Shown: positions 1 through 64,000, counted from the stretch's first letter. The stretch: 64,000 nucleotides of DNA from Herpetosiphonaceae bacterium (GCA_013538855.1 JABXJS010000182.1:1-64000), one strand, 5' to 3'. The notes: generated from the sequence alone by a model not told the origin. Numbers and translations are program-made.

Positions 1-48
1 CTGGGGTTTCTGGCCGCATGTTTCAATTGTCTGTTGCAGATCACCCAT
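1..48 (-). CDS. Start of an unidentified gene, cut by the window edge
   Basis: Only about 16 codons are visible (MGDLQQTIETCGQKPQ), too few to recognise a family. The reading is supported by a strong minus-strand promoter just upstream (-10 at 103-98) and by the same direction as the DUF881 genes that precede it. The ribosome binding site is weak, so the exact start is uncertain. Confidence 0.4.
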   Translation of the reverse strand, partial: MGDLQQTIETCGQKPQ

Positions 49-97
49 GGCACGCTCTCATTCCTTGATTTCGTGATTTGAACTAGCAACACTGGTT

Positions 98-126
98 ATT
101 ATAAGCGATAGGGAAAGGTTTGTCTA
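98..126 (-). promoter_or_regulatory. Sigma-70 type promoter overlapping the upstream stop codon
   Basis: On the minus strand TAGACA (126-121) and TATAAT (103-98) are separated by exactly 17 bases. The -35 box overlaps the TAG stop of the DUF881 gene ending at 124. Transcription would start near position 91 and serve the gene beginning at 48. Confidence 0.7.
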
Positions 127-801
127 GGGAGCGGGCTGGGCGTAGTGGAAGGTTGGTGGATTGGCAACACGTGGCGCGGTGAGGTCATCGCTTGGCTCGA
201 TGGAGATCGAGACGCCTTCGATCTCATTCCAGATGCGCAGCAAACCGCCGAGGCGATTGAGCGCGCCCATCAGTGTATTTTTATCGCCAAGTGCAGCTAC
301 GCGATAGGGTGGAGCTTGGGGCGTATCGTCGATCAGCAGCATACCGTTAACCTCCTCGATGGTGGTGTGGGCGGTGATGCGCTGATTATTGATGGCGACC
401 GCCTCGGCCCCGGCGTTGCGAATCTCATTGATCAGCGCCATCACATCGGCGGCGCGCAGTGCATAGTTGACAGTAATTAGCACGCCAGGGCCGTGAACTT
501 GGGCTGCGCCGGTCTGCACGCGCAGGCGGTTGAGGTCGTCAACAAGACGGTTGAGGTTGCTTGAGCCGTCGGCCTGGGTTTGGGCATAGACAGCGTTCTG
601 CTGCTGCAGCTGGCTAATCTCGCTTTCGAGGCGCGCATTTTCATCAATTAACTTAATGATCACAATGGATAGATCCTCGGTAGAAAGATTGCGCACATCG
701 CCAAGAATCGAGTCATAGGTGCGCAGCTGCGTGACGAGCGCAAAGCCCACCACCAGACAGATCAAGGTGAGCAGGCTCTGGCGCAGGGTGGTGCGAATCA
801 T
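124..801 (-). CDS. DUF881 family membrane-anchored protein (second of pair)
   Basis: This 225-residue protein has one N-terminal membrane segment (about residues 8-26). A predicted coiled coil (about 50-75, rich in Leu, Glu and Gln) and a compact DUF881 domain follow; the latter has the typical stretch GPGVLITVNYALR and the AINNQRI strand. DUF881 proteins of Firmicutes and Actinobacteria (YlxW/YlxX-like) sit near cell-division genes, but their role is unknown. It overlaps the first DUF881 gene by four bases, so the two are very probably translated together and may form a hetero-oligomer outside the membrane. No division gene is visible in the window. Confidence 0.85.
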   Translation of the reverse strand: MIRTTLRQSLLTLICLVVGFALVTQLRTYDSILGDVRNLSTEDLSIVIIKLIDENARLESEISQLQQQNAVYAQTQADGSSNLNRLVDDLNRLRVQTGAAQVHGPGVLITVNYALRAADVMALINEIRNAGAEAVAINNQRITAHTTIEEVNGMLLIDDTPQAPPYRVAALGDKNTLMGALNRLGGLLRIWNEIEGVSISIEPSDDLTAPRVANPPTFHYAQPAP

Positions 802-1547
802 CGGGGCACCTCAAGGGTTGAGTTGCTAATCGAGCCGGTGTAGGCAGGCACCTGCACCTGGTTTTTGCTCTTGACGCTCACGACAAGACCATAGTCGCGC
901 TGGCGATTCCACAGATCGGCCAACATATGCGAGGTGCTGACAGCGTCCTCGAGCTTTTGCGGATCGCCGATGGCGCGAATAGTAAACGGCGGGGCAAGAA
1001 ACTCTTGATTGACCATCACCGTGGATCCAACACAGTAGATCGAGGTCTGGTCGGTAACGCGCTGGTCATTAATCGCTATCGCTTCGGCATCGGCGTTCCA
1101 CAGCACGCCAACCAAGGTAACGAGCTGCTGCTGATGGATGATATAGCGGTTGGGGTCTTCGGCCTCATCAGGTGTGAGCGCGCTCGCGCTATCGTCGAGG
1201 GTGACCACAACGCCTGGCCCGCGCAAGGGCGTTAGGCCAGCGATGAGCTTCTGCTCATCAATTGACGAGCGGATCTCCTCCAAGTTGCTCTGATTCGAGG
1301 TGGCCTCGCGCTGCAAGGTTGCCTGCTCATCACGCAGCAGTGCGAGCTGCTGCTTGAGGGTTTGCTGGCGCGCGCGCAGATCGAGCACGCGCGACTCGCT
1401 CAGGTCGCTGGTCACATTACGAGAGGTAGCAACCACACGGCGGGCTGGGCCGACGCGCAGCGACAGGAGCAGGCCCACCAAAACACCACACACAATCAGT
1501 GGCATCGACGTAAACCAAGGACGAGCAGGAGTAGCAAGCAGGCGCAT
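798..1547 (-). CDS. DUF881 family membrane-anchored protein (first of pair)
   Basis: The 249-residue product repeats the layout of its downstream neighbour. It has a single N-terminal membrane helix (about residues 14-32), a Gln/Glu/Leu-rich coiled coil (about 58-90) and a DUF881 domain with GPGVVVTLDDS and AIAINDQRV. The two copies are clearly paralogous but diverged, which points to an old duplication with specialised subunits. The four-base overlap with the next gene indicates translational coupling. Its own function is not known from sequence. Confidence 0.85.
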   Translation of the reverse strand: MRLLATPARPWFTSMPLIVCGVLVGLLLSLRVGPARRVVATSRNVTSDLSESRVLDLRARQQTLKQQLALLRDEQATLQREATSNQSNLEEIRSSIDEQKLIAGLTPLRGPGVVVTLDDSASALTPDEAEDPNRYIIHQQQLVTLVGVLWNADAEAIAINDQRVTDQTSIYCVGSTVMVNQEFLAPPFTIRAIGDPQKLEDAVSTSHMLADLWNRQRDYGLVVSVKSKNQVQVPAYTGSISNSTLEVPR

Positions 1548-1572
1548 CCCAGAACCTCATCTTTTCTGTGCC

Positions 1573-2037
1573 TTAGGGAGCAACGCTGATTTTATATGCG
1601 CGGGAGTTATTCGACACAATCGTCTCGTTGGGTAGCGGGCGAACCTGAACTGTTAGCAGATAGGTAGCCGGAACAGCAGGCAGGGTATTGCGCGGCTCAA
1701 TGCGCACAACTTTGATCTCGCCGGGCAGCAGCTCTTTGATCGTTTGGGTGCCATCAAGCATATGTTTTTTGGATGCCTGGTCGTCAAGCTGCGCAGCGAC
1801 CGTGACATTATAGGCGGTCAAGGTGCCACGATTCTCGACTGCTGCCAGCACAGCATAGCTTGAGCTAACAGGTAAGCGATTGCCCTGCAAGGCCGGATCA
1901 AAGTCGACGCTAAACACCGCCAGGTCGTAGTCCGCTTTAGCTGGCGGCGGTGGTGGCAGTGGCTCTGGCTCAACTGCGATAGAGCCGCAGCCAGCGAGCG
2001 CCGAACCAAGCAGCAGCAAAACAAATAATCGTCGCAC
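1573..2037 (-). CDS. Lipoprotein with a CARDB-like Ig fold
   Basis: The 154-residue product starts at a GTG preceded by GGGAGG. It has a short signal peptide ending in a lipobox (LAGC, Cys about residue 17), then a proline-rich linker (PEPLPPPPP). About 110 residues of beta-rich sequence follow, with the CARDB-type pattern AVENRGTLTAYNVTV and LLPGEIKVVRIEP. CARDB-like domains are extracellular adhesion or spacer modules. It lies 25 bases upstream of the DUF881 pair in the same direction and may share their transcript. Confidence 0.7.
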   Translation of the reverse strand: MRRLFVLLLLGSALAGCGSIAVEPEPLPPPPPAKADYDLAVFSVDFDPALQGNRLPVSSSYAVLAAVENRGTLTAYNVTVAAQLDDQASKKHMLDGTQTIKELLPGEIKVVRIEPRNTLPAVPATYLLTVQVRPLPNETIVSNNSRAYKISVAP

Positions 2038-2094
2038 GGGAACCTCCCTAGTCCTACAGTTCGCACGCCAGTGTACGCCGAGGAGTAAACTATG

Positions 2095-2898
2095 TCAAGG
2101 CGACACCAGCGTGCCAAGCGGCAGAGGCAGCCCTTGCAACGCTGGCAGCAGCGCCTCGGGACCACAGATCACGATCTCCAGACCTGGAACAGCGGTGGCT
2201 AAACGCCACATGGACTCGACCTTGGCGCGCATGCCGCCAGTGACATCGACGCCGTGGGAGCCGCCGAGGGTCGCCAGCACAGCCGCGTAGTTGGCGCTGG
2301 TGATCAGCGGAATCGGCTCGGCGTTGGCTGCGCTACGTGGATCGGCAGTATAGACGGCCTGCTCGCCGACAAGGATGATGCGCTGCGGGTGCAGGTTGGT
2401 CGCCAGCGCGGCGAACATGCCCTCGGTGGAGATGATCGCACAGCCCTGCTGGGCATCAAGCACGACATCGCCGTAGACAACCGGAACAACACCGGCCTGC
2501 AGCAGGTCAGCCAGCGGCCGCCAGGCGAGCGTTTGAAGGCGGCCAGCAGCGGCTTGGGCCGAGGCCGAGGGCTGCATGCTCATAGCCGGGACATGGGCAG
2601 CGAGCAGGGTTGCAACAACCGCACGGCTAAGGCGGGCCATCGCATCGGCAACCTGCACGACGCCCCACCAGCTGGCGCTGTCAACAATCCCGGCGTGGGT
2701 TTGATAGCGCTCGGCCCAATAGTGGCCAAAAGAGCCGCCGCCGTGGCCGATGAGCAGCGGCTGCTCCGGCTGGAGCTGGCGAAACTCGGCCAGCTGGCGG
2801 GCGACGTGCTCGAGCGTGGGTGTGGCCAGCGACTCGGGGGCATTTTTATCGGTGAGCACAGAGCCGCCGAGCTTCACAAAAATTGGTGCGCTACTCAT
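2095..2898 (-). CDS. Isopentenyl phosphate kinase
   Basis: This 267-residue amino-acid-kinase-fold protein would phosphorylate isopentenyl phosphate to isopentenyl diphosphate with ATP, in the alternative (archaeal-type) branch of the mevalonate pathway. The N-terminal KLGGSVLTDK supplies the nucleotide-binding Lys and Gly loop. GHGGGSFGHYWA carries the His characteristic of isopentenyl phosphate kinases and absent from most relatives. Further down are STEGMFAALA and GVDVTGGMRAKV, the usual C-terminal ATP-site segment. Length fits the family. The start overlaps the end of the upstream zinc-ribbon gene by eight bases. IPKs are known from archaea, plants and a few Chloroflexota. No mevalonate gene is adjacent. 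Confidence 0.85.
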   Translation of the reverse strand: MSSAPIFVKLGGSVLTDKNAPESLATPTLEHVARQLAEFRQLQPEQPLLIGHGGGSFGHYWAERYQTHAGIVDSASWWGVVQVADAMARLSRAVVATLLAAHVPAMSMQPSASAQAAAGRLQTLAWRPLADLLQAGVVPVVYGDVVLDAQQGCAIISTEGMFAALATNLHPQRIILVGEQAVYTADPRSAANAEPIPLITSANYAAVLATLGGSHGVDVTGGMRAKVESMWRLATAVPGLEIVICGPEALLPALQGLPLPLGTLVSP

Positions 2899-3285
2899 CG
2901 CGGATGATCAAGTTCTCAACGACACGACGGCGCAGTGAGCCATCGGCGGCGAACTCTTCCCAGACACGCTGACGCAGATAGCCGCGGCGCGGCTGCGGCG
3001 GTGCGAGCGCTGTGGAGGCTGAGGCAGGTGGTGGAGCGGACTGGTTCGAGCGTGAGCGCAGCCAGCTCGAGCCTAGATCGATCGCGAGCGCTGTGATGCC
3101 CAGCGCCACCGAGCGGGCGGCGCGCGAGCGCAAGACAGGTGCTTGGCTAATGCGCTGAGCCAGGCCGTAGGCTGTATCTGGCGCGCGAGCGGAGCCGCAC
3201 CCTCCAGGGGTGCGCCGCACGCAGCACACTGCGCCGCCTCGAGCGGATTGCCCGCCTGACAATCCCGACAGATTCGTTCGACCAT
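2891..3285 (-). pseudogene. Small zinc-ribbon protein gene with an apparent frameshift
   Basis: The frame from the ATG at 3285 (Shine-Dalgarno GAGGTGAGCT) encodes a clear zinc ribbon, with CRDC and CAAC knuckles about 12 residues apart, then runs off into unlikely sequence. The expected continuation is in another frame: a hydrophobic segment (VALGITALAIDLG), a basic linker and a C-terminal RRRVVENLIIRDE, ending at 2891. The switch must lie at about 3130-3200 and is equivalent to the loss of one base. It is either a recent mutation or a sequence error. Intact, it would be a membrane-associated zinc-ribbon protein of about 130 residues, unknown in function, coupled to the kinase gene. Confidence 0.6.
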
Positions 3286-3302
3286 AGCTCACCTCACAAA
3301 CA

Positions 3303-3338
3303 ACTTAAGGCATAGACGCTAGCCGCTATGCCTTAAGT
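3303..3338 (-). terminator. Stem-loop between small genes
   Basis: A perfect 13-bp inverted repeat (ACTTAAGGCATAG and its complement) encloses a 10-base loop. On the minus strand it is followed by TGTTTGT, so it could end transcripts of the rsfS-YtxH-like genes. It also sits just ahead of the zinc-ribbon gene and may act as a partial terminator or a leader structure. Confidence 0.55.
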
Positions 3339-3367
3339 CAACGCATCCCTACTGGAGAGATGGAGCG

Positions 3368-3562
3368 TTATTGCAGAAACAGTTCGAAGTTTGGTTCTGA
3401 GTCGCGTCCGGAGAGCCGTTTCAGACCGCGGCTAATTGCCCGGACCGTATCCTCGCCCAGCCAGTACGCCAGCACCGAGCCGAGAACCAGACCTACAGCG
3501 CTGCCGGCAGCAGCACCCAAGGCAAACAGAACATAGTTATCGCGTTTAGTGTGTGAGTTCAT
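3368..3562 (-). CDS. YtxH-like small membrane protein
   Basis: A 64-residue protein with one glycine/alanine-rich membrane helix (LFALGAAAGSAVGLVLGSVL, residues 12-31) and a short amphipathic tail. This is the layout of YtxH/gas-vesicle-like small proteins, often linked to stress. The match is to the general pattern, not to a catalytic motif. It starts at an ATG after GAGGAACTCAAA and follows rsfS by about 35 bases in the same direction. Confidence 0.55.
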   Translation of the reverse strand: MNSHTKRDNYVLFALGAAAGSAVGLVLGSVLAYWLGEDTVRAISRGLKRLSGRDSEPNFELFLQ

Positions 3563-3598
3563 TTTGAGTTCCTCGGCATCGTCGTCGGTGACGAGTTG

Positions 3599-3943
3599 CT
3601 ACTGCACTACAACCACCGGATTTGCTTTTTGCCACAGCTTATCCAGTCGATAGAAAGCCCGCTGCTCTTCGCTGAAGACATGGACAATCACATCGCCGTA
3701 ATCGAGCAACACCCAACCAGTTTCAGGTGTGCCTTCGATCCGAACATCTGGCGCACCTTCTTTCGCCAGCTCATCGTCGATCTCCTTGACCACAGCGCGC
3801 AGCAAGCGCTCGTTGTTGGCGCTACACAGGACAAAGTAATCGGCGACCGATGACAACCCACGCAGATCAAGCATCACGATATCGGTTGCTTGTTTCGAAT
3901 CCGCCAGATCAACGGCACGGCGGGCAAGTGTTTGGGCTTCGAT
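3599..3943 (-). CDS. rsfS: Ribosome silencing factor RsfS
   Basis: RsfS binds ribosomal protein uL14 on the large subunit and blocks subunit joining when nutrients are short. The frame shows the family core: DIVMLDLRGLSSVADYFVL, then EGTPETGWVLLDYGDVIVH and VFSEEQRAFYRLDKLW. The usual N-terminal helix (EAQTLARRAVDLADSKQA) is also present in frame, but no ATG, GTG or TTG precedes it. The first standard start, GTG at 3877, would delete about 22 conserved residues. An ATC at 3943 lies seven bases after a GGGGG ribosome-binding stretch and gives a product of normal length (114 residues). The ATG at 3950 is one base out of frame. Either ATC is the start, or a base was lost or misread. Confidence 0.8.
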   Translation of the reverse strand: MEAQTLARRAVDLADSKQATDIVMLDLRGLSSVADYFVLCSANNERLLRAVVKEIDDELAKEGAPDVRIEGTPETGWVLLDYGDVIVHVFSEEQRAFYRLDKLWQKANPVVVVQ

Positions 3944-4019
3944 AGTGCATCCCCCTTTTATACAGCTTGAGTTATGTATACTGAATGCCGCTACTCTATA
4001 CTCTAGAGTGTACCATGAA

Positions 4020-5210
4020 TTAGATCAGTTGCATACGGCGGCCGACCGTCTCAAAGACGTTCAGAGCCTCCTCAAGATCGGTCTGCGAGTGCGTCGCGGT
4101 GACGATGGTGCGCACGCGGCCCTTATCGCGGGCCACGGTTGGGAAGGCGATACCTTGAGCGAACACGCCGGCCTTGAATAGCTCATCGGAGAACTGCATG
4201 GCCTTAGCACCCTCGCCGACGATCACCGGCGTGATCGGTGTCTCAGAGATGCCGGTATCGAAGCCGAGGCTGGTGAGACCAGCCTTGAACATACGTGCAT
4301 TTTCCCACAGCTGATCAATCAAGCGCTGGCCCTCGGCGCTGCGCAGGAGGTTGATGGCGGCGATGCAGGTGGCGGTGACAGCCGGCGGATGCGACGTGCT
4401 AAAGAGGAATGGACGTGCGCGATGCTCCATCAGCTGGCGCAGCTTGCTCACCGAGGCGACGTAGCCGCCGAGCGCCCCGACAGCCTTCGAGAGCGTGCCG
4501 ACGTGAATATCCCAGTTTTTAAGGCCAAAGTGGCTTGCGGTGCCACTGCCATGGGCACCGAGCACACCGGAGGCGTGGGCATCATCGACCATGGTGACTG
4601 CACCATAGTGCTGGGCCAGCTCGGCGATTCGTGGCAAGGGCGCGATATCGCCGTCCATGCTGAACACGCCGTCGGTGACGATGAGAATCGTGCGATAGTT
4701 GGCGTCTTTGACCTCCTCTAGCACGCGCTCGAGATCGTCCATGTCGCAGTGGGCATAGACGCGGCGGTCGGCCTTGGTGAGGCGAATACCGTCGATGATC
4801 GAGGCGTGGTTGAGCGAGTCGCTAATGACGAGATCGCCATCTTCCAAGACCGAGCCGAGCACAGCGGCGTTGGCGGTGAAGCCGGACTGGAGGACCAGGG
4901 CGGCCTCGGTGTGCTTAAAGTCGGCGAGCAGGCGCTCCAGCTCCTCGTGGATGGTCATGGTGCCGATGATCGTGCGGACAGCGCCAGAGCCAACGCCAAG
5001 GCGCTCGATCGCATCGATCGCGGCAGCCTTGAGCGCGGGGTGTGTCGCCAGACCCAGGTAGTTGTTCGAGGACAAGTTAATGACCTCGTGGCCATCGATC
5101 TTGGAGCGTGGTCCAGGCGGGCCTTGCAGCTCGCGGAGCGAACGGAACACACCCTGCGCGCGCAGCTCATCGAGGCGCGAGTCAAGATACTGTTCAAACG
5201 GAACCGGCAT
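4020..5210 (-). CDS. kbl: Glycine C-acetyltransferase (2-amino-3-ketobutyrate CoA ligase)
   Basis: This PLP enzyme of the alpha-oxoamine synthase family (396 residues) cleaves 2-amino-3-oxobutanoate with CoA into glycine and acetyl-CoA, the second step of threonine breakdown. Visible signatures are [14 protein letters not shown] near residue 45, the cofactor-ring contact [10 protein letters not shown], the cofactor Asp in [11 protein letters not shown], and the Schiff-base Lys in [12 protein letters not shown]. AdGGAGG Shine-Dalgarno site lies five bases from the ATG at 5210 and only two from the ATG at 5213, so 5210 is preferred. Threonine 3-dehydrogenase lies two genes upstream in the same unit, which separates this call from related synthases such as BioF. 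Confidence 0.9.
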
Positions 5211-5249
5211 CATTGCCTCCTTGAAAACCGGCAGCCCGAGCCAGGGCTG

Positions 5250-5684
5250 CTACTTGCTAGCAATCACAGCGATGGTGCAGCGCGAAACACACACCAAGCG
5301 CTCCTGATCATCGGTGATACGAATATCCCACACCTGCGTATTGCGCCCGACGTGGATCGGCGTAGCGACGCCAGTGACAAAGCCAGAGCGCACAGAGCGA
5401 ATGTGATTCGCGTTGATCTCCAAGCCGACGGCCTGCTGGCTCTGCTGATCGATGTTGAGCCATGCGCCAAGCGAGGCCAGCGTCTCAGCCAGCACCACAG
5501 AGGCCCCACCGTGAAGCAGGCCAAAGGGCTGGTGGACGCGGCGCTCGACGCTCATGCGGGCGACCATGCGATCCTGGCGCACCTCGATCAACTCGATGCC
5601 CATCACATCGGGCAGGGTGCCTTGGATAAAGTCATTGTACTGCTGTAGGCTTGCGGGCGAAAACTCATTCAGATTATCAGCCAT
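5250..5684 (-). CDS. PaaI-type hotdog-fold thioesterase
   Basis: The 144-residue product has the PaaI/YdiI signature HQPFGLLHGGASVVLAET, including the HGG turn and the downstream acidic residue used to attack acyl-CoA thioesters. Start 5684 was chosen because it follows GGAGCAGGACA and lies just after the tdh stop; an upstream ATG at 5711 would overlap tdh. The gene sits between tdh and kbl in one transcription unit, so a CoA thioester linked to threonine breakdown is a reasonable substrate, though sequence alone does not show which. Confidence 0.8.
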   Translation of the reverse strand: MADNLNEFSPASLQQYNDFIQGTLPDVMGIELIEVRQDRMVARMSVERRVHQPFGLLHGGASVVLAETLASLGAWLNIDQQSQQAVGLEINANHIRSVRSGFVTGVATPIHVGRNTQVWDIRITDDQERLVCVSRCTIAVIASK

Positions 5685-5697
5685 TGTCCTGCTCCAG

Positions 5698-6762
5698 CTA
5701 CCAAGCGCCATCGAGGCCGTGCGGGTACAAGGCCACCTTGGCGGCCTCGCCCTTGAGCATTAACTCGAAGGCGGTCTCGAACTCCTCCAGCGGCAGATGG
5801 TGGGTAATAATCGGGCGCAGATCGACCTTGCCCGTGGCGACGAACGCGCGGGTTTGGTACCAGGTCTCGAACATCTTGCGGCCAGAGACGCCGTAGACCG
5901 TTGCGCCTTTAAAGACGATATGGTTGGCCAGATCGAAGTCGGGCAAGCCATTCGGCGGCAGGCCCAGCAGCGAGGCAAAGCCACCGTAGCGCAGCGCGCG
6001 GAAGCCCTGGTCGATGGCGCTTGGATGGCCGGACATCTCCAGCAGCACATCGACGCCTTCGCCATCGGTGACATCCAAAATCGAGCGCACGACATCCTCC
6101 TGGGAGTTGAGCGGGTGGGTCGCGCCCATGGTGCGCGCTAGCTCCAGGCGGTTGGGGTTGACATCGGTCGCAAAGATGTGGTGTGCGCCGGCAGCGTGGG
6201 CAATGCCAATCGCAAACAGCCCAATTGGGCCACAGCCAGTGACAAGCACATTGCGGGTGGTCAGGTTGGTGGCCATGGCGGTGTGCACAGCGTTGCCGAA
6301 TGGCTCCTGGGCAGCGGCCAGCGCTGGCGGAAGCGCAGGATCATTCTTCCAGACATTGCTGGCGGGCACAGCGATATACTCGGCAAAGCAGCCAGAGCGA
6401 TCTACGCCGATGATCTCGACATTGCGGCAGATATGCGACGCGCCGGTGCGGCACTGATAGCAGTAGCCACACACAATATGCGTCTCGGCGGATACATAAT
6501 CGCCGACCTGGACAGTGGTGACATCGGAGCCGACCTCGACGACCTCACCGGCCAGCTCGTGGCCGAAGACCATCGGCGGACGAATGCGACTCTGTGCCCA
6601 GGGGTCCCACTTATAAATATGCAGATCGGTGCCACAGATGGTTGTGGCGCGAATACGGATCAAGACCTCGTTGCGGGCGGGCTGGGGCATAGGCACCTCG
6701 GCGAGCACCGCACCAGGTGCCGCAGCGGCCTTCATCACGCCCCGCATTAACTTCCTACTCAC
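5698..6762 (-). CDS. tdh: L-threonine 3-dehydrogenase
   Basis: This zinc-dependent medium-chain dehydrogenase (354 residues) oxidises L-threonine to 2-amino-3-oxobutanoate using NAD+. It shows the catalytic zinc Cys in TTICGTDLHIYKWD, typical of Tdh, and GHELAGEVVEVG. The structural zinc cluster (CGYCYQCRTGASHIC), AAQEPFGNAVHTA and the NAD-binding GCGPIGLFAIGIA are also present. It starts at GTG, overlaps the end of cvpA by four bases, and is preceded by GAGGAGG. The product is unstable and is passed to Kbl, encoded two genes downstream. Confidence 0.92.
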   Translation of the reverse strand: MSRKLMRGVMKAAAAPGAVLAEVPMPQPARNEVLIRIRATTICGTDLHIYKWDPWAQSRIRPPMVFGHELAGEVVEVGSDVTTVQVGDYVSAETHIVCGYCYQCRTGASHICRNVEIIGVDRSGCFAEYIAVPASNVWKNDPALPPALAAAQEPFGNAVHTAMATNLTTRNVLVTGCGPIGLFAIGIAHAAGAHHIFATDVNPNRLELARTMGATHPLNSQEDVVRSILDVTDGEGVDVLLEMSGHPSAIDQGFRALRYGGFASLLGLPPNGLPDFDLANHIVFKGATVYGVSGRKMFETWYQTRAFVATGKVDLRPIITHHLPLEEFETAFELMLKGEAAKVALYPHGLDGAW

Positions 6763-7313
6763 GGCAATGGCCTCCTCGTTGAAGCCGTAACAAGGGGCTG
6801 GCGAACATCAGCCCCAAACATCAACGTATTGGGTAAACGAAATCGCTCGGGCAGCAGCGGCAGGCACCAGAGCACTGGTCGGCCCCACCATGCGGCAAAG
6901 CGCGAGCCTGCCACCTGGGAAGACAGCCCAGCGGCAGGAAAGGCGGTAAGCAGCGCCAGCAGCACAGCGACAACCAGCGCGCTCTGCAGCAGGCCCAGCA
7001 GGCCGCCGAGCACATGGTCGAGCCAGCCAAGAAACAGCAGGCCCACAAACAGGCGCAGGAGTGTCGCCACCACGCTGACGATCACGCTCACCACAGTAAA
7101 CACTAGTATAAACGCGACAACGTTCAGCATATCAGGTGCCGTCGGCGCAACAGCGGCCAGGAGATCGGCGATCAGCGGGTAGGTGCGTCCGGCAATGGAG
7201 GCCGCAGCAACCACGCCGATAATGGAGAGCACCTGGCGGATCAAGCCCCAGTATACCCCAAGCAGCGCGCCCGACCCGAGCAGCACAAGAATAATGATAT
7301 CAAGGGTATTCAT
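6759..7313 (-). CDS. CvpA family membrane protein
   Basis: A 184-residue protein with about four membrane helices and the CvpA opening LDIIILVLLGSGALLGVYWGLIRQ, followed by FLGWLDHVLGGLLGLLQSA, which carries the conserved family pattern. CvpA proteins affect colicin V production and envelope stress tolerance; their biochemical role is unclear. It is the first gene of the tdh-thioesterase-kbl unit. Its own promoter (-10 at 7332-7327) and GGAGG site lie immediately upstream. Why it should be co-expressed with threonine catabolism is not evident. Confidence 0.8.
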   Translation of the reverse strand: MNTLDIIILVLLGSGALLGVYWGLIRQVLSIIGVVAAASIAGRTYPLIADLLAAVAPTAPDMLNVVAFILVFTVVSVIVSVVATLLRLFVGLLFLGWLDHVLGGLLGLLQSALVVAVLLALLTAFPAAGLSSQVAGSRFAAWWGRPVLWCLPLLPERFRLPNTLMFGADVRQPLVTASTRRPLP

Positions 7314-7326
7314 CGCACCTCCGCCG

Positions 7327-7332
7327 ATTATA
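7327..7332 (-). promoter_or_regulatory. -10 element for the cvpA-tdh-kbl unit
   Basis: The minus strand reads TATAATCGGCG here, 14 bases before the cvpA ATG, with GGAGG between them. No good -35 box stands 17 bases upstream. The same TATAATCGGCG occurs at two other probable promoters in the window (8964 and 55925). Confidence 0.5.
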
Positions 7333-7354
7333 CTGGAAACCGCCCACGCTGGGG

Positions 7355-8818
7355 CTAGCCAGCGCTCACAGCGCTCAGATGATCCTCGGCCAGCGCCGCG
7401 CCAGCCTGGAGCAGCGCCTGAACACGCTCATCGCTAGCGGCCTCGGCATAGATGCGCAGGACCGGCTCGGTGCCGGACGGGCGGATCAGCAGCCAGCTAT
7501 CGTCGGCCATAACATACTTCACGCCATCGCGATCATTGATGTGATCGACAGGGACGCCACACAGCTCCTGCGGGGCGCGATCACGCAGGAAGGCGACGAG
7601 ATCGGCCTTCTGGAACGGCGGCACGCGCTGATCGATGCGCGCATACGCAAACGGGCCATGCTCGGCCTGGAGCGCGGCGATGAGCGTGTGGAGCGGCTGA
7701 CCAGCCAGGGCCACAATCTCAAGCAGCAGCAGGCCCATGAGGATGCCATCGCCCTCGGGGATGTGGCCGAGGATCGAGATGCCGCCGGACTCCTCGCCGC
7801 CGATGAGGACTGGCTCGGCGAGCATCCAATCGCAGATATGATTAAAGCCGACTGGTGTTTCCTCGACGCGCAGGTCATAGGCAGCGGCAAGGCGATTGAC
7901 GAGCTGGGTGGTAGAGATCGTTTTGACCACGAGGCCGCGCTTGCCCTTGTGCTCGACAAGGTGGCGCAGGGCCAGGGCGATAATCTGGTGCGGGCTAACG
8001 AACGCGCCCTGGGCGTCCATCGCACCGATGCGGTCGGCGTCGCCGTCGGTGGCCAAGCCCAGATCGTAGCTGCCAGCGCGGATGAGATCGGCGAGCGGGC
8101 GCAGATTACGCTCAATCGGCTCGGGATGCAGACCGCCGAAGCCTGGATTCATCTCAGCGTGGATCTCGGCGACCATGACGCCTAGCTCGCGCAGCCAGCG
8201 CGCGATATAGCCGCGGCCAGCGCCGTACATTGGATCGACGGCGACGCGTAGGCCGCTATTGGCGATGGCGGCAAAATCGACGAGCGTGCGCAAGTGCTGG
8301 AGGTAGGCCGGCAGCGGATCGAAGCGCACGACCTCGCCAGCGCTGGGGGCGCGGCCCTCTTGCCATGGCGGCTCGGCGTACTTCGGCGTGCGGCCTGAGG
8401 ACTGGAGCGCGGCAATGCGCTGCTCGATGTGTTTCATGGTTGCGGGCAGGGCCGAGCCGCCGAAGGCCGCCTTAACTTTGATGCCGTTGTAGCGCGGCGG
8501 ATTATGGCTGGCGGTGATCATCACACCGCCATGGGCCGCCAAGTGGCGCACCGCAAATGACAGCGCCGGCGTTGGACAATCGGCCTTGCTAAGGTAGACG
8601 GCGAGGCCGTTGGCAGCCAGAACATTGGAGACAGTGATCGCATAGCGATCAGAGAGAAAGCGCGTATCAAAGCCAACGACCGCAGTTGGAGTAGCATTGG
8701 CGGGCGTATCGGCGATAATCTGCTCGGCGATAGCCTGCGCCACCCAACGCACATTGGCAAAAGTAAACTCATCGCTAATGACGGCACGCCAGCCGTCGGT
8801 TCCAAAGTGGATCGCCAC
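7355..8818 (-). CDS. Phosphoglucomutase/phosphomannomutase family protein
   Basis: An alpha-D-phosphohexomutase that moves phosphate between C1 and C6 of a sugar. All four active-site loops are visible. They are the phosphoserine loop TASHNPPRYNGIK (Ser about residue 104), the metal loop ATDGDADRIG, the sugar loop GGEESGG and the C-terminal phosphate clamp RPSGTEPVLRIY. GTG 8818 is preferred to TTG 8824 because AAGGAG lies eight bases before it and only two before the TTG. The opening HFGTDGWRAV fits bacterial PGM/PMM proteins. The exact sugar cannot be told from sequence. Confidence 0.88.
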   Translation of the reverse strand: MAIHFGTDGWRAVISDEFTFANVRWVAQAIAEQIIADTPANATPTAVVGFDTRFLSDRYAITVSNVLAANGLAVYLSKADCPTPALSFAVRHLAAHGGVMITASHNPPRYNGIKVKAAFGGSALPATMKHIEQRIAALQSSGRTPKYAEPPWQEGRAPSAGEVVRFDPLPAYLQHLRTLVDFAAIANSGLRVAVDPMYGAGRGYIARWLRELGVMVAEIHAEMNPGFGGLHPEPIERNLRPLADLIRAGSYDLGLATDGDADRIGAMDAQGAFVSPHQIIALALRHLVEHKGKRGLVVKTISTTQLVNRLAAAYDLRVEETPVGFNHICDWMLAEPVLIGGEESGGISILGHIPEGDGILMGLLLLEIVALAGQPLHTLIAALQAEHGPFAYARIDQRVPPFQKADLVAFLRDRAPQELCGVPVDHINDRDGVKYVMADDSWLLIRPSGTEPVLRIYAEAASDERVQALLQAGAALAEDHLSAVSAG

Positions 8819-8882
8819 TGGCAAAACTCCTTGTGGATGTGGTTATACCAACTCGCTGAACGTGAATTGGTACTGGATCGAT

Positions 8883-8904
8883 CTCACCTTAAACTGCAGG
8901 TGAG
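8883..8904. promoter_or_regulatory. Inverted repeat between divergent genes
   Basis: CTCACCT, an 8-base spacer, then AGGTGAG: a perfect 7-bp dyad between the phosphoglucomutase start and the plus-strand promoter at 8941. The size and place would suit a repressor operator. No regulator gene is nearby. Confidence 0.35.
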
Positions 8905-8940
8905 TGCGTCATTGTACCATAGGCACTCTGACGTGCAGGT

Positions 8941-8969
8941 TTGCCCTTTTGCGCTGGTAGGGCTATAAT
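8941..8969 (+). promoter_or_regulatory. Sigma-70 type promoter of the complex I-like operon
   Basis: TTGCCC (8941-8946) and TATAAT (8964-8969) are exactly 17 bases apart. The -10 box is followed by CGGCG. Transcription would start near 8976, giving a leader of about 25 bases before the TTG start at 9000. Confidence 0.75.
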
Positions 8970-8999
8970 CGGCGCGGTTTGACCAACAAGAGGACAGCC

Positions 9000-10076
9000 T
9001 TGAGTTACCTACTACCACTCGGACCATTTCACCCTAACTGGCATGGGCCAATGCGCTTTGTGCTGCAGGTTGAAGGCGAGCGCATCGCAGATGTTGAGTA
9101 CCGCGATGGCTATGCTGAGCGCGGCATAGCCGAGCGTCTGCTGCGCTCCTCGATCCCGCAGGCGATCACGATCGTGAGCCATATCTGCGCGACCGACTCG
9201 GTGGCGCATACGCTCGCCTTCTGCCAGGCCCTGGAGGGGCTGAGCCAGATCACGGTCCATGAGCGCGGGGCGGCCCTGCGCATGATCGCCGCCGAGGTTG
9301 AGCGTGCACAGGTCCATATTCAAGCTATTAAGGATGCGCACCATAGCCTGGGCCTGGAGCGCGACGCGCAGTATCTTGGTCGACTGCTCAATGCGCTCTA
9401 CGAAGTGCAGTATAACCTGACCGGCGTGCCCATGCAGCCAAACTTTGTGCTGCCTGGCGGCGTCAAACAAGACCTGACAGTTGAACAGCGCGAGAAAATG
9501 GCCGTGCATCTGCGGCGGGTCGAGCGGCTGATGTATCGCTTTATCGACCGCTTTATTGATCATCGCGGCGTGCTACGACGCAGCGTCGGAATCGGCGTGC
9601 TTGGGCGCGAGGCCGCCGAGCAGTTTGGCATCCGTGGGCCGCTCGCACGTGCGGCCGGCATTCCCTACGACACACGCATCGACCGCCCCTATGCGCTCTA
9701 CGATCTTTTCATCCCCAGCCGCGTGACCCAAGAGCGCGGCGATGTCTACAGCCGACTGGTCGTGATGGTGCTGGAGGCGTTTGAGAGCCTGAAGCTGATT
9801 CTGCGCATCCTGAGCGACCTACCGGAGGGCGAGTGGCTCGGCAACGCTCCAGCGAGTGTACCGGAGGGCAGTGTCACAAGCATGGTTGAGTCGGCACATG
9901 GAACGCTGCGCTACAGCGTGCAGAGCAACGGTGTGCGCCTAACGAGCCTGCGCATCGATGCACCACGCCAGTTCGATCGGCTGCTGGCGCGCACATTTCT
10001 CGGTGGCATGGCGGTGGATGACACAGCGCTGATCATCGCCTCGGTGGCACCGTGCGTGGCCTGCACCGAAGTTTGA
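9000..10076 (+). CDS. NuoD/[NiFe]-hydrogenase large-subunit-like protein
   Basis: A 358-residue relative of NuoD and group 4 hydrogenase large subunits (HyfG, HycE C-terminal half, EchE). Family signs are GPFHPNWHGPMRFVLQVEGE near the N-terminus, YRDGYAERGIAERL (the 'YxHRGIE' region), the ERAQVHIQ helix and a C-terminal CxxC. Of the four nickel-binding Cys, the first is kept (Cys63, HICATDSVAHT). The second is Asp66, and the C-terminal pair (Cys352, Cys355, in APCVACTEV) is kept, but with Ala in place of the usual Asp. It is therefore neither an ordinary hydrogenase nor an ordinary NuoD. TTG 9000 was chosen because AAGAGG lies six bases upstream. Three membrane-subunit genes follow; no small subunit is encoded nearby. 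Confidence 0.8.
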   Translation: MSYLLPLGPFHPNWHGPMRFVLQVEGERIADVEYRDGYAERGIAERLLRSSIPQAITIVSHICATDSVAHTLAFCQALEGLSQITVHERGAALRMIAAEVERAQVHIQAIKDAHHSLGLERDAQYLGRLLNALYEVQYNLTGVPMQPNFVLPGGVKQDLTVEQREKMAVHLRRVERLMYRFIDRFIDHRGVLRRSVGIGVLGREAAEQFGIRGPLARAAGIPYDTRIDRPYALYDLFIPSRVTQERGDVYSRLVVMVLEAFESLKLILRILSDLPEGEWLGNAPASVPEGSVTSMVESAHGTLRYSVQSNGVRLTSLRIDAPRQFDRLLARTFLGGMAVDDTALIIASVAPCVACTEV

Positions 10077-10088
10077 AAAGGATCTTCC

Positions 10089-11948
10089 ATGATCGAGCGG
10101 TTTATCTGGATCGCCCCACTGCCGGTGCTGGCGCTCACGGCGCTGCTGTGCTGGCTGCTGAGCGCACGCGTGCCAACCAGGCGACTGGGCTATGGCGCGG
10201 TTATCGGCGTGCTGCTGGCGCTGGCATGCCTGGTGGCTGGCCGCAGCACACAGAGCACAGTCCTAGAGATCAGCGGGCGGCCGTGGGTCACAGCCTATAG
10301 CAATCTGCCAACGCCGGTCGCGCAGGCGCGGATGGGACTGCTCATCGATGGTCTGAGCTTTGGGCTGATCAGCCTTGTGCTGCTGGGCAGCGCGTTCAGC
10401 CTGCTCACGCTGGCGCAGTCGCTGGGGGCAACGCTGCGTGGCTATGGGCGGCTGTGGTCGGCGCTGCTGGTGATGGTGCTCGGTGTGATTATTGCTGTGG
10501 CAGCGACAGACCTACTGCTGCTGGCATTTGGCTGGGGCATCACCCTGCTGGGCGTGGCGCTGGCGCGGCGCGTCGTAGGCGGCGAAGAGCAGCGCGCCCC
10601 GGTGACGCTGGGGCTAGGTATGCTTGGGCTGCTGGCGCTGCTGGCGGGCATCGAGGGGCTGGTAGTGCGCTCCGGCGATCCGACCGCAGGCAACTATGCG
10701 CTGACCGATATTGGTGCGACGATCAACCTGGGCACCTGGCTGGCGCTGATGGCGGCGGTGCTCGTAAGCCTGGGGCTGCCGCCGTTCGGGCGCGGCTTCA
10801 ACACCGATGAGCGCACGCCGCCGCTGCTGCACGGCTCGCTGCTCGCGCTCGGCACGCCGATTCTGGGCAGCTATCTGCTGCTGCGGCTGCTGGATATCAC
10901 GCTGGGGCGCTGGTCGTCTAGCTGGCTCATCGGACTGGGCGTCATTGGCGCACTGGGGCTGATCGTCGGCGCGGCGGCGGCGCTGCGGGCGACGCGCTTT
11001 GGGCCGCTGCTCGGTGCGCAGACCGTGGCGCAGTGGGGCTTGTTCACGCTCGTCATCAGCACCTACGACCCAACGCTCAGCCTCGAGGCGGCCAACAACG
11101 CCCATGTGGTTGTGGTCGCTGTGCTGCTAACGCTGACCACCTGCTGGAGCACACTGCTGAGCGCGCTGGCGCTGGGCGTGCTGGAGCGGCGCAGTGGCTC
11201 GGACCAGATCGGCAGCCAGCCGCTGCTGAGCCGTCCGCTGCGCAGCGCTGGCTTCACCTACGCCATGGCGGCGCTGGCGGGGGCAGGCTTTCCGCCGCTC
11301 TTGGGCTTCTGGGCGCGCTACTACTGGCTGGCGCACCAGCCGACGGCATTTATCATCCCGATTGTGCTTGGTGGCAGCGTGCTGCTGGCGCTGAGCTACA
11401 TGGGGCCACTGGCCCTGTTCTGGCGCATCCAGCCAGCGCGCGAGCAGCAGGAAGCGGCCAGCGGTACCGGGCTTGAGCCAGGGCTGCTGCTGGCCACAGC
11501 GCCGCTGATTCTGTGGATGCTGGTGCCGGAGCTATTCAACCGCATCCTTGTGCTGCCAGCGGTGCAGGCGATCGACCCGCTGCTAGGACAGTTCAGCCTC
11601 AGCGATCTAGCGCCAAGCTGGATTGTGCGCGTGATCGAGGCGCTGGCGCTCGCCCTCATCGGCTTCAACGCCATGCGCGCCTACCGCGGTCGGCAGCTGA
11701 GCGCCTGGACCGGCGGCGAGGCGCTGGATCAAAACGACGGCACACCGCATGTGCCACAGGCGCTGGGCTTTAGCCTGCGTGGACTGAGCCTGCTGCTCGA
11801 TCCACAGCCAGCGCTCAGCTGGCTCGGTCAGGGCCTAGAGCGCCTAAGCCGCGGGCTAGCCTGGGCGAGCCAAGCGTTTGATGGGCGCTACTACCTGACC
11901 GGCATTTTGATCGCCGCCCTCACACTTATGTTGCTTCTGGTGCAGTGA
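10089..11948 (+). CDS. NuoL/HyfB/MrpD-like membrane antiporter-type subunit
   Basis: A 619-residue protein with roughly 14-16 membrane helices and the overall layout of NuoL/HyfB. Family features include the early loop PVAQARMGLLIDGLSFGL and the later GAGFPPLLGFWARYYW. The residues that make NuoL a proton channel look changed. The helix 5 Glu is replaced by Gly (LAFGWGITLLG, about residues 145-155). The helix 7 Lys is missing from VLVSLGLPPFGRGF (about 224-236). It may be structural, or it may move another ion or none. ATG 10089 follows AAGGAT. Confidence 0.75.
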   Translation: MIERFIWIAPLPVLALTALLCWLLSARVPTRRLGYGAVIGVLLALACLVAGRSTQSTVLEISGRPWVTAYSNLPTPVAQARMGLLIDGLSFGLISLVLLGSAFSLLTLAQSLGATLRGYGRLWSALLVMVLGVIIAVAATDLLLLAFGWGITLLGVALARRVVGGEEQRAPVTLGLGMLGLLALLAGIEGLVVRSGDPTAGNYALTDIGATINLGTWLALMAAVLVSLGLPPFGRGFNTDERTPPLLHGSLLALGTPILGSYLLLRLLDITLGRWSSSWLIGLGVIGALGLIVGAAAALRATRFGPLLGAQTVAQWGLFTLVISTYDPTLSLEAANNAHVVVVAVLLTLTTCWSTLLSALALGVLERRSGSDQIGSQPLLSRPLRSAGFTYAMAALAGAGFPPLLGFWARYYWLAHQPTAFIIPIVLGGSVLLALSYMGPLALFWRIQPAREQQEAASGTGLEPGLLLATAPLILWMLVPELFNRILVLPAVQAIDPLLGQFSLSDLAPSWIVRVIEALALALIGFNAMRAYRGRQLSAWTGGEALDQNDGTPHVPQALGFSLRGLSLLLDPQPALSWLGQGLERLSRGLAWASQAFDGRYYLTGILIAALTLMLLLVQ

Positions 11949-12694
11949 TGACAGTAACGATCTGGATTTTGTTGATTCTGCTGGTGCTGACGGCGAGCGT
12001 GGTCGTGGTGCTGCGCGACTGGCGCTGGACGCTGATTGCGATTTTCTGGAACTATGTGGGGCAGGCGCTGTTTGTGGCCCAGCAGCAGTTTGTGATTCCC
12101 GACCTGCATATTTTTGGGCGCGACTTTAGCTCGCTGGTCTTCGTTAAGCTGATCACCGGCCTGGGCGTGACGCTCATCCTGGCAATCACCGCGCTCACCT
12201 TCTCGCGCGACTATGGCCTGGAAGACCTCGACGAGTTCTCGCTGGCCGAGCTGCGGCGCGCTGCACGGGCGGCGCAGCGCAGCCATGCCACCAGCGTGCG
12301 CAAGGCCAGCGACTATGTGGTGCCGGTGCTGTCGGTGGTGCTGATCGGCCTGGCCAGCTACTTCCTGCCCCTGGTGCTGCCGCTGGCGCTCCAAACCTAC
12401 GGCGATAGCCCAAGCCTCGCGCAGGCGATCGACTTTGTGTGGTACTGGCAGGCGCTGATTGGGCTGGTGACGCTGGTGCAGGCGACCGATATTCTCAAGG
12501 TGGGCCTGGGCCTGCTGCTGTGCATGAGCGGCCTGGATCTGCTGTACACCACCGTCGCCAACGGCGTGAACGTGCTGGCGCTTGGCCTGCTCAGCCTGGT
12601 GACGCTGCTGCTGGCGCTGGCGATCGCCTACCTCAGCGGCCTGCTGTACGGGCGCTTTAAAACTCTTGATCTGGTGGAATTGGAGCGGCGCTAA
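11948..12694 (+). CDS. HyfE-like membrane protein with a NuoK-like C-terminal part
   Basis: A 248-residue protein with six or seven membrane helices. The C-terminal 80 residues (TDILKVGLGLLLCMSGLDLL and the helices after it) resemble NuoK and the C-terminal half of HyfE. The N-terminal 150 residues, with a charged loop (DLDEFSLAELRRAARAA), are not recognised. The ATG overlaps the stop of the preceding gene (TGATG), and the stop overlaps the next start (TAATG), so all three membrane genes are translationally coupled. The assignment rests on layout and context more than on identity. Confidence 0.6.
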   Translation: MTVTIWILLILLVLTASVVVVLRDWRWTLIAIFWNYVGQALFVAQQQFVIPDLHIFGRDFSSLVFVKLITGLGVTLILAITALTFSRDYGLEDLDEFSLAELRRAARAAQRSHATSVRKASDYVVPVLSVVLIGLASYFLPLVLPLALQTYGDSPSLAQAIDFVWYWQALIGLVTLVQATDILKVGLGLLLCMSGLDLLYTTVANGVNVLALGLLSLVTLLLALAIAYLSGLLYGRFKTLDLVELERR

Positions 12695-14148
12695 TGACCT
12701 ACTTGCTGTTGATGGCTGTGCCGATGATTATGGCGGTGGTGTGCTTTGCACTGCGCCAGCAACAAACCTTTGTGCTGATGCTCGCCATCGCCACTAGCTT
12801 GCTGCTCGGATGGATGATCTGGCACCTGCCCACCGATCAGCCGGCGCAGCTGCTCGGCGTTAGCGTGATCCTGCGCCCAATCAACAAGCTGTTTCTGGTC
12901 ACGTTTGCGCTGGGCCTCAGCGCGACGTTTGTGGCCGCCACACGGGTGGAGCACGGCGAAAACTTCGTCACCATCGCGCTGCTGATCTGGGGGCTGCTAG
13001 CGATCACGCTGCTGATCGATGTGCAGTCGCCGTTTTTGCTCACGCTGATGCTGCTGGCCACCGGCCTAGCAATCGTGCTGGCGCTCGTTGACCTGCCGCT
13101 GAGCAGCCCGACGCTGCTGCGCGGGCGCGCCATCGGCTCGGGCCTGCGCTATCTGGTGCTCATGCTGCTGGCGGGGCTGCTGCTGGCACTCTGCTTTGTG
13201 CTCGCCGACATGGACAGCCTGCCGAGCGCAAGCGGCCAGACATCGTTTGCCCGTCCGCTGCTGGCGCTGCTGGTGGTCGGCATCGGCCTGCGGCTGGCCA
13301 CAATCCCCTTTCATAACTGGCTGCCCGACCTGCTCGAAGATGCACCGCCGCTGGTGGGCGTGCTGATCGCGCTGGTCAACATCGGCGCACTGCTGTTTCT
13401 GGTGGCGGCGTTTCAGTTCTTGCTCGCGCCAGGTCTGCTGAGCGTCGAGGGGGCCAGCCTGCGCACGCTGCGCATCTTTGCGCTGATCTCGGCTGTCGGC
13501 GGCTCGCTGCTGGCCATCCACGAGCGCGGCTCGCTGCGGCGCTTCCTGGGCATGCTGCTCATCGCCGATATGGGCACAATGCTATTTGGCGTCATCTCAT
13601 CGACCACCGGGCTGACCGGCGCGCTGTTCCAAGCCTTCAACGAGGTGGTAATCGCCGTGGTGCTGTGGACCGCCGTCGCCCTGCTGGAGCGGCCAGAGCC
13701 GACTCGTCCCGCTGCGGGCGATGGCTGGCTACGGCGGCGGCCCTGGGCCAGCGGCGTGTTCATCGGCGGCGTGCTGGCGCTGCTGGGCGCTCCGCCGTTC
13801 AACGGCTTCGCCAGCCGGGTGCTGATCTATCAGGGCGCGGCCGAGCAGGGCTTCGGCTATCTGGCGGTTATTCTGCTGGCAACCGCGCTGGGGGCCTACG
13901 CCTTCGCGCTGGTGCTGCGCGACCACTTCCTGAGCCGCGCGCCGGATGTAGCGCCAGAGGCCGACCTGACCGACTTCCACGGGCTAGGGCTGCCGCCGCC
14001 GCCGGTGCAGCGCTCCGAGCCGATTATCCCCACCGGCCTCGCGGTGACGCTGCTCACGATATGCATCATCATCGGGCTGTATCCGCCGCCCATCCTGCAG
14101 CCGATCGTCGAGGCGGTACGCGGCCTGACGTTTGTGCAGTTTTTGTGA
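12694..14148 (+). CDS. NuoN/HyfF-like membrane antiporter-type subunit
   Basis: A 484-residue, roughly 14-helix protein. The family core is clear in GLRLATIPFHNWLPDLLEDA, the equivalent of the FKLxxxPFHxWLPD motif of NuoN/NuoM, and in LGAPPFNGFASRVLIYQG. The helix 7 Lys is Arg here, and the usual Lys of the next helix appears as Asn (VNIGALL). No clear Glu is seen in the helix 5 region. It ends the membrane set of the operon and is followed after seven bases by thpR. Confidence 0.75.
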   Translation: MTYLLLMAVPMIMAVVCFALRQQQTFVLMLAIATSLLLGWMIWHLPTDQPAQLLGVSVILRPINKLFLVTFALGLSATFVAATRVEHGENFVTIALLIWGLLAITLLIDVQSPFLLTLMLLATGLAIVLALVDLPLSSPTLLRGRAIGSGLRYLVLMLLAGLLLALCFVLADMDSLPSASGQTSFARPLLALLVVGIGLRLATIPFHNWLPDLLEDAPPLVGVLIALVNIGALLFLVAAFQFLLAPGLLSVEGASLRTLRIFALISAVGGSLLAIHERGSLRRFLGMLLIADMGTMLFGVISSTTGLTGALFQAFNEVVIAVVLWTAVALLERPEPTRPAAGDGWLRRRPWASGVFIGGVLALLGAPPFNGFASRVLIYQGAAEQGFGYLAVILLATALGAYAFALVLRDHFLSRAPDVAPEADLTDFHGLGLPPPPVQRSEPIIPTGLAVTLLTICIIIGLYPPPILQPIVEAVRGLTFVQFL

Positions 14149-14155
14149 GGTAACC

Positions 14156-14743
14156 ATGAGCGACGAACCATGGCGCATCTTTATTGGTCTATTGCTCCAT
14201 CAGCGCACGCGATCAGCACTAACCAGCGCACAGCGACAGCTCCAGGCGCAGCCGCTGGCGGTGCGCTGGGTGCGCCCAAAAAATCTTCATATCACGCTGC
14301 ACTTTCTTGGCGATGTAAACCCCAGCGCGGTGCCCCAGATCGAGCAGACGCTCGATGCTGAGCTGCGCGGCCTTAGCGCGCCCACGTTCGCCTTCGATAT
14401 GCTCGGAGCCTTTCCTAAAGTCAAGACGCCTGTCATCGTTTGGGCAGGCATGACGCAGGAGCAGCCAGCGCTCCAGCAGCTCCATCGAGCCGCAGAGCTG
14501 GCCGGGTTAGCCGTGGGGGTGCAGCCAGAGCAGCGCCCATACACTCCGCACGCCACGCTGGGCTATGTCAAGCGCGATGCCACGTCACAGCAGCGCCAGC
14601 AGATCGCCACAGCGATCCAGCAGCCATGGGCGGGTGCGGCCCAGCGCACCGAGCACGCTGTCGCCATCATCCACAGCCAGCTCACGCGCCAGGGGCCGAT
14701 CTACACGCCGCTGCACACCTGGCAGCTCGACGCCGAAGAGTAG
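14156..14743 (+). CDS. thpR: RNA 2',3'-cyclic phosphodiesterase (ThpR/LigT)
   Basis: A 195-residue 2H-phosphoesterase, which opens 2',3'-cyclic phosphates at RNA ends. Both HxT/S motifs are present: HITLHFLGDV near residue 43 and PHATLGYV near 130. ATG 14156 is preceded by GAGGTAACC; an in-frame upstream start lies inside the preceding gene and is not used. It probably shares the transcript of the complex I-like genes, but a functional tie to them is not obvious. Confidence 0.9.
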   Translation: MSDEPWRIFIGLLLHQRTRSALTSAQRQLQAQPLAVRWVRPKNLHITLHFLGDVNPSAVPQIEQTLDAELRGLSAPTFAFDMLGAFPKVKTPVIVWAGMTQEQPALQQLHRAAELAGLAVGVQPEQRPYTPHATLGYVKRDATSQQRQQIATAIQQPWAGAAQRTEHAVAIIHSQLTRQGPIYTPLHTWQLDAEE

Positions 14744-14793
14744 TCGCACAACGCAGCCGCAAGCAGAGTCAAATCGAGCCGTGCGCCTTGATC

Positions 14794-15306
14794 CTACTGG
14801 CCCGTCACCGTTTTGCGCACGAGAAACTCCTCGTACCAGCCCGGATTCGTATGCATAAGCCCAATGTAGTAGCGAAAGTTTGGAGCTTGGTTATTGATAC
14901 TATCGAGCACATCCCACCCCGCTTGAGCCAGTTGATGCAGCGCTGTGCTAATTTGCCGGTTAATTGAGTCACGCGACGTGCTCTTTGCTACATCATAGTA
15001 TGGGCTATACTCAAACTGGTCTTTTTCTAATGGCACTGCGACACGCGCAGTAAACAGCTCTGCCTGCGATGCGAGATCAAGCAGCTTAACCAGCACCTCA
15101 AGTTGCGCCGTTCTAGGCCACATCAGCAGTCCTTTCGTGAGTTCGCCACAAAAAATGATCTGAACTTCGGCGAGCTTGGGCGCGGTTGCCTTACGGCCAC
15201 CTGCAACGAGATGGTGCCCACAGTACTTGCAGTACACACTATCGACAGCAATGTTCTTCCCACATGCAGAGCAATACACAAGCTCGCCTCTCTTAAAAAC
15301 ATCCAT
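14794..15306 (-). CDS. Zinc-ribbon protein of unknown function
   Basis: The 170-residue product opens with a double-knuckle zinc ribbon (CSACGKNIAVDSVYCKYCGH). About 120 residues without a recognised domain follow, containing EKDQFEYSPYYDVAKSTSRD and a C-terminal FRYYIGLMHTNPGWYEEF. Base composition is lower in GC than its neighbours and codon use differs, which may mean acquisition. The ATG at 15306 is taken as start; a GTG at 15330 would add CSCCYG and is possible. It converges with thpR. Confidence 0.6.
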   Translation of the reverse strand: MDVFKRGELVYCSACGKNIAVDSVYCKYCGHHLVAGGRKATAPKLAEVQIIFCGELTKGLLMWPRTAQLEVLVKLLDLASQAELFTARVAVPLEKDQFEYSPYYDVAKSTSRDSINRQISTALHQLAQAGWDVLDSINNQAPNFRYYIGLMHTNPGWYEEFLVRKTVTGQ

Positions 15307-15503
15307 CAACCCATAGCAGCACGAGCACACTTGTATGGTATTGGTAACTATTGCTAGGTTTAATGTTTACTTCAGTAAGCACATATCAGAATCAATAAGG
15401 ACCACATAGGGCGGTAATGGCGCGCAGCCCAACCCCAGCTCGTGCCATCGACCACGACGGCGACGGCTGCGCCTGCCCGCCATGCCGCCGCCCGACGAGC
15501 AGC

Positions 15504-15935
15504 ATGGCGTGGCTGCGGCTACGCGGCGCGGGCCAGGACGCAACCACAGCGCTACGCATCAACAGCGTGCGCTTGTTTGAAACAACCACCTTTCGTTATG
15601 TCAAAAGTAGTACAGCGCCGTGCCTGCGCTGGTGGTTGAGCGACCGCTCGTTTTCTTTACACGTATTGGCGGCGCTCAGCACCGCTGTGCGATGGCGTCA
15701 GCAGTGAGCTAGCCGCTTCAGCGCCGCAGCTCGTGCCATCGAGCATGCACGCCACGGTCGCGCCTGCCAGCCACACAGCCGCTTGACGAGCGGAATGGCG
15801 TGGCTGCGGCTACGCGGCGCGGGCTAGGACGCAACCACAGCGCTGCACATCAACACAACCATACGTTGTATAAACACAGCCCCTTGCTACGGCAAAACGT
15901 ATCGTGCAGCGTGGCTGCGGCTACGCGGCGCGGGC
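15504..15935. repeat. Three copies of a 27-30 bp GC-rich repeat
   Basis: The block GCGTGGCTGCGGCTACGCGG plus CGCGGGC occurs at 15507-15533, 15798-15824 and 15909-15935. Around it, longer degenerate segments recur: a CTCGTGCCATCGA stretch at about 15440 and 15729, CGCAACCACAGC, and GCGTGCGCTTGTTTGAAA at about 15569 and 15969. The 15,331-16,164 stretch otherwise shows no gene on either strand. Confidence 0.75.
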
Positions 15936-16020
15936 CTAGCCTTAACCACAGCACCGGACATCACCAGCGTGCGCTTGTTTGAAAAAATCACTCTCGTTAT
16001 GGCACAACGAATACAGTAAC

Positions 16021-16055
16021 GCGCCTGCGCTGGTGGTTGAGCGCAGGCGCATTTT
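16021..16055 (+). terminator. Stem-loop with short T run
   Basis: An 11-bp perfect stem (GCGCCTGCGCT, 16021-16031, with AGCGCAGGCGC, 16040-16050) around GGTGGTTG is followed by ATTTT. No plus-strand gene lies close upstream, so it may belong to the repeat family of this gap or to an unseen transcript. A related half, GCCTGCGCTGGTGGTTGAGCG, occurs at about 15632. Confidence 0.45.
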
Positions 16056-16117
16056 CCTAGCACGTGTTGGTGGTATTCACACCAAGGTGCGATGGGTAAA
16101 GCAGTGGGCTAGCTGGG

Positions 16118-16154
16118 CAGGCGGCGCTCGCACTCCTCGTGCGAGCGCCGCCTG
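16118..16154 (-). terminator. Hairpin after the giant surface-protein gene
   Basis: A perfect 16-bp stem (CAGGCGGCGCTCGCAC, 16118-16133, with its complement at 16139-16154) encloses a 5-base loop. It ends ten bases past the stop codon at 16165. There is no T run, so it may stabilise the mRNA end or terminate without one. Confidence 0.55.
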
Positions 16155-16164
16155 AGCTGGATGG

Positions 16165-19100
16165 CTACTGCGGATTGATGGTGATATCGCGGCTGATCAG
16201 CGTGACGCTGTCGGGCGTAGCGCTGACCGACGCGGGCACAACGGTGGTCTGGTTGTTATAGCTGACGGTGTAGCTCACAGCGCCGCTGGACTGGCCCTCC
16301 TTGACGTAGGCGACGACCTCGTAGGAGCCATCAGAGTCGCTGTACGCGTATGGCGCGCTGTCGTTGAGGTAGGCCAGCAGCGCGCCAGTCAACTCGACCC
16401 GAGCAGAGCTGACTGGGCGGCCGCTCACGTCGGTGATGCGGCCACGGAAGACGAGCGTCGTCGGATCGACGATGAGATCACGGTCCACGCTGATCTCGTC
16501 CGCACTGGCGGGAATTTCGCCGAAGAAGGTCTGGCTGCCCCAGCCACCGCTGACGACATAGACCAGCGGCAGCGCCGCCGTGGACTCGACGAAGGCGGAG
16601 CAGGAGTAGTACGAGCCGCTGCTGCTGGTTGAGTTGTCGCAGAGGATGCCGAGGCCCGGCGACGAGACCTGGATGGAGGTCCAGGTGACATCGGCGTCGT
16701 AGAGGCGCGCGTGCAGCAGCGCGCCGCTGAAGTTGATGCGGCGGGCGGCGTTGCTGCCACCAACATCAATGTTGAGGCTGGTCACGCCGCTGGCGCTGGC
16801 GCTGTACTCGCGGAAGACGGTTGTGTCGAGATTCGAGTAGTAGCCGTTGACGCTGCCGCCATAGGCGCGGAGCTTCAGCGTGCTGTTGAGCGCACTCGCG
16901 CGCAGGATCACCGCCAGATCGTAGGTGCCGTCGGCGGCGCTGTAGGTGTAAGGATTATAGTCGTAGGCCGCGATCTCCGGCTCCACATACACGGAGGCAT
17001 TGTAGACCGGCAGGCCCTGGGCATTGCGCACCGTGCCGGTGATGTGCAGCGTCGGCGGCGTCAGCGCTAGGTCACGGTCGAACGCCACATAGCCAGCGCC
17101 AGTGGCAAGACTATCGGACAAGCTCAGGGTGCGCGACTGGAGGCCCCACTCGGCGCTGATGGTGTAGGTAACAGAGATAGCCGCCGCCGTGTTGATAACC
17201 GCAGTGCACTCGTAGTAGCGTGAGCCATACAGCTCATCGGAGCACAGCGTCTGCGGACCGTCTGAGATCGTCACTCGCGATGCGCCGGTGTACAGATCGG
17301 GGAAGTCGGCGTGGTTGAGCTGGCCATAGAAATCAACGTAGCGGCCATCGAGCGTCAGCGGGCGCGTGATGGTGGTCAGCGCGTTGGCAGTGGCGCTGAA
17401 GGGCACGCTGAGCGTGGAGGTCAATGCGCCGTAGCGCCCAACATCAAGGGTGTAGGTTAAGGAGCCAGAGGTAACGCCCTGCTTCACAATGGCGGTGAGA
17501 TAGTACTCGCCGCCGTCGGCGGAGTCCGTCCACCACCAATCGGAGAAGGCGGAGCTGAAATCGGGGCTGTTCACCGTGACATAGGCATCGTTGACGGCGA
17601 TACCGGCGCTATCTTGCACCACGCCGTTGAGCTGCAGCATGGTTGGGCTGACATAGACAGTCGGGTAGACATCGAGACTTGAGCCGATCTCGCCAGCGGG
17701 CAGGGTATCGGTAAACACGGCGGTGCCCCAGTCGGCGACGACGGTGTAGGTGACGGAGAACGCGCTGGTCTGGGTGGTCACGGCGGTGCAGAAGAAGTAG
17801 CCATAGCTGATGCTATCGTCGGCACAGAGGGTTTGGCCGCCGAGCGTGCGCAGCGTCACGCTGCTAGCGCCCAAGTTATAGTCGGTGAGGACATGGCGGA
17901 CATAGCCGCTGACGTCGAGGCTGCGATCACTGATCGTCCAGTTGCGCGTGATGACCTGGGTGAAGCCAAGGGCCGTGCTATACGGGATGGTGGCGGTAAT
18001 CGTGCGACCGCCGTAGTTGAGCGCGGCCACAAGATTGCCGCTGAGCTGATCGGCGGGCATGATCACCGTCGTGGTGTAGTTGCCGCTGGCGTCGCTCCAG
18101 GCACTGTTGCTGGCGACCACGCTCGGCTGATCGACAAAGACGCGGTGCGTCGGCAGCGGCTGATTGGCGTTGGTCTTCAGGGTGCCGACGAGGCGGACAG
18201 CTGGCGGGCTAACGCTCAGCTCCTGGGCCACCGTCTGGCTGGAGCCAAGCGCACCAGCGGGCAAGCTGCCCGCTAGCGTCTGCACGCCCCACGTGCCGCT
18301 GACCACATAGCTGACGGCCAGGGCGGCGGTGGAGGTGATGACAGCGCTACAGCTGTAGCTTGAGCCATAGCTGGCCGCAGCCGTGCAGAGCGGCTGGCCA
18401 GCGGCGGTGGTGACACGCACCTGCGCGAACGGCAGCGTTGTAAAGGCCGGATCGCTGCTGCGCACCTGGCCACTGAACGTAACCTGGCGCACATCATAGA
18501 GCAGATCGTGGCTGACGGACTGGAAGCTCACAGGCGGCGCGCTGACCGGCAGCAGCAGCTCCTTGGCGACGCTGCCGAGCGTGACGCGGTAGGTCAGGCT
18601 CGTGCTGCTCTGGTCAGCCTTGAGCATGCCGATCAGGCTGTAGGAGCCAGCGCTATCGACCTGCTGCGACAGCGTGTTCAGCAGCGCAGAGCCAGAGATA
18701 TTGACGTTGGCACCGGCGACCGGCTGGCCGCCAGCGCTGACGACGTGACCAATCAGCTGCACGGTTGTCGGATGGACCAGCAGATCGCGGCTGACCGACG
18801 TGTAGGAGCCGACCGAGCCGGCGGCGACGCTGCCGACCAGCGTCTCGCTGCCCCACGTGCCGCTGACGACATACTCGACGTCGAACGCGGCGGTGGTGGC
18901 AACATTGGCGCTACAGCTGAACGAGGTTGACGTGCCGCTGGTGTTGTACTCGCACAGCGTGCCCAGGCCCGGCGACTGCACCACCACGCGGTAGCTGGGC
19001 ACCGTGATCTGGGTCGCAAAGGCGTTGCGGAGCGAGCCAGAGAAGTAGACCCGGCGCTCGCTGGCGGTGAAGTCGCGGCTGAGCGCGGTGAGCGCGTTCA

Positions 19101-22100
19101 GCTCAGCGGTGAAGGGCACGCTCTCGTTCAGCTCGACGTTGTTGACATCGATCTCGTACTCCAGCGCGCCGGCGCTGACATCGCGCTTGAGAGCGACATA
19201 CGCATCATAGGTGCCAAGCGCGTCAACGCTGATGTAGGAGCTGCTGTCGAGCAGCGCCGCGCCGCGCACGTAGAGCGAGGCCGACGATGGCGGAGCGCCC
19301 TGATCGTCGAGGACCGAGCCAGTCAGATGCAGGGTGGTCGGGCGGGCCGACAGGTCTTGGCCAACATCGACATTCTGGCCGGAGCCAGGCAGGCTTGCCA
19401 GCTGCTTGCTGACCACCACCGGTGCCCAGGGGCCAGTCAGCGTGTAGACCAGATCGAGGCTGCTGGTGCTGGAGATGGTCGCCGAGCACCAGTAGGAGCC
19501 GGACACCGACGTATCGCAGAGCGTGCCATAGCCCGGCGCGGTGATCGTGAGGTGCATGCCAGCGCCATTGATGGTGCGATCGGCCACGCTGGCGGGGATC
19601 AACTCGTTGAGGATATCGCCGTGGAAGGCGAGATACATGCGCTCAAGCGTCAGATCGTGCAGCAGCGTGTTGGGCTGATGCGGCGTCACGCTGAACGGCA
19701 CATCGACCTCCTGCGCGGTTGAGTCATACGAGAAGTAGAAGCGGATGCTGCCGCTGGCGACGTTGCGGCGCACGATAGCGCGAATCAGATAGTTGCCATT
19801 GCTATCGGTGTAGTCGGAGAACGAGTTGACAAACTGACTGCTGGAGAGCGACACATAGGCACCGGAGAGCGGATCGCCCTGATCGTTGCGCAGCGTGCCG
19901 GAGATGACCAGCGACGTGTAGGCAATATCGTAGCTGAGGGTGTTGAGCACGCCGGGCGTGACGCTGAAGGCGGTGACATCCTCGAAGCTGCCGCTGAAGT
20001 TGTTGTTGTAGAGATAGCCGCTGAAGTCAATCGAGCCGGTCAGGACATCGGCGTCCAGCATCTGCGTGATGGTGTACACGCCGCTGGCATCGGTGTTGAC
20101 CGAGCTATCGACGTTGGCATCAGAGAAGCGGTTGCTGTACAGGCTGACCGAGCGGTTGGTGGCTGGTGTGCCATCGAAGTTATACAGGTGGCCGCTGATG
20201 CGCAGCGCCGTGACCGTTGGCGACATATTCTGGGTGACATCAAGGTTGGCACCAGCGGCAGCGACGCTGGGCAGCGTGCTGGTGAACACATACGTGCCCC
20301 AGTCGCCGCTGGCGGTGTAGGTGAGCGGGAAGGTCGTCGTGCTGCTCGTGTCGTAGGTGCACTGATAGTTGCCGTTCGAGTTGTAGTAGGTGTTGGCCGT
20401 ACAGAGTGTGCCGAGGCCCGGCGACTCGACCTTGACCGCGACATAGCGCATCGGCAGGTTGGCGATGGTGTTGCGCACCTGGCCCTTGAAGGTGTAGCGG
20501 CGCTGGGCAAAGCCCACCGGCACTGTCACGCTGTTGAGCTGGCCTGGCAGGGCCGTGTAGGCCACATTGTTGACCGACGTGGACAGGTTCGAGTTGTACA
20601 GCGAGAGATTGAAGGTGCCGCTGGTGCGATTGGCACGCAGCACCACATCGAGCGAGTAGAAGCCGCTGGCAGCGCTCGGCTGCTGCGCCGAGGTCGGCCC
20701 GTTGTAGGAGATATCGGCGCTCGAGGCCGAGACATTCATGCCCTGGATGGGATTCACGCCATCGCTGATCACACCGGTGATGCGCAGCATCGTCGGCGCG
20801 AAGGGCAGGTCTTTGGCCACCGTGCCGCTGCCACCGGGGGCGGGCAGCGTTGCGACGGTGTCGGTGATCACCGTTGCGCCCCAATCGCCGCTGACGGTGT
20901 AGACGACATCGAAGGCGCTGCTGACATCGATGGTCGCGCTGCACGAGTACGAGCTGCTGGCGTAGTTGACGCTACACAGCTCGCCAAGGCCCGGCGAGCT
21001 GACGCGCACCTGCTGGCCGGAGACGGTGGCGGTAGGCACGACGGTATTCTGCAGCGCGCCGCTGAAGGTGAACTTACGGCCGAGGGTGAAGTTGCGCGTG
21101 ATCACATTCGCGGTGTGCAGCGTCACCGGCGTAAAGAAGTCCTGGTTGATCGTGTTGGAGCCAAGGGTGATGCGATAGCTCAGGCGCGGCACGCTGACGC
21201 CACCCTCGACATAGGCATAGAAGTCGTAGGTGCCGGAGATATCGGTCGTTGTCTGCGGCGAGTTGATCAGCTGCGACAGATCGCCGCTGTTGTCGATCAG
21301 GCGCACCGTGGCATTGCTGATCGGCTGGCCATCGCCGCCGGTGACCTGGCCTTTAAGATGCAGCACCGTCGGATCGATGCCCAGGTCGACGGGCACGGCG
21401 GTGGTGCTGCCCAGCGGCGGCAGGCTGGTGATGACATCGGTGCGGGTGATGACCGTCTGGCCCCAGTCGCCGCTGATCGTATAGACCAGGCTGAAGGGAT
21501 CGGTGGTGTTCACATTCGCGCCACAGGAGTAGTTGCGCGTGTAGTACAGCGACTGCTGACACAACGGCCCCAGCTCCGGCGAGGCGATCTCGACGCGGTA
21601 GTAGTAGTAGCCGGTCGGCAGCGTGAGCGACGGCGCGGACGTGTTGGTGAGCGTGCCGCTGAAGTTGAAGCGGCGCAGCGCGATGGTGAAGTCCTTGCTG
21701 ACCGCGTTCAGGCTGTTGGGCGTCACGGCCAGCGGCAGCCGATCGTTGACCGAGAAGCTGTTGTAAGACGCCGTGTAGTTGAGGGCCAGCGTGGTGACGC
21801 CCTTGCGTGCGATCACAAACATATCGTAGCCGCCGCTGCTGTCGGTGGCGTCGCTAGTACCGGAGGCGAGGCTCGAGCTAGACACGCTGACGTAGGCGTT
21901 GTTGATCGGCGCGGCGCTGTCATCGACGACGCCAGTGAGGTGTAGCGTCGTCGGCGTCACGTTGATGTCCTGCGCCACGTTGGTGCTGGAGCCGTTCGTG
22001 CCAGCGGCGACGGTGCCAGTGACCACGGTGCTGAACCAGTTGGAGGTGAAGGTGTAGGTGACCGAGAACGCCTCGGTGTTGAGCACCTGCACGCTGCACG

Positions 22101-25100
22101 AGTAGCTGTTGTAGTGGCCCATAGAGCAGAGCTGCCCGATGCCCGCCGCGCTGATCACGGTGGTGGCGTAGGGCAGCGACATCGTCGGAGCCAGCGTGTT
22201 GATGATCGCACCAGAGAAGTTGATCTGGCGCGATGTAAAGGTGATGTCCTTGGTCACGGTTGTGCGCTGGCCGACCGTGGCGGTGAACGGACCGCTGACG
22301 CTGCCGTAGGCCGAGCCGTAGGCGATCTGATAGTTGAGCGTTCCGGTGAGCACGCTCTGGCGCAGCACCACGTTGCCGGTGTACCAGCCAGTCGCGTCGG
22401 TGGTCAGGTTGAGGTACGGCGTCATGGATGAGAAACCGTAGTACTGACCGGGCAAGTTGCCGCGGCCGCTGATCGTCAGGTTGACGCCGGAGATCGGGCT
22501 GTTGCCGCTATCGCGCAGCCGACCGGTCACGAGCAGCATCGTCGGCGTGGCGGTGAGATTGGTGGTAACCAGCGTCTCCGCACCAACAGCGCCGAGCGGC
22601 ACATTGAGCGTGCCAGAGGCCGCGCCCCAGTCGCCGCTGATCTGGTAGGTGGCGCTGAACGCCTGGGTTGTGACCGAGTCGACGCTGCACGTGTAGTCGC
22701 CCTGGCCGTAGATGCCCGAGGAGCACAGCAGCGTGTTGTCGGGCGCGCGCAGCTGGATGGAGCCGTTCATGCCCTGGGTGGGCAGCAGGCTGTTGCGCAC
22801 CTGGCCGCGGAAGGTGACGCGGCGCAGCGCGAGCTGGAAGTCCTCCTGCTTGTCGTTGAGCGCTGCGGGCGTGATGGTGGCAAAGCTGCGATCAGCGCGA
22901 TAGGCCAGGCGGTTATAGCTAATGGCGTACTGCAGCGTGCCCGAGAGCACACCAGCGCGCAGGAAGCCGTAGCCATCGTAGCCGCCGCTGGCGTTGGTCT
23001 GGACGGTAAGGCTCTGGACGAGGCCAGGGCCGCTGATGACGACCTGCGCACCAGCCATCGGCGTGGTGGAGGTGTCGGCGTTCTCGGCCACGAGCGTGCC
23101 GTGGAAGTGCACGGTGGTCGGCGCGACGTTGAGCTGGAGGGCGTAGTCGAGCGAGCCGCCGATGATCGGCAGCGTGGTGATGTCCTGGCTGAACGTCTCG
23201 CTGCCCCAGGCGGCGCTGACGGTGTAGCGCGCCTCGAACGGCGACTGGGTGGCCACCGTGACCTGGCACTGATAGTTGCCGTTGCTGGCGCTGACGGTGG
23301 TGCAGAGCGGGCCGACCTCCGGCGAGGAGATCACGACCGTCTGGCCGCCGAGGGCCATGCCGGGCACGAGCCGATTGAGCACCTGGCCCTTGAAGATAAA
23401 CGTGCGGCCAGAGAAGGTGATGTCTTCGCTGATCGTCGTCACCGTGTTGGGCACGGCGCTGAACGTGCGGGCGAGGCTCAGCGTGGCCTGGCCGAAGCGC
23501 ACAAGATAGTTGAGATTGCCGCTGCTGACGCCGTTGTCGATGAACAGCGGCAGATCATAGTCGCCGCTGGCGTCGGTGGTTGTCGAGCCATACACTGCAC
23601 CGCTGATTGAGAGCTGCGCATTGTTGAGCGGCGCGCCATCGCCAGCAACGATGGTGCCCTGGAAGCGCAGCAGCGTCGGCGTCACCTCGAAGTCCTTGGT
23701 GTAGGTCGCCGCATCGCCGAGCGCCGGGAACTGCGTGATCGTCGTCTCGTACTGGGCCTGACCGCGCTTGGACACGCTGATCTGGACCGGCAGCGGGTTG
23801 GTGTTGGTGACGACGAAGCTGCACTTGTAGAAACCCTCGCTGTTGGTCTGGACGCTGCACGGCGTGGCCAGCGCTGGCGTGGTGACCACCACCTGCGCGG
23901 CTGGCACGGCCAGCGTGCGCCCGGCCAGCTGGCGGCTGACGACGCGGCCCTGCAGATAGATCGTGCGCACGTTGCCGCTGCCGGGGCCGCCAGGCACCTC
24001 AACCAGCGTCAGATTCTGCGTGACGTTGGTGAGCTGACGCTCGCTGAGCTGCACGAGGGCGCTCGTCGCGGCCGACTGGTACGGCGCGGAGGCTTGCACC
24101 GTGATCTGGGCGCTGGTGCGGCCAGCGGGAACCACGGTGTAGACATCATAGTGACCATTGGCGTCGGTGGTGGCCGTGCCGCTGAAGTCGCCAGACACCC
24201 TGACCGTCGCGCCGCCCTTCGGCTGGCCCTGCGGATCGTAGATGATGCCAGCGACATGCACGGTGGTCAGCGACAGCGCCATATCCTTGACGTACTCGCG
24301 GGTGCCGCCGGCGATCGGCAGGTTGGTGACGGTGCGCGTGAGCGGCTGGCCGAGGTCGTCGGTGCTGAAGCCCATCACCGCGTAGGTGGCGGTGAACGGC
24401 GTCGAGCTATCGAGCTGCACCTGGCACTGGTAGTTGCCGCTGGCGTCGGTGGTGGCCGCACACAGCTGGCCAGCGTCGTTCGAGACGACAACCTGGATAT
24501 TCTGGCGGGCCAGGCTGGAGCGCAGATTCTGCACCGCGCCCTTGAAGATGATCGTGCGCGCGGTAAACGGCAGCTGGGTGTTGAGCGGCGGCAGCTCGGT
24601 GAGCTGGCCAGGTGGCAGGCTATCGAACAGCTGCACGCCATCGGTGTACACGCCACGGTAGCTGATGCGATAGGCGACCGAGCCGCTGACTACGCTGGTC
24701 GGCAGCGGCAGATAGTACTCGTAGTCGCCCTGTGGGTCGGTGGTCGCCGAGCCTGCGGCCGGGCTGGTGACGGCAAAGGTCGCGCCATTGAGCGGGCTGC
24801 CGGTCAGCTCGGTGACGTGGCCGTGCAGCTTGATGGTGGTTGGCGCGATGGCGATATCGCGGTTGATCTCATTGATGAAGGCGGTGCCGCGAATCAGGTT
24901 GTAGTCGGCCAGCAGCGGGTCGCCAACCGTCTGGCCGCCGACCTTGACGGCGAAGGCGGCCTGCAGCGGATTGTCGGTCTCGACCACGCCGTTGCAGCTG
25001 TACAAGCCCTGGCTGTCGGTGGTGGCGGTGCAGATGGTGCCCACAGCAGCCGAGGCAGCGGTGCCGCTAACAACCACCTGGGCGTTGGCGATCGGATCGC

Positions 25101-28100
25101 CGTTGGCGTTTTGGTTGCGCACCTGGCCGAAGAAGTGCACGCGGCTGGAGTTGGCCTGATCGCCGCCAACCGCCGACAGGTCGATGACCAGCGGCTTGTC
25201 GAGGTTGGTCAGCGCACCGGCGGGCACGCTGAAGGGCAGCGAGTCGCTGGCGGTGGCGGTGCCGGCGGGCACGGTGTAGATGACATTGAAGTTGAGCGTG
25301 CCGACCGTCTGGCCGTTATCGAGAATCATGTACAGCTGATAGCGGCCGAGGCTGTCGGTGGTGGTATTGCCGCCATCGCCAGCGCCCCAGACGCCGACGC
25401 GCGCGCCAGCAACCGGGTTGCCGTTCGTATCGCTGAGCACGCCAGAGACCAGCAGCGTCGTCGGGCTGACGTAGAGCGTCTGCGCGACCGGGTAGCGCCC
25501 GCCAAGCGTCACACCGCTTGGATCGACCGGATAGGTGGCGGTGGCGATGCCGCGGCGGCTCACCTGGTAGGTGGCCGAGAACGGCGTGCTATCGCCGACA
25601 AAGCTGTCGCAGGCGTAGTAGCCGAGGCTGTCGGTGGTGGCGTTACAGACGCCGAAGGCCGGGCTAGAGATGACAACGTTTGCGCCAGGCACCCAGCCGC
25701 CGGACACGAGGCTGTTGCGCACGCGGCCGGTGAAGGCGACGGTGTAGCCAGTAAAGGCCAAGTTGCGCGTCACGGTGGTCAGCGCGCCAAACGCAGCGCC
25801 GCCGCCGGGCAGATCGGCCAGATCAAGCTCGGTGTTGTAGCGGCTGACGCCGCCCTGGGTCTGGTAGCTGGCCTGGTACTTGAGCAGGCCGGTCACGCGG
25901 TTGTTGCCGCCAAGATCGCTGTTGTTGGGGAGCGCCAGATAGAAGTCGTAGTAGCCGCTGGCGCTGGAGCGCCCGTTGACCGTCAGCACCAGGCCATCGC
26001 CAGCAGGCGGGCTGGAGACGCTGACATCGGCACCGGCGACCGGCGTCGTGTCCGGCTCCTGAACCTGGCCGATGAGGTGCAGCGTGGTCGGGCTAACGGC
26101 AACGTCGGTCATCTTGGCAAGGGCGCTGCCAGGCGCGGGCAGCTCGCCGTCCTGCACGTCGATGACCAGCTGGGCCGCGCCGACGCCGCTGAGGGTCAGC
26201 TCGGCGGTGAAGGCCTCGGTGGCCAGCACCTCGGTGGTGCAGACGTAGCGGCCGAGATCGTTGGTGGTTGTCTCGCAGCGGCCGCCCTTGATGCCAGCGG
26301 AGACGATCACAACCTTGGCACCCTTGACGCCGCGGTTGGCCGCGCCGCTGGGGATGAGCTGGTTGGTGACCGTGCCGGCGAAGAGCAGATACTTCGCCGA
26401 GTTCTGGTTGATCTGATCGACGATCGTGTCATCGGGCGGCGGCTGCACATTGCCGCTGTCGTCTGGCTCGATGACGATGTCCTGCTCGATCTCGTGGATG
26501 CCGTTGCTGAATAGGTCGAACGGCAGCAGCTGCTTGGCGTAGTAGCGCACGCCGGCATCGGCGACCTCGTAGTGCAGCTCGCCGGAGACAAGCCCGTCGG
26601 GCAGCGGCATGTAGAAGTCATAGTGGCCGTTCTCATCGGCGCGGTAGGATACGAGGCCGGGGCCGGTGACGCGGATCAGGCCGTTGACCAGCGGCAGCTC
26701 GTCGGGACCGATCAGGTTGCCGGTCAGGTGCAGGACATTGTTGGGCGTCACGGCGATGTTCTCGACGTGCTCGGTGATCGCGCCAGGCTGCGGCACATCG
26801 ATCACGGCGGTGGTGGTGATCGGCGCGCCACGGCCGGTGACGCGATAGCTGAGCGTGAGGGTCGAGAAGCTCGCGTAGTCCTCAGGATAGTCGGTCATCA
26901 AACAGCGGTAGAAGCCGTGGGCGAACGTGGTGGTCGCGCAGAGCTGCTTGTTGCCGAGCTCCTGCGCGCGGATGACAACCTTCGCGCCGGGCACATCAAC
27001 CTGCGGCGCATTGCCGAGGAAGACGCGGCCGCTCAGGTCGAAGCCGACGGCCTGGCGCGGCTCGGCACCTGCGCCGGCGACGTGGACATCGAAGCACAGG
27101 CCGCTGGCCAGCAGGTTGTCGGTCGAGCGTCCGGAGGCCAGCTCAAAGGCGATGGAGGTGATGAAGGCTGGCTCGATAGCGGCGACATTGGCGTTGCACT
27201 GCGTGCTCAGCAGCTGCGTGGCCAGCTGCATATAGTCGGTGCCGCCGTTGGCACCGCTGAGATCAGCGGCGGTGGGCATGGTCGCCGTCTGCTCGATGTT
27301 GAAGGTCTGCGGCCCCGCGCCTGGCGCGTAGGTAAAGTACGAGTCGGCGGCAGTGTTGACGCGCCAGGCCTCGTAGAAGCCGCTCCAGGTGGTGTAGGTG
27401 TTGCCGTCACGGTCGATGAAGTCGGTCTGGCTGGGATCGGGCGTGCCGAGCAGGCCGCGATAGCCGCCGGTGCCAGGCAGCTCGACCGAGACATTCAGCG
27501 AGACGATCGGCTCCTGCTGGTCGCCGACGACGAGCAGGTTCTCCGAGAGCGTGCCGACGTGGATGCGCACGAGGTCGCGCGGGTCGTTATCGGCGGGGTT
27601 GGCGTTGGGATCGATGGCCCAGACGGTCATCGAGTTATCGCGCTCGACCTGGAGCACCGAGTCGCCCATGTGATAGAAGCCAGGGGCGAAGTCGGCGATC
27701 TGGCCGTCGATCAGCAGCTCCAGCGGCGCGTTGGGCAGCGGACTCAGCGGCATGCGCAGCTCGAAGGTGTGCGAGCCAGCGCGCACCGCCGCCGCCGTGT
27801 TGAACGAGGCCCAGTCGGGGTAGCGCGGCTGCTGGGTTTGATCGACAGGCAAGCGCTGCTGCCGCACCTGGACCGACAAGCGCTCAGGGTGCGTGATGTT
27901 CTCGGTGTAGGTGAACTCGCCGAGCAGCGCGCTGGTGTGCTTGTAGCCATCGAAGGTCGCCAGGTGCGGATCGCCGAAGGCCTGGCCGACAGCGCGGAAG
28001 AAGTCGACGATGGCGTTGAGCACCGGCCACAGGCTAATACAGGTGACGCAGAAGCCCCAGCCACCGCCGCCGCCACCGCCACCGCCGCCGGAGGGCCAGG

Positions 28101-31100
28101 CGGGCCAGCTGTAGTCGATGTTGCCAACATTCAGCGGCGGCACCGGCGTGAACTCGAGCGCGTGGCAGGAGCCAGGCAGCCCAAGGATGGCGCAGAAGTT
28201 GTCGTCTGGCGGTGGAATGGTATCGTTGCCACCATCGCCGCCGCCGCCAGAGCCGCAGTCGCCGCTGGGGCACTGGCAGTTGTCCTCCTCGTCGACCTGC
28301 TCCCAGTCATTGGAGCCGCACGCGCCGCCGATGGAGACGGTGAACTCGTCGCTGTTGGCGGCCTCGAGCGGGTAGGGCTGCTTGGCAAAGGCGGTGTGCA
28401 GGCCGGGCATCAGCTGCGGGCTGGTGTAGGTGGCCAGCTTGTAGGTGCCCTCGGGGATGGCCTCCCACGTCCAGCGCCACTGGTAGCCGGGGTCGCTGCT
28501 GGCCGTCACGCTGCCGATCGGCTCAAAGACCTTTTGGGCCTGACAGTCGGGTCCGGTTTTCTTCTCGATCAGGCGCACCTCGAGGTTCTGCATCTGATCG
28601 ACGGCGATATCGTGGAACGGGTTATCGGCGGCGGGCTGGGTCAGCTTGAAGTAGCGCTGGGCCTTGCCCTTGTACTCGACCTTGCGATAGTACTTGGTGA
28701 TCGAGCCGCCGGTGCATGGCTCGGTATCGACTTTACACGTGACCTTCACATAGTCATCTTCGTAGCTGGTGGGGCCGCCCTTGGTGCACACATCGCCAGG
28801 AAAGCTGCCTGACGGCGGCGGATCGCTCTCGTTGGGCGGCGTATCGTTACAGTTGGGGTCGTTGGGGTCGGGCGCGAGCGTGATATCGACAAAGGCGCGA
28901 TCATCATCGCTGCCAAACTCGGTCTCTTTGTACTGGATGCTGTAGCGGAACGCATCGTTGCCAGGGCTACAGCCCTCGGCTGGCGGGCGGTACTCGATGG
29001 TGTCGTTGCCTGGCCCCATGCGCACCTCGCCGCGCGTCATATCGCTGTAGATTGTGCGCACCTCGACATCCGGCGCACCTGCTGGCAGCGCCTGGCGGTC
29101 GTTGTCGAGCACCGGCAGCGTGATCCAGTCGCCGCCGTAGGTGATCGTGCCAGTCTCAGGATAGGCGTCGTCGAGCGGATGCGGCGCGGACTGGATGGTC
29201 AGCGTGACATCGACCTGATCGTTGCCGGGAGCGGGGCTGTTGGGCTTGACCATGGCGACGAGCACATAGACCGTGCGCGTCTGGCCAGGATCGAGCTGCA
29301 GCGTATCGGTATACAGCATGCCCTCGCCGCCAAAGCAGGCCGCGTCGGGGTCCTCTTGGCCAATTGGCTCGCGATAGAAGGCCACGCGCAGCAGCTCGCG
29401 GTCATCGTAGGGGTTATGGCGCTCGTCGTTGATCTCAAGCTGCACCAGGCGCGCGATATCCTCGTCGTTGCTGAGCGTGGTGGTGAACAGGGCGGTGCTG
29501 TACTGCTGCAGCGGGCTATTCATCACCTTGGTGTATGTGCCAGCGGTGAGCACATACGTGGTCTCCAGCGAGTGCAGCGTGTAGTCGCCGATGCCCAGCG
29601 AGGTGGAGAAGGGCACGGTGTTCACATAGCTGCCGCCAGCCCGATCATTATTGATGGTGACCTTGGTCTTGTTGGTTGGCGCGCCAAGCGGCTGGCAGGT
29701 GCCGAACGCGAAGGGCGCGTCGTTGCTGTCGAGCTTAGACTGGTGCTCGAAGGCGAGGTCGCGCATGGCCTCCCAGTAGAGCGTGTCCAGGTCCTTCTCG
29801 TCAAACAGATCGGGCAGGGCCTCGATGGCCTGATTGATGTTGTCGGTGGTGGGCGTAACCGCGCCGCCGTTGGAGCTGGCGCTGCTCAAGTGCTCCAGCA
29901 GCGTGCGCAGGCGCTCAAAGGTGGTGTCCTCGTCCTCGGTCGGCTCGCTGGCGCGCAGGACGTAGGCCCACACATCTTGGGCCTGATAGTTGAGATACTC
30001 GTCGACCAGGCGCTCCTGGGCGTTGCTCGCGCCGCCAGACTGCACCAAGGTGGGCTGGATGGAGCGGAAGGGGAACTCTGGCTCGCGCACCGTGAGCTTA
30101 TCAGGCGGCGTGGTCTCGCTGTAGTGGCGGAACCACTGCTCCTGGGCCAGCACGGCGGTGCCCTCGATGAAGAACTTCAGGTCGTGCGGCGTTGGCGCGG
30201 GCATGGTGTTCAAGTAGGCGTACTGGATCGCGTGGAACAGCTCGTGGGCGAAGGCGACGCGGCGAATCTTCGAGTCGATGGTCGTCGCGCCCTGCTTGAA
30301 GTAGACCGTGATGGTGCGGCTCTGCTGGTTGTAGGCCGCCAAATCCTTGGGCTGGCCGACGGTCGCCGACATCACGATGGTGTAGTAGGGCATCGTCGGC
30401 GGATAGGGCGCTGGCGGATAGACCGAGTTGGCGGGCACGCCGGTTGATGATGTCAGCGCTGGCGCACGGAAGCCCAGCTCCTGGTACCAGGCCATCGTGC
30501 TGCTGATCACATCGGCGTACTCGAACACCAGGCTTGGCGAGATCGGCACGTTGTTCTTGCTGACCAGCACAAAATTGGTGATCGGCCAGTGGCTCGGCTT
30601 CGGCGGGCTGCTGACGGTGGCGCGATTGGGCACAGGCGACGCAGCGGCGGTCGCTGCGGTCGCAGCGGCAGGCTGGAGATCAGCGGGCAGCGGCGGGCCG
30701 AAGCTGGCAGGCGCGGGCCGGGAGCCAGCAGGCGGCTCATTCGGCGTGCCATAGCCGGTCGGATAGTAGAGCATCAGATCTTTCTTAAACCACGGCGTCG
30801 TAAAGAAGCGCTTGAGCTTATCGGCATCGACGCCAAACAGCTTGAGCAGCGTCTTGATGGCCGCATTGCCCAGCGCCGCCGTCACCGCGTCGATCAGGCC
30901 GCCAGCGCCCCAGACCTCCACGCGGCCACCGACGCCATAGGTGCCGTAGCCGTAGGTCGGATTGCCGAGCGGATTGCTGTCGGTGCGCGTGCGCGGCGTG
31001 TCCGTGCGGTACTGAATGCCAAAGCAGGGGAAGTAGGTGCGCACATCAGCGCCCACCGTTAGCTCCGGCACCCAGTCGGGCAGCTTGATCTTCTTAGCGA

Positions 31101-34100
31101 TGCTCAGCCAGCGCTTGAACAGCCGCGTGTCGGGGATGCCAGCGCGCACTTGAATCGTGAAGATAAACGAGGCGTAGCCCTTGGCCTGGCCCTCCAGATT
31201 GATCGTCGTCTCGACCGATGGGTCAAGGCCGTCGGCCTGCGCTTGGCCGGAGCCAGTGCGCAGATCAAAGTTAAAGTTGGCCGTGATCTCCTTCTTGGCC
31301 TCAAACGTCACCTGGCCAGCGACCTCGACGCCGGCCACCGCCTGGAACTTCGGCGTCACATCGACGCCGAGCAAGGGGAAGGGCGGGAAGCGCAGCCGGA
31401 AGGCCGGCCCCTCGAACGAGGCCTCGACCGCGCCCTTGGCCTGGCCCTGCAAGATCGCCGACACCCGCGCCAGGGCCAGGAAGTCGCCGCTGCCGGTTAC
31501 ATTGAAGTCAACCTTGCTTGGCAGCCCAGCAAAGCCGCCAGCCTCGACGTGGAACAGCACGTGCAGCGAGATGTTGACGCGCGCCTCAAGGTAGAGCTTG
31601 GCCGCCGCATAGGCCGAGTAGGTGTTGGTGGCCTTGGGCGGCACACAGGCGAGGCCGCTCTCGTCGAGCGCCTTGCTCGCCGTGCCCATCGAGAAGCCCC
31701 ACTCCTTGGTGAAAACCTTGGTCAAATTGAGCGGAACATCGCCATCGGGGATCACAAAGTCGTCGAACTCGCCCTGCACTTGCTGTGCCGCCTCAGGCCG
31801 CAGCGGCACGCCGAGCGGGCCAACATTGCCGATGCGCAGCTGACCATCCTGCTCGATCGGCGTGTACAGGTCCTCGGCCGCATAGGTGCCCTCGAACTCG
31901 GCGCGGCGCAGCACATTGGTGATCGGCGTGGAGGTGTAGATGATCTCCAGGCCATTGCTGACCGGATTGGTCGCCACGATCTCGCCCTGAACGTAGGCGC
32001 TGGCAGCGGGAATCACGCGGCTGCCGGGCTGCAGCGGCGCGGAGAGCAGCGCGGGATCAACGACTGCGCGATAGTGCGGCTGAATCACATAGCCCTCGCC
32101 CTGGCTGGCGATCCAGGCTGAAATGGCCGCGGGCGAGCCAAGCGCCGCCAGCTCCGGCGGCAGCGCAAAGCTCACCGGCTCCTGCACGGCGGCATCGGGC
32201 ACCACCACGACGCCAGGCTGGAGCTCGACCGCCATCAGCGAGGAGGCGCTTGAGGTGACGGAGCCGCTGTGGGCCTTGAGCTGGATGTAGCCAACCTGGT
32301 TGCGCGTGGTCACCGTGAGCTGCGCATGGTCGTCGGGATTGATCTGATAGCGGAAAGAGTGGGCGGCATCCTGGGCCACCACGCTCCAGCTGATATCGTC
32401 GGGCAGCGGCAGCTCTTGGCCGATGACGTTGAAGGCACGCACCCGCAGCGTGCGGGTCTGGCCAACGGTGGTGAACAGCGCCGTCGCTGGGTCGATCTGC
32501 AGCGACGCCACCGACGACAGATCCTCGAAGATTGGCTCCAGCGTTGGCTTAGGCAGCACCACGAGATAGACCTGGCCTAGCGCCGTGTGCGTGTACGGAT
32601 CGGTGGCGCTGAACACAAGGCCGATGCTGCCGGTGAAGCCGACGGTTGGCGTGAAGTGCAGCGTCGAGCCAGCAAGATCGAGGCTGCCCTGGTTGGTGAT
32701 CGCCGCCGTGTTGCTCAGCGCAAAGGTCAGCACGTCGCCATCAGGGTCAAAGGTGATGCTGCTCAGATCGAGGCTGCCAGCGGAGTCGGCCTCGATGGTC
32801 AGCGTGGCGTCGCCGGCCAGCGGGGCGCGATTCGACCCGGAGCCGTAGCTATCGAGGATAGTCACGCTGATCTGGCCGTAGTTGGCGCTAGCCGCATCGG
32901 CCACCGTGTAGATGATGGTATCGCTGCCAGTGTAGCTGGTCGTCGGCGTGTACAGCAGGGTTGAGCCGACCACAGCGGCCAGGCCGTGCTCCGGCGCAAC
33001 GCCGACGGCATAGCCCAGGCTATCGCCATCAAGATCACGGCTGAGCGTCGCGAGGTCGAGGCTGAGCGGCGTATCGACCAGCGTGCTCAGCGCGCGGTTC
33101 TCGGCGATGGGCGTGTGATTTGCGCCCTGCACCGAGATGGCGAGCTGGCCGGAGCTAACCGCCCAGCCATCATCGACGCTGAAGGTCAGCGTGTCGTCGC
33201 CAAGATAGCCCTGCGCCGGTGTGTAGGTCAGCTGGGTGCCATCGAAGGCAGCTTGGCCGTGCGCAGGCGCGATGGTCAATGTGTAGGTCAGCGGATCGCT
33301 GTCGGCGTCGTGGGCCAGGCGCGCCAGGTCGATGCTGGCTGAGCTGTTGCGCTCGACGATCAGCAGACCATCGACAGCAACCGGCGCGCTGTTCGGCGGC
33401 GGCAGCACGCTGATCGTCGTCGCCACGCTGATCGGCAGGCCGGGGCCATCGGCGACGCTCAGGCGCGCGGTATAGTCGCCAGGATGGGCATAGATATGCG
33501 TAGTGCTGGTGGGGTTGGTCACAAACGTGCCATCGCCGAAGTCCAAGGTCGCGCTGAGCACATCGCCATCGACATCGCTGATGGTTGGTGCGAAGCTGAC
33601 GGTGAGCGGCAGGGTGCCCGAGATCGGCGCAGCGGTCAACGTGATCACCGGCGTGTCATTGACTGGCGTAATCGTAAGATCGACGGTGCCGGTCAGCAGC
33701 TGGCCCTGATCGCTGAGCGTATAGAAGAGCTCATCGCTGCCGTTGAAGTTGGCGCTTGGCGTGATCACCAGGCTGGAGGTGACAAACGTCGCCGTGGCGT
33801 AGGTGGGAGCAACCGCCAGGGCGAAGGCGTCGCTGGTCGGCGAGATTGCGCTAGTCTCAAATACAAACGCCGCGAGGTCGGCGGCGATCACCGTATCCTC
33901 GGGAGCGGTGAGACGGCAGGTCGGCAGATCGACCGCGCCGACAGCCGGGCGCGAGCGCGGTGCCGGGCGCGCGCCGCCACCTTTCAGCGTCAGCGGCAGG
34001 TACACCGCATAGCCGGTGGTGGTGTCCACTGGCGCGCACTGCACCTGCGTGACCACCGGATCGGGGGCGAATGCAGGTGCAGCGGGAGCGGCGGGGGCGG

Positions 34101-34371
34101 TGCTGGCGCTGCGCGGCGTGGTCACAGCAGGCGCAGCTGGCGCAGCGCCCCAGGTCTCCTGCGGCGTAGCTGGAATACTGTCGTTGTTGGCGCTGAGCAG
34201 CGCGGCAGGACTGGCGGCAGGTGCTGGCGCAGCAGGCGCGGCGGCAGCGCTGGCGGCCGTCAGCTCGTTGACGGGAATCACCAGCTGGCCGAGCAAAAAG
34301 AGCAGCAGGATGCCATGGAGCAAGCGAAGATACCTATTGCGACGGCGTGTCGAAACCTGCAACGAATTCAT
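16165..34371 (-). CDS. Giant secreted multidomain surface protein (6068 residues)
   Basis: The start follows GGGAGG and an N-terminal signal segment (about residues 18-45). An Ala/Pro-rich linker holds a YLP motif (AVYLPLTLKG, 122-131). Next come VCBS/cadherin-like and PKD modules (about 160-600; DFGDGTF in the PKD) and an Ig-like part. A metallopeptidase-like domain follows, with HELFH at 1376-1380 and FIEGTAVLAQE downstream. A cadherin-like module and a run of ten Gly (about 2095) lead into a von Willebrand type D domain opening with GDPHLATFDG (2133). From about 2445 to the end run some 37 units of about 95 residues with the carboxypeptidase-regulatory/CnaB-like pattern. They alternate between a form with two Cys (LCxxTTD..G.YxC) and a form without. 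The last unit meets the stop; no sorting signal or anchor helix is seen. Probably an adhesin or matrix protein. Confidence 0.88.
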   Translation of the reverse strand: MNSLQVSTRRRNRYLRLLHGILLLFLLGQLVIPVNELTAASAAAAPAAPAPAASPAALLSANNDSIPATPQETWGAAPAAPAVTTPRSASTAPAAPAAPAFAPDPVVTQVQCAPVDTTTGYAVYLPLTLKGGGARPAPRSRPAVGAVDLPTCRLTAPEDTVIAADLAAFVFETSAISPTSDAFALAVAPTYATATFVTSSLVITPSANFNGSDELFYTLSDQGQLLTGTVDLTITPVNDTPVITLTAAPISGTLPLTVSFAPTISDVDGDVLSATLDFGDGTFVTNPTSTTHIYAHPGDYTARLSVADGPGLPISVATTISVLPPPNSAPVAVDGLLIVERNSSASIDLARLAHDADSDPLTYTLTIAPAHGQAAFDGTQLTYTPAQGYLGDDTLTFSVDDGWAVSSGQLAISVQGANHTPIAENRALSTLVDTPLSLDLATLSRDLDGDSLGYAVGVAPEHGLAAVVGSTLLYTPTTSYTGSDTIIYTVADAASANYGQISVTILDSYGSGSNRAPLAGDATLTIEADSAGSLDLSSITFDPDGDVLTFALSNTAAITNQGSLDLAGSTLHFTPTVGFTGSIGLVFSATDPYTHTALGQVYLVVLPKPTLEPIFEDLSSVASLQIDPATALFTTVGQTRTLRVRAFNVIGQELPLPDDISWSVVAQDAAHSFRYQINPDDHAQLTVTTRNQVGYIQLKAHSGSVTSSASSLMAVELQPGVVVVPDAAVQEPVSFALPPELAALGSPAAISAWIASQGEGYVIQPHYRAVVDPALLSAPLQPGSRVIPAASAYVQGEIVATNPVSNGLEIIYTSTPITNVLRRAEFEGTYAAEDLYTPIEQDGQLRIGNVGPLGVPLRPEAAQQVQGEFDDFVIPDGDVPLNLTKVFTKEWGFSMGTASKALDESGLACVPPKATNTYSAYAAAKLYLEARVNISLHVLFHVEAGGFAGLPSKVDFNVTGSGDFLALARVSAILQGQAKGAVEASFEGPAFRLRFPPFPLLGVDVTPKFQAVAGVEVAGQVTFEAKKEITANFNFDLRTGSGQAQADGLDPSVETTINLEGQAKGYASFIFTIQVRAGIPDTRLFKRWLSIAKKIKLPDWVPELTVGADVRTYFPCFGIQYRTDTPRTRTDSNPLGNPTYGYGTYGVGGRVEVWGAGGLIDAVTAALGNAAIKTLLKLFGVDADKLKRFFTTPWFKKDLMLYYPTGYGTPNEPPAGSRPAPASFGPPLPADLQPAAATAATAAASPVPNRATVSSPPKPSHWPITNFVLVSKNNVPISPSLVFEYADVISSTMAWYQELGFRAPALTSSTGVPANSVYPPAPYPPTMPYYTIVMSATVGQPKDLAAYNQQSRTITVYFKQGATTIDSKIRRVAFAHELFHAIQYAYLNTMPAPTPHDLKFFIEGTAVLAQEQWFRHYSETTPPDKLTVREPEFPFRSIQPTLVQSGGASNAQERLVDEYLNYQAQDVWAYVLRASEPTEDEDTTFERLRTLLEHLSSASSNGGAVTPTTDNINQAIEALPDLFDEKDLDTLYWEAMRDLAFEHQSKLDSNDAPFAFGTCQPLGAPTNKTKVTINNDRAGGSYVNTVPFSTSLGIGDYTLHSLETTYVLTAGTYTKVMNSPLQQYSTALFTTTLSNDEDIARLVQLEINDERHNPYDDRELLRVAFYREPIGQEDPDAACFGGEGMLYTDTLQLDPGQTRTVYVLVAMVKPNSPAPGNDQVDVTLTIQSAPHPLDDAYPETGTITYGGDWITLPVLDNDRQALPAGAPDVEVRTIYSDMTRGEVRMGPGNDTIEYRPPAEGCSPGNDAFRYSIQYKETEFGSDDDRAFVDITLAPDPNDPNCNDTPPNESDPPPSGSFPGDVCTKGGPTSYEDDYVKVTCKVDTEPCTGGSITKYYRKVEYKGKAQRYFKLTQPAADNPFHDIAVDQMQNLEVRLIEKKTGPDCQAQKVFEPIGSVTASSDPGYQWRWTWEAIPEGTYKLATYTSPQLMPGLHTAFAKQPYPLEAANSDEFTVSIGGACGSNDWEQVDEEDNCQCPSGDCGSGGGGDGGNDTIPPPDDNFCAILGLPGSCHALEFTPVPPLNVGNIDYSWPAWPSGGGGGGGGGGWGFCVTCISLWPVLNAIVDFFRAVGQAFGDPHLATFDGYKHTSALLGEFTYTENITHPERLSVQVRQQRLPVDQTQQPRYPDWASFNTAAAVRAGSHTFELRMPLSPLPNAPLELLIDGQIADFAPGFYHMGDSVLQVERDNSMTVWAIDPNANPADNDPRDLVRIHVGTLSENLLVVGDQQEPIVSLNVSVELPGTGGYRGLLGTPDPSQTDFIDRDGNTYTTWSGFYEAWRVNTAADSYFTYAPGAGPQTFNIEQTATMPTAADLSGANGGTDYMQLATQLLSTQCNANVAAIEPAFITSIAFELASGRSTDNLLASGLCFDVHVAGAGAEPRQAVGFDLSGRVFLGNAPQVDVPGAKVVIRAQELGNKQLCATTTFAHGFYRCLMTDYPEDYASFSTLTLSYRVTGRGAPITTTAVIDVPQPGAITEHVENIAVTPNNVLHLTGNLIGPDELPLVNGLIRVTGPGLVSYRADENGHYDFYMPLPDGLVSGELHYEVADAGVRYYAKQLLPFDLFSNGIHEIEQDIVIEPDDSGNVQPPPDDTIVDQINQNSAKYLLFAGTVTNQLIPSGAANRGVKGAKVVIVSAGIKGGRCETTTNDLGRYVCTTEVLATEAFTAELTLSGVGAAQLVIDVQDGELPAPGSALAKMTDVAVSPTTLHLIGQVQEPDTTPVAGADVSVSSPPAGDGLVLTVNGRSSASGYYDFYLALPNNSDLGGNNRVTGLLKYQASYQTQGGVSRYNTELDLADLPGGGAAFGALTTVTRNLAFTGYTVAFTGRVRNSLVSGGWVPGANVVISSPAFGVCNATTDSLGYYACDSFVGDSTPFSATYQVSRRGIATATYPVDPSGVTLGGRYPVAQTLYVSPTTLLVSGVLSDTNGNPVAGARVGVWGAGDGGNTTTDSLGRYQLYMILDNGQTVGTLNFNVIYTVPAGTATASDSLPFSVPAGALTNLDKPLVIDLSAVGGDQANSSRVHFFGQVRNQNANGDPIANAQVVVSGTAASAAVGTICTATTDSQGLYSCNGVVETDNPLQAAFAVKVGGQTVGDPLLADYNLIRGTAFINEINRDIAIAPTTIKLHGHVTELTGSPLNGATFAVTSPAAGSATTDPQGDYEYYLPLPTSVVSGSVAYRISYRGVYTDGVQLFDSLPPGQLTELPPLNTQLPFTARTIIFKGAVQNLRSSLARQNIQVVVSNDAGQLCAATTDASGNYQCQVQLDSSTPFTATYAVMGFSTDDLGQPLTRTVTNLPIAGGTREYVKDMALSLTTVHVAGIIYDPQGQPKGGATVRVSGDFSGTATTDANGHYDVYTVVPAGRTSAQITVQASAPYQSAATSALVQLSERQLTNVTQNLTLVEVPGGPGSGNVRTIYLQGRVVSRQLAGRTLAVPAAQVVVTTPALATPCSVQTNSEGFYKCSFVVTNTNPLPVQISVSKRGQAQYETTITQFPALGDAATYTKDFEVTPTLLRFQGTIVAGDGAPLNNAQLSISGAVYGSTTTDASGDYDLPLFIDNGVSSGNLNYLVRFGQATLSLARTFSAVPNTVTTISEDITFSGRTFIFKGQVLNRLVPGMALGGQTVVISSPEVGPLCTTVSASNGNYQCQVTVATQSPFEARYTVSAAWGSETFSQDITTLPIIGGSLDYALQLNVAPTTVHFHGTLVAENADTSTTPMAGAQVVISGPGLVQSLTVQTNASGGYDGYGFLRAGVLSGTLQYAISYNRLAYRADRSFATITPAALNDKQEDFQLALRRVTFRGQVRNSLLPTQGMNGSIQLRAPDNTLLCSSGIYGQGDYTCSVDSVTTQAFSATYQISGDWGAASGTLNVPLGAVGAETLVTTNLTATPTMLLVTGRLRDSGNSPISGVNLTISGRGNLPGQYYGFSSMTPYLNLTTDATGWYTGNVVLRQSVLTGTLNYQIAYGSAYGSVSGPFTATVGQRTTVTKDITFTSRQINFSGAIINTLAPTMSLPYATTVISAAGIGQLCSMGHYNSYSCSVQVLNTEAFSVTYTFTSNWFSTVVTGTVAAGTNGSSTNVAQDINVTPTTLHLTGVVDDSAAPINNAYVSVSSSSLASGTSDATDSSGGYDMFVIARKGVTTLALNYTASYNSFSVNDRLPLAVTPNSLNAVSKDFTIALRRFNFSGTLTNTSAPSLTLPTGYYYYRVEIASPELGPLCQQSLYYTRNYSCGANVNTTDPFSLVYTISGDWGQTVITRTDVITSLPPLGSTTAVPVDLGIDPTVLHLKGQVTGGDGQPISNATVRLIDNSGDLSQLINSPQTTTDISGTYDFYAYVEGGVSVPRLSYRITLGSNTINQDFFTPVTLHTANVITRNFTLGRKFTFSGALQNTVVPTATVSGQQVRVSSPGLGELCSVNYASSSYSCSATIDVSSAFDVVYTVSGDWGATVITDTVATLPAPGGSGTVAKDLPFAPTMLRITGVISDGVNPIQGMNVSASSADISYNGPTSAQQPSAASGFYSLDVVLRANRTSGTFNLSLYNSNLSTSVNNVAYTALPGQLNSVTVPVGFAQRRYTFKGQVRNTIANLPMRYVAVKVESPGLGTLCTANTYYNSNGNYQCTYDTSSTTTFPLTYTASGDWGTYVFTSTLPSVAAAGANLDVTQNMSPTVTALRISGHLYNFDGTPATNRSVSLYSNRFSDANVDSSVNTDASGVYTITQMLDADVLTGSIDFSGYLYNNNFSGSFEDVTAFSVTPGVLNTLSYDIAYTSLVISGTLRNDQGDPLSGAYVSLSSSQFVNSFSDYTDSNGNYLIRAIVRRNVASGSIRFYFSYDSTAQEVDVPFSVTPHQPNTLLHDLTLERMYLAFHGDILNELIPASVADRTINGAGMHLTITAPGYGTLCDTSVSGSYWCSATISSTSSLDLVYTLTGPWAPVVVSKQLASLPGSGQNVDVGQDLSARPTTLHLTGSVLDDQGAPPSSASLYVRGAALLDSSSYISVDALGTYDAYVALKRDVSAGALEYEIDVNNVELNESVPFTAELNALTALSRDFTASERRVYFSGSLRNAFATQITVPSYRVVVQSPGLGTLCEYNTSGTSTSFSCSANVATTAAFDVEYVVSGTWGSETLVGSVAAGSVGSYTSVSRDLLVHPTTVQLIGHVVSAGGQPVAGANVNISGSALLNTLSQQVDSAGSYSLIGMLKADQSSTSLTYRVTLGSVAKELLLPVSAPPVSFQSVSHDLLYDVRQVTFSGQVRSSDPAFTTLPFAQVRVTTAAGQPLCTAAASYGSSYSCSAVITSTAALAVSYVVSGTWGVQTLAGSLPAGALGSSQTVAQELSVSPPAVRLVGTLKTNANQPLPTHRVFVDQPSVVASNSAWSDASGNYTTTVIMPADQLSGNLVAALNYGGRTITATIPYSTALGFTQVITRNWTISDRSLDVSGYVRHVLTDYNLGASSVTLRTLGGQTLCADDSISYGYFFCTAVTTQTSAFSVTYTVVADWGTAVFTDTLPAGEIGSSLDVYPTVYVSPTMLQLNGVVQDSAGIAVNDAYVTVNSPDFSSAFSDWWWTDSADGGEYYLTAIVKQGVTSGSLTYTLDVGRYGALTSTLSVPFSATANALTTITRPLTLDGRYVDFYGQLNHADFPDLYTGASRVTISDGPQTLCSDELYGSRYYECTAVINTAAAISVTYTISAEWGLQSRTLSLSDSLATGAGYVAFDRDLALTPPTLHITGTVRNAQGLPVYNASVYVEPEIAAYDYNPYTYSAADGTYDLAVILRASALNSTLKLRAYGGSVNGYYSNLDTTVFREYSASASGVTSLNIDVGGSNAARRINFSGALLHARLYDADVTWTSIQVSSPGLGILCDNSTSSSGSYYSCSAFVESTAALPLVYVVSGGWGSQTFFGEIPASADEISVDRDLIVDPTTLVFRGRITDVSGRPVSSARVELTGALLAYLNDSAPYAYSDSDGSYEVVAYVKEGQSSGAVSYTVSYNNQTTVVPASVSATPDSVTLISRDITINPQ

Positions 34372-35100
34372 AGTGCGCCTCCCACCGGATTGCTACCGCG
34401 TTCCACATTCAACATGAGCCTTCTACCGTTTTAGCCTGCATCCCCCCAGCCGAGGTGGCGGGTGGAATTGACCGAGAACTGCGAGAGCGCCAGCCAGCGT
34501 GCTGTGCCGCCGACGGCTCAAAAGCAGACCAGATAAACACTTTACATTTTTACAAGCACAGAAAACCATACGACCAGCATAGGTGCTGATTGTATAGTTA
34601 TTCTACGCCTTTCTATTGGCTTAAATGTGCTTGACATGCGCGTAAATCCTATTTATAATCAAGCTACATTTACAAAAATATTGTAAAGCCACACCGTCTA
34701 CAACAACTCCACACTGCCTCTGTGGATGTGCAGCGGACAAGGCCGAAAAGCTCACCTCCGAAGTCGCCAAGGATACCGAGTTGCAGCAGCCAAGAATGCC
34801 AAAGACCAACGCCGTGTGTTTAATTCAATAACCGATATGGGAGCGGTACAACACAGCATATGTGATCGCTCTTTATAGATTCTTAATGACCTTTAATCAC
34901 ACGCAGCAGCGCACGATTAGAGGTTGGTCAATGCGGCACTGTCGTGGCGCAGAGCGCTTGAGTCACATGCAGCTTGCTGCTGCGCTAGGCGCGCATACCT
35001 GCCGCCAAGCGCTATGGATTGGAAGCAGGCCACACGCACATCGTCGCCGTGCCACAGAGCACATAGTGATACAGCTCTCTAGTCAACGTCGGAGGTTGGT
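34372..35100. other. Intergenic region between the two large surface-protein genes
   Basis: This 729-bp gap is richer in AT than its surroundings, mainly at 34,530-34,690. It holds the Shine-Dalgarno site of the leftward gene, a consensus rightward promoter at 34631 and a leader of about 435 bases for the rightward gene. Short open frames here (for example 34862-35137) lack support. No known riboswitch was recognised. Confidence 0.7.
34631..34659 (+). promoter_or_regulatory. Perfect consensus sigma-70 promoter
   Basis: TTGACA (34631-34636), 17 bases, TATAAT (34654-34659): both boxes match the consensus fully. Transcription would start near 34666 and read toward the sialidase-like/lipase gene at 35101, leaving a leader of about 435 bases, or it may make a separate RNA. 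Confidence 0.8.
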
Positions 35101-38100
35101 ATGTCAAAAATTCACCAGTGGACGTCAGTGGTCGTGATTGTGATCATGCTCATCAGCTCGGCCTTGGTGCTCGTGCCCACGGCCGCCCAGCAGCCTACGA
35201 GCAGCCCGCCTAGCTCAGCCAACCTCCAAGTCAGCCCGACGGGCACTGCTGTGCGGACCGGGGCGCAGCCCACGCCGACGCTGGACCCCTGGAGCAACAC
35301 CCAGGAGCACTTCCAGGGCAGCGGGCCAGAGCTAGAGCTGCCGCTCCAGCCAGAGACCAGCGAGGATATCATGCGGCGCTACAAAGAGCGCTACGATCGG
35401 CTCACGTATCCCAATGGCTACATCCCGCCGCGCGCCATCGAGCGTGCCGCCGCCTGGAGCAAGGCCAACATCCCCGATGCGCTGCCCAGCGGCAGTGAGA
35501 GTCGGCCGGGACAGCGCGGCAGCCCCGCTGGGCTACAGTATGATCGCTGGACCGCGCTTGGGCCACAGCCAACCGATGCAGGCAATAACTCCTCGCCATC
35601 TGACTTCCAGTATGGGCGCAGCAGCGGGCGCATTAATATGATCTCCCCCGTGCCAGGCAGCACCTCAACCGTGCTCATCGGCACCGCTGGCGGCGGCGTC
35701 TGGCGCGTCAGCGGCCTACCAAACAATCCAAGCTGGACGCCGCTTGGTGACAACGATCCAGTAATCTCCTCATCGGTGATTGGCGCGGTCGCAATCGACC
35801 CATCGAACACCAGCACCATCTATGTGGGCACCGGCGATCCGCGCACACCCTACACCGCCATGACGAGCCGCGGCATGTATAAGAGCACCGACAATGGCCA
35901 GACATGGTCGATCATCGGCGCAGACCCAGACCCAGGCACCGGATTTCCTGGCTTTGTCGGCGTGAGCGAAGACAAGCCCTACGGCCAAAAAATCTCGGCC
36001 ATCCGCATCGATCCAGGCAACACCAGCACGCTGATCGTTGGCACAAATACCAATGAACTCAACTATCTCGGCGGCAGCGCATGGTCGGGCGTCTACTTCA
36101 GCCACAATAGCGGCGGAACCTGGTACCCCTGCCCCATCGACGCACCGCCAGCGGCCAATCGCCGCCAGATGGTGACGGATATGTTCATCGACACCAGCGT
36201 CACACCGCACGAGGTGTTCGTAGCGCTGGGCTACGAGGAAGGCAGCAGCGCCAACGGCATCTATAAGGCGAGCATCCCGCAGGCAGGCTGCCCCGCCAGC
36301 TGGCAGACAGTGCTCGACGCCTACATGCCACCGCTGGATAGCTATATCCCGCCTGGTGCGACCGATCCCTATGAGCTTGGCATCATCCATCGTATTCAGA
36401 TCGCCCAATCACCATCCGATCCCAATGTCATCTATGCGGTGATGGGCGGCGAGAATGATGCTGTGCTCGGCGTTGTGCGCTCCGTAGATCGTGGTGCAAC
36501 ATGGACATTGCAGGCCGATGCCAGCGCCTTCCTTAACTGTGCCAGCAACACACCGGCCCAAACAGCCTCGCAAGTTTTCTACAATATGTATGTGGCGGTT
36601 AGTCCCACCGTCACCAACACGATCTACATCGGCCTCGTCGATATCTTTAAGTCCACCGACGGCGGCCAAACCATCGATAATCTGACCGGCGTGTACGAGC
36701 ACTACAATGGGGCCAATCCGTGCCCGCGCTACGGCGAGGTGCACCCTGATCAGCACGATATGGAGATTCTGTCGAACGGCACCATCCTCGCCGCCAACGA
36801 CGGCGGCCTGTATGTCAGCACCAACAACGCGGCACGCTTCGATCAGGTCAACGATGGTCTTTCAACGCTCCAGTTCTACGCCGGCGACCTCTCGCCCAAC
36901 TTCGCCTATGACCCCGAGGCCAAGGCGTTTGGCGGCCTCCAAGACAACGGCACGGTCAAGTACGATCTCACCAGCAACACACCGCAGGTCTGGCAGATGA
37001 CCTATGGCGGCGACGGCGGCTATGCGGCCATCGAGCCAAAACAGGGCAACAACTGGTACGCCGAGTATGTCTACGCGGCGATCAAATGCTCCACTCAGCA
37101 GGGCAACATCACGACCTTCGTCAACTGTGCGCCGCCCTGGACCAACAACGAGCAGCGCGCCTTTATCGCCCCGTTCGTGCTTGATCACTACCACTGCGGT
37201 GATATCTGCGAGCGGCTGGTCACTGGCGGCAACACGATCTGGCAGTCGCTCGATAGCGCCGCCACATGGCAGCGCATCAGCCCGAATATCACCAGCAACA
37301 ACGGCCAGTCGGCACCGATTCGCTCGATTGCGCTCGCCCGCGCCACCGAAAAGCTCATTCTGGCCGGGGCCGACAATGGCGCGATCGCCCTCGGCACCGA
37401 GATCAACTTCAACTGGACATGGCGGCAGATCATGGCCGCTGGCACCAACGGCGTCGCGCCGCCCAGCCGCTCGGTTGCTGCGCTCGCCTTCACCCCCGAC
37501 AGCGCCGAGGATGGCCCGATCACGGCCTACGCCGCCTTCGATGGCTTCTCACCGCCGGTCAACAACACGACCGGCCATATCTACCGCCTCGACTGCCCGG
37601 CCCCCGCCCCGAATACGGCTGCGTGCGCCACCTACACCTGGACCGATATCACGGGCATTTTGCCCAACGTGCCGCACTACGCCGTGGCCGTCAACCCGCG
37701 CAATCCCAAGCAGGTCTTCGTCGGCAACGAGATCGGCTTCTACTTCACCGAGGACGCCACCGCCGCCGATGTGCACTGGGCGCGCTTCCAGACCGGCATG
37801 CCCTCGGTGCCGATCTACAACCTCAGCACTGACGTCGGCGACACCACCCTCGCCGCCTGGACGCATGGGCGCGGCATGTACGCGATCCGCCTGCCCGAGC
37901 TGAAGTGGAGCGAGGTGTGCAGCAGCACGCCGAGCTGCCCCATCGCCGGCGGCACCAAGGATAGCCTCGCCAGCATCGATATGCGCACCAGCCGCGATGG
38001 CTGGATCGTCGGCTCGCGCACGCTCTCGACGACGCAGACCGAGTCGCTGGTGATGCAGTGGGACGGCAGCAGCTGGACCGAGGGCCAAAGCATTAATCCC

Positions 38101-41100
38101 TACGACTGGCAGGCGTTCGCCGATGTGTCCATTCTGCACCACGATCAGGTCTGGGCCGTCGGCTCCTTCAAGGATGTCAACAACAATAACGACGAGGTGC
38201 TGCGCAACTTTGTCGCGCGCTGGAACGGCCAGCAGTGGCAGGTGGCCCCGAACATCCCCAACGACGACTCGCAGGGCAATGGCGATAAAGAGATCAACTA
38301 TCTCACCGGTGTGCTCGCGCAACCAGCGGACTTTACGCTCAATCCGCCGATAGCCGATGATCAAATCTGGGTGGTTGGCCGCGCCGGAACGCCTGAGCGA
38401 CCAACCTCGTGGGTCTACGAGGCGGGCAACTGGACAAACGTGCCTGTGTTCCTGCTCAACGGCAACAACGCCGCCTTCAGCGGCATCACGGCGATGGATC
38501 GCACCAACGTCTGGGGCGTCGGCTACATCACCGATAATCCGCTCTGTCCGCATCCGCTCATCCTCAGCCTGGATGTGCAGCAAAAGGCCTGGGTCGAAGA
38601 GTGGTCCGACCTCAACACCTGCGGCTATCTCAGCGGCGTCTCGGTTGAAGGCGGCAAAGTCAGCGGCTGGGCCGTCGGCACCGATATCTCTAATCCCAAT
38701 GCCCGCCGCCCGCTGCTAGTGCGCATGGAGCCAACGCAGCCTGGCGCAGTCCCGCAGTGGAGCGCCGTGGCTGCGCCGGCGACTGGCGGCCAGCACAGCA
38801 CGCTCCTCGATATCAAGACGCTCTCACCATCAGAGGCATGGGCCGTGGGCAATACCTACGATGGATCGCTCGCCAAGCCCTATCGCTCGCTGCTCATGCG
38901 CTGGCGCGATACCCAGGCCAACCCCGGCTGGCAGGTGATCAGCCCGCCCTTTGCTGGGGCCAGCTATCTCAACGCTGTCGCCGGTAGCGGCGACCTATGG
39001 AGCGTTGGGCACAATGTGTGCGATAATCGTCCGCTGATCATCCACGGCATCAGCAGCGGCTTCGGCCAGCTGAGCGGCTGGACCGCCAGCAACGATCCTG
39101 ACTGCCCTGATCCAACGCCGACGATCACGCCAACGGCAACTATTCAGCCCACGGCCACGCCGCAGCCGCCGGTCGCGCCGCCGCCAGCCGCCTGCAACGC
39201 CAGCAGCACCGTGGTGGCCGATGACCGCTACCGCCTTGATTTCCCGCAGGGCTGCCAGGGCAACATCAACGCCGATCTGCAGATCGCGCGCTACTATGGC
39301 CCGGTCGATGCCACCGGCCGCCCTAGCCCCGATATGCTCGGCCGCACGATTGACCTCGATATGAAGCTGAAGATGCGCATCCGCAATGTGCCCGGCAATA
39401 TCAACTTCACCTTCAACGGCTCAAACTACACGCTGAACGCCTCGCAGTATGTCAACTATTGGGAAACGCGGATCATTTCGATTCAGTACGATGACTTAAT
39501 TCTGCCGCAAGCGCCAGGCACCAACGGCCAGCCGCCAGCGCCAGCCAGCAATATCATCAATATTCCCCTCGCTGGCAACGCCGAGATCGACTGGATTCAG
39601 CTCGATGTGCCGGGCATGCGCCCGACTGCGCTCGTCGCTGGCTTCAACTCCAATCGCCAAATCACCTCGCCGGAGTCAAGCGCCACCTACTTCCAGTGGA
39701 CATTCAACCCGGCCGAGGAGGCGCTGATCGAGCGCCCGCTGCGCTACGGCCACGCCTCAATCGTCCAGGGCGGGGCGCTGCTGCGCGATGAGCTGGAGCA
39801 GAAGATGGTCGAGTATGGCGTGCAGCGCATCAACCTGATCGGCCACTCCATGGGCGGCCTGTGGTCACGCGAGTACGCCTGGCTCGAGCGCAGCCGCTCC
39901 GCCGCACGCACACGCATCGACAATCTGCTCATGGTCGGCACGCCCAACGACGGCAGCATCCTGGCCAACACGCTGGTCTACTCCGCCAACCACTGCACCC
40001 CGATTAGCTGCCCGATCTGGCGGCCATGGGTGCAAGACCTTAGCCCAGCCGTGCTCGACCTGACCACCAGCTCCATGCGCCAGTACAACGCCAGTCATCC
40101 GGCCGTGGACGGCGTGTGCTACGCCGACGAGGCGGGCACCACCAACGGCGCGCCGCACGATGGCGCGGTCGGCGTCGGTAGCGTGCGGGCGCTGCCGTAC
40201 AGCTACCACTGGCCCACCGTCAACAAGTCGATCCAAAACGGCAGCGTCCACGGCCAGATGGTCACCGACGATGACTTCATCGACCCGCTGCGCGGCATCT
40301 ATCAGTATCTCGGCGGCCACTACTACACCTACACGCAGCAGCCCTGCCAGGTGACCGCGCCGCCAGTCATCCCGCGCCCAGCACGGCCCGAGCTAGCCTA
40401 CAGCCTCTATCTGCCGTATGTGGCCCAGCCCGCTGGCCCGCAGACTGGCCAGCTGCCCACGACGGCCGATCTCATCCAGCCCGGCCAGCGCCGCTCCTTC
40501 CAGCTGCCGCTCGACCAGCTCCAGTCCGCTGACTTCTTCTTGACATGGTTCTCGCCCACGCTGGCGCTCTCGCTCACATTGGTCGCGCCCAACGGCACCA
40601 CAATCACACCGGCGACCCTGCCGAGCAATGTGACCTTTGCGCCGATTGAGTTTGGCACGAGCTACCATCTCAGCGCGCCAGCGGCAGGCTGGTGGACTGT
40701 GCACGTCGATGCGCCAGCCAGCAACACGGCGGCGGTGCCCTTCATCGTCTCCGGCGAGGTGTTCGGCGGTGTGGCGCTTGATGTGCAGACCAGCCGCGCT
40801 GTCGTGGCCCCCAATCAGCCGGTCACCATCACCGCCACGCTCAGCGACCGCGGCACGCCAACAGCCAGCGTGAGCGCCACGATCAGCACGCTCGACAGCG
40901 CTGCCATCAGCACGCTCGCGCTCAGCAATCTGGGCAATGGCCGCTATCAGCTCGTCTACACACCGACGCAAAGCGGCGACTACATCATCTCGCTCACTGC
41001 CAGCGGCTCCTCCGCCGCTGGTCGGCCATTCGCCCGCCAGGACCTGGCGCAGCTGTCCGTCTCAGATGCTGCACGCATTAGCGCGCCAGCGACAGCGCAG

Positions 41101-41919
41101 CCCTTTGGCTCCAGCAATCAAAATCTGCGCCTGGATGTCGCGGTGCCAGTGCAGATCAGCGCACCGGGCCAGTATCGGCTTGATGCCCAGCTCACCAGCG
41201 CCAGCGGCCGCTTGATCACCGGCGCGTCGCAGGAGGCCACGCTCGCCGCTGGCACGCAGAGCATCACGCTGGCATTCGACGGCGAGAGCATCGGGCGCAC
41301 GCTGCTCGATGGACCGTACCAGGTGCGCACGCTGCGGCTCTATCATATCGACGCCAGCGGCCGCGCTAGCCTTGCCGACCAGCAGGAGCTGGCGCTGACC
41401 ACCGCCGACTACGACCGCTACGGCTGGTACCGACCTGGCATCCTCCAGACTGGCGCGCTCACCAGCACTGGCGTCAGCACCACGACCGGCGGCCTCTACA
41501 CCGCGCTGCGCCTCAGCCTGCCGGTCGATGTCGCGACCGCGCAGTTCTACAATGGCAGCGCCAACCTCTATGGCCCTGCTGGTCAGGTTATCGCCACGGC
41601 GCGTATGGACTTCCAGGCGCTGGAGCAGGGCACCAACACGGTGACATTCGTGGTCAACGGCAGCGCCATCCGCGCGGCCGGTATCGACGGCCCCTACACG
41701 CTCGACGACGTGGTGCTCTGGGCCGAGCCGCTGCCGTTCATCGCGGCGCAGATGGTCGATGTCGAGGTGCGCACAGACCCACAGAGCTACAGTGCCAGCG
41801 AGTTTGGCCCGCTGCTGCGCGCACAGCCACTGGCGACGCCCACAGCCGGCCCTGTGCGCGCCACGCCGACAGCGACGGCCACATACACGCTAGCGCCGAC
41901 GCCAACGATCAAGCGCTAA
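35101..41919 (+). CDS. Secreted double beta-propeller and lipase-type hydrolase (2272 residues)
   Basis: A signal peptide (VVIVIMLISSALVLVPTAAQ) leads into a Pro/Thr-rich stretch. A sortilin/sialidase-like propeller follows with Asp-box repeats such as STDNGQTW, SVDRGATW and STDGGQT (about residues 130-930). A second propeller (about 950-1340) carries about seven VWAVG/GWAVG-type strands. After a PTPTITPTATIQPT linker comes an alpha/beta hydrolase with the nucleophile elbow GHSMGG (Ser1583). A YLP motif (SLYLPYV, about 1768), beta-sandwich modules and a Thr/Pro tail finish the protein. The hydrolase suggests cleavage of an ester outside the cell; the propellers probably bind a surface or glycan. 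The catalytic Asp and His could not be fixed by eye. Confidence 0.82.
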   Translation: MSKIHQWTSVVVIVIMLISSALVLVPTAAQQPTSSPPSSANLQVSPTGTAVRTGAQPTPTLDPWSNTQEHFQGSGPELELPLQPETSEDIMRRYKERYDRLTYPNGYIPPRAIERAAAWSKANIPDALPSGSESRPGQRGSPAGLQYDRWTALGPQPTDAGNNSSPSDFQYGRSSGRINMISPVPGSTSTVLIGTAGGGVWRVSGLPNNPSWTPLGDNDPVISSSVIGAVAIDPSNTSTIYVGTGDPRTPYTAMTSRGMYKSTDNGQTWSIIGADPDPGTGFPGFVGVSEDKPYGQKISAIRIDPGNTSTLIVGTNTNELNYLGGSAWSGVYFSHNSGGTWYPCPIDAPPAANRRQMVTDMFIDTSVTPHEVFVALGYEEGSSANGIYKASIPQAGCPASWQTVLDAYMPPLDSYIPPGATDPYELGIIHRIQIAQSPSDPNVIYAVMGGENDAVLGVVRSVDRGATWTLQADASAFLNCASNTPAQTASQVFYNMYVAVSPTVTNTIYIGLVDIFKSTDGGQTIDNLTGVYEHYNGANPCPRYGEVHPDQHDMEILSNGTILAANDGGLYVSTNNAARFDQVNDGLSTLQFYAGDLSPNFAYDPEAKAFGGLQDNGTVKYDLTSNTPQVWQMTYGGDGGYAAIEPKQGNNWYAEYVYAAIKCSTQQGNITTFVNCAPPWTNNEQRAFIAPFVLDHYHCGDICERLVTGGNTIWQSLDSAATWQRISPNITSNNGQSAPIRSIALARATEKLILAGADNGAIALGTEINFNWTWRQIMAAGTNGVAPPSRSVAALAFTPDSAEDGPITAYAAFDGFSPPVNNTTGHIYRLDCPAPAPNTAACATYTWTDITGILPNVPHYAVAVNPRNPKQVFVGNEIGFYFTEDATAADVHWARFQTGMPSVPIYNLSTDVGDTTLAAWTHGRGMYAIRLPELKWSEVCSSTPSCPIAGGTKDSLASIDMRTSRDGWIVGSRTLSTTQTESLVMQWDGSSWTEGQSINPYDWQAFADVSILHHDQVWAVGSFKDVNNNNDEVLRNFVARWNGQQWQVAPNIPNDDSQGNGDKEINYLTGVLAQPADFTLNPPIADDQIWVVGRAGTPERPTSWVYEAGNWTNVPVFLLNGNNAAFSGITAMDRTNVWGVGYITDNPLCPHPLILSLDVQQKAWVEEWSDLNTCGYLSGVSVEGGKVSGWAVGTDISNPNARRPLLVRMEPTQPGAVPQWSAVAAPATGGQHSTLLDIKTLSPSEAWAVGNTYDGSLAKPYRSLLMRWRDTQANPGWQVISPPFAGASYLNAVAGSGDLWSVGHNVCDNRPLIIHGISSGFGQLSGWTASNDPDCPDPTPTITPTATIQPTATPQPPVAPPPAACNASSTVVADDRYRLDFPQGCQGNINADLQIARYYGPVDATGRPSPDMLGRTIDLDMKLKMRIRNVPGNINFTFNGSNYTLNASQYVNYWETRIISIQYDDLILPQAPGTNGQPPAPASNIINIPLAGNAEIDWIQLDVPGMRPTALVAGFNSNRQITSPESSATYFQWTFNPAEEALIERPLRYGHASIVQGGALLRDELEQKMVEYGVQRINLIGHSMGGLWSREYAWLERSRSAARTRIDNLLMVGTPNDGSILANTLVYSANHCTPISCPIWRPWVQDLSPAVLDLTTSSMRQYNASHPAVDGVCYADEAGTTNGAPHDGAVGVGSVRALPYSYHWPTVNKSIQNGSVHGQMVTDDDFIDPLRGIYQYLGGHYYTYTQQPCQVTAPPVIPRPARPELAYSLYLPYVAQPAGPQTGQLPTTADLIQPGQRRSFQLPLDQLQSADFFLTWFSPTLALSLTLVAPNGTTITPATLPSNVTFAPIEFGTSYHLSAPAAGWWTVHVDAPASNTAAVPFIVSGEVFGGVALDVQTSRAVVAPNQPVTITATLSDRGTPTASVSATISTLDSAAISTLALSNLGNGRYQLVYTPTQSGDYIISLTASGSSAAGRPFARQDLAQLSVSDAARISAPATAQPFGSSNQNLRLDVAVPVQISAPGQYRLDAQLTSASGRLITGASQEATLAAGTQSITLAFDGESIGRTLLDGPYQVRTLRLYHIDASGRASLADQQELALTTADYDRYGWYRPGILQTGALTSTGVSTTTGGLYTALRLSLPVDVATAQFYNGSANLYGPAGQVIATARMDFQALEQGTNTVTFVVNGSAIRAAGIDGPYTLDDVVLWAEPLPFIAAQMVDVEVRTDPQSYSASEFGPLLRAQPLATPTAGPVRATPTATATYTLAPTPTIKR

Positions 41920-41926
41920 AATAGCC

Positions 41927-41962
41927 CGCACGCGCCGGAGCAGCAACACTCCGGCGCGTGCG
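41927..41962 (+). terminator. Hairpin after the secreted hydrolase gene
   Basis: A perfect 14-bp stem (CGCACGCGCCGGAG, 41927-41940; complement at 41949-41962) surrounds CAGCAACA, seven bases past the stop. No T run follows. It separates the large gene from the MFS gene. Confidence 0.65.
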
Positions 41963-41990
41963 ACCATCGCCCTAGCCATTGAGGAATTCC

Positions 41991-43262
41991 ATGTCCACCT
42001 CTGATCTTCGCTCCGATCAGCCAGCGCGCACCCGCTGGCAGCGCTGGAAGCAGGGCATCAGCCGCAATGTGGTTGTGCTCGGCCTCACCGGTCTGTTCAC
42101 CGACATGAGCAGCGAGATGATCCTGCCGGTGCGCTTTATCTTTTTGGTGCGCTGGCTGTTTTTGGATTTGTATGTCGCTGCCTGGATCGAGGGCTGCGCT
42201 GAGGCGCTCTCCAGCGTGCTCAAGGTTCTGGTCGGCAAGCGCGCCGACCGTGTGCCGCGCCGCAAGCCGCTGATTGTGGCTGGCTACACGATCAGCAACC
42301 TGGCCAAGCCGCTGATCGGCTTTGTGCACTCGGCTCTGCCCGCCCTGAGCTTTGTGGTGCTGGATCGCTTTGGCAAGGCGATTCGCGGCGCACCGCGCGA
42401 CAAGCTCATCGCCGATAGCACGCCGCCAGCCTTTCGCGGCAAGGCGTTCGGCTTCTATCGTAGCTTCGACACGCTCGGCGCTGGCCTCGGCCCGCTCAGC
42501 GCCGCGATCATCCTCAGCCTGACCAACAACGATGTCCCGCAGGTGTTCCGCTGGGCGCTGCTGCCCGGCCTGCTCTCAATCCTCGTACTGGTGCTGTTTC
42601 TGCGCGAGCACCCCGCTGCGCCAGCGGCCCCACCTGCGCCGCCAGCGCCGAGCGCAGCCGCCCCGGCCAGCAGCCAGGCGCGCATCGGCTGGCAGTTCTG
42701 GGCCTTTACGGGCATCTGGTTCCTGTTCTCGTTGGGCAACTCGTCGGACTCGTTTGTGTTCCTGCGCTCGATGGATCTCGACAGCCAGCTGGCGCGCCTG
42801 CCGGTCTACTATGCGGCGATGAATGTGTCGTTTGCGCTGCTGGCTACGCCGCTCGGCGCGCTGTCCGATCGCCTTGGGCGGCTGCCGCTGCTCATCGCCG
42901 GGCTGCTGGTGTTTGCGGGGATCTATGTTGGCTGGTCGCTGGCCAGCGCCAATCATTGGTGGCAGCTAGCGCTGCTCTTCTTAGGCTACGGGGTGTACTA
43001 TGCCGCCACACACGGGGTTGCGCGGGCGTTTGTGGCCGATCTTGCGCCGCGCTCGCGGCGCGGGACGGTGATGGGCTGGTTCGATGCGCTGACCGGGCTG
43101 GCCGCGCTGCCAGCCAATCTGATCGCGGCCTATCTGTGGCAGAACCAAAGCATCGCCGCACCGTTTTACTACGGCGCGGCGATGGCGTTTGCGGCGGCGC
43201 TGCTGCTGCTGCTGAGCGCGCGCTGGCTGGCCAAGCCCGAGGCGCTCCATCTGCGGAGCTAG
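41991..43262 (+). CDS. MFS transporter
   Basis: A 423-residue protein with about 12 membrane helices. The first half carries DRFGKAIRGAPRDKLIAD, the loop pattern of the MFS group in which the DRxGKxxRxxPRD motif follows helix 4. An Ala/Pro-rich central loop (about residues 205-225) and a second half with GALSDRLGRLPLL, the MFS motif A of helices 8-9, follow. ATG 41991 has GAGGA five bases upstream; a TTG at 41979 is in frame but less well placed. The substrate cannot be inferred. It overlaps the next, converging gene by four bases. Confidence 0.85.
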   Translation: MSTSDLRSDQPARTRWQRWKQGISRNVVVLGLTGLFTDMSSEMILPVRFIFLVRWLFLDLYVAAWIEGCAEALSSVLKVLVGKRADRVPRRKPLIVAGYTISNLAKPLIGFVHSALPALSFVVLDRFGKAIRGAPRDKLIADSTPPAFRGKAFGFYRSFDTLGAGLGPLSAAIILSLTNNDVPQVFRWALLPGLLSILVLVLFLREHPAAPAAPPAPPAPSAAAPASSQARIGWQFWAFTGIWFLFSLGNSSDSFVFLRSMDLDSQLARLPVYYAAMNVSFALLATPLGALSDRLGRLPLLIAGLLVFAGIYVGWSLASANHWWQLALLFLGYGVYYAATHGVARAFVADLAPRSRRGTVMGWFDALTGLAALPANLIAAYLWQNQSIAAPFYYGAAMAFAAALLLLLSARWLAKPEALHLRS

Positions 43263-43510
43263 ACGAGACGGTTCGAGCGCCGCTCGAGCCAGATCAGCAG
43301 CGCACTCATGCCGCCAGCGGCCGCGAGCACCAGAAACGTGTCCCAGATCACGAAGAGCCAGCTCTCGGCCGCCTCGCCGCTGAGCATGGTCGCGCTCACA
43401 CCAGCCAAGATGGCTAGAATAACTGTAAAGGGTATGCGCATACGTGGCTTGAGCTGCATGGCCACAAAGCCGATCAGCGCGCCAGCCAACAGTGGTAGTG
43501 CTTCGTACAT
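43259..43510 (-). CDS. Small membrane protein of unknown function
   Basis: An 83-residue product with three probable membrane helices (LLAGALIGFVAMQL, FTVILAILAGVSATML, WDTFLVLAAAGGMSALLIWL) and a basic tail. No family was recognised. A GGAGGCCAAGT site precedes the ATG. It converges with the MFS gene; the two stop codons overlap. Confidence 0.65.
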   Translation of the reverse strand: MYEALPLLAGALIGFVAMQLKPRMRIPFTVILAILAGVSATMLSGEAAESWLFVIWDTFLVLAAAGGMSALLIWLERRSNRLV

Positions 43511-43607
43511 ACTTGGCCTCCTGTGGGGGTAAGGAATTGGGATAAAACACGGCGTTACGTCTACTAGTGTAGCCGATTTCGCTAAAATTTCAACCTGCTC
43601 ACGCTAT

Positions 43608-43627
43608 GCCTGTTTCACGTGACAGGC
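43608..43627. promoter_or_regulatory. Short inverted repeat around CACGTG
   Basis: GCCTGT, TTCACGTG, ACAGGC: a 6-bp dyad 30 bases past the stop of the minus-strand lipoprotein gene. It may be a weak terminator stem or a protein-binding site. Nothing else was recognised in this gap. Confidence 0.25.
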
Positions 43628-43656
43628 CGCTTCGTATGGCTAAAACTCTTTACAGT

Positions 43657-44238
43657 TCACGGCCCTGACGGTGCCGCAACCGCGCGCAGCCGCTCAACCA
43701 CGATGGCGACGATGGCCTGGTTCCAGTCGCGCCACACGCTGTCCAGCCGCCCGCGATCCGAGATGTTCACCAGCGCCAAGATGTCGCCGGTCAAGAACAA
43801 GATCGCGCTCTCGCGCTCGCTGGCTGCATCGCCAACCCCAGCCAGTGGCGTCGCGCCTGCGAAGTACTCACGCCGCCGCTCGTACAGGGCCATGCCGTCC
43901 TCCTGCGCGATCGTGATCGCCACCACCACCTGTAGCTCCGGCGCGCCGGACGTGGTGGTGTAGGTGCACTCGCTGTCCCACAGCTCATCCTCGGTGAAGG
44001 TCTGACGCACTGGCCGACCAATAATCGCGGCTATCTCGCCGTCGGTGACAAGCTGGCACGCCGACAGCGCCGGGCCGCCCAGGCTCGGCAGCTTGCCAAT
44101 CGGCGTCGGCAGATCGTTTGGCGGCGGCAGCTGGGCCTGCATTGGGTCGGCGCAGGCAACCAGCAGCAGCACGACGAGCAGCCAGACTAGGCCGCCGCGA
44201 GCACGCTCAGCAGCAGCGCGAAACACACGTTGCTTCAT
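43657..44238 (-). CDS. Lipoprotein with DUF3558-like layout
   Basis: A 193-residue product with a hydrophobic signal and a lipobox-like LLVAC (Cys near residue 29). A Pro-rich linker follows, then a domain with two Cys (SACQLVTDGEIAAIIG and WDSECTYTT). That arrangement resembles DUF3558-type secreted proteins, where the two Cys form a disulfide. It overlaps the upstream sugar-binding protein gene by four bases, so the two are made together and may act together at the outer face of the membrane. The molecular role is unknown. Confidence 0.65.
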   Translation of the reverse strand: MKQRVFRAAAERARGGLVWLLVVLLLVACADPMQAQLPPPNDLPTPIGKLPSLGGPALSACQLVTDGEIAAIIGRPVRQTFTEDELWDSECTYTTTSGAPELQVVVAITIAQEDGMALYERRREYFAGATPLAGVGDAASERESAILFLTGDILALVNISDRGRLDSVWRDWNQAIVAIVVERLRAVAAPSGP

Positions 44239-45533
44239 TTACCGGCTCCTTGCGCGTCAAAGGCTGGCTGGGTCAGCGTGATGATCTGCGTGATCGCTTG
44301 GTCGAGGGTCATGTCGCCGTGGAAGGCGTACTCCAGCAGCAGGTCGGTGTTCTGCTCCACCTCCAGCCAGCGTGGCATGGTCGGCATTGGGCGCGTGTCG
44401 GCGATGCTGTCGAGGAAGGCGCGCAGGTGCTGCGGCGGCTCGGTCGTCGGCGCGCTCAGCAGGCGCTCGGCCTCGGCGCGCAGCGCTGGAATTGTGCGGC
44501 CGCCCTCGGCCACAATGCGCTGGCCTGCGGGGCTGCTGGCGAAGGCGATCAGCGCCCAGGCGGCGAGCTTGTTGCTGCTCGCCTGCGCCATGCAGTAGCC
44601 CTCGCTATGTAAAATCGACGCCGCGCGCTGGCTCACTGGCAGCGGCACAACATCCCAGTCCAGGTCGGCGATCTGGCGGTAGCTGGCCACGCCACGGTAG
44701 CTGTTCATAAACATGCCCAGCCTGCCGTGCACAAAACGGCTCTCGTGCGGCTCCAGCTGCTCCTGCACGGGATTCGGCGTGACGTGCCAGGTCTGCTGTA
44801 GCGCGATAAACCACTCCAGCGCGGCGCGGGTCTGCGGATTGTCGAACGTCAGGCGCGTGGGCTTGGTCGGCGCATCGACGATCTCGCCGCCGCTGGACCA
44901 GATAAACGGCAGCACGCGGTACAGCGCGGCCTCGGTGCCTAGCCCGTACTGGTCGATGATGCCGTCGTCATCTGAGTCGCTGGTCAGCGTGCGTGCGGCC
45001 TGCAGGAAGTCGTCCCAGCGCCAGCCCGCCGTCGGCTCCGGCAGGCCCGCCGCCGCAAACAGCGCCTTGTTGTAGTAGATCAGCAGCGGCGAGATCGACT
45101 GCGGCAGGCAGTACTGCTCGCCGTACTGAAACGCCGCCAGCGCCTGCGGGAAAAACGCCGCCGTGTCGAGGCTCGGCGTCTGCGCGATGTAGCTGGTCAG
45201 CGGCGCAAGCAGCCCCTGCGCGGCAAAGTCGATGGAGCGGCGATAGTTGATGATCAGCACATCGGCGGGCGTGCCTGCGCCAAAGTTTTGATCCATCTGC
45301 GCTCGATACTGGTTGGGGTAGGGCACAAACTCCAGCGTGGCCTGCACCTGCGGGTACTTGGCCATAAAGGCGGTCAGCAGATCGGTGTAGGCCTGCTGCT
45401 CCTGCGGATCGCCAAAGGCCATCAGGCGCACGGCCCCGCTTGGCTCGGGCAGCGCTGGCGTGGGCGTTGATGCCGCCGCGCCGCAGCCCGCCAGCGCGAG
45501 CGCGAGCACCAACAAAAGCAAAAAATGACGCAT
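44235..45533 (-). CDS. ABC-type sugar-binding lipoprotein (family 1 solute-binding protein)
   Basis: A 432-residue protein with a signal peptide and lipobox (LAGC, Cys17) and the usual features of extracellular sugar-binding proteins. These are VQATLEFVPYPNQYRAQMDQ, then GTPADVLIINYRRS, a central YYNKALFAAAGLPEP that places the sugar between two lobes, and GYCMAQASSNKLAAWALIAF near the end. GAGGATGAACT precedes the ATG. No permease or ATPase gene is adjacent; the partner gene is the small lipoprotein downstream, so transport partners must be elsewhere. Confidence 0.88.
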   Translation of the reverse strand: MRHFLLLLVLALALAGCGAAASTPTPALPEPSGAVRLMAFGDPQEQQAYTDLLTAFMAKYPQVQATLEFVPYPNQYRAQMDQNFGAGTPADVLIINYRRSIDFAAQGLLAPLTSYIAQTPSLDTAAFFPQALAAFQYGEQYCLPQSISPLLIYYNKALFAAAGLPEPTAGWRWDDFLQAARTLTSDSDDDGIIDQYGLGTEAALYRVLPFIWSSGGEIVDAPTKPTRLTFDNPQTRAALEWFIALQQTWHVTPNPVQEQLEPHESRFVHGRLGMFMNSYRGVASYRQIADLDWDVVPLPVSQRAASILHSEGYCMAQASSNKLAAWALIAFASSPAGQRIVAEGGRTIPALRAEAERLLSAPTTEPPQHLRAFLDSIADTRPMPTMPRWLEVEQNTDLLLEYAFHGDMTLDQAITQIITLTQPAFDAQGAGK

Positions 45534-45565
45534 AGTTCATCCTCAACTGTAGTTGCTTGAGTCTA

Positions 45566-45596
45566 CCATAGCTCGGCCCGCCAGCCATAGCTCGGC
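45566..45596. repeat. Twelve-base direct repeat upstream of the sugar-binding gene
   Basis: CCATAGCTCGGC occurs at 45566-45577 and 45585-45596, 19 bases apart, about 33 bases before the ATG at 45533. Two sites nearly two helical turns apart could bind a dimeric regulator. Confidence 0.4.
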
Positions 45597-45780
45597 CGCG
45601 CCGCGCGCGAGTTGGTGGCTGTACGTGTGGCCCCCACGCGGCCAAGCGGCCACGCACCCGCAGCCCTGGGCCATCGCCGCCCGCCTGCGCCCGTGCACGG
45701 CCTGGCCCTGCCGTCTGAGCCGCCTGCACCAACCACGAACGAGTCTTTAAACAATAGCGCCTACGGCCACATGCGTGTGA

Positions 45781-46508
45781 TCGTCAGGCCAATGATTGTG
45801 TTGATCAAAAAGCGCCGTGCTCGGCCGGAGGTCGGCGCGCAACCGCCTGCGCTGCTGCCAGCTCCCCGCTCTTTTCCCCCACGGCCAGCAGGCCGCGCCT
45901 AGCGCCAGCGTGCGACTGCCAGAGCAGTGCGCGAGCCACACACACAAAGCAACGCTACGCCACTGGCGTGTGGTCGTCAGGCCAGTGCTTCTGTTGATCA
46001 AAAAGCGCCGTGCTCGGCCGGAGGTCGGCGCGCAACCGCCTGCGCTGGTGCTCGGCGTGGCGCTCATTTGCGCAGGGCTGGGTGGCCGCGCCTAGCGCCA
46101 GCGTGCGACTGCCAGAGCAGTGCGCGAGCCACACACACAAAGCAACGCCCCGCCGCTGGCGTGTGGTCGTCAGGCCAGTGCTTCTGTTGATCAAAAAGCG
46201 CCGTGCTCGGCCGGAGGTCGGCGCGCGCCCGCCTGCGCTGGTGCTCGGCGCGGCGCTCATTTGCGCAGGGCTGGGTGGCCGCGCCGAGCGCCAGCGTGCG
46301 ACTGCCAGAGCAGTGCGCGAGCCACACACACAAAGAAACGCTACGCCACTGGCGTGTGGTCGTCAGGCCAGTGCTTCTGTTGATCAAAAAGCGTCGTGCT
46401 TGGCCGGAGGTCGGCGCGCAACCGCCTGCGCTGGTGCTAGCTCCCCCGCTCTTTTCCCCCACGGTCGGCAGGCCGCGCCTAGCGCCAGCGTGCGACTGCC
46501 AGAGCAGT
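45781..46508. repeat. 193-bp tandem repeat array, about 3.8 copies
   Basis: The marker TCGTCAGGCC recurs at 45781, 45974, 46167 and 46360, exactly 193 bases apart each time. Units share a hairpin part (GCGCCG...CGGCGC beside AAAAA) and ATTG/TTGATCAAAAAGC. They come in two versions: units 1 and 4 carry CGCTCTTTTCCCCCAC, units 2 and 3 carry CGCTCATTTGCGCAGG. On the minus strand each unit resembles an intrinsic terminator followed by TTTTT (45838-45807 and +193, +386, +579; the last stem is imperfect). As 193 is not a multiple of three, open frames crossing the array are not genes. The 45,597-45,780 stretch before it shows nothing recognisable. Confidence 0.9.
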
Positions 46509-46539
46509 GAGCTAGCGGCCGCAGGCGCAGGCGTCTAAA

Positions 46540-46575
46540 ACATAACAAGGCCACGTCGCGCCATACGACGTGGCC
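46540..46575 (-). terminator. Intrinsic terminator after the small membrane protein gene
   Basis: A perfect 10-bp stem (GGCCACGTCG, 46549-46558; CGACGTGGCC, 46566-46575) is followed on the minus strand by TTGTTATGTTTT. It ends the transcript of the gene stopping at 46591. Confidence 0.75.
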
Positions 46576-46590
46576 CCAGGCGCCAAGCGA

Positions 46591-46812
46591 CTAGCGCGAG
46601 CCGCGCATTCTGTACAGACTCTCGACGATGCCGCCGCCGATCATGGCGAAGCAGAACGGCGTGGCGCACCAGGCCAGCAGGCCCAGGCCAACCGGGTTGC
46701 CGTCGGCCGGGCCAAAGATGATGTACAGCTCAATCGGCAGCCAGGCGAGCGCCAGCAGGCCCAGGCCGATCAGCAGCAGCCGTGAGCGCAAGAAGAAGGA
46801 AAGCAGCGACAT
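46591..46812 (-). CDS. Small membrane protein with FGPxDGNPxGLGLLA motif (copy B)
   Basis: A 73-residue protein with two membrane helices separated by FGPADGNPVGLGLLA, nearly the same as in the gene just upstream. GGAGGCCCCT precedes the ATG at 46812; longer frames starting further upstream lack a binding site. The family is not recognised. The upstream flank, including ACACATCGGCA-type sequence, is also duplicated, so gene and promoter were copied together. Confidence 0.7.
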   Translation of the reverse strand: MSLLSFFLRSRLLLIGLGLLALAWLPIELYIIFGPADGNPVGLGLLAWCATPFCFAMIGGGIVESLYRMRGSR

Positions 46813-46852
46813 AGGGGCCTCCAGTGCGTAGAACAACGGACTGCTCCCAGCG

Positions 46853-46919
46853 TAGCACGGCCCGCCGCCGCTGGCGTGTACCGAACGATCAATGCCGATG
46901 TGTAAAAATCTGGTTGGGC
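46853..46919. repeat. Duplicated upstream flank (copy B)
   Basis: CGCCGCTGGCGTGTACCGAA and the following GATCANTGCCGATGTGTAAA, ending in AATCTGGTTGG, occur here and again at about 47241-47295. Each copy lies upstream of one of the two paralogous small genes and probably carries their shared promoter. Confidence 0.75.
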
Positions 46920-46980
46920 CGCGCTCAAAGAATATCAACCACGCTGCTGCGCACAACGGGGCGGCGCGCACTGCGCAGCG

Positions 46981-47190
46981 CTAGGGCCGGCGGCGCGACG
47001 GCAGCGTGCCCACGCCGATCAGCACTATACCGAGCAGCATGGACACAAACGCCAGCAGACCCAGGCCAATCGGGTTGCCGTCGGGCGGGCCAAAGACAAT
47101 GTACAGCGCCAGCGGCAGACAGCCAAGCACCAGCACAAGCAGACCAATCAGGGCGACAGGCGAGCGCACGATGCGCTGCAAAAGCGGCAT
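46981..47190 (-). CDS. Small membrane protein with FGPxDGNPxGLGLLA motif (copy A)
   Basis: A 69-residue paralogue of the downstream gene: two membrane helices with FGPPDGNPIGLGLLA between them, and a basic C-terminus (SRRRP). The ATG at 47190 aligns with the start of the other copy; GGAGCTGTCT precedes it. Conservation of the inter-helix loop, while the ends differ, suggests the loop is the functional part. No function is known. Confidence 0.7.
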   Translation of the reverse strand: MPLLQRIVRSPVALIGLLVLVLGCLPLALYIVFGPPDGNPIGLGLLAFVSMLLGIVLIGVGTLPSRRRP

Positions 47191-47298
47191 AGACAGCTCC
47201 AAATCGTTGCAAAAACAGGCTCCCCGTAGCGTAGCAAAGCTCGCCGCCGCTGGCGTGTACCGAACGATCACTGCCGATGTGTAAAAATCTGGTTGGTG

Positions 47299-48330
47299 CT
47301 AGATCACGCTGCGCCGATTGTCGAGGCGGTCGTAGCTGTCGCCAAACACGAGATTGCGCACGTTCTCGCTGGTCAAGAAGCTCAGCGGAAAGCCGGGCGT
47401 GAACTCGCTGATGCTGCCCAGGCGCGCCAGCTGCGCGTCATCGAGCGTGAAGTCGAGCACGCCCAGGTTATCGAGCACCTGCGCCTGCGTGCGCGCCCCC
47501 ACAATCGGAATCACGCCGGACTGCTGGCGCACCCAGCGCACGGCCACCTGCGCCGGCGAGCGGCCGAGCTCATCGGCGATCGAGCGCAGCTCCGCCGCAA
47601 TATTCTTCTGGCGCTCGGACGCCTCGTTGTAGCGCTTGGGCTGGTCGGAGTCATCGTTGTACTTGCCGGTCAGCACGCCGCCGCCGAGCAGGCCCCAGGC
47701 GGTGACGGCGATGTTGAGGCTGCGCGCCATCGGCAGCAGCTCGCGCTCTGGGTCGCGGCTGGCCAGGTTGTAGGGCAGCTGGGTGACGACAGGCCGGACC
47801 CAGCCGTAGCGCTCGGCCACGGCCACGGCGTAGGCGATCACCCAGGCCGGTGTGTCCGAGAGGCCCACGTAGAGCACCTTGCCGGCGCGCACGAGGTCGT
47901 CCATGGCGCGCAGCACCTCCTCGACGGGCGTGGTGAAGTCCCAGGCGTGCAGATAGAGGATGTCGATGTAGTCGGTGTTGAGGCGGCGCAGGCTGCTCTC
48001 GACGGTGCGGACCATGTTTTTGCGGCTGTTGCCGCCGTTGTTGACATCGTGCTGGTTGCCGGCCATCTGGCGCAGGGTGTACTTGGTGGCGACGACGAAC
48101 TGATCGCGGGCGCTGGCGATAAACTCGCCGACGAAGCGCTCGCTGGTGCCGTTGGTGTAGTTGCAGGCGGTGTCGATGAAGTTGCCGCCGGCCGCGACGA
48201 AGGCGTCAAAGATCGCGCGGCTGGTGTCCTTGTCCGCGCCCCAGCCCCAGTCGGTGCCAAACGTCATCGTGCCCAGCGCCAGCTCCGAGACGCGCAGCCC
48301 GCTGCTGCCCAGCAGAGTGTACCGCATCAT
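47299..48330 (-). CDS. Aldo/keto reductase
   Basis: A 343-residue NADPH-dependent oxidoreductase of the aldo/keto reductase fold, YajO/YghZ-like group. It opens with RYTLLGSSGLRVSELALGTM. The catalytic residues are visible as Asp and Tyr in FIDTACNYTNGTSE, Lys in VATKYTLRQ and His in YLHAWDF. The cofactor end has IPIVGARTQAQV. ATG 48330 has GGAG seven bases upstream; a long in-frame extension further upstream has no binding site and an unlikely sequence. Substrate unknown. Confidence 0.88.
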   Translation of the reverse strand: MMRYTLLGSSGLRVSELALGTMTFGTDWGWGADKDTSRAIFDAFVAAGGNFIDTACNYTNGTSERFVGEFIASARDQFVVATKYTLRQMAGNQHDVNNGGNSRKNMVRTVESSLRRLNTDYIDILYLHAWDFTTPVEEVLRAMDDLVRAGKVLYVGLSDTPAWVIAYAVAVAERYGWVRPVVTQLPYNLASRDPERELLPMARSLNIAVTAWGLLGGGVLTGKYNDDSDQPKRYNEASERQKNIAAELRSIADELGRSPAQVAVRWVRQQSGVIPIVGARTQAQVLDNLGVLDFTLDDAQLARLGSISEFTPGFPLSFLTSENVRNLVFGDSYDRLDNRRSVI

Positions 48331-48697
48331 AGCGTAGCTCCTTGTCCAAAACAGCATCACAGAAAGCCCCGTGCAGGGGCCGCACTCATCATGCACCAGC
48401 TTGGCGCGCCCGACAAGAGCCAAAATTGCTGCGCGGCTGTGGGTGCAAGGGAGGCAGCAAGGACTCTGGTGTGTGGTGCTAGCGCGGCTGACCATGGCAG
48501 CCGCGCCGGGGCGGCGCACGACCATGGCGTGCAGAGCGCGGAGCCATGACCGTGGCATGGCGCAGCCGACCTGCTGACCGTGGCAGCGGGGCGCAAACTA
48601 CGCCACCTGCTGCGGAGCGCCGCGCCAGTGTAGGAGCGCGGCCAAGGCGCAGAGCTGATGATCTATGCCTTGGCCGCACGCGCTCCAAGTGATCCGC
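48331..48697. other. Intergenic region with four GACCRTGGC sites
   Basis: GACCATGGC or GACCGTGGC occurs at about 48490, 48521, 48548 and 48576, roughly 28-31 bases apart, upstream of the aldo/keto reductase and downstream of the beta-helix protein gene. The regular spacing, close to three helical turns, is what repeated operators would show. No gene or strong terminator was seen. Confidence 0.45.
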
Positions 48698-51600
48698 CTA
48701 CGGGCGAGCGATGTAGGGCAGGTACAACGTGTAGCCTTGCACGGCAAATGTGGCCGTCACGCTGGTGGCCTGCTCCAGCGTCACCACGCATGCGCCCGTG
48801 CCAGAGCACGCGCCGCTCCAGCCGCTGAAGAGCGAGCCAGTGTCCGGCGTCGCCGTCAGCGTGATCACCGTGCCGTAGTCGAACAGCGCGCTGCACGTGC
48901 TGCCGCAGTCGATCCCGGCGGGTGCGCTCGTGACTATGCCTGCGCCGGTGCCGTCCGTCGTCACCGTCAGCGTGTGCTGCGTCAGCGTAAACGTCGCCGT
49001 CACGCTGGCCGCCTGCTCCAGCGGCACCACGCACGCGCCAGTGCCAGAGCACGCGCCGCTCCAGCCGCTGAAGATAGAGCCTGTGTCCGGCGTCGCCGTC
49101 AGCGTGATCACCGTGCCGTAGTCGAACAGCGCGCTGCACATGCTGCCGCAGTCGATACCGGCGGGCGCGCTCGTGACCGTGCCTGCGCCGGTGCCGTCCG
49201 TCGTCACCGTCAGCGTGTGCTGCGTCAGTGTAAACGTCGCCGTCACAGCTTCGGCCTGCTCCAGCGTCACCACGCATGCGCCCGTGCCGGAGCACGCGCC
49301 GCTCCAGCCGCTGAAGAGCGAGCCGACCTCGGCCACGGCTGTCAGTGTGATCACCGTGCCGTAGGTGAAGTCGGCGCTGCACATGCTGCCGCAGTCGATC
49401 CCGGCTGGGCTGCTGGTGACCGTGCCTGCGCCAGAGCCAGCGGTCGTCACGGCGAGCGTGTACTGCTCCAGCGTAAATGTCGCCGTCACGCTGGTGGCCT
49501 GATCGAGCGTGATCACACAGGCGCTGGTGCCTGTGCACGCCCCGCTCCAGCCTGTGAAGAGCGAGCCGACCTCGGCTACCGCCGTCAGCGTCACCACCGT
49601 GCTCGCCACAAAGTCCGCGCTGCACGTGCTGCCGCAGTCGATGCCAGCAGGTGTGCTCGTGACAGCGCCGCTGCCATTGCCTGCCAGCGCTACCGTCAGC
49701 GTGTAGGTCGGCAGATTCTCCAGGCTGAGCGCGGCTGAGGTATCAGCGCCGGCGGCCGCGAGAGCGACCGTATAGCTGCCAGGCGTCGCATTCGCCGTCA
49801 GCGTCTGCGTCACGCGCCCGGTCAGGTCGGTGGTGGCGGTAAAGACGGCCGGGCTAAGCCCAGCGGACGCGGCGGGGCTGCTGAAGGAAATCGGGATGGC
49901 ATCGAGGCCCACAGCGGGATCATTGGCGTTGTTGGGCGTGAGCGCCACCACCGCTGGCGCGGCAAAGTCGCTGCTGATCGCCGTGGCCTGGTGATCGCCG
50001 CTGAGCACCTGGACGCCGTAGCCGTGCGACTCGAACGCCCCCAAGTCGCAGGTATTGCTTGGCCGGGCCAAGCCGCGCTGATCGGTGGGCAGACAGAAGC
50101 CAGGCACAGCGCCGAGGCCCAGCGCCTGGCTGTCGAAGGCCAGGCCGTACACCAGCGTCGGCCCGCCGTAGGTGCCCAGCGCGGTCAGCGCCGCAGCGCC
50201 GGAGTAGGGCGCGCTACACGAGCCATCGCTCGTGAAGTAGCTGCTGCCGACAGTGATTATGTCATCGTTGAAGCAGTCGCCATTGGTGTTAGCGGCGATG
50301 AGGGTGTTGATCATGGTCAGCTGCCCGTTGTAGCTGTTGTAGATACCGCCGCTCGCCACTATCTCAGGCTCCGCATCGGTGTTGTTGGCGATGGTGACAT
50401 GGAGCAACGTCAGCGCCGACTCAACGTTCGTAATGCCGCCGCCATTGCTGTACGCCGTGTTCCCGCCAAAGGTCGAGTTAAACACCGCTGAAGGCGCTGC
50501 CGACGAGTTGAGCAGCCCGCCAGCGCTCATGGCGGTGTTGGACACCACGCTTGAGGCGCGCATCTGCATGCTGCCGCCGTTGCCGTTGAAGATCGCCCCG
50601 CCGGAATTGGCCTCATTGAGCATAAACGTGCTCGTAAACACCTGCAGGTCGCCCTCATTGTAGAGCGCGCCGCCATAGGTGATCGCCCCGCCTAGCACGG
50701 CCTGGTTATGGCGCATGGTAACATTGGCGAGGCGCAGCGCGCCCGCGTTATGGATGCCGCCGCCGCTGCCGCCGCTGCCGTCCACCACCGCCAGATTGGT
50801 CATGGTGACGACGCCGGTTGGCGCAATCATAAACGGGCGCACATCCCGCGAGCCGTCGCCCAGCGTATCGCCGCTGATCGCAATCGCGTGATCTTCACCG
50901 TCGATTGTCACGTTGGTGCTGATGGTGAGCGTGTCGCTCAGGTAGATCGTGTAGTCGGCGTCGAAGGTGATGCGGCCAGGGCTGCACAGCGCCGCCAGCG
51001 CCGCCCGCAGCGAGCCAGGGCCGCTCGCATTGGCGCTCGTCACCACCAGGTCATAGCCACAGTTGGTCAGCATAAATGTAGCGCTATCGCGGCCAATCTG
51101 CACCTGCACCGGGTAGCTGCCAGCGCTGCCATTGGCTGTGAGCGGCACGCTGGCCTGGCTGGAGCTGTCCAACGTGGCCGTGATCACTGGCTGCGCCAGG
51201 CTAGCGCCGCTCAGCGGCGCAGTGATGGTGATGACCTGGCCCTGCTGGGCGTCGCTGGCGGGCAGGCCGTCGTAGGCTACGCCCACCTGCAGCGGGGCAG
51301 CAAACGGCGTCGAGACAGCGGTTGTCTGCTGATTGCCGCCGATGATATTGATGGTGTACTCGTTCGACTCAAACGCGCCAAGGTCGCAATCCCCATTTTG
51401 CGGCCGCGCCACGCCGCGCTGATCGGTCGATGCACAGTAGCTTGGGTCGCCAACATTCAAGGCTTGGCTGCCTGGGGCCAGCGGGATAACCGGCGTTACG
51501 CCGCCGTACATGCCCAGGCTCAGCAGGCCCGGATCGCCAGTGAGCGCCGGGCTGCACGAGCCGTCGGACACCAGCGTCGCCAGCGTGCTGACATTGCCGC

Positions 51601-52456
51601 CGCAGGCTGCGGCCGCCGTGCCAGGATTGTCCCCGATCAGCGTGTTGCGCACCTGCGCACTGCCAGAGAAGGCATAGATCGCGTTGCCAGTGTTGGTGGC
51701 CGTGTTGCTGATAAAGGTCGAGTGCTCGATCTGCGTGGCCGCGCCGATCATAAAAACTGCGCCGCCGCTGCCGCCCTGGGCGTGGTTATCGTAGAACGTG
51801 CTGTTGCGAATGGTCATCGCCGCACGGTTCGAGATCGCGCCGCCGTTGATGCCGGCGGTGTTGGAGATGAACGCGCTGCGCTCGATCAGCGTGGTGCTGC
51901 CGGTGTTGCCAAACAGCGCGGCGGCCGAGCTATCGACAATATTGTTGGTAAACAGCGTCTCGAACACGGACACTGCGCCGTTGTTGATGATGCCGCCGCT
52001 CTGGTTCACGCGATAGCCGTCGCGCAAGGTCATGCGCGTGATCGTCAGCGCAGCGGTGGAATCGATGCTGATCAGCCCCACGTTGTTGCTGCCATCGTTG
52101 TTGGTGTCGCCGCTCAGCGTCACGCTGTTGCCGGTGCCGTCGATGGTGAGGTGCTTCCCCTGCACCGCCAGCTCCGCGCTAAGATAGATCGTATAGCTGG
52201 CGGCGAAGTTAATGATGCCATCATCGCAGACAGCGATGAGGCCATCGCGCAGCGAGCCAGTGCCGCTATCGGCCGCTGTTGTGACGGTATAAAAGGGGCT
52301 ACAGCCCTGCACTGCGGCAGCGTGGGCAGGCTGCGGCGCACGCGCCAGCACCTGCGCCGACGGCAGCGCCGTCCACGTCAGCAGCAGCACCAGCGTCAAA
52401 ACAGACAGCCAGCGCACACGGGAGACAGACGAACGCCGCCCAGGTTGATCAGGCAT
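48698..52456 (-). CDS. Secreted right-handed beta-helix protein with InlB-type repeats
   Basis: A 1252-residue secreted protein. The signal peptide (LSVLTLVLLLTWTALPSAQ) is followed by two blocks of beta-helix repeats rich in NNTA, GGAI and STF turns. Each block ends in a 'choice-of-anchor Q'-like segment (STDQRGVARPQNGDCDLGAF and PTDQRGLARPSNTCDLGAFE). An Ig-like part comes next. Four tandem repeats of 81 residues (about 917-1240) match divergent InlB B-repeats, each with CGSxC and GACxGTxAC. The protein ends in YTLYLPYIARP. AAGGAGTCATC precedes the ATG. A surface or matrix role is likely; no enzyme residues were identified. Confidence 0.85.
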   Translation of the reverse strand: MPDQPGRRSSVSRVRWLSVLTLVLLLTWTALPSAQVLARAPQPAHAAAVQGCSPFYTVTTAADSGTGSLRDGLIAVCDDGIINFAASYTIYLSAELAVQGKHLTIDGTGNSVTLSGDTNNDGSNNVGLISIDSTAALTITRMTLRDGYRVNQSGGIINNGAVSVFETLFTNNIVDSSAAALFGNTGSTTLIERSAFISNTAGINGGAISNRAAMTIRNSTFYDNHAQGGSGGAVFMIGAATQIEHSTFISNTATNTGNAIYAFSGSAQVRNTLIGDNPGTAAAACGGNVSTLATLVSDGSCSPALTGDPGLLSLGMYGGVTPVIPLAPGSQALNVGDPSYCASTDQRGVARPQNGDCDLGAFESNEYTINIIGGNQQTTAVSTPFAAPLQVGVAYDGLPASDAQQGQVITITAPLSGASLAQPVITATLDSSSQASVPLTANGSAGSYPVQVQIGRDSATFMLTNCGYDLVVTSANASGPGSLRAALAALCSPGRITFDADYTIYLSDTLTISTNVTIDGEDHAIAISGDTLGDGSRDVRPFMIAPTGVVTMTNLAVVDGSGGSGGGIHNAGALRLANVTMRHNQAVLGGAITYGGALYNEGDLQVFTSTFMLNEANSGGAIFNGNGGSMQMRASSVVSNTAMSAGGLLNSSAAPSAVFNSTFGGNTAYSNGGGITNVESALTLLHVTIANNTDAEPEIVASGGIYNSYNGQLTMINTLIAANTNGDCFNDDIITVGSSYFTSDGSCSAPYSGAAALTALGTYGGPTLVYGLAFDSQALGLGAVPGFCLPTDQRGLARPSNTCDLGAFESHGYGVQVLSGDHQATAISSDFAAPAVVALTPNNANDPAVGLDAIPISFSSPAASAGLSPAVFTATTDLTGRVTQTLTANATPGSYTVALAAAGADTSAALSLENLPTYTLTVALAGNGSGAVTSTPAGIDCGSTCSADFVASTVVTLTAVAEVGSLFTGWSGACTGTSACVITLDQATSVTATFTLEQYTLAVTTAGSGAGTVTSSPAGIDCGSMCSADFTYGTVITLTAVAEVGSLFSGWSGACSGTGACVVTLEQAEAVTATFTLTQHTLTVTTDGTGAGTVTSAPAGIDCGSMCSALFDYGTVITLTATPDTGSIFSGWSGACSGTGACVVPLEQAASVTATFTLTQHTLTVTTDGTGAGIVTSAPAGIDCGSTCSALFDYGTVITLTATPDTGSLFSGWSGACSGTGACVVTLEQATSVTATFAVQGYTLYLPYIARP
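48737..49708 (-). repeat. Four 243-bp coding repeats in the beta-helix protein gene
   Basis: Four units of 81 codons encode the InlB-type repeats. Three of them are nearly identical at the DNA level, including silent positions (for example CACCGTGCCGTAGTCGAACA), which implies recent duplication or gene conversion. Unit number could vary between strains. Confidence 0.85.
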
Positions 52457-52881
52457 GATGACTCCTTGTCGTAGATCGGGTAGGGATTCATCATAGCACA
52501 GCGGATGTGAATGTCCTATGCAGAAATACCGCGATTAGCCACAGATTTTTCAAAGCCAAGCGGCAATTATCAATCGCCGCCTGTAATTAAATTCATGCTG
52601 GATCTAGCGGATTGTCCGCACCTACGCACCCACGGGCACACGCAATTAAGCCCCTGCGGCCATCACACACCAGCCCGCAGAGGTTTGTATTGAAAATCGG
52701 CTGCTGCGCCATAGCAGCGTGCCAGCAGGTGCGGGGAGGAGGCTGCTAGGGCTACGCCACAAGCACACAGCGGTTGATAGGGGCAAAACACACATTCAGC
52801 AGCCTAGCCGATAGGGTCGCTCATACTCATAGTTGATTAAAACAGCGTTTGTGCTGCGCCAAGCGTGATTCAGGGCTAGAG
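52457..52881. other. Intergenic region, no gene recognised
   Basis: This 425-bp stretch separates two minus-strand genes and is poorer in GC than its surroundings. It contains the binding site and presumed promoter of the beta-helix gene. Near 52,834-52,850 a short stem (CAGC, loop, GCTG) followed on the minus strand by TTTTAAT may be a weak terminator for the methyltransferase gene. Nothing else stands out. Confidence 0.5.
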
Positions 52882-54081
52882 TCAGTGCTGCATAGCCAGA
52901 CTCTGTGCAGCAGCCAATGTGCTGTTCTGGAATGTAGCTATAGATATTTCCTGGCTTGAGAAAGATAGAGGATATTGCTGCTCAACCCGCTCCAGCAGCG
53001 GCTCTAGGGCGTGCTGGATGAGCCACTCGACGGCGGGGACGCACACGGCGTCGCCGAAGCCGTAGAGGTGGGCGTTGAGCGAGATCTCGGGGCTGATCGT
53101 CCAGTCCGGCGCGCCCATCAGGCGGGCGCACTCGCGCGGGGTGAGCAGGCGAGCATCGAGCTGGCCGTAGCCCATGCGCACCACGATCTGGCGGGCGGAG
53201 CCGCCCTTGGGGGTGCGCAGGCAGCCTGCGATGCCATCGAAGCGCAGCTCGGCGGTGGACTGCTTCTGGCCGTCGCGCTGGCGCATGCGTCGAAAGGCGC
53301 TGGCGTAGCTCCACGTCGGCTGCTGCACGAGATGGTCGATGACCTGGCGGTGGTGCTGGTGCGTCTGGCTGTAGAGGTAGCTGGAGCGCTCCTGCGGCCA
53401 CCACGCGGCGGACGCGTCGATGATGGCGGCGAGGTCGCACGGGCGCTGCGGCAGCTCCGGCAGGCGCGTGATCGCCCAGCGGAACGGGTGCGCTTGGATA
53501 AACTGGCGCAGCTTGAGCGGGCGGGCGGCGGTCGGCGCGGCGAGGTTGGCCTGCTGCTCGGCGGCAGCCTGCGCCTGCGGCAGCAGCGCGCCAACAATAA
53601 ACAGGCGCACGCGGCTCTGCGGCACAAAGTGAGCCGCGTCGATCTGCAGCAGATCAACGGCGTAGCCCAGGTCATTGAGCGCCTGCAGCGCCAGCCGAAT
53701 GTCAGCGCCACGGCCCGAGGTCAGAAAGCCCGCCACGTTCTCGAACAGCACCAGCGGCGGACGGCGCGCGCCAAGCTCGTCGAGCAGCCGCACCACCTCC
53801 CAGAATGTCGCGGAGCGCTGGCCAGCGAAGCCCTGGCGCGACCCGGCCAGCGAGGTGTCCACGCATGGAAACGAGGCGTGCAGCAGCGTGGCGCTGGGCA
53901 GCTCGGCGGCAGTGGTGGCGCGAATGTCCTGCTCGCGGTACACGTCGGCGGGAAAGTTGCAGGCGTAGATCGCGCGCTTCTCCGCGCTCCAGTCGAGGGC
54001 GCAGACCTCCTGCCAGCCCTGGTGCTCCAGCGCCAGCCGCACAAGGCCAATGCCAGCAAACAGATCGATGGCGGTGTGCAT
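52882..54081 (-). CDS. DNA cytosine-5 methyltransferase
   Basis: A 399-residue C5-cytosine methyltransferase with the motifs in order. Motif I is DLFAGIGLVRLALE (residues 6-19). The catalytic Cys is in ASFPCVDTSLAGSRQG (motif IV), ENV is in LFENVAGFLTS (VI), and QSRVRLF is motif VIII. A recognition region follows, then LTPRECARLMGAP (IX) and GFGDAVCVPAVEWL (X). ATG 54081 is preceded by GAGGAATACCAA. The same frame is open for about 190 codons further upstream, but that part only reads through GC-rich repeats. No restriction endonuclease gene is adjacent, so it looks like an orphan. Confidence 0.9.
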   Translation of the reverse strand: MHTAIDLFAGIGLVRLALEHQGWQEVCALDWSAEKRAIYACNFPADVYREQDIRATTAAELPSATLLHASFPCVDTSLAGSRQGFAGQRSATFWEVVRLLDELGARRPPLVLFENVAGFLTSGRGADIRLALQALNDLGYAVDLLQIDAAHFVPQSRVRLFIVGALLPQAQAAAEQQANLAAPTAARPLKLRQFIQAHPFRWAITRLPELPQRPCDLAAIIDASAAWWPQERSSYLYSQTHQHHRQVIDHLVQQPTWSYASAFRRMRQRDGQKQSTAELRFDGIAGCLRTPKGGSARQIVVRMGYGQLDARLLTPRECARLMGAPDWTISPEISLNAHLYGFGDAVCVPAVEWLIQHALEPLLERVEQQYPLSFSSQEISIATFQNSTLAAAQSLAMQH

Positions 54082-54130
54082 TTGGTATTCCTCAATGCTG
54101 CAAAAAAACCTTTTGAAAATTTGGGGTGGT

Positions 54131-54836
54131 CCCCAAGCCCCCTGGGCTGCGCCCGGCTGTGTGCTCCAAGGCTCCCAGGATTGCGCCCGCGCCCGTCGTG
54201 TTTGGAACATTGGGGTGCGCCCCAAGCCCCCTGGGCTGCGCCCGGCTGTGCGCCCGCATTTGCTCCGCACCTGCGCAGCGGAGCGTTGGAAATTTAGCGT
54301 GCTCCCCAAGCCCCCTGGGCTGCGCCCGGCTGTGCGCCCGCATTTGCTCCGCACCTGCGCAGCGGAGCGTTGGAGATTTAGCGTGCTCCCCAAGCCCCCT
54401 GGGCTGCGCCCGGCTGTGCTCCCCAAGTTCCCCAGGTCTGCACCCGCGCACGCCGCATTGGGAAAATTGGGGTGATCCCCAAACCCCCAGGGCTGCGCCC
54501 GGCTGTGCTCCCCAAGGCCCCCTGGGCTGCGCCCGATGCCCCTAGGCTGCACCGCCGTGTAGAGAAAATTGGCGTGCTCCCCAAGGCCCCCTGGGCTGCG
54601 CCCGGCTATGCGGGGCGGCGGCGTCTGCGCGCCTGCGGGCTGTGGGGACATTCGTCACCCGCAGCGTTTTAGCTCCACCGGGGAGCAGTCGAGATGGCAG
54701 CAGTGCTAGCTCGCGGCTGAGCCGCTGCGAGCTAGCGCCGACGCTGCTTTGATCAATACATGATAGTTATTTAACTCCCCAGCACCCCCAGGGCTGCGCC
54801 CGGCTGTTGTGCCCACGCACCTACAGCTGCGCCCGG
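54131..54836. repeat. Cluster of about nine GC-rich repeat elements
   Basis: The core CCCCAAGCCCCCTGGGCTGC followed by GCCCGGCTGTG starts at about 54131, 54220, 54304, 54388, 54477, 54510, 54579 and 54784, with a diverged copy at 54421. Two successive units of 84 bp (54220-54388) also share CGCATTTGCTCCGCACCTGC and the GCGGAGCGTTGG that pairs with it as a hairpin. Copies sit 33 to 89 bp apart and in one orientation. The cluster fills most of the gap between the methyltransferase start and the ruvB stop. It holds no supported gene. Confidence 0.85.
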
Positions 54837-54837
54837 C

Positions 54838-55899
54838 TCACTCCTCGGCGTCCCAGAAGGAGGACTGGGGGGCGCTGGGGTCGCTGGGCTTGGCGGCGTA
54901 GGGAATGTTGAGGTGCTCGTAGGCGCGGCGGGTGGCGATGCGACCGCGTGGCGTGCGCTGCATCAGGCCGAGCTGGAGCAAGTATGGCTCGTACACGTCC
55001 TCGATGGCGTCGACCTCCTCGGCGGTGGCGGCGGCGAGCGTGGACAGGCCGACCGGGCCGCCATCGAACATGGTGATGATCGTGGTGAGCACGCGGCGGT
55101 CGTTCTCGTCGAGGCCCAGGTCGTCGATCTCTAGGCTGGCGAGGGCCTGGCGCGCCACATCGAGCGTGATATGGTTGTCGGCGAGCACCAGCGCGAAGTC
55201 GCGCACGCGCTTCAGCAGGCGGTTGACCACGCGCGGCGTGCCGCGGGCGCGGCGGGCGATCTCGACGGCCGCGTCATCGTCGATGGGCGTCTTGAGGATG
55301 GCGGCGGAGCGGCGCACGATGTCGGTCATGGCATCGACGGAGTAGAACTCCAGCCGATGCACCGAGCCGAAGCGGTCGCGCAGCGGCGACGTGAGCAGCG
55401 CCAGCCGCGTGGTGGCCCCGACGACGGTGAAGCGCGGCAGCTTCAGGCGCAGGTTGCGCGCGCTGGGACCTTTGCCGACCACAATGTCGAGCGCGAAGTC
55501 CTCCAGGGCCGGGTAGAGCACCTCCTCGACGGCGCGGTTGAGCCGGTGCACCTCGTCGATAAACAGCAGGTCATCTTTTTTAAGGTTGGTGAGGATGGCG
55601 GCCAGATCGCCGGCGCGCTCGATGGCGGGGCCGGACGTGACCTTGATGCTGACGCCCATCTCGTTGGCCAGGACAGTTGAGATGGTCGTCTTGCCGAGGC
55701 CGGGCGGGCCGTAGAACAGCGTGTGGTCCAGCGGCTCGCCGCGCTGCTTGGCGGCGGCGATGGCAATTTTGAGGTTCGCAACGACCTTCTCCTGGCCGAT
55801 ATACTCGCTGAGGCGGCGCGGGCGCAGGCTTTTTTCGGCGGCGGCGTCCTCCTCGCGGGCCTTGGGCGTGATCATGCGATTGTGGGTTGGTTCGGTCAT
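54838..55899 (-). CDS. ruvB: Holliday junction branch migration ATPase RuvB
   Basis: A 353-residue AAA+ motor that drives branch migration with RuvA. It shows [12 protein letters not shown] near the start, the Walker A loop GPPGLGKTT (about residue 64) and Walker [13 protein letters not shown]. Sensor 1 is in [19 protein letters not shown] with its arginine finger. [18 protein letters not shown] (sensor 2) and a winged-helix end with [22 protein letters not shown] (two halves of the usual C-terminal motif) follow. GGAGGCACCCCA precedes the ATG. No ruvA or ruvC is adjacent. Confidence 0.97.
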
Positions 55900-55919
55900 T
55901 GGGGTGCCTCCTAGCGCCG

Positions 55920-55928
55920 ATTATAGCA
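55920..55928 (-). promoter_or_regulatory. Extended -10 promoter of ruvB
   Basis: The minus strand reads TGCTATAATCGGCG, an extended -10 (TGnTATAAT) with no clear -35 box. The leader before the ruvB ATG at 55899 would be about 15 bases and contains the GGAGG site. Confidence 0.55.
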
Positions 55929-56000
55929 CACCTGGGCTGATGCAGGCGGGCTGATCGGCGGGCGATGGGACGTGGTAGAATGAGCGCCGGAGGTCAAGCT

Positions 56001-56924
56001 GTGATCGAAACTGCAACGCAAACTACACCTGCTCCGGCCACAAATCCATGGCCGTGGAGCGTGAGCATCGTGATTCCGGCCTACAACGAGGGCGCGACCA
56101 TCGGCGTGATCGTCGAGCAGCTGCGGCGCGACCTGCCCTACGCCGAGGTGGTCGTCGTGGACGACTGCTCCAGCGACGGCACCGCCGACTATGCCGAGCA
56201 GGCCGGGGCTAGGGTCGTTCGCCGCCCCTACAACATCGGCAACGGCGCAGGCGTCAAGACCGGCGTGCGCACGGCGACCGGCGACGTGGTGGTGATCATC
56301 GACGGCGACGGCCAGCACAACCCGGCGGACATCCCGCGGCTGCTGGAGCTGATCGGGCCGTATGATATGGTCATCGGCGCACGCAACCGCCAGGGCCAGC
56401 AGAACGCCATCCGCTGGCTGGGCAACAGCGCGATCAACTGGCTCGGCTCGTACCTGACGGGCATGAAGATGGAGGATTTGACATCGGGCTTTCGGGCGTT
56501 TCGACGCCGGGTGCTGCTCGACTACATCCATCTGCTGCCCAACCAGTTCTCGTGGCCGACGACCAGCGCGCTGGCCTTTGCCAAGGGCGGCTACCACGTG
56601 CGCTTCGAGCCAATCGCCATGCAGCGGCGGCAGGGCGGGCGCTCGCACCAGAAGCTGCTGCGCAACGGCTTTCGCTTCACGATCATCATCTTTCGCATCA
56701 TCAGCCTGTTCAACCCGCTGCGGGTGTTCCTGCCGGTGACCGGGCTGTTTCTGCTGCTGTGCATGCTGTCGTATGGGCTGGGCGTGGCGGCGGATGGCCG
56801 CTGGCTGCACCTGCCGCCGACGGCGCTGTTCTGTCTGATCGCGGCGCTGTTCTTCTTCTTCTTCGGGCTGATGGCCGAGATGATCGCCGCACTGCGCTTT
56901 GAGCGCGCCAGGGACAATCTATGA
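56001..56924 (+). CDS. Family 2 glycosyltransferase with C-terminal membrane helices
   Basis: A 307-residue GT-A fold enzyme of the dolichol-phosphate-mannose synthase-like group. It opens with VSIVIPAYNEGATIG, then VVVDDCSSDGT for the nucleotide sugar, IIDGDGQHNPADIP with the metal-binding DxD, and DLTSGFRAFRR. Two or three membrane helices at the C-terminus keep it at the membrane, where it would load a sugar onto a lipid carrier. GTG 56001 is chosen because GGAGGT lies six bases before it. The next gene overlaps by four bases and encodes a possible lipid flippase. Confidence 0.85.
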   Translation: MIETATQTTPAPATNPWPWSVSIVIPAYNEGATIGVIVEQLRRDLPYAEVVVVDDCSSDGTADYAEQAGARVVRRPYNIGNGAGVKTGVRTATGDVVVIIDGDGQHNPADIPRLLELIGPYDMVIGARNRQGQQNAIRWLGNSAINWLGSYLTGMKMEDLTSGFRAFRRRVLLDYIHLLPNQFSWPTTSALAFAKGGYHVRFEPIAMQRRQGGRSHQKLLRNGFRFTIIIFRIISLFNPLRVFLPVTGLFLLLCMLSYGLGVAADGRWLHLPPTALFCLIAALFFFFFGLMAEMIAALRFERARDNL

Positions 56925-57952
56925 GCAAAACGCTGCTGCGCCTGGGCCTGACGCTGCTCGGGCCGCTGATTCTGGTATATTTTCTGCTGACCAGCGACCT
57001 GGGCAAGATTTGGGAGGTGCTGACAACCACCAACCTGTGGCTGTTCGCCGTCTCGTCGGTGCTGGTGCTGCCGTTTTTGTGGGCCAAGGGCTGGCGCTGG
57101 CGGCTGATCCTTGAGGGCTGGAACATCAATATCTCGACCTGGTTCGCCGCGATTCTGTACACGCTGGGCATCTTCGTTGGCTCGGTGACGCCGGGCCAGG
57201 GCGGCGATGCGGTCAAGGCGTGGTATCTGCGGCGCGAGGGCCACCCGCTGGGGCCAAGCCTGCTGTCGATCGTGGTTGACCGCTTCTTCGACGTGGCGAT
57301 CATGGGCGCGATTGCGGCCAGCGGGCTGTACTTCTTCCGCGCCTTTCTGCCCGGCAATGTGCAGCTGCTCATCCTGCTGGCGCTGGCCGGCGTGGTGGCG
57401 GGCATCATCGTGCTGGCCAGCCCGCAGCTGCGGCGCTGGATGGTCGAGCGCGTGCTGCCGGTGATCATTCCGCGGCGGCTACGCCAGCTGGCGGTGCGCG
57501 CCGGGCTGCGCGACCGCGTGCTGCACATGCCGGTTATGCGCCTGGTAACGCTGGTGCTGGCCTCGTTTGTGACGCTGGGCTTCACCTTTGTGCGGCTGTA
57601 CCTGCTGTTTATCGCCACCGGCGTGTGGATCGACATCGGCCCCTACCTGGCGATGATCGCGATTGTGTCGCTGGTCAGCGTCTTGTCGGTGGCCGGCATC
57701 GGCACCCGCGACGCGGTGATGGTGGTGCTCATGACGCAGATGGCAGCGTCAGGGCAGATGCACACCACCAGCGGCGCGCTGTTCACGCAGGACGAGGCGC
57801 GCGCGCTGGCGCTAGGAATCTCAACGCTGTTTTTAATCTTAAGCATGGTCAACGTGGTGCTGGGCTTTCTCGTCTCGATCCGCTATCCGCTGTCCGAGGC
57901 GCTGCTGTCGCAGAAGCAGGACGAGGAGGCGACCGAGCTGAGCGGCGTCTAG
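56921..57952 (+). CDS. LPG-synthase-TM-like (UPF0104) integral membrane protein
   Basis: A 343-residue protein with about eight membrane helices and the family core GSVTPGQGGDAVKAWYL and VDRFFDVAIMG. It matches the membrane part of lysylphosphatidylglycerol synthases (PF03706) without the catalytic domain. Relatives next to glycosyltransferases are thought to move lipid-linked sugars across the membrane. The ATGA overlap with the glycosyltransferase gene supports a joint role in building a surface glycan or modified lipid. Confidence 0.82.
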   Translation: MSKTLLRLGLTLLGPLILVYFLLTSDLGKIWEVLTTTNLWLFAVSSVLVLPFLWAKGWRWRLILEGWNINISTWFAAILYTLGIFVGSVTPGQGGDAVKAWYLRREGHPLGPSLLSIVVDRFFDVAIMGAIAASGLYFFRAFLPGNVQLLILLALAGVVAGIIVLASPQLRRWMVERVLPVIIPRRLRQLAVRAGLRDRVLHMPVMRLVTLVLASFVTLGFTFVRLYLLFIATGVWIDIGPYLAMIAIVSLVSVLSVAGIGTRDAVMVVLMTQMAASGQMHTTSGALFTQDEARALALGISTLFLILSMVNVVLGFLVSIRYPLSEALLSQKQDEEATELSGV

Positions 57953-58034
57953 CTGCCGTCGAGCAGTCGGCGCGGCTGGACAACGCCCGCCGACGTCAGC
58001 GCCGCGCTGGCTTCACGCTGGTATGGAGCGACCT

Positions 58035-58448
58035 ATGAGCGATTTTTGGTACGAGCATCCGATCGATATTCGCTTCCGCGATACCGACGGGCTGGGCCAC
58101 GTGAACAACGCGGTCTACCTGACCTACTTCGAGTCGGCGCGCGTGGCCTACGGCCTCCAGCTGATCGACGGCGAGCGGCTGGAGGATATTCAGTTTATCT
58201 TGGGCGAGGCGACCGTGCGCTACATCAAGCCGGTGTTCTACGGCGACACGGTGGTGGCGGCGGTGCGCGTGAGCCGCATCGGCAGCCGCAGCTTCACCAT
58301 GGAGTACCAGCTGCGCCGCGGCGGCGAGGTCGTCACCAGCGGCAGCACCGAGCTGGTCTGGTACGACTACAAAAACGAGCGCTCCGCGCCCATCCCCGCC
58401 GAGTTCAGCCAGCGCGTACGGGAGAAGCAGGGCGGGTTTCCAGCATGA
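58035..58448 (+). CDS. YbgC-type acyl-CoA thioesterase (4HBT hotdog fold)
   Basis: A 137-residue hotdog thioesterase with the 4HBT signature DIRFRDTDGLGHVNNAVYLTY, where the Asp of DTDGLGHVNN attacks the thioester. A later IKPVFYGDTV and TELVWYDYK agree with the YbgC group. ATG 58035 has GGAG six bases upstream; ATG 58023 overlaps that site. It overlaps the following methyltransferase gene by four bases. Confidence 0.85.
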   Translation: MSDFWYEHPIDIRFRDTDGLGHVNNAVYLTYFESARVAYGLQLIDGERLEDIQFILGEATVRYIKPVFYGDTVVAAVRVSRIGSRSFTMEYQLRRGGEVVTSGSTELVWYDYKNERSAPIPAEFSQRVREKQGGFPA

Positions 58449-59050
58449 GATGGCGCGGTATCGAGCATATGCCACGGCTCTACGAGCTAGCATCGCTGCG
58501 CTCCAGCGCCACAGTGACGCGGCTGCGGGAACGAACCTTGCAGTCGCTACGCGGCAGAGTTCTTGAAATTGGAGCAGGCAGCGGGCTAAATCTGCCATTC
58601 TACGATCCCGCCGCCGAGGTGATCGCCTGCGACATCGACGTGCGCAACGTAGCCTACGCCGCACACAAGCCAGCGGCACGCACCATTGCGCTGCTGGCCG
58701 CCGACGCCCAGGCGCTGCCGTTTGCCGCCGCCCAGTTCGACCACGTTGTGTCAACACTTGTCTTATGTTCAGTTGATCAACAGCAGCGCGCCTTCGCCGA
58801 GATCGCGCGCGTGCTACGGCCAGACGGGCTGGTGCATCTGATCGAGCACACTATCTCGGGCAAGCCGACGGTGGACTGGGTGCTGGATCGCATCGAGCGG
58901 CCGTGGGGCTGGCTGACCGGCGGCTGCCACCCCAACCGTGACACGGTGGGCGCGCTGAGCGCCAGCGGCTGGCAGATCATCGAGCACGAGGCGCTGGGCG
59001 GCAATCTGCTACATCGGCTGATCGTGCGGCCGCCTGCTCCAACGCGCTAA
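58445..59050 (+). CDS. Class I SAM-dependent methyltransferase
   Basis: A 201-residue enzyme of the UbiE/METTL7-like type. Motif I is GRVLEIGAGSGLNLPFY, followed by the acidic end of strand 2 (VIACDID). ALPFAAAQFDHVVSTLVLCS forms the next two motifs, and RVLRPDGLVHLIEH is the post-motif segment. The ATG overlaps the stop of the thioesterase gene. A lipid or quinone-like small molecule is a plausible acceptor; this is inference from the family only. Confidence 0.82.
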   Translation: MRWRGIEHMPRLYELASLRSSATVTRLRERTLQSLRGRVLEIGAGSGLNLPFYDPAAEVIACDIDVRNVAYAAHKPAARTIALLAADAQALPFAAAQFDHVVSTLVLCSVDQQQRAFAEIARVLRPDGLVHLIEHTISGKPTVDWVLDRIERPWGWLTGGCHPNRDTVGALSASGWQIIEHEALGGNLLHRLIVRPPAPTR

Positions 59051-59065
59051 GTAAAGCGAGGGAGT

Positions 59066-59593
59066 ATGTGGTTTTCCAGCTGGGGTGGTATTGGGCGCAT
59101 CATCGTTACCACAGCCATGGTGTACATTAGCCTGATCGTGATGCTGCGCATCTCAGGCAAGCGCACGCTGTCGAAGATGAACGCGTTTGATCTTGTGGTG
59201 ACGGTGGCGCTTGGCTCGGTGCTGGGCACGGTGATGCTCTCGAAAGATGTGCCGATTGTCGATGGCGTGACCGGGCTAGCGATGCTGATCGCGCTACAGT
59301 TTATCATTGCCTATGCCTCGGCACACTGGCAGTGGGCCAGCCGCTGGGTCAAGTCCGATCCGCGGCTGCTGCTGTACAACGGTGAGATTCTGCATCAGGC
59401 GCTGCTCGACGAGCGCGTCGCCGAGTCCGAGGTGCGCGCCGCTGTGCGCACGGCGGGCCTCGCCGATCCCAAGGATGTGGCGGCGGTGGTGCTGGAGACC
59501 GACGGCACGTTTAGCGTGATCAGCTCCGCCGATCATCAAGCGGTGCAAAGCCTCAAGGGCGTCATCGGTGTGCAGAAAGCACGTCAAGGCTAG
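59066..59593 (+). CDS. YetF/DUF421 family membrane protein
   Basis: A 175-residue protein with three N-terminal membrane helices and the DUF421 core LRISGKRTLSKMNAFDLVVT, followed by VALGSVLGTVML. A soluble C-terminal domain (LLLYNGEILHQALLDERVAE, then AAVVLETDGTFSVIS) matches YetF. The family is widespread and of uncertain function, linked in spore formers to resistance or germination. It has a GAGGGAGT site before the ATG, and its 3' end overlaps the converging gene by 32 bases. Confidence 0.85.
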   Translation: MWFSSWGGIGRIIVTTAMVYISLIVMLRISGKRTLSKMNAFDLVVTVALGSVLGTVMLSKDVPIVDGVTGLAMLIALQFIIAYASAHWQWASRWVKSDPRLLLYNGEILHQALLDERVAESEVRAAVRTAGLADPKDVAAVVLETDGTFSVISSADHQAVQSLKGVIGVQKARQG

Positions 59594-60023
59594 CGGCATA
59601 CTCGGCTGGCGCGGCGTGCTGACGGGCGGCCCAGTAGCGCGCCGGGCTGAGCAGATCGGTGGTCGCCAGCGGCTGCAGGAACGACTCTGGCGTGACCCAC
59701 TCCAGCGGCAGGTGGCGTGCGATCTCGGCCGCATAGCGCTCCCAGCGCGGGTCGGTCCCGCGCAGCGCCACAACCTTGGTGGCACCAAGGCGCTGGGCGG
59801 CCTGCACCACCTCGGCGGCAACCGCGCCACGGCGGATGAGCAGGTTGGGAATATCGAGCAGGCACTCGTATAAAAACGCAATGCGCCGCAGCGTCCAGCG
59901 GTGCTGCTCCACGTAGGGCGCATCGAAGACATAGACACTTGGCGCGTAGGGGTACAGGCGGTGGGCGAGCGAGCGTGGATCAATCGCATCATCGTGGACC
60001 CAGATTAGCTCTTGGGCGGGCAT
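59562..60023 (-). CDS. Stand-alone photolyase/cryptochrome N-terminal-like domain
   Basis: A 153-residue protein that resembles only the alpha/beta antenna domain of DNA photolyases. It has LIWVHDDAIDPRSLAHRL, where photolyases have a WFRxDLRxxD strand. YVFDAPYVEQHRWTLRRIAF, LLIRRGAVAAEVVQAAQRLG and VALRGTDPR follow the order of the photolyase half-domain. The FAD-binding helical domain is missing and no gene nearby supplies it. It could be a small flavin- or pterin-binding protein or a remnant kept for another role. GGAGGTGCC precedes the ATG at 60023. Confidence 0.6.
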   Translation of the reverse strand: MPAQELIWVHDDAIDPRSLAHRLYPYAPSVYVFDAPYVEQHRWTLRRIAFLYECLLDIPNLLIRRGAVAAEVVQAAQRLGATKVVALRGTDPRWERYAAEIARHLPLEWVTPESFLQPLATTDLLSPARYWAARQHAAPAEYAASLDVLSAHR

Positions 60024-60198
60024 ACGGCACCTCCTTCAACGAAACAGCGACACGACAGAGGCCAGCGTACTCTGAAGAAGAAGCAACAACTGCGCCACGA
60101 TTCTGTGCGTGCGGGGCATCTCTACCCAGGGCTACGCACACAGAAGCGATTTGGATTACGTGCGCTTTGCGCCGCGCCACACAGTCCCATACGCAAGC

Positions 60199-60238
60199 AG
60201 CGCCGCCGGAGATCATGATCGCCGGCGGCGCTCTTTAA
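60199..60238 (+). terminator. Strong stem-loop with T run
   Basis: An 11-bp stem (AGCGCCGCCGG, 60199-60209; CCGGCGGCGCT, 60222-60232) with an inner GATC-AT-GATC stem is followed by CTTTAAT on the plus strand. On the minus strand it lies past the GIDE-domain gene, so it may end that transcript. The A-rich flank there makes the plus strand the better orientation. Confidence 0.55.
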
Positions 60239-60260
60239 TCAAAAGCGTTGCTGGCCCAGG

Positions 60261-61058
60261 CTACGAGATCATGCCCAGCACAAGCAGGATCAGGCCGAGC
60301 ACACCGCTGCCGGCGGCGGCGTAGCTCATGTTTTTCGACCAGGAGGCGGCGCTGGCGGCCAGCTCGCGCTCGGTGCGGCGGCTGACCATGAAGCGCTGCG
60401 GCTTGTGCTTGGGCGCTTTCATCACGGCCACGCTGCCATTGTGGTCGCCAGCGCAGCCGAGCACATACACGCGCAGGCCGGTCTCCAAAATTTCCTCGGT
60501 GGCGCGGTAGCCCAGCGTGCGGCGGCGGCCCGTCTCGCGCGGCACGTTGATGGTGAAGAGGCCGAAGCTAATGGTAGAGGAGCCGCCGCTGGCAGTGGGC
60601 TTGAACTCCTCCTTGCTCTGCTTCATGTCCAGGTCCGCGCCCTCGGGGCGCACCAGCGTGCGGCCGGAGTCATCGCGCACCCAGAAGTCGATCTGGTTGG
60701 AATTGGACTCCATCGTATCGCTGCCGCGCACGGTGGAGGTGGTGGTCTTGCCCTCGGAGTCGGTGCTGGTCTGGTCCTCCTCGTACTCGCGGGTGACGGT
60801 GAGCGTGTAGGCGACGCAGGGCGTGCCGGAGAGCGGCGCTTTGAGCGGCTGGTCGGCCTCGATCACGCCCTCCAGCTCGCATGGCTCGGCCAGCGCCTCG
60901 CTGCCCAGCATCGTCACCACGCGGGTATGCAGCTCGCCGAGCAAGGCGGCGTTGTAGGTATCGACCGCGTTCATATCGTCGAGCTTGCCTTTTTGACTGC
61001 GCGAGACCCAGAAGAAAATGCCCGCCAGGATAAGCAGAATAACCCCGCCGATGATCAT
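60261..61058 (-). CDS. GIDE-domain membrane protein
   Basis: A 265-residue protein with one N-terminal helix (IIGGVILLILAGIFFWV) and one near the C-terminus (YAAAGSGVLGLILLVLGMIS). Between them lies a GIDE/MULAN-like domain: CELEGVIEADQPLKAPLSGT, then PCVAYTLTVTREYEED, DFWVRDDSGRTLVRPEGADL and ETGLRVYVLGCAG. In animals this domain is the intermembrane part of the mitochondrial E3 ligase MULAN. Bacterial forms lack the RING finger, as here, and their function is unknown. ATG 61058 follows GGAGGTGAGGAC; the longer frame upstream has no binding site. Confidence 0.8.
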   Translation of the reverse strand: MIIGGVILLILAGIFFWVSRSQKGKLDDMNAVDTYNAALLGELHTRVVTMLGSEALAEPCELEGVIEADQPLKAPLSGTPCVAYTLTVTREYEEDQTSTDSEGKTTTSTVRGSDTMESNSNQIDFWVRDDSGRTLVRPEGADLDMKQSKEEFKPTASGGSSTISFGLFTINVPRETGRRRTLGYRATEEILETGLRVYVLGCAGDHNGSVAVMKAPKHKPQRFMVSRRTERELAASAASWSKNMSYAAAGSGVLGLILLVLGMIS

Positions 61059-61232
61059 GTCCTCACCTCCAAAACACAGAGAAGAAGCAGCTGCTTTACG
61101 GTGAAAAGTGTCACTGTGGATGTGCAATTTTAACCTTTTCAGCAGCGAAATACAACCACCAGATCGGTGAGTTGCCCGCCACCTTGCCGGTTCCATGGCG
61201 CAGTCTTGTTGAAAAACACCCTGTGCTGCGTC

Positions 61233-61500
61233 GCCAGCCCGTGGGCGGGCAATCCGCACGGCTCAGCGCCACGCCCGTGCGGGCGGGATAGCGTAACGCC
61301 GGGATTGCGTGCCCACACGCTGATGCACAGCCCTGCGCCTTTCTTAAAAAAACCACCGCCGTGCGCAAGCCGCCAGCCCGTGGGCGGGCAATCCGCACGG
61401 CTCAGCGCCACGCCCGCACGGGCGGGATAGCGTAACGCCGGGATTGCGTGCCCACACGCTGATGCACAGCCCAGCGCCTTTCTTTAAAAAACCACCGCCA
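61233..61500. repeat. 139-bp tandem repeat, about 1.9 copies
   Basis: GCCAGCCCGTGGGCGGGCAA begins copies at 61233 and 61372, and the two match almost throughout until near 61500. Each has a CGCCCGTGCGGGCG-type hairpin, GTAACGCCGGGATTGCG and GCGCCTTTCTT before an A run. It fills most of the 526-bp gap between the GIDE-domain gene and the SAM adenosyltransferase. Apart from these copies and the AT-rich leader at 61,059-61,140, nothing was recognised in the gap. Confidence 0.85.
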
Positions 61501-61584
61501 GGCCAAGCGCCAGCGCTGCTGCCAAGTGCGGGCGCGCAAGGTGTTATACTTGCGCGGATGGACCCAACAACACAGGTGGAGGAT

Positions 61585-62415
61585 ATGCAACCGACAGGCT
61601 TAGTAACGCTGACGACCGACTTTGGGCAGTTTGACGGCTACGCCGCCGTGCTCAAAGGTGTGATTCTCACGATCAACCCGCAGGCCCAGCCGCTGGACTT
61701 CACGCACCAGATCGAGCCGCAGAATGTGGCGCAGGCGGCCTACCTGCTGCACACTGGCTACCGCTACTTTCCCAGCGGCAGCGTGCATCTGATTGTCGTT
61801 GACCCTGGCGTGGGCAGCGACCGCAAGGCGATTGCGCTCGCCACGCCGGAGTACGCCTTCGTGGCCCCGGACAACGGCGTGCTGACCTACGTTTGGGATG
61901 CGGCCGTCGCCCGCTGGGGCCGCGACAAGCTCACGCTGGTTGAGCTGGACAACCCGCGCTGGTGGCGGCCAGACATCAGCACAACCTTCCACGGCCGCGA
62001 CATCTTCGCCCCGGTGGCGGCGCACCTTGCGGCCGGCGTCAACATCACCGAGCTAGGCCGCCCGCTGGACGAGCTGGTGCGCCTGCCGCTCAAGCAGCCT
62101 GCGCAGCGCCCCGATGGCCGCTGGGAGGGCCACATCGTGCACGTAGACCGCTTCGGCAACTGCATCACCAGCTTCACGCGCGAGTTTCTCAACGACGTAG
62201 GCAGCGACGAGAGCATCGAGGTGCACATCCTCGACCAGCGCATCAACAATATCTGCCGCACCTACGGCGACAGCGAGTGGGGCATGGTCATGGCCCTGAT
62301 CGGCTCCAGCGGGCGGCTCGAGCTAGCGGTGCGCAATGGCAACGCGGCCCAACTGCTTGGCGTGGGCGTCGGCGACAGCCTGCGCATCAGCACGCGCCAG
62401 AAGAGCGGACGGTAG
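61585..62415 (+). CDS. SAM hydroxide adenosyltransferase (DUF62)
   Basis: A 276-residue enzyme that hydrolyses S-adenosylmethionine to adenosine and methionine, the bacterial relative of fluorinase and SalL. The family opening GLVTLTTDFGQFDGYAAVLK carries the substrate Asp, and HLIVVDPGVGSDRKAI and VAPDNGVLTYV follow. The C-terminal domain has HVDRFGNCITSF. ATG 61585 matches the family N-terminus but the GGAGG is only two bases away. ATG 61558, just after TATACT, could serve as a leaderless start and would add nine residues. Halide-using members have an extra loop; it was not seen. Confidence 0.85.
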   Translation: MQPTGLVTLTTDFGQFDGYAAVLKGVILTINPQAQPLDFTHQIEPQNVAQAAYLLHTGYRYFPSGSVHLIVVDPGVGSDRKAIALATPEYAFVAPDNGVLTYVWDAAVARWGRDKLTLVELDNPRWWRPDISTTFHGRDIFAPVAAHLAAGVNITELGRPLDELVRLPLKQPAQRPDGRWEGHIVHVDRFGNCITSFTREFLNDVGSDESIEVHILDQRINNICRTYGDSEWGMVMALIGSSGRLELAVRNGNAAQLLGVGVGDSLRISTRQKSGR

Positions 62416-62418
62416 GCG

Positions 62419-64000
62419 ATGACATACTTGGCAACACTGAACGCCGAGCAGCGCGCAGCCGTGGAAGCGCCAATCGGGCCAGTGCTGGTCAAGGCGGGAG
62501 CCGGCAGCGGCAAGACGCGCGTGCTGACCATGCGCATTGCCTACCTGATCGACCAGCACAGCGTTGCCCCAGAGAACATCTTGGCGGTCACGTTCACCAA
62601 TAAGGCCGCCCAGGAGCTGCGCGGGCGGCTCAAGGAGCTGCTTGGTCAGCGGGCGCGCGGCATCGTCGCCGGCACATTCCATGCCATCTGCGCGCGCATC
62701 CTGCGCGCCGAGATCACCGGGCGCATCAAAGGCTACACCAGCAACTTCACCATCTACGCCGCCGACGAGCAGCTACAGCTTGTGCAGCAGGCGCTCGACA
62801 GCTGGACCGGCCAGGTGCCACAGCCGCTGGAGGCCCCCGACCTGCTGCGCCACATCTCGCGCTTCAAGAGCCGCATGCAGACCCCGACGGTGGCGCGCCG
62901 CACCGCCAGCGACCCGGTGACCCAGTACGCGGCGGCGATCTACCGCGCCTACCAGCGCCTGCTGCAGCAGGCCAACGCCGTCGACTTCGACGACCTGATC
63001 ACGCTAACCTACAAGCTGCTCTTTGAGCACCCCGACGTGCTCGACGACGTGCAGGCGCGCTGGCAGCACATTCTGGTCGACGAGTACCAGGACACCGATG
63101 CATCGCAGTATGCGCTGCTAGAGCTGCTGAGCCGCCCGGCGGGCCGACGGCAGCGCTCGCTCTTTGCCGTCGGCGACGCCCAGCAGTCGATCTACGGCTT
63201 TCGCAACGCCGACTACACGATCATCACGCGCTTCACCCGTGACTTCAGCAGCGCCAGCGTGATCGAGCTGCCGACCAACTACCGCTCGCGGCAGGAGATC
63301 CTCGACGCCGCCTATGCGGTGATGCGCCACTCGCAGGCGGTGCCGCCGATGGTGCTGCGCGCCAGCCGCCAGCCGCCGCCGCTGCCAGCGCTGGTGATCA
63401 ACGCCGCGCCGGACGACCGCCAAGAGGCCGAGCAGATCGCGCGCTCGATTCAGGAGCTGCTGCAGCAGGGCCGTCAGCCACAGCAGATCGCCGTGCTCTA
63501 TCGCTCGCGGCACATGAGCCGCGCCCTCGAGAGCGCCCTGCGCCACGCGCGCATCCCGTATGCGCTAAAAAACCAAGCGGGCTTCTACGACCGGCGCGTC
63601 ATCCGCGATGCGCTGGCCTATCTGCGGATTGTGGCCAACCCGCAGGATGGCCTCAGCCTTAACCGCATCATCAACGTGCCAGCGCGCGGCATCGGCCCGG
63701 CCACGCTGACCCAACTCACCGCGCGGGCGGCCGAGCTAGGCGCGCCGCTCGGCGAGGCCATGGTCAATCGCGAAACCTGGGCGGGCATGAGCGAGCGCGT
63801 GCAGCAGGCCGGCAAGCTGTGGGCGAGCATGGTGCGGCGCTGGCGCGGGCTGGCGGCGGGCACCAGCTACCCGCCCGACCACCTGCTGAGCAACATCCTC
63901 AGCGAGAGCGGCTACCTGCGCTGGGTGGAGCAGGACTGGCCCGAGGCCGAGCGGCCCGAGGCGCTGGCGTACCTGCAGGAGCTACAGTCGGCGGCCAGCG
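62419..64000 (+). CDS. UvrD/PcrA-type DNA helicase, N-terminal part
   Basis: 527 codons of a superfamily 1A helicase are visible before the window ends. Helicase motifs are the Q motif LNAEQRAAVEAP, Walker A AGAGSGKTR (about residues 26-34) and Ia ILAVTFTNKAAQE. Then come II VDEYQDTDASQY, III VGDAQQSIYGFRNAD and IV VLYRSRHMSRALE. The gene begins three bases past the SAM adenosyltransferase stop, so the two probably share a transcript. The remaining motifs V and VI lie outside the window. Confidence 0.95.
   Translation, partial: MTYLATLNAEQRAAVEAPIGPVLVKAGAGSGKTRVLTMRIAYLIDQHSVAPENILAVTFTNKAAQELRGRLKELLGQRARGIVAGTFHAICARILRAEITGRIKGYTSNFTIYAADEQLQLVQQALDSWTGQVPQPLEAPDLLRHISRFKSRMQTPTVARRTASDPVTQYAAAIYRAYQRLLQQANAVDFDDLITLTYKLLFEHPDVLDDVQARWQHILVDEYQDTDASQYALLELLSRPAGRRQRSLFAVGDAQQSIYGFRNADYTIITRFTRDFSSASVIELPTNYRSRQEILDAAYAVMRHSQAVPPMVLRASRQPPPLPALVINAAPDDRQEAEQIARSIQELLQQGRQPQQIAVLYRSRHMSRALESALRHARIPYALKNQAGFYDRRVIRDALAYLRIVANPQDGLSLNRIINVPARGIGPATLTQLTARAAELGAPLGEAMVNRETWAGMSERVQQAGKLWASMVRRWRGLAAGTSYPPDHLLSNILSESGYLRWVEQDWPEAERPEALAYLQELQSAAS

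Follow-up and report, generated by a model that had tools for sequence, protein, structure and literature searches.

The window analysed here, a stretch of 64,000 nucleotides from the genome of a Herpetosiphonaceae bacterium, carries four adjacent genes whose products resemble a large subunit and three membrane subunits of respiratory complex I and hydrogenase-4. A sequence-only reading of the window had held that none of the usual partners of such subunits (NuoB, NuoC, NuoI and NuoH types) is encoded with them, leaving either a stripped ion-translocating or regulatory complex or a module that takes its other subunits from a different locus. The locus raises the questions of where the missing partners are and what a complex of this kind could do without electron input. 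The features of the region, in window coordinates, are as follows:

8941..8969, plus strand: sigma-70-like promoter, TTGCCC-17 nt-TATAAT, upstream of the four genes and followed by AGAGGA and the TTG at 9000
9000..10076, plus strand: D, large subunit of the hydrogenase/NuoD family, 358 aa (Pfam, PDB match, profile, tree)
9186..9197, plus strand: first former [NiFe] motif of D, C-A-T-D, with the second Cys replaced by Asp (sequence, alignment)
10053..10064, plus strand: second former [NiFe] motif of D, C-V-A-C, three residues from the C-terminus (sequence, alignment)
10089..11948, plus strand: L, NuoL/HyfB-like antiporter-like subunit, 619 aa, very divergent (hhalign to HyfB, 2e-11)
11945..12694, plus strand: E, HyfE/NuoK-like membrane subunit, 249 aa (weak homology, conserved partner)
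12694..14148, plus strand: N, NuoN/HyfF-like antiporter-like subunit, 484 aa (Pfam, profile match)
14132..14743, plus strand: LigT-type RNA 2',3'-cyclic phosphodiesterase, overlapping the end of N

The proposal of four coupled genes behind one promoter stands. The four co-directional ORFs are tightly joined, with a gap of 12 bp between D and L, an overlap of 4 bp between L and E (11945-11948) and an overlap of 1 bp between E and N (12694), and a TTGCCC-17-TATAAT site lies upstream. Since shuffled sequences give an expectation of 1.4 such sites in the region, the support for this promoter comes from its position and not from its presence alone. The TTG at 9000 is most likely, judging from the sequence, the start of D; the TTG at 8979, from which the ORF is also open, is disfavoured by the AGAGGA upstream of 9000 and by the relatives, whose proteins begin at the same V/L-S-Y. 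The LigT-type gene, which also follows N in Herpetosiphon, probably starts at ATG 14156; it may be co-transcribed with the operon, and its product is not thought to be a subunit of the complex. Small Mrp genes were not found in the operon by Pfam and NCBIfam searches, and the MrpA-G set that defines an Mrp antiporter is not present there. Further along the window, a minus-strand ORF of 6068 codons (16165-34371) encodes a surface protein that looks secreted and is repetitive, with many domains resembling one another.

The subunit types assigned earlier were borne out by Pfam for D and N and by profile comparison for L, and found weak support for E; the matches to Hyc and Hyf subunits in profile and PDB searches likewise agree with the earlier description of a hydrogenase-4/complex I type set. 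D belongs to Complex1_49kDa (Pfam, 5e-36), its best PDB match is HycE of the Escherichia coli formate hydrogenlyase (7z0s, 8e-39), and it also matches MbhL (7e-33) and MbsL (1e-18). N is a Proton_antipo_M protein (Pfam, 4e-19) whose family matches HyfF at 1.5e-19 in profile comparison. L is weakly NuoL/M/N-like and too divergent to be called by the Pfam scan, the evidence for it being the alignment of its family with HyfB. For E, neither Pfam nor NCBIfam returned a match; its family aligns with HyfE at an E-value of 0.005 (hhalign, all other targets at 0.04 or worse), and its AlphaFold model (pLDDT 90) gave no significant full-length match in a fold search and a weak local match to NdhE/NuoK. 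E is hence described as HyfE/NuoK-like with reserve. The sequence-only reading had also named the possibility that the large subunit is a recently degraded NuoD. The tree rules this out, as the D proteins of families f1 to f6 (f1 being the window's own) form a monophyletic clade that tracks the host families, and NuoD forms a separate clade with full support. By its placement and its ligands, D is judged to be neither NuoD nor part of a working hydrogenase.

The claim that NuoB, NuoC, NuoI and NuoH are missing held among the ORFs next to the operon; at the level of the genome it failed for NuoB and NuoH. A sub-threshold NuoB match of 22 bits on contig C4 led to a second locus:

contig C4 5158-5532, minus strand: B, NuoB/HycG-type small subunit, 124 aa
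contig C4 4311-5141, minus strand: H, NuoH/HycD-type subunit
contig C4 about 3256-4263, minus strand: ABC ATPase
contig C4 2492-3256, minus strand: ABC permease

The B family matches HycG at 2.8e-16 (profile). H has no match in Pfam or NCBIfam; its AlphaFold model (pLDDT 90.5) returned NuoH and HycD of solved complexes as top Foldseek matches (probability 1.0, TM about 0.6-0.7), with a further match to MBS subunit M, and its family aligns with a group 4 H subunit over 248 columns at 4e-8 (hhalign). The genome (6.3 Mb, 100% complete) also holds two ordinary complex I loci, on contigs C30 and C7, which contain its only typical NuoB and NuoH genes, and further antiporter-like subunits on C20. The C7 locus (L041) has an apparent extra antiporter-like gene, like the '2-M' cluster of Chloroflexus aggregans (PMC8004040).

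Gene order was compared across relatives grouped into families labelled f1 to f8, of which f1 is the family of the window and was sampled with nine genomes; G000 denotes the window's own genome. The names Herpetosiphon, Roseiflexus-like and Chloroflexus are given to relatives by kinship, with named records for two families; a single-protein scan of the genome contigs reached six named loci, including two of Herpetosiphonaceae and two of Chloroflexus. The full Chloroflexales operon has the order D-L-E-N-B-H-ABC-ABC, and is found contiguous in L086 (a basal member of f1), L045 (Roseiflexus-like), L053, L098 and others. The arrangement split into D-L-E-N and B-H-ABC-ABC also occurs in Herpetosiphon-like genomes; in G043 a single contig carries both halves, at a distance of about 2.4 Mb. 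Because this order is kept in dozens of genomes, the gene set is beyond what chance would produce; D, L, E and N are present in all nine sampled f1 genomes. The B-H-ABC-ABC row on C4 and the B and H homologues that follow N in relatives therefore point to a six-subunit complex encoded at two loci in this genome, and the identification of D-L-E-N as four of six subunits of one complex is well supported. A partnerless operon is thereby ruled out: the missing subunits adjoin the other four genes in L086, L045 and L053, precisely the situation that the sequence-only reading had named as speaking against it. Its picture of one large and three membrane subunits gives way to six subunits with a dedicated B and H, and its suggestion of a module completed from elsewhere in the genome proved apt. 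Of the two things it proposed to look for in relatives, the conserved four-gene neighbourhood and a separate locus without these four genes were both found, the latter as B-H, with no NuoC or NuoI in it.

B is not retained everywhere. A profile search found no B anywhere in 28 f2 genomes that keep E, Chloroflexus included, with a profile that still detects ordinary complex I NuoB at about 1e-10; three of these genomes are single contigs, and the absence calls otherwise refer to draft genomes. In the B-less f2 loci examined, H directly follows N, and in G056 (f4) B was lost separately. The two complex I loci and the Chloroflexus-like genomes that have no dedicated B could suggest that D-L-E-N share the NuoB and NuoH of an ordinary complex I (C30 or C7 in this genome). 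There is little chance of this, however, given that relatives carry a dedicated B and H within the operon, both under strong selection, and that the dedicated H remains in the genomes lacking B. The ABC pair stays with B-H through the split of the locus, and with H after the loss of B. The link is not universal, ABC genes being absent next to the operons of f3 and f5. Outside these families, L-E-N trios occur alone in other Chloroflexota families (L152, 5718-9930; L153; L154, 5657-9560; L155, 5427-9707), with no D, B or H nearby and with an lgt-like gene adjoining the trio in three of the four; they represent a still smaller antiporter-like module. An f5 genome (G086) carries a second trio, L-D-B, with lost ligands (L122, 1733-5742); in the tree, the D of this trio falls among HyfG-like large subunits.

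All six genes are maintained. Median omega values are 0.02-0.04 for D, L, E and N within Herpetosiphon, and those of the cysteine-free B and of H are of the same order. The set is real, conserved and under strong purifying selection, and such values on all six genes argue against decay. That ligands and B have been lost patchwise across lineages could be read as the disappearance of a relic of a lost hydrogenase; set against the omega values, the open ORFs and the presence of the genes in every sampled f1 genome, this reading is very improbable.

What has been lost is the equipment for redox chemistry. The B of contig C4 contains no cysteine at all. Across relatives, its four cluster cysteines are complete in every f2, f4 and f6 copy examined and in three of four f3 loci, absent in all seven f1 loci, and reduced to none or one in f5. 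Since the B of L086 already lacks them in an operon that is still unsplit, the loss of the ligands preceded the split of the locus. The ligand positions of D read C-D-C-C in all f1 loci examined and C-H-C-C in f3, with four Cys in the aligned f4 copies. The main f5 loci also have four Cys in D, and at two of them the cluster cysteines of B are lost; these residue tables rest on alignments of distant proteins. The reverse case occurs in L096 and L097 (G022 and G023), where D reads S-A-D-D, all four [NiFe] cysteines being gone, and B keeps all four. D ends at its last motif, with no C-terminal maturation extension such as HycE has. HypD is required for any [NiFe] centre. The hypD gene is absent from the window's genome and from G043-G049, that is, from eight of the nine f1 genomes, in searches in which control genomes gave the expected matches; within f1 it is found only in G042. 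It was likewise not found in G070, G078, G057 and G055, the first two of which have complete cysteine sets.

Electron-input subunits are missing as well. In the f1-f6 loci searched, no NuoC, NuoI, HycF, HycB or ferredoxin-like gene was found, as anticipated for NuoC and NuoI from the window; one f8 locus has a NuoC-like gene. Some neighbouring genes gave weak additional matches in this search; they proved to encode a DNA methyltransferase and TsaE-like proteins, which are unrelated. Neither the two CxxC motifs, the Hyp machinery and the 4Fe-4S small subunit of a group 4 [NiFe] hydrogenase, nor the D within the NuoD clade, NuoB with N2 ligands, NuoC and NuoI of a respiratory complex I, are found in this set. 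The ligand losses and the missing hypD rule out an active hydrogenase in this genome. Because the would-be iron-sulfur subunit has no cysteines, a family of redox machines appears to have been kept here without its redox parts, and we infer from these residues that the complex in the window's family is without redox activity. The 'stripped' complex of the sequence-only reading is in this respect more stripped than proposed, B being devoid of iron-sulfur cysteines in one family and gone from 28 genomes of another. All eight metal ligands are kept in many relatives, in f4 and in part of f2, so the ancestral, possibly still existing, function in these relatives would be redox.

An Ehr-type redox complex receiving electrons by another route, through a quinone at the D/B/H interface or a flavin or ferredoxin partner, with B as a spacer, could account for the HPxxHG motif in the D of this genome, a motif found in quinone-reducing NuoD, and for the Roseiflexus-like relatives that retain all ligands. 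We consider this unlikely, since the B of this genome offers no cluster ligands, the family does not conserve HPxxHG, D departs from NuoD in the residues following its first motif, and no f1-f6 locus encodes an electron-input subunit. With both ligands and input subunits missing, redox chemistry here would need cofactors without visible binding sites.

The ion path has also changed. The TM5 Glu is absent from N and L in every f1-f4 sequence aligned. The TM7 Lys is Arg in nearly all f1-f4 N proteins, including that of the window, and is uncharged in L, and the TM8 Lys is gone in f1-f4; the window's L has lost all three (TM5 Glu, TM7 Lys and TM8 Lys). In f5, L has for the most part retained the Glu/Lys pair. 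This table depends on the alignment of very divergent L proteins. In E. coli, complex I is inactivated when E144 of NuoM is mutated (PMC8357420), and current models of pumping give the Lys/Glu pair a central role (PMC5938582). The TM5 Glu/TM7 Lys pair of a proton-pumping module is thus not found in L and N, and this loss makes canonical pumping by the complex unlikely, even where the metal ligands are kept.

The lost ion path bears equally on a metal-dependent hydration or transport function, in which the former [NiFe] ligands of D would bind Zn and ions or bicarbonate would cross the membrane arm, in principle much as in the DabA/DabB CO2 accumulator. All three ligand sets of D (C3D in f1, C3H in f3, C4 in f4) are common for Zn, and several genomes that have them, e.g. 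G070, G078, G057 and G055, yielded no hypD. We nevertheless regard it as quite unlikely, in view of the missing ion-path residues, of the f2 members whose D has lost some or all of the ligands (S-A-D-D in G022 and G023), and of the fact that no sequence link to DabA was seen.

Our preferred reading, to which we assign a probability of roughly 0.6, is that of a six-subunit, Ehr-type relative of group 4 hydrogenases and complex I that is specific to Chloroflexales, non-redox and conformationally driven, acting with the linked ABC transporter. D, L, E and N would be made from the window operon and B and H from the C4 locus, and the six would assemble as a D-B-H foot on an E-N-L membrane arm. B would be unable to hold the proximal iron-sulfur cluster, D would receive no [NiFe] centre, a ferredoxin-like subunit would be lacking, and the canonical Glu/Lys proton pathway of L and N would be gone. 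More speculatively, the complex may work with the ABC transporter through conformational changes, and the leftover Cys3Asp set of D may hold a simple metal, for instance Zn, or be empty. As a tentative extension, the membrane arm could have been freed from electron transfer, with all iron-sulfur and [NiFe] chemistry gone and B structural or discarded; in place of a redox reaction, an ATP-hydrolysing ABC transporter could now drive the arm or be under its control.

The extent to which the membrane arm of complex I is separable from its redox foot is a long-standing question, for which the Chloroflexales provide a natural series: all ligands kept (Roseiflexus-like), a small subunit that persists without cluster ligands (Herpetosiphonaceae), no small subunit (Chloroflexus and relatives), and [NiFe] ligands lost with the cluster ligands retained (G022, G023). 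Three of these stages have relatives in culture, so that the role of a complex I relative without electrons is directly testable. Published work on Chloroflexus and Herpetosiphon reports two complexes I (PMC3150298, PMC8004040, PMC4653791), and no earlier description of this operon or of a third set was found in the literature searched. A 'nuoF (Caur_1185)' set apart from the nuo clusters in one paper may be a misnamed gene of this operon. The data suggest that a third, distinct complex is encoded among the 'extra nuo genes' of these two genera.

With respiratory complex I (NuoA-N) this complex shares the D, B, H, L and N subunit types, but its D falls outside the NuoD clade, it has no NADH module, NuoC, NuoI or N2 ligands, and two ordinary complexes I exist besides it. 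Relative to the E. coli formate hydrogenlyase and hydrogenase-4 (HycCDEG, HyfBCEFGI), L corresponds to HyfB, H to HycD, E weakly to HyfE, N to HyfF, D to HycE/HyfG and B to HycG; in contrast to them, it lacks HycB/HycF/HyfA/HyfH and HyfD, its D has no NuoC-like domain and no maturation extension, the [NiFe] and proximal cluster ligands are lost, and there is no hypD. D resembles MbhL and MbsL and the H model resembles subunit M of the Mbh/MBS complexes of Pyrococcus, whereas the Mrp-type set, the ferredoxin-accepting subunit and the metal ligands are missing here. The best filing, placed by subunits and ligands and with a tree built without published Ehr sequences, would be as an Ehr-type (energy-converting hydrogenase-related) complex. 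Ehr complexes are group 4-like, without [NiFe] ligands and of unknown function (PMC6349859, PMC10284858, PMC10432482), and have been described in Nitrospira, ammonia-oxidising archaea and Margulisbacteria. The likeness lies in a large subunit of group 4/complex I type outside NuoD, in incomplete [NiFe] ligands, and in the presence of small, NuoH-type and antiporter-like subunits. What is new here, and sets this complex apart from Ehr, is a small subunit that is cysteine-free or deleted, the loss of ion-path residues in L and N, a split locus, and a linked ABC transporter.
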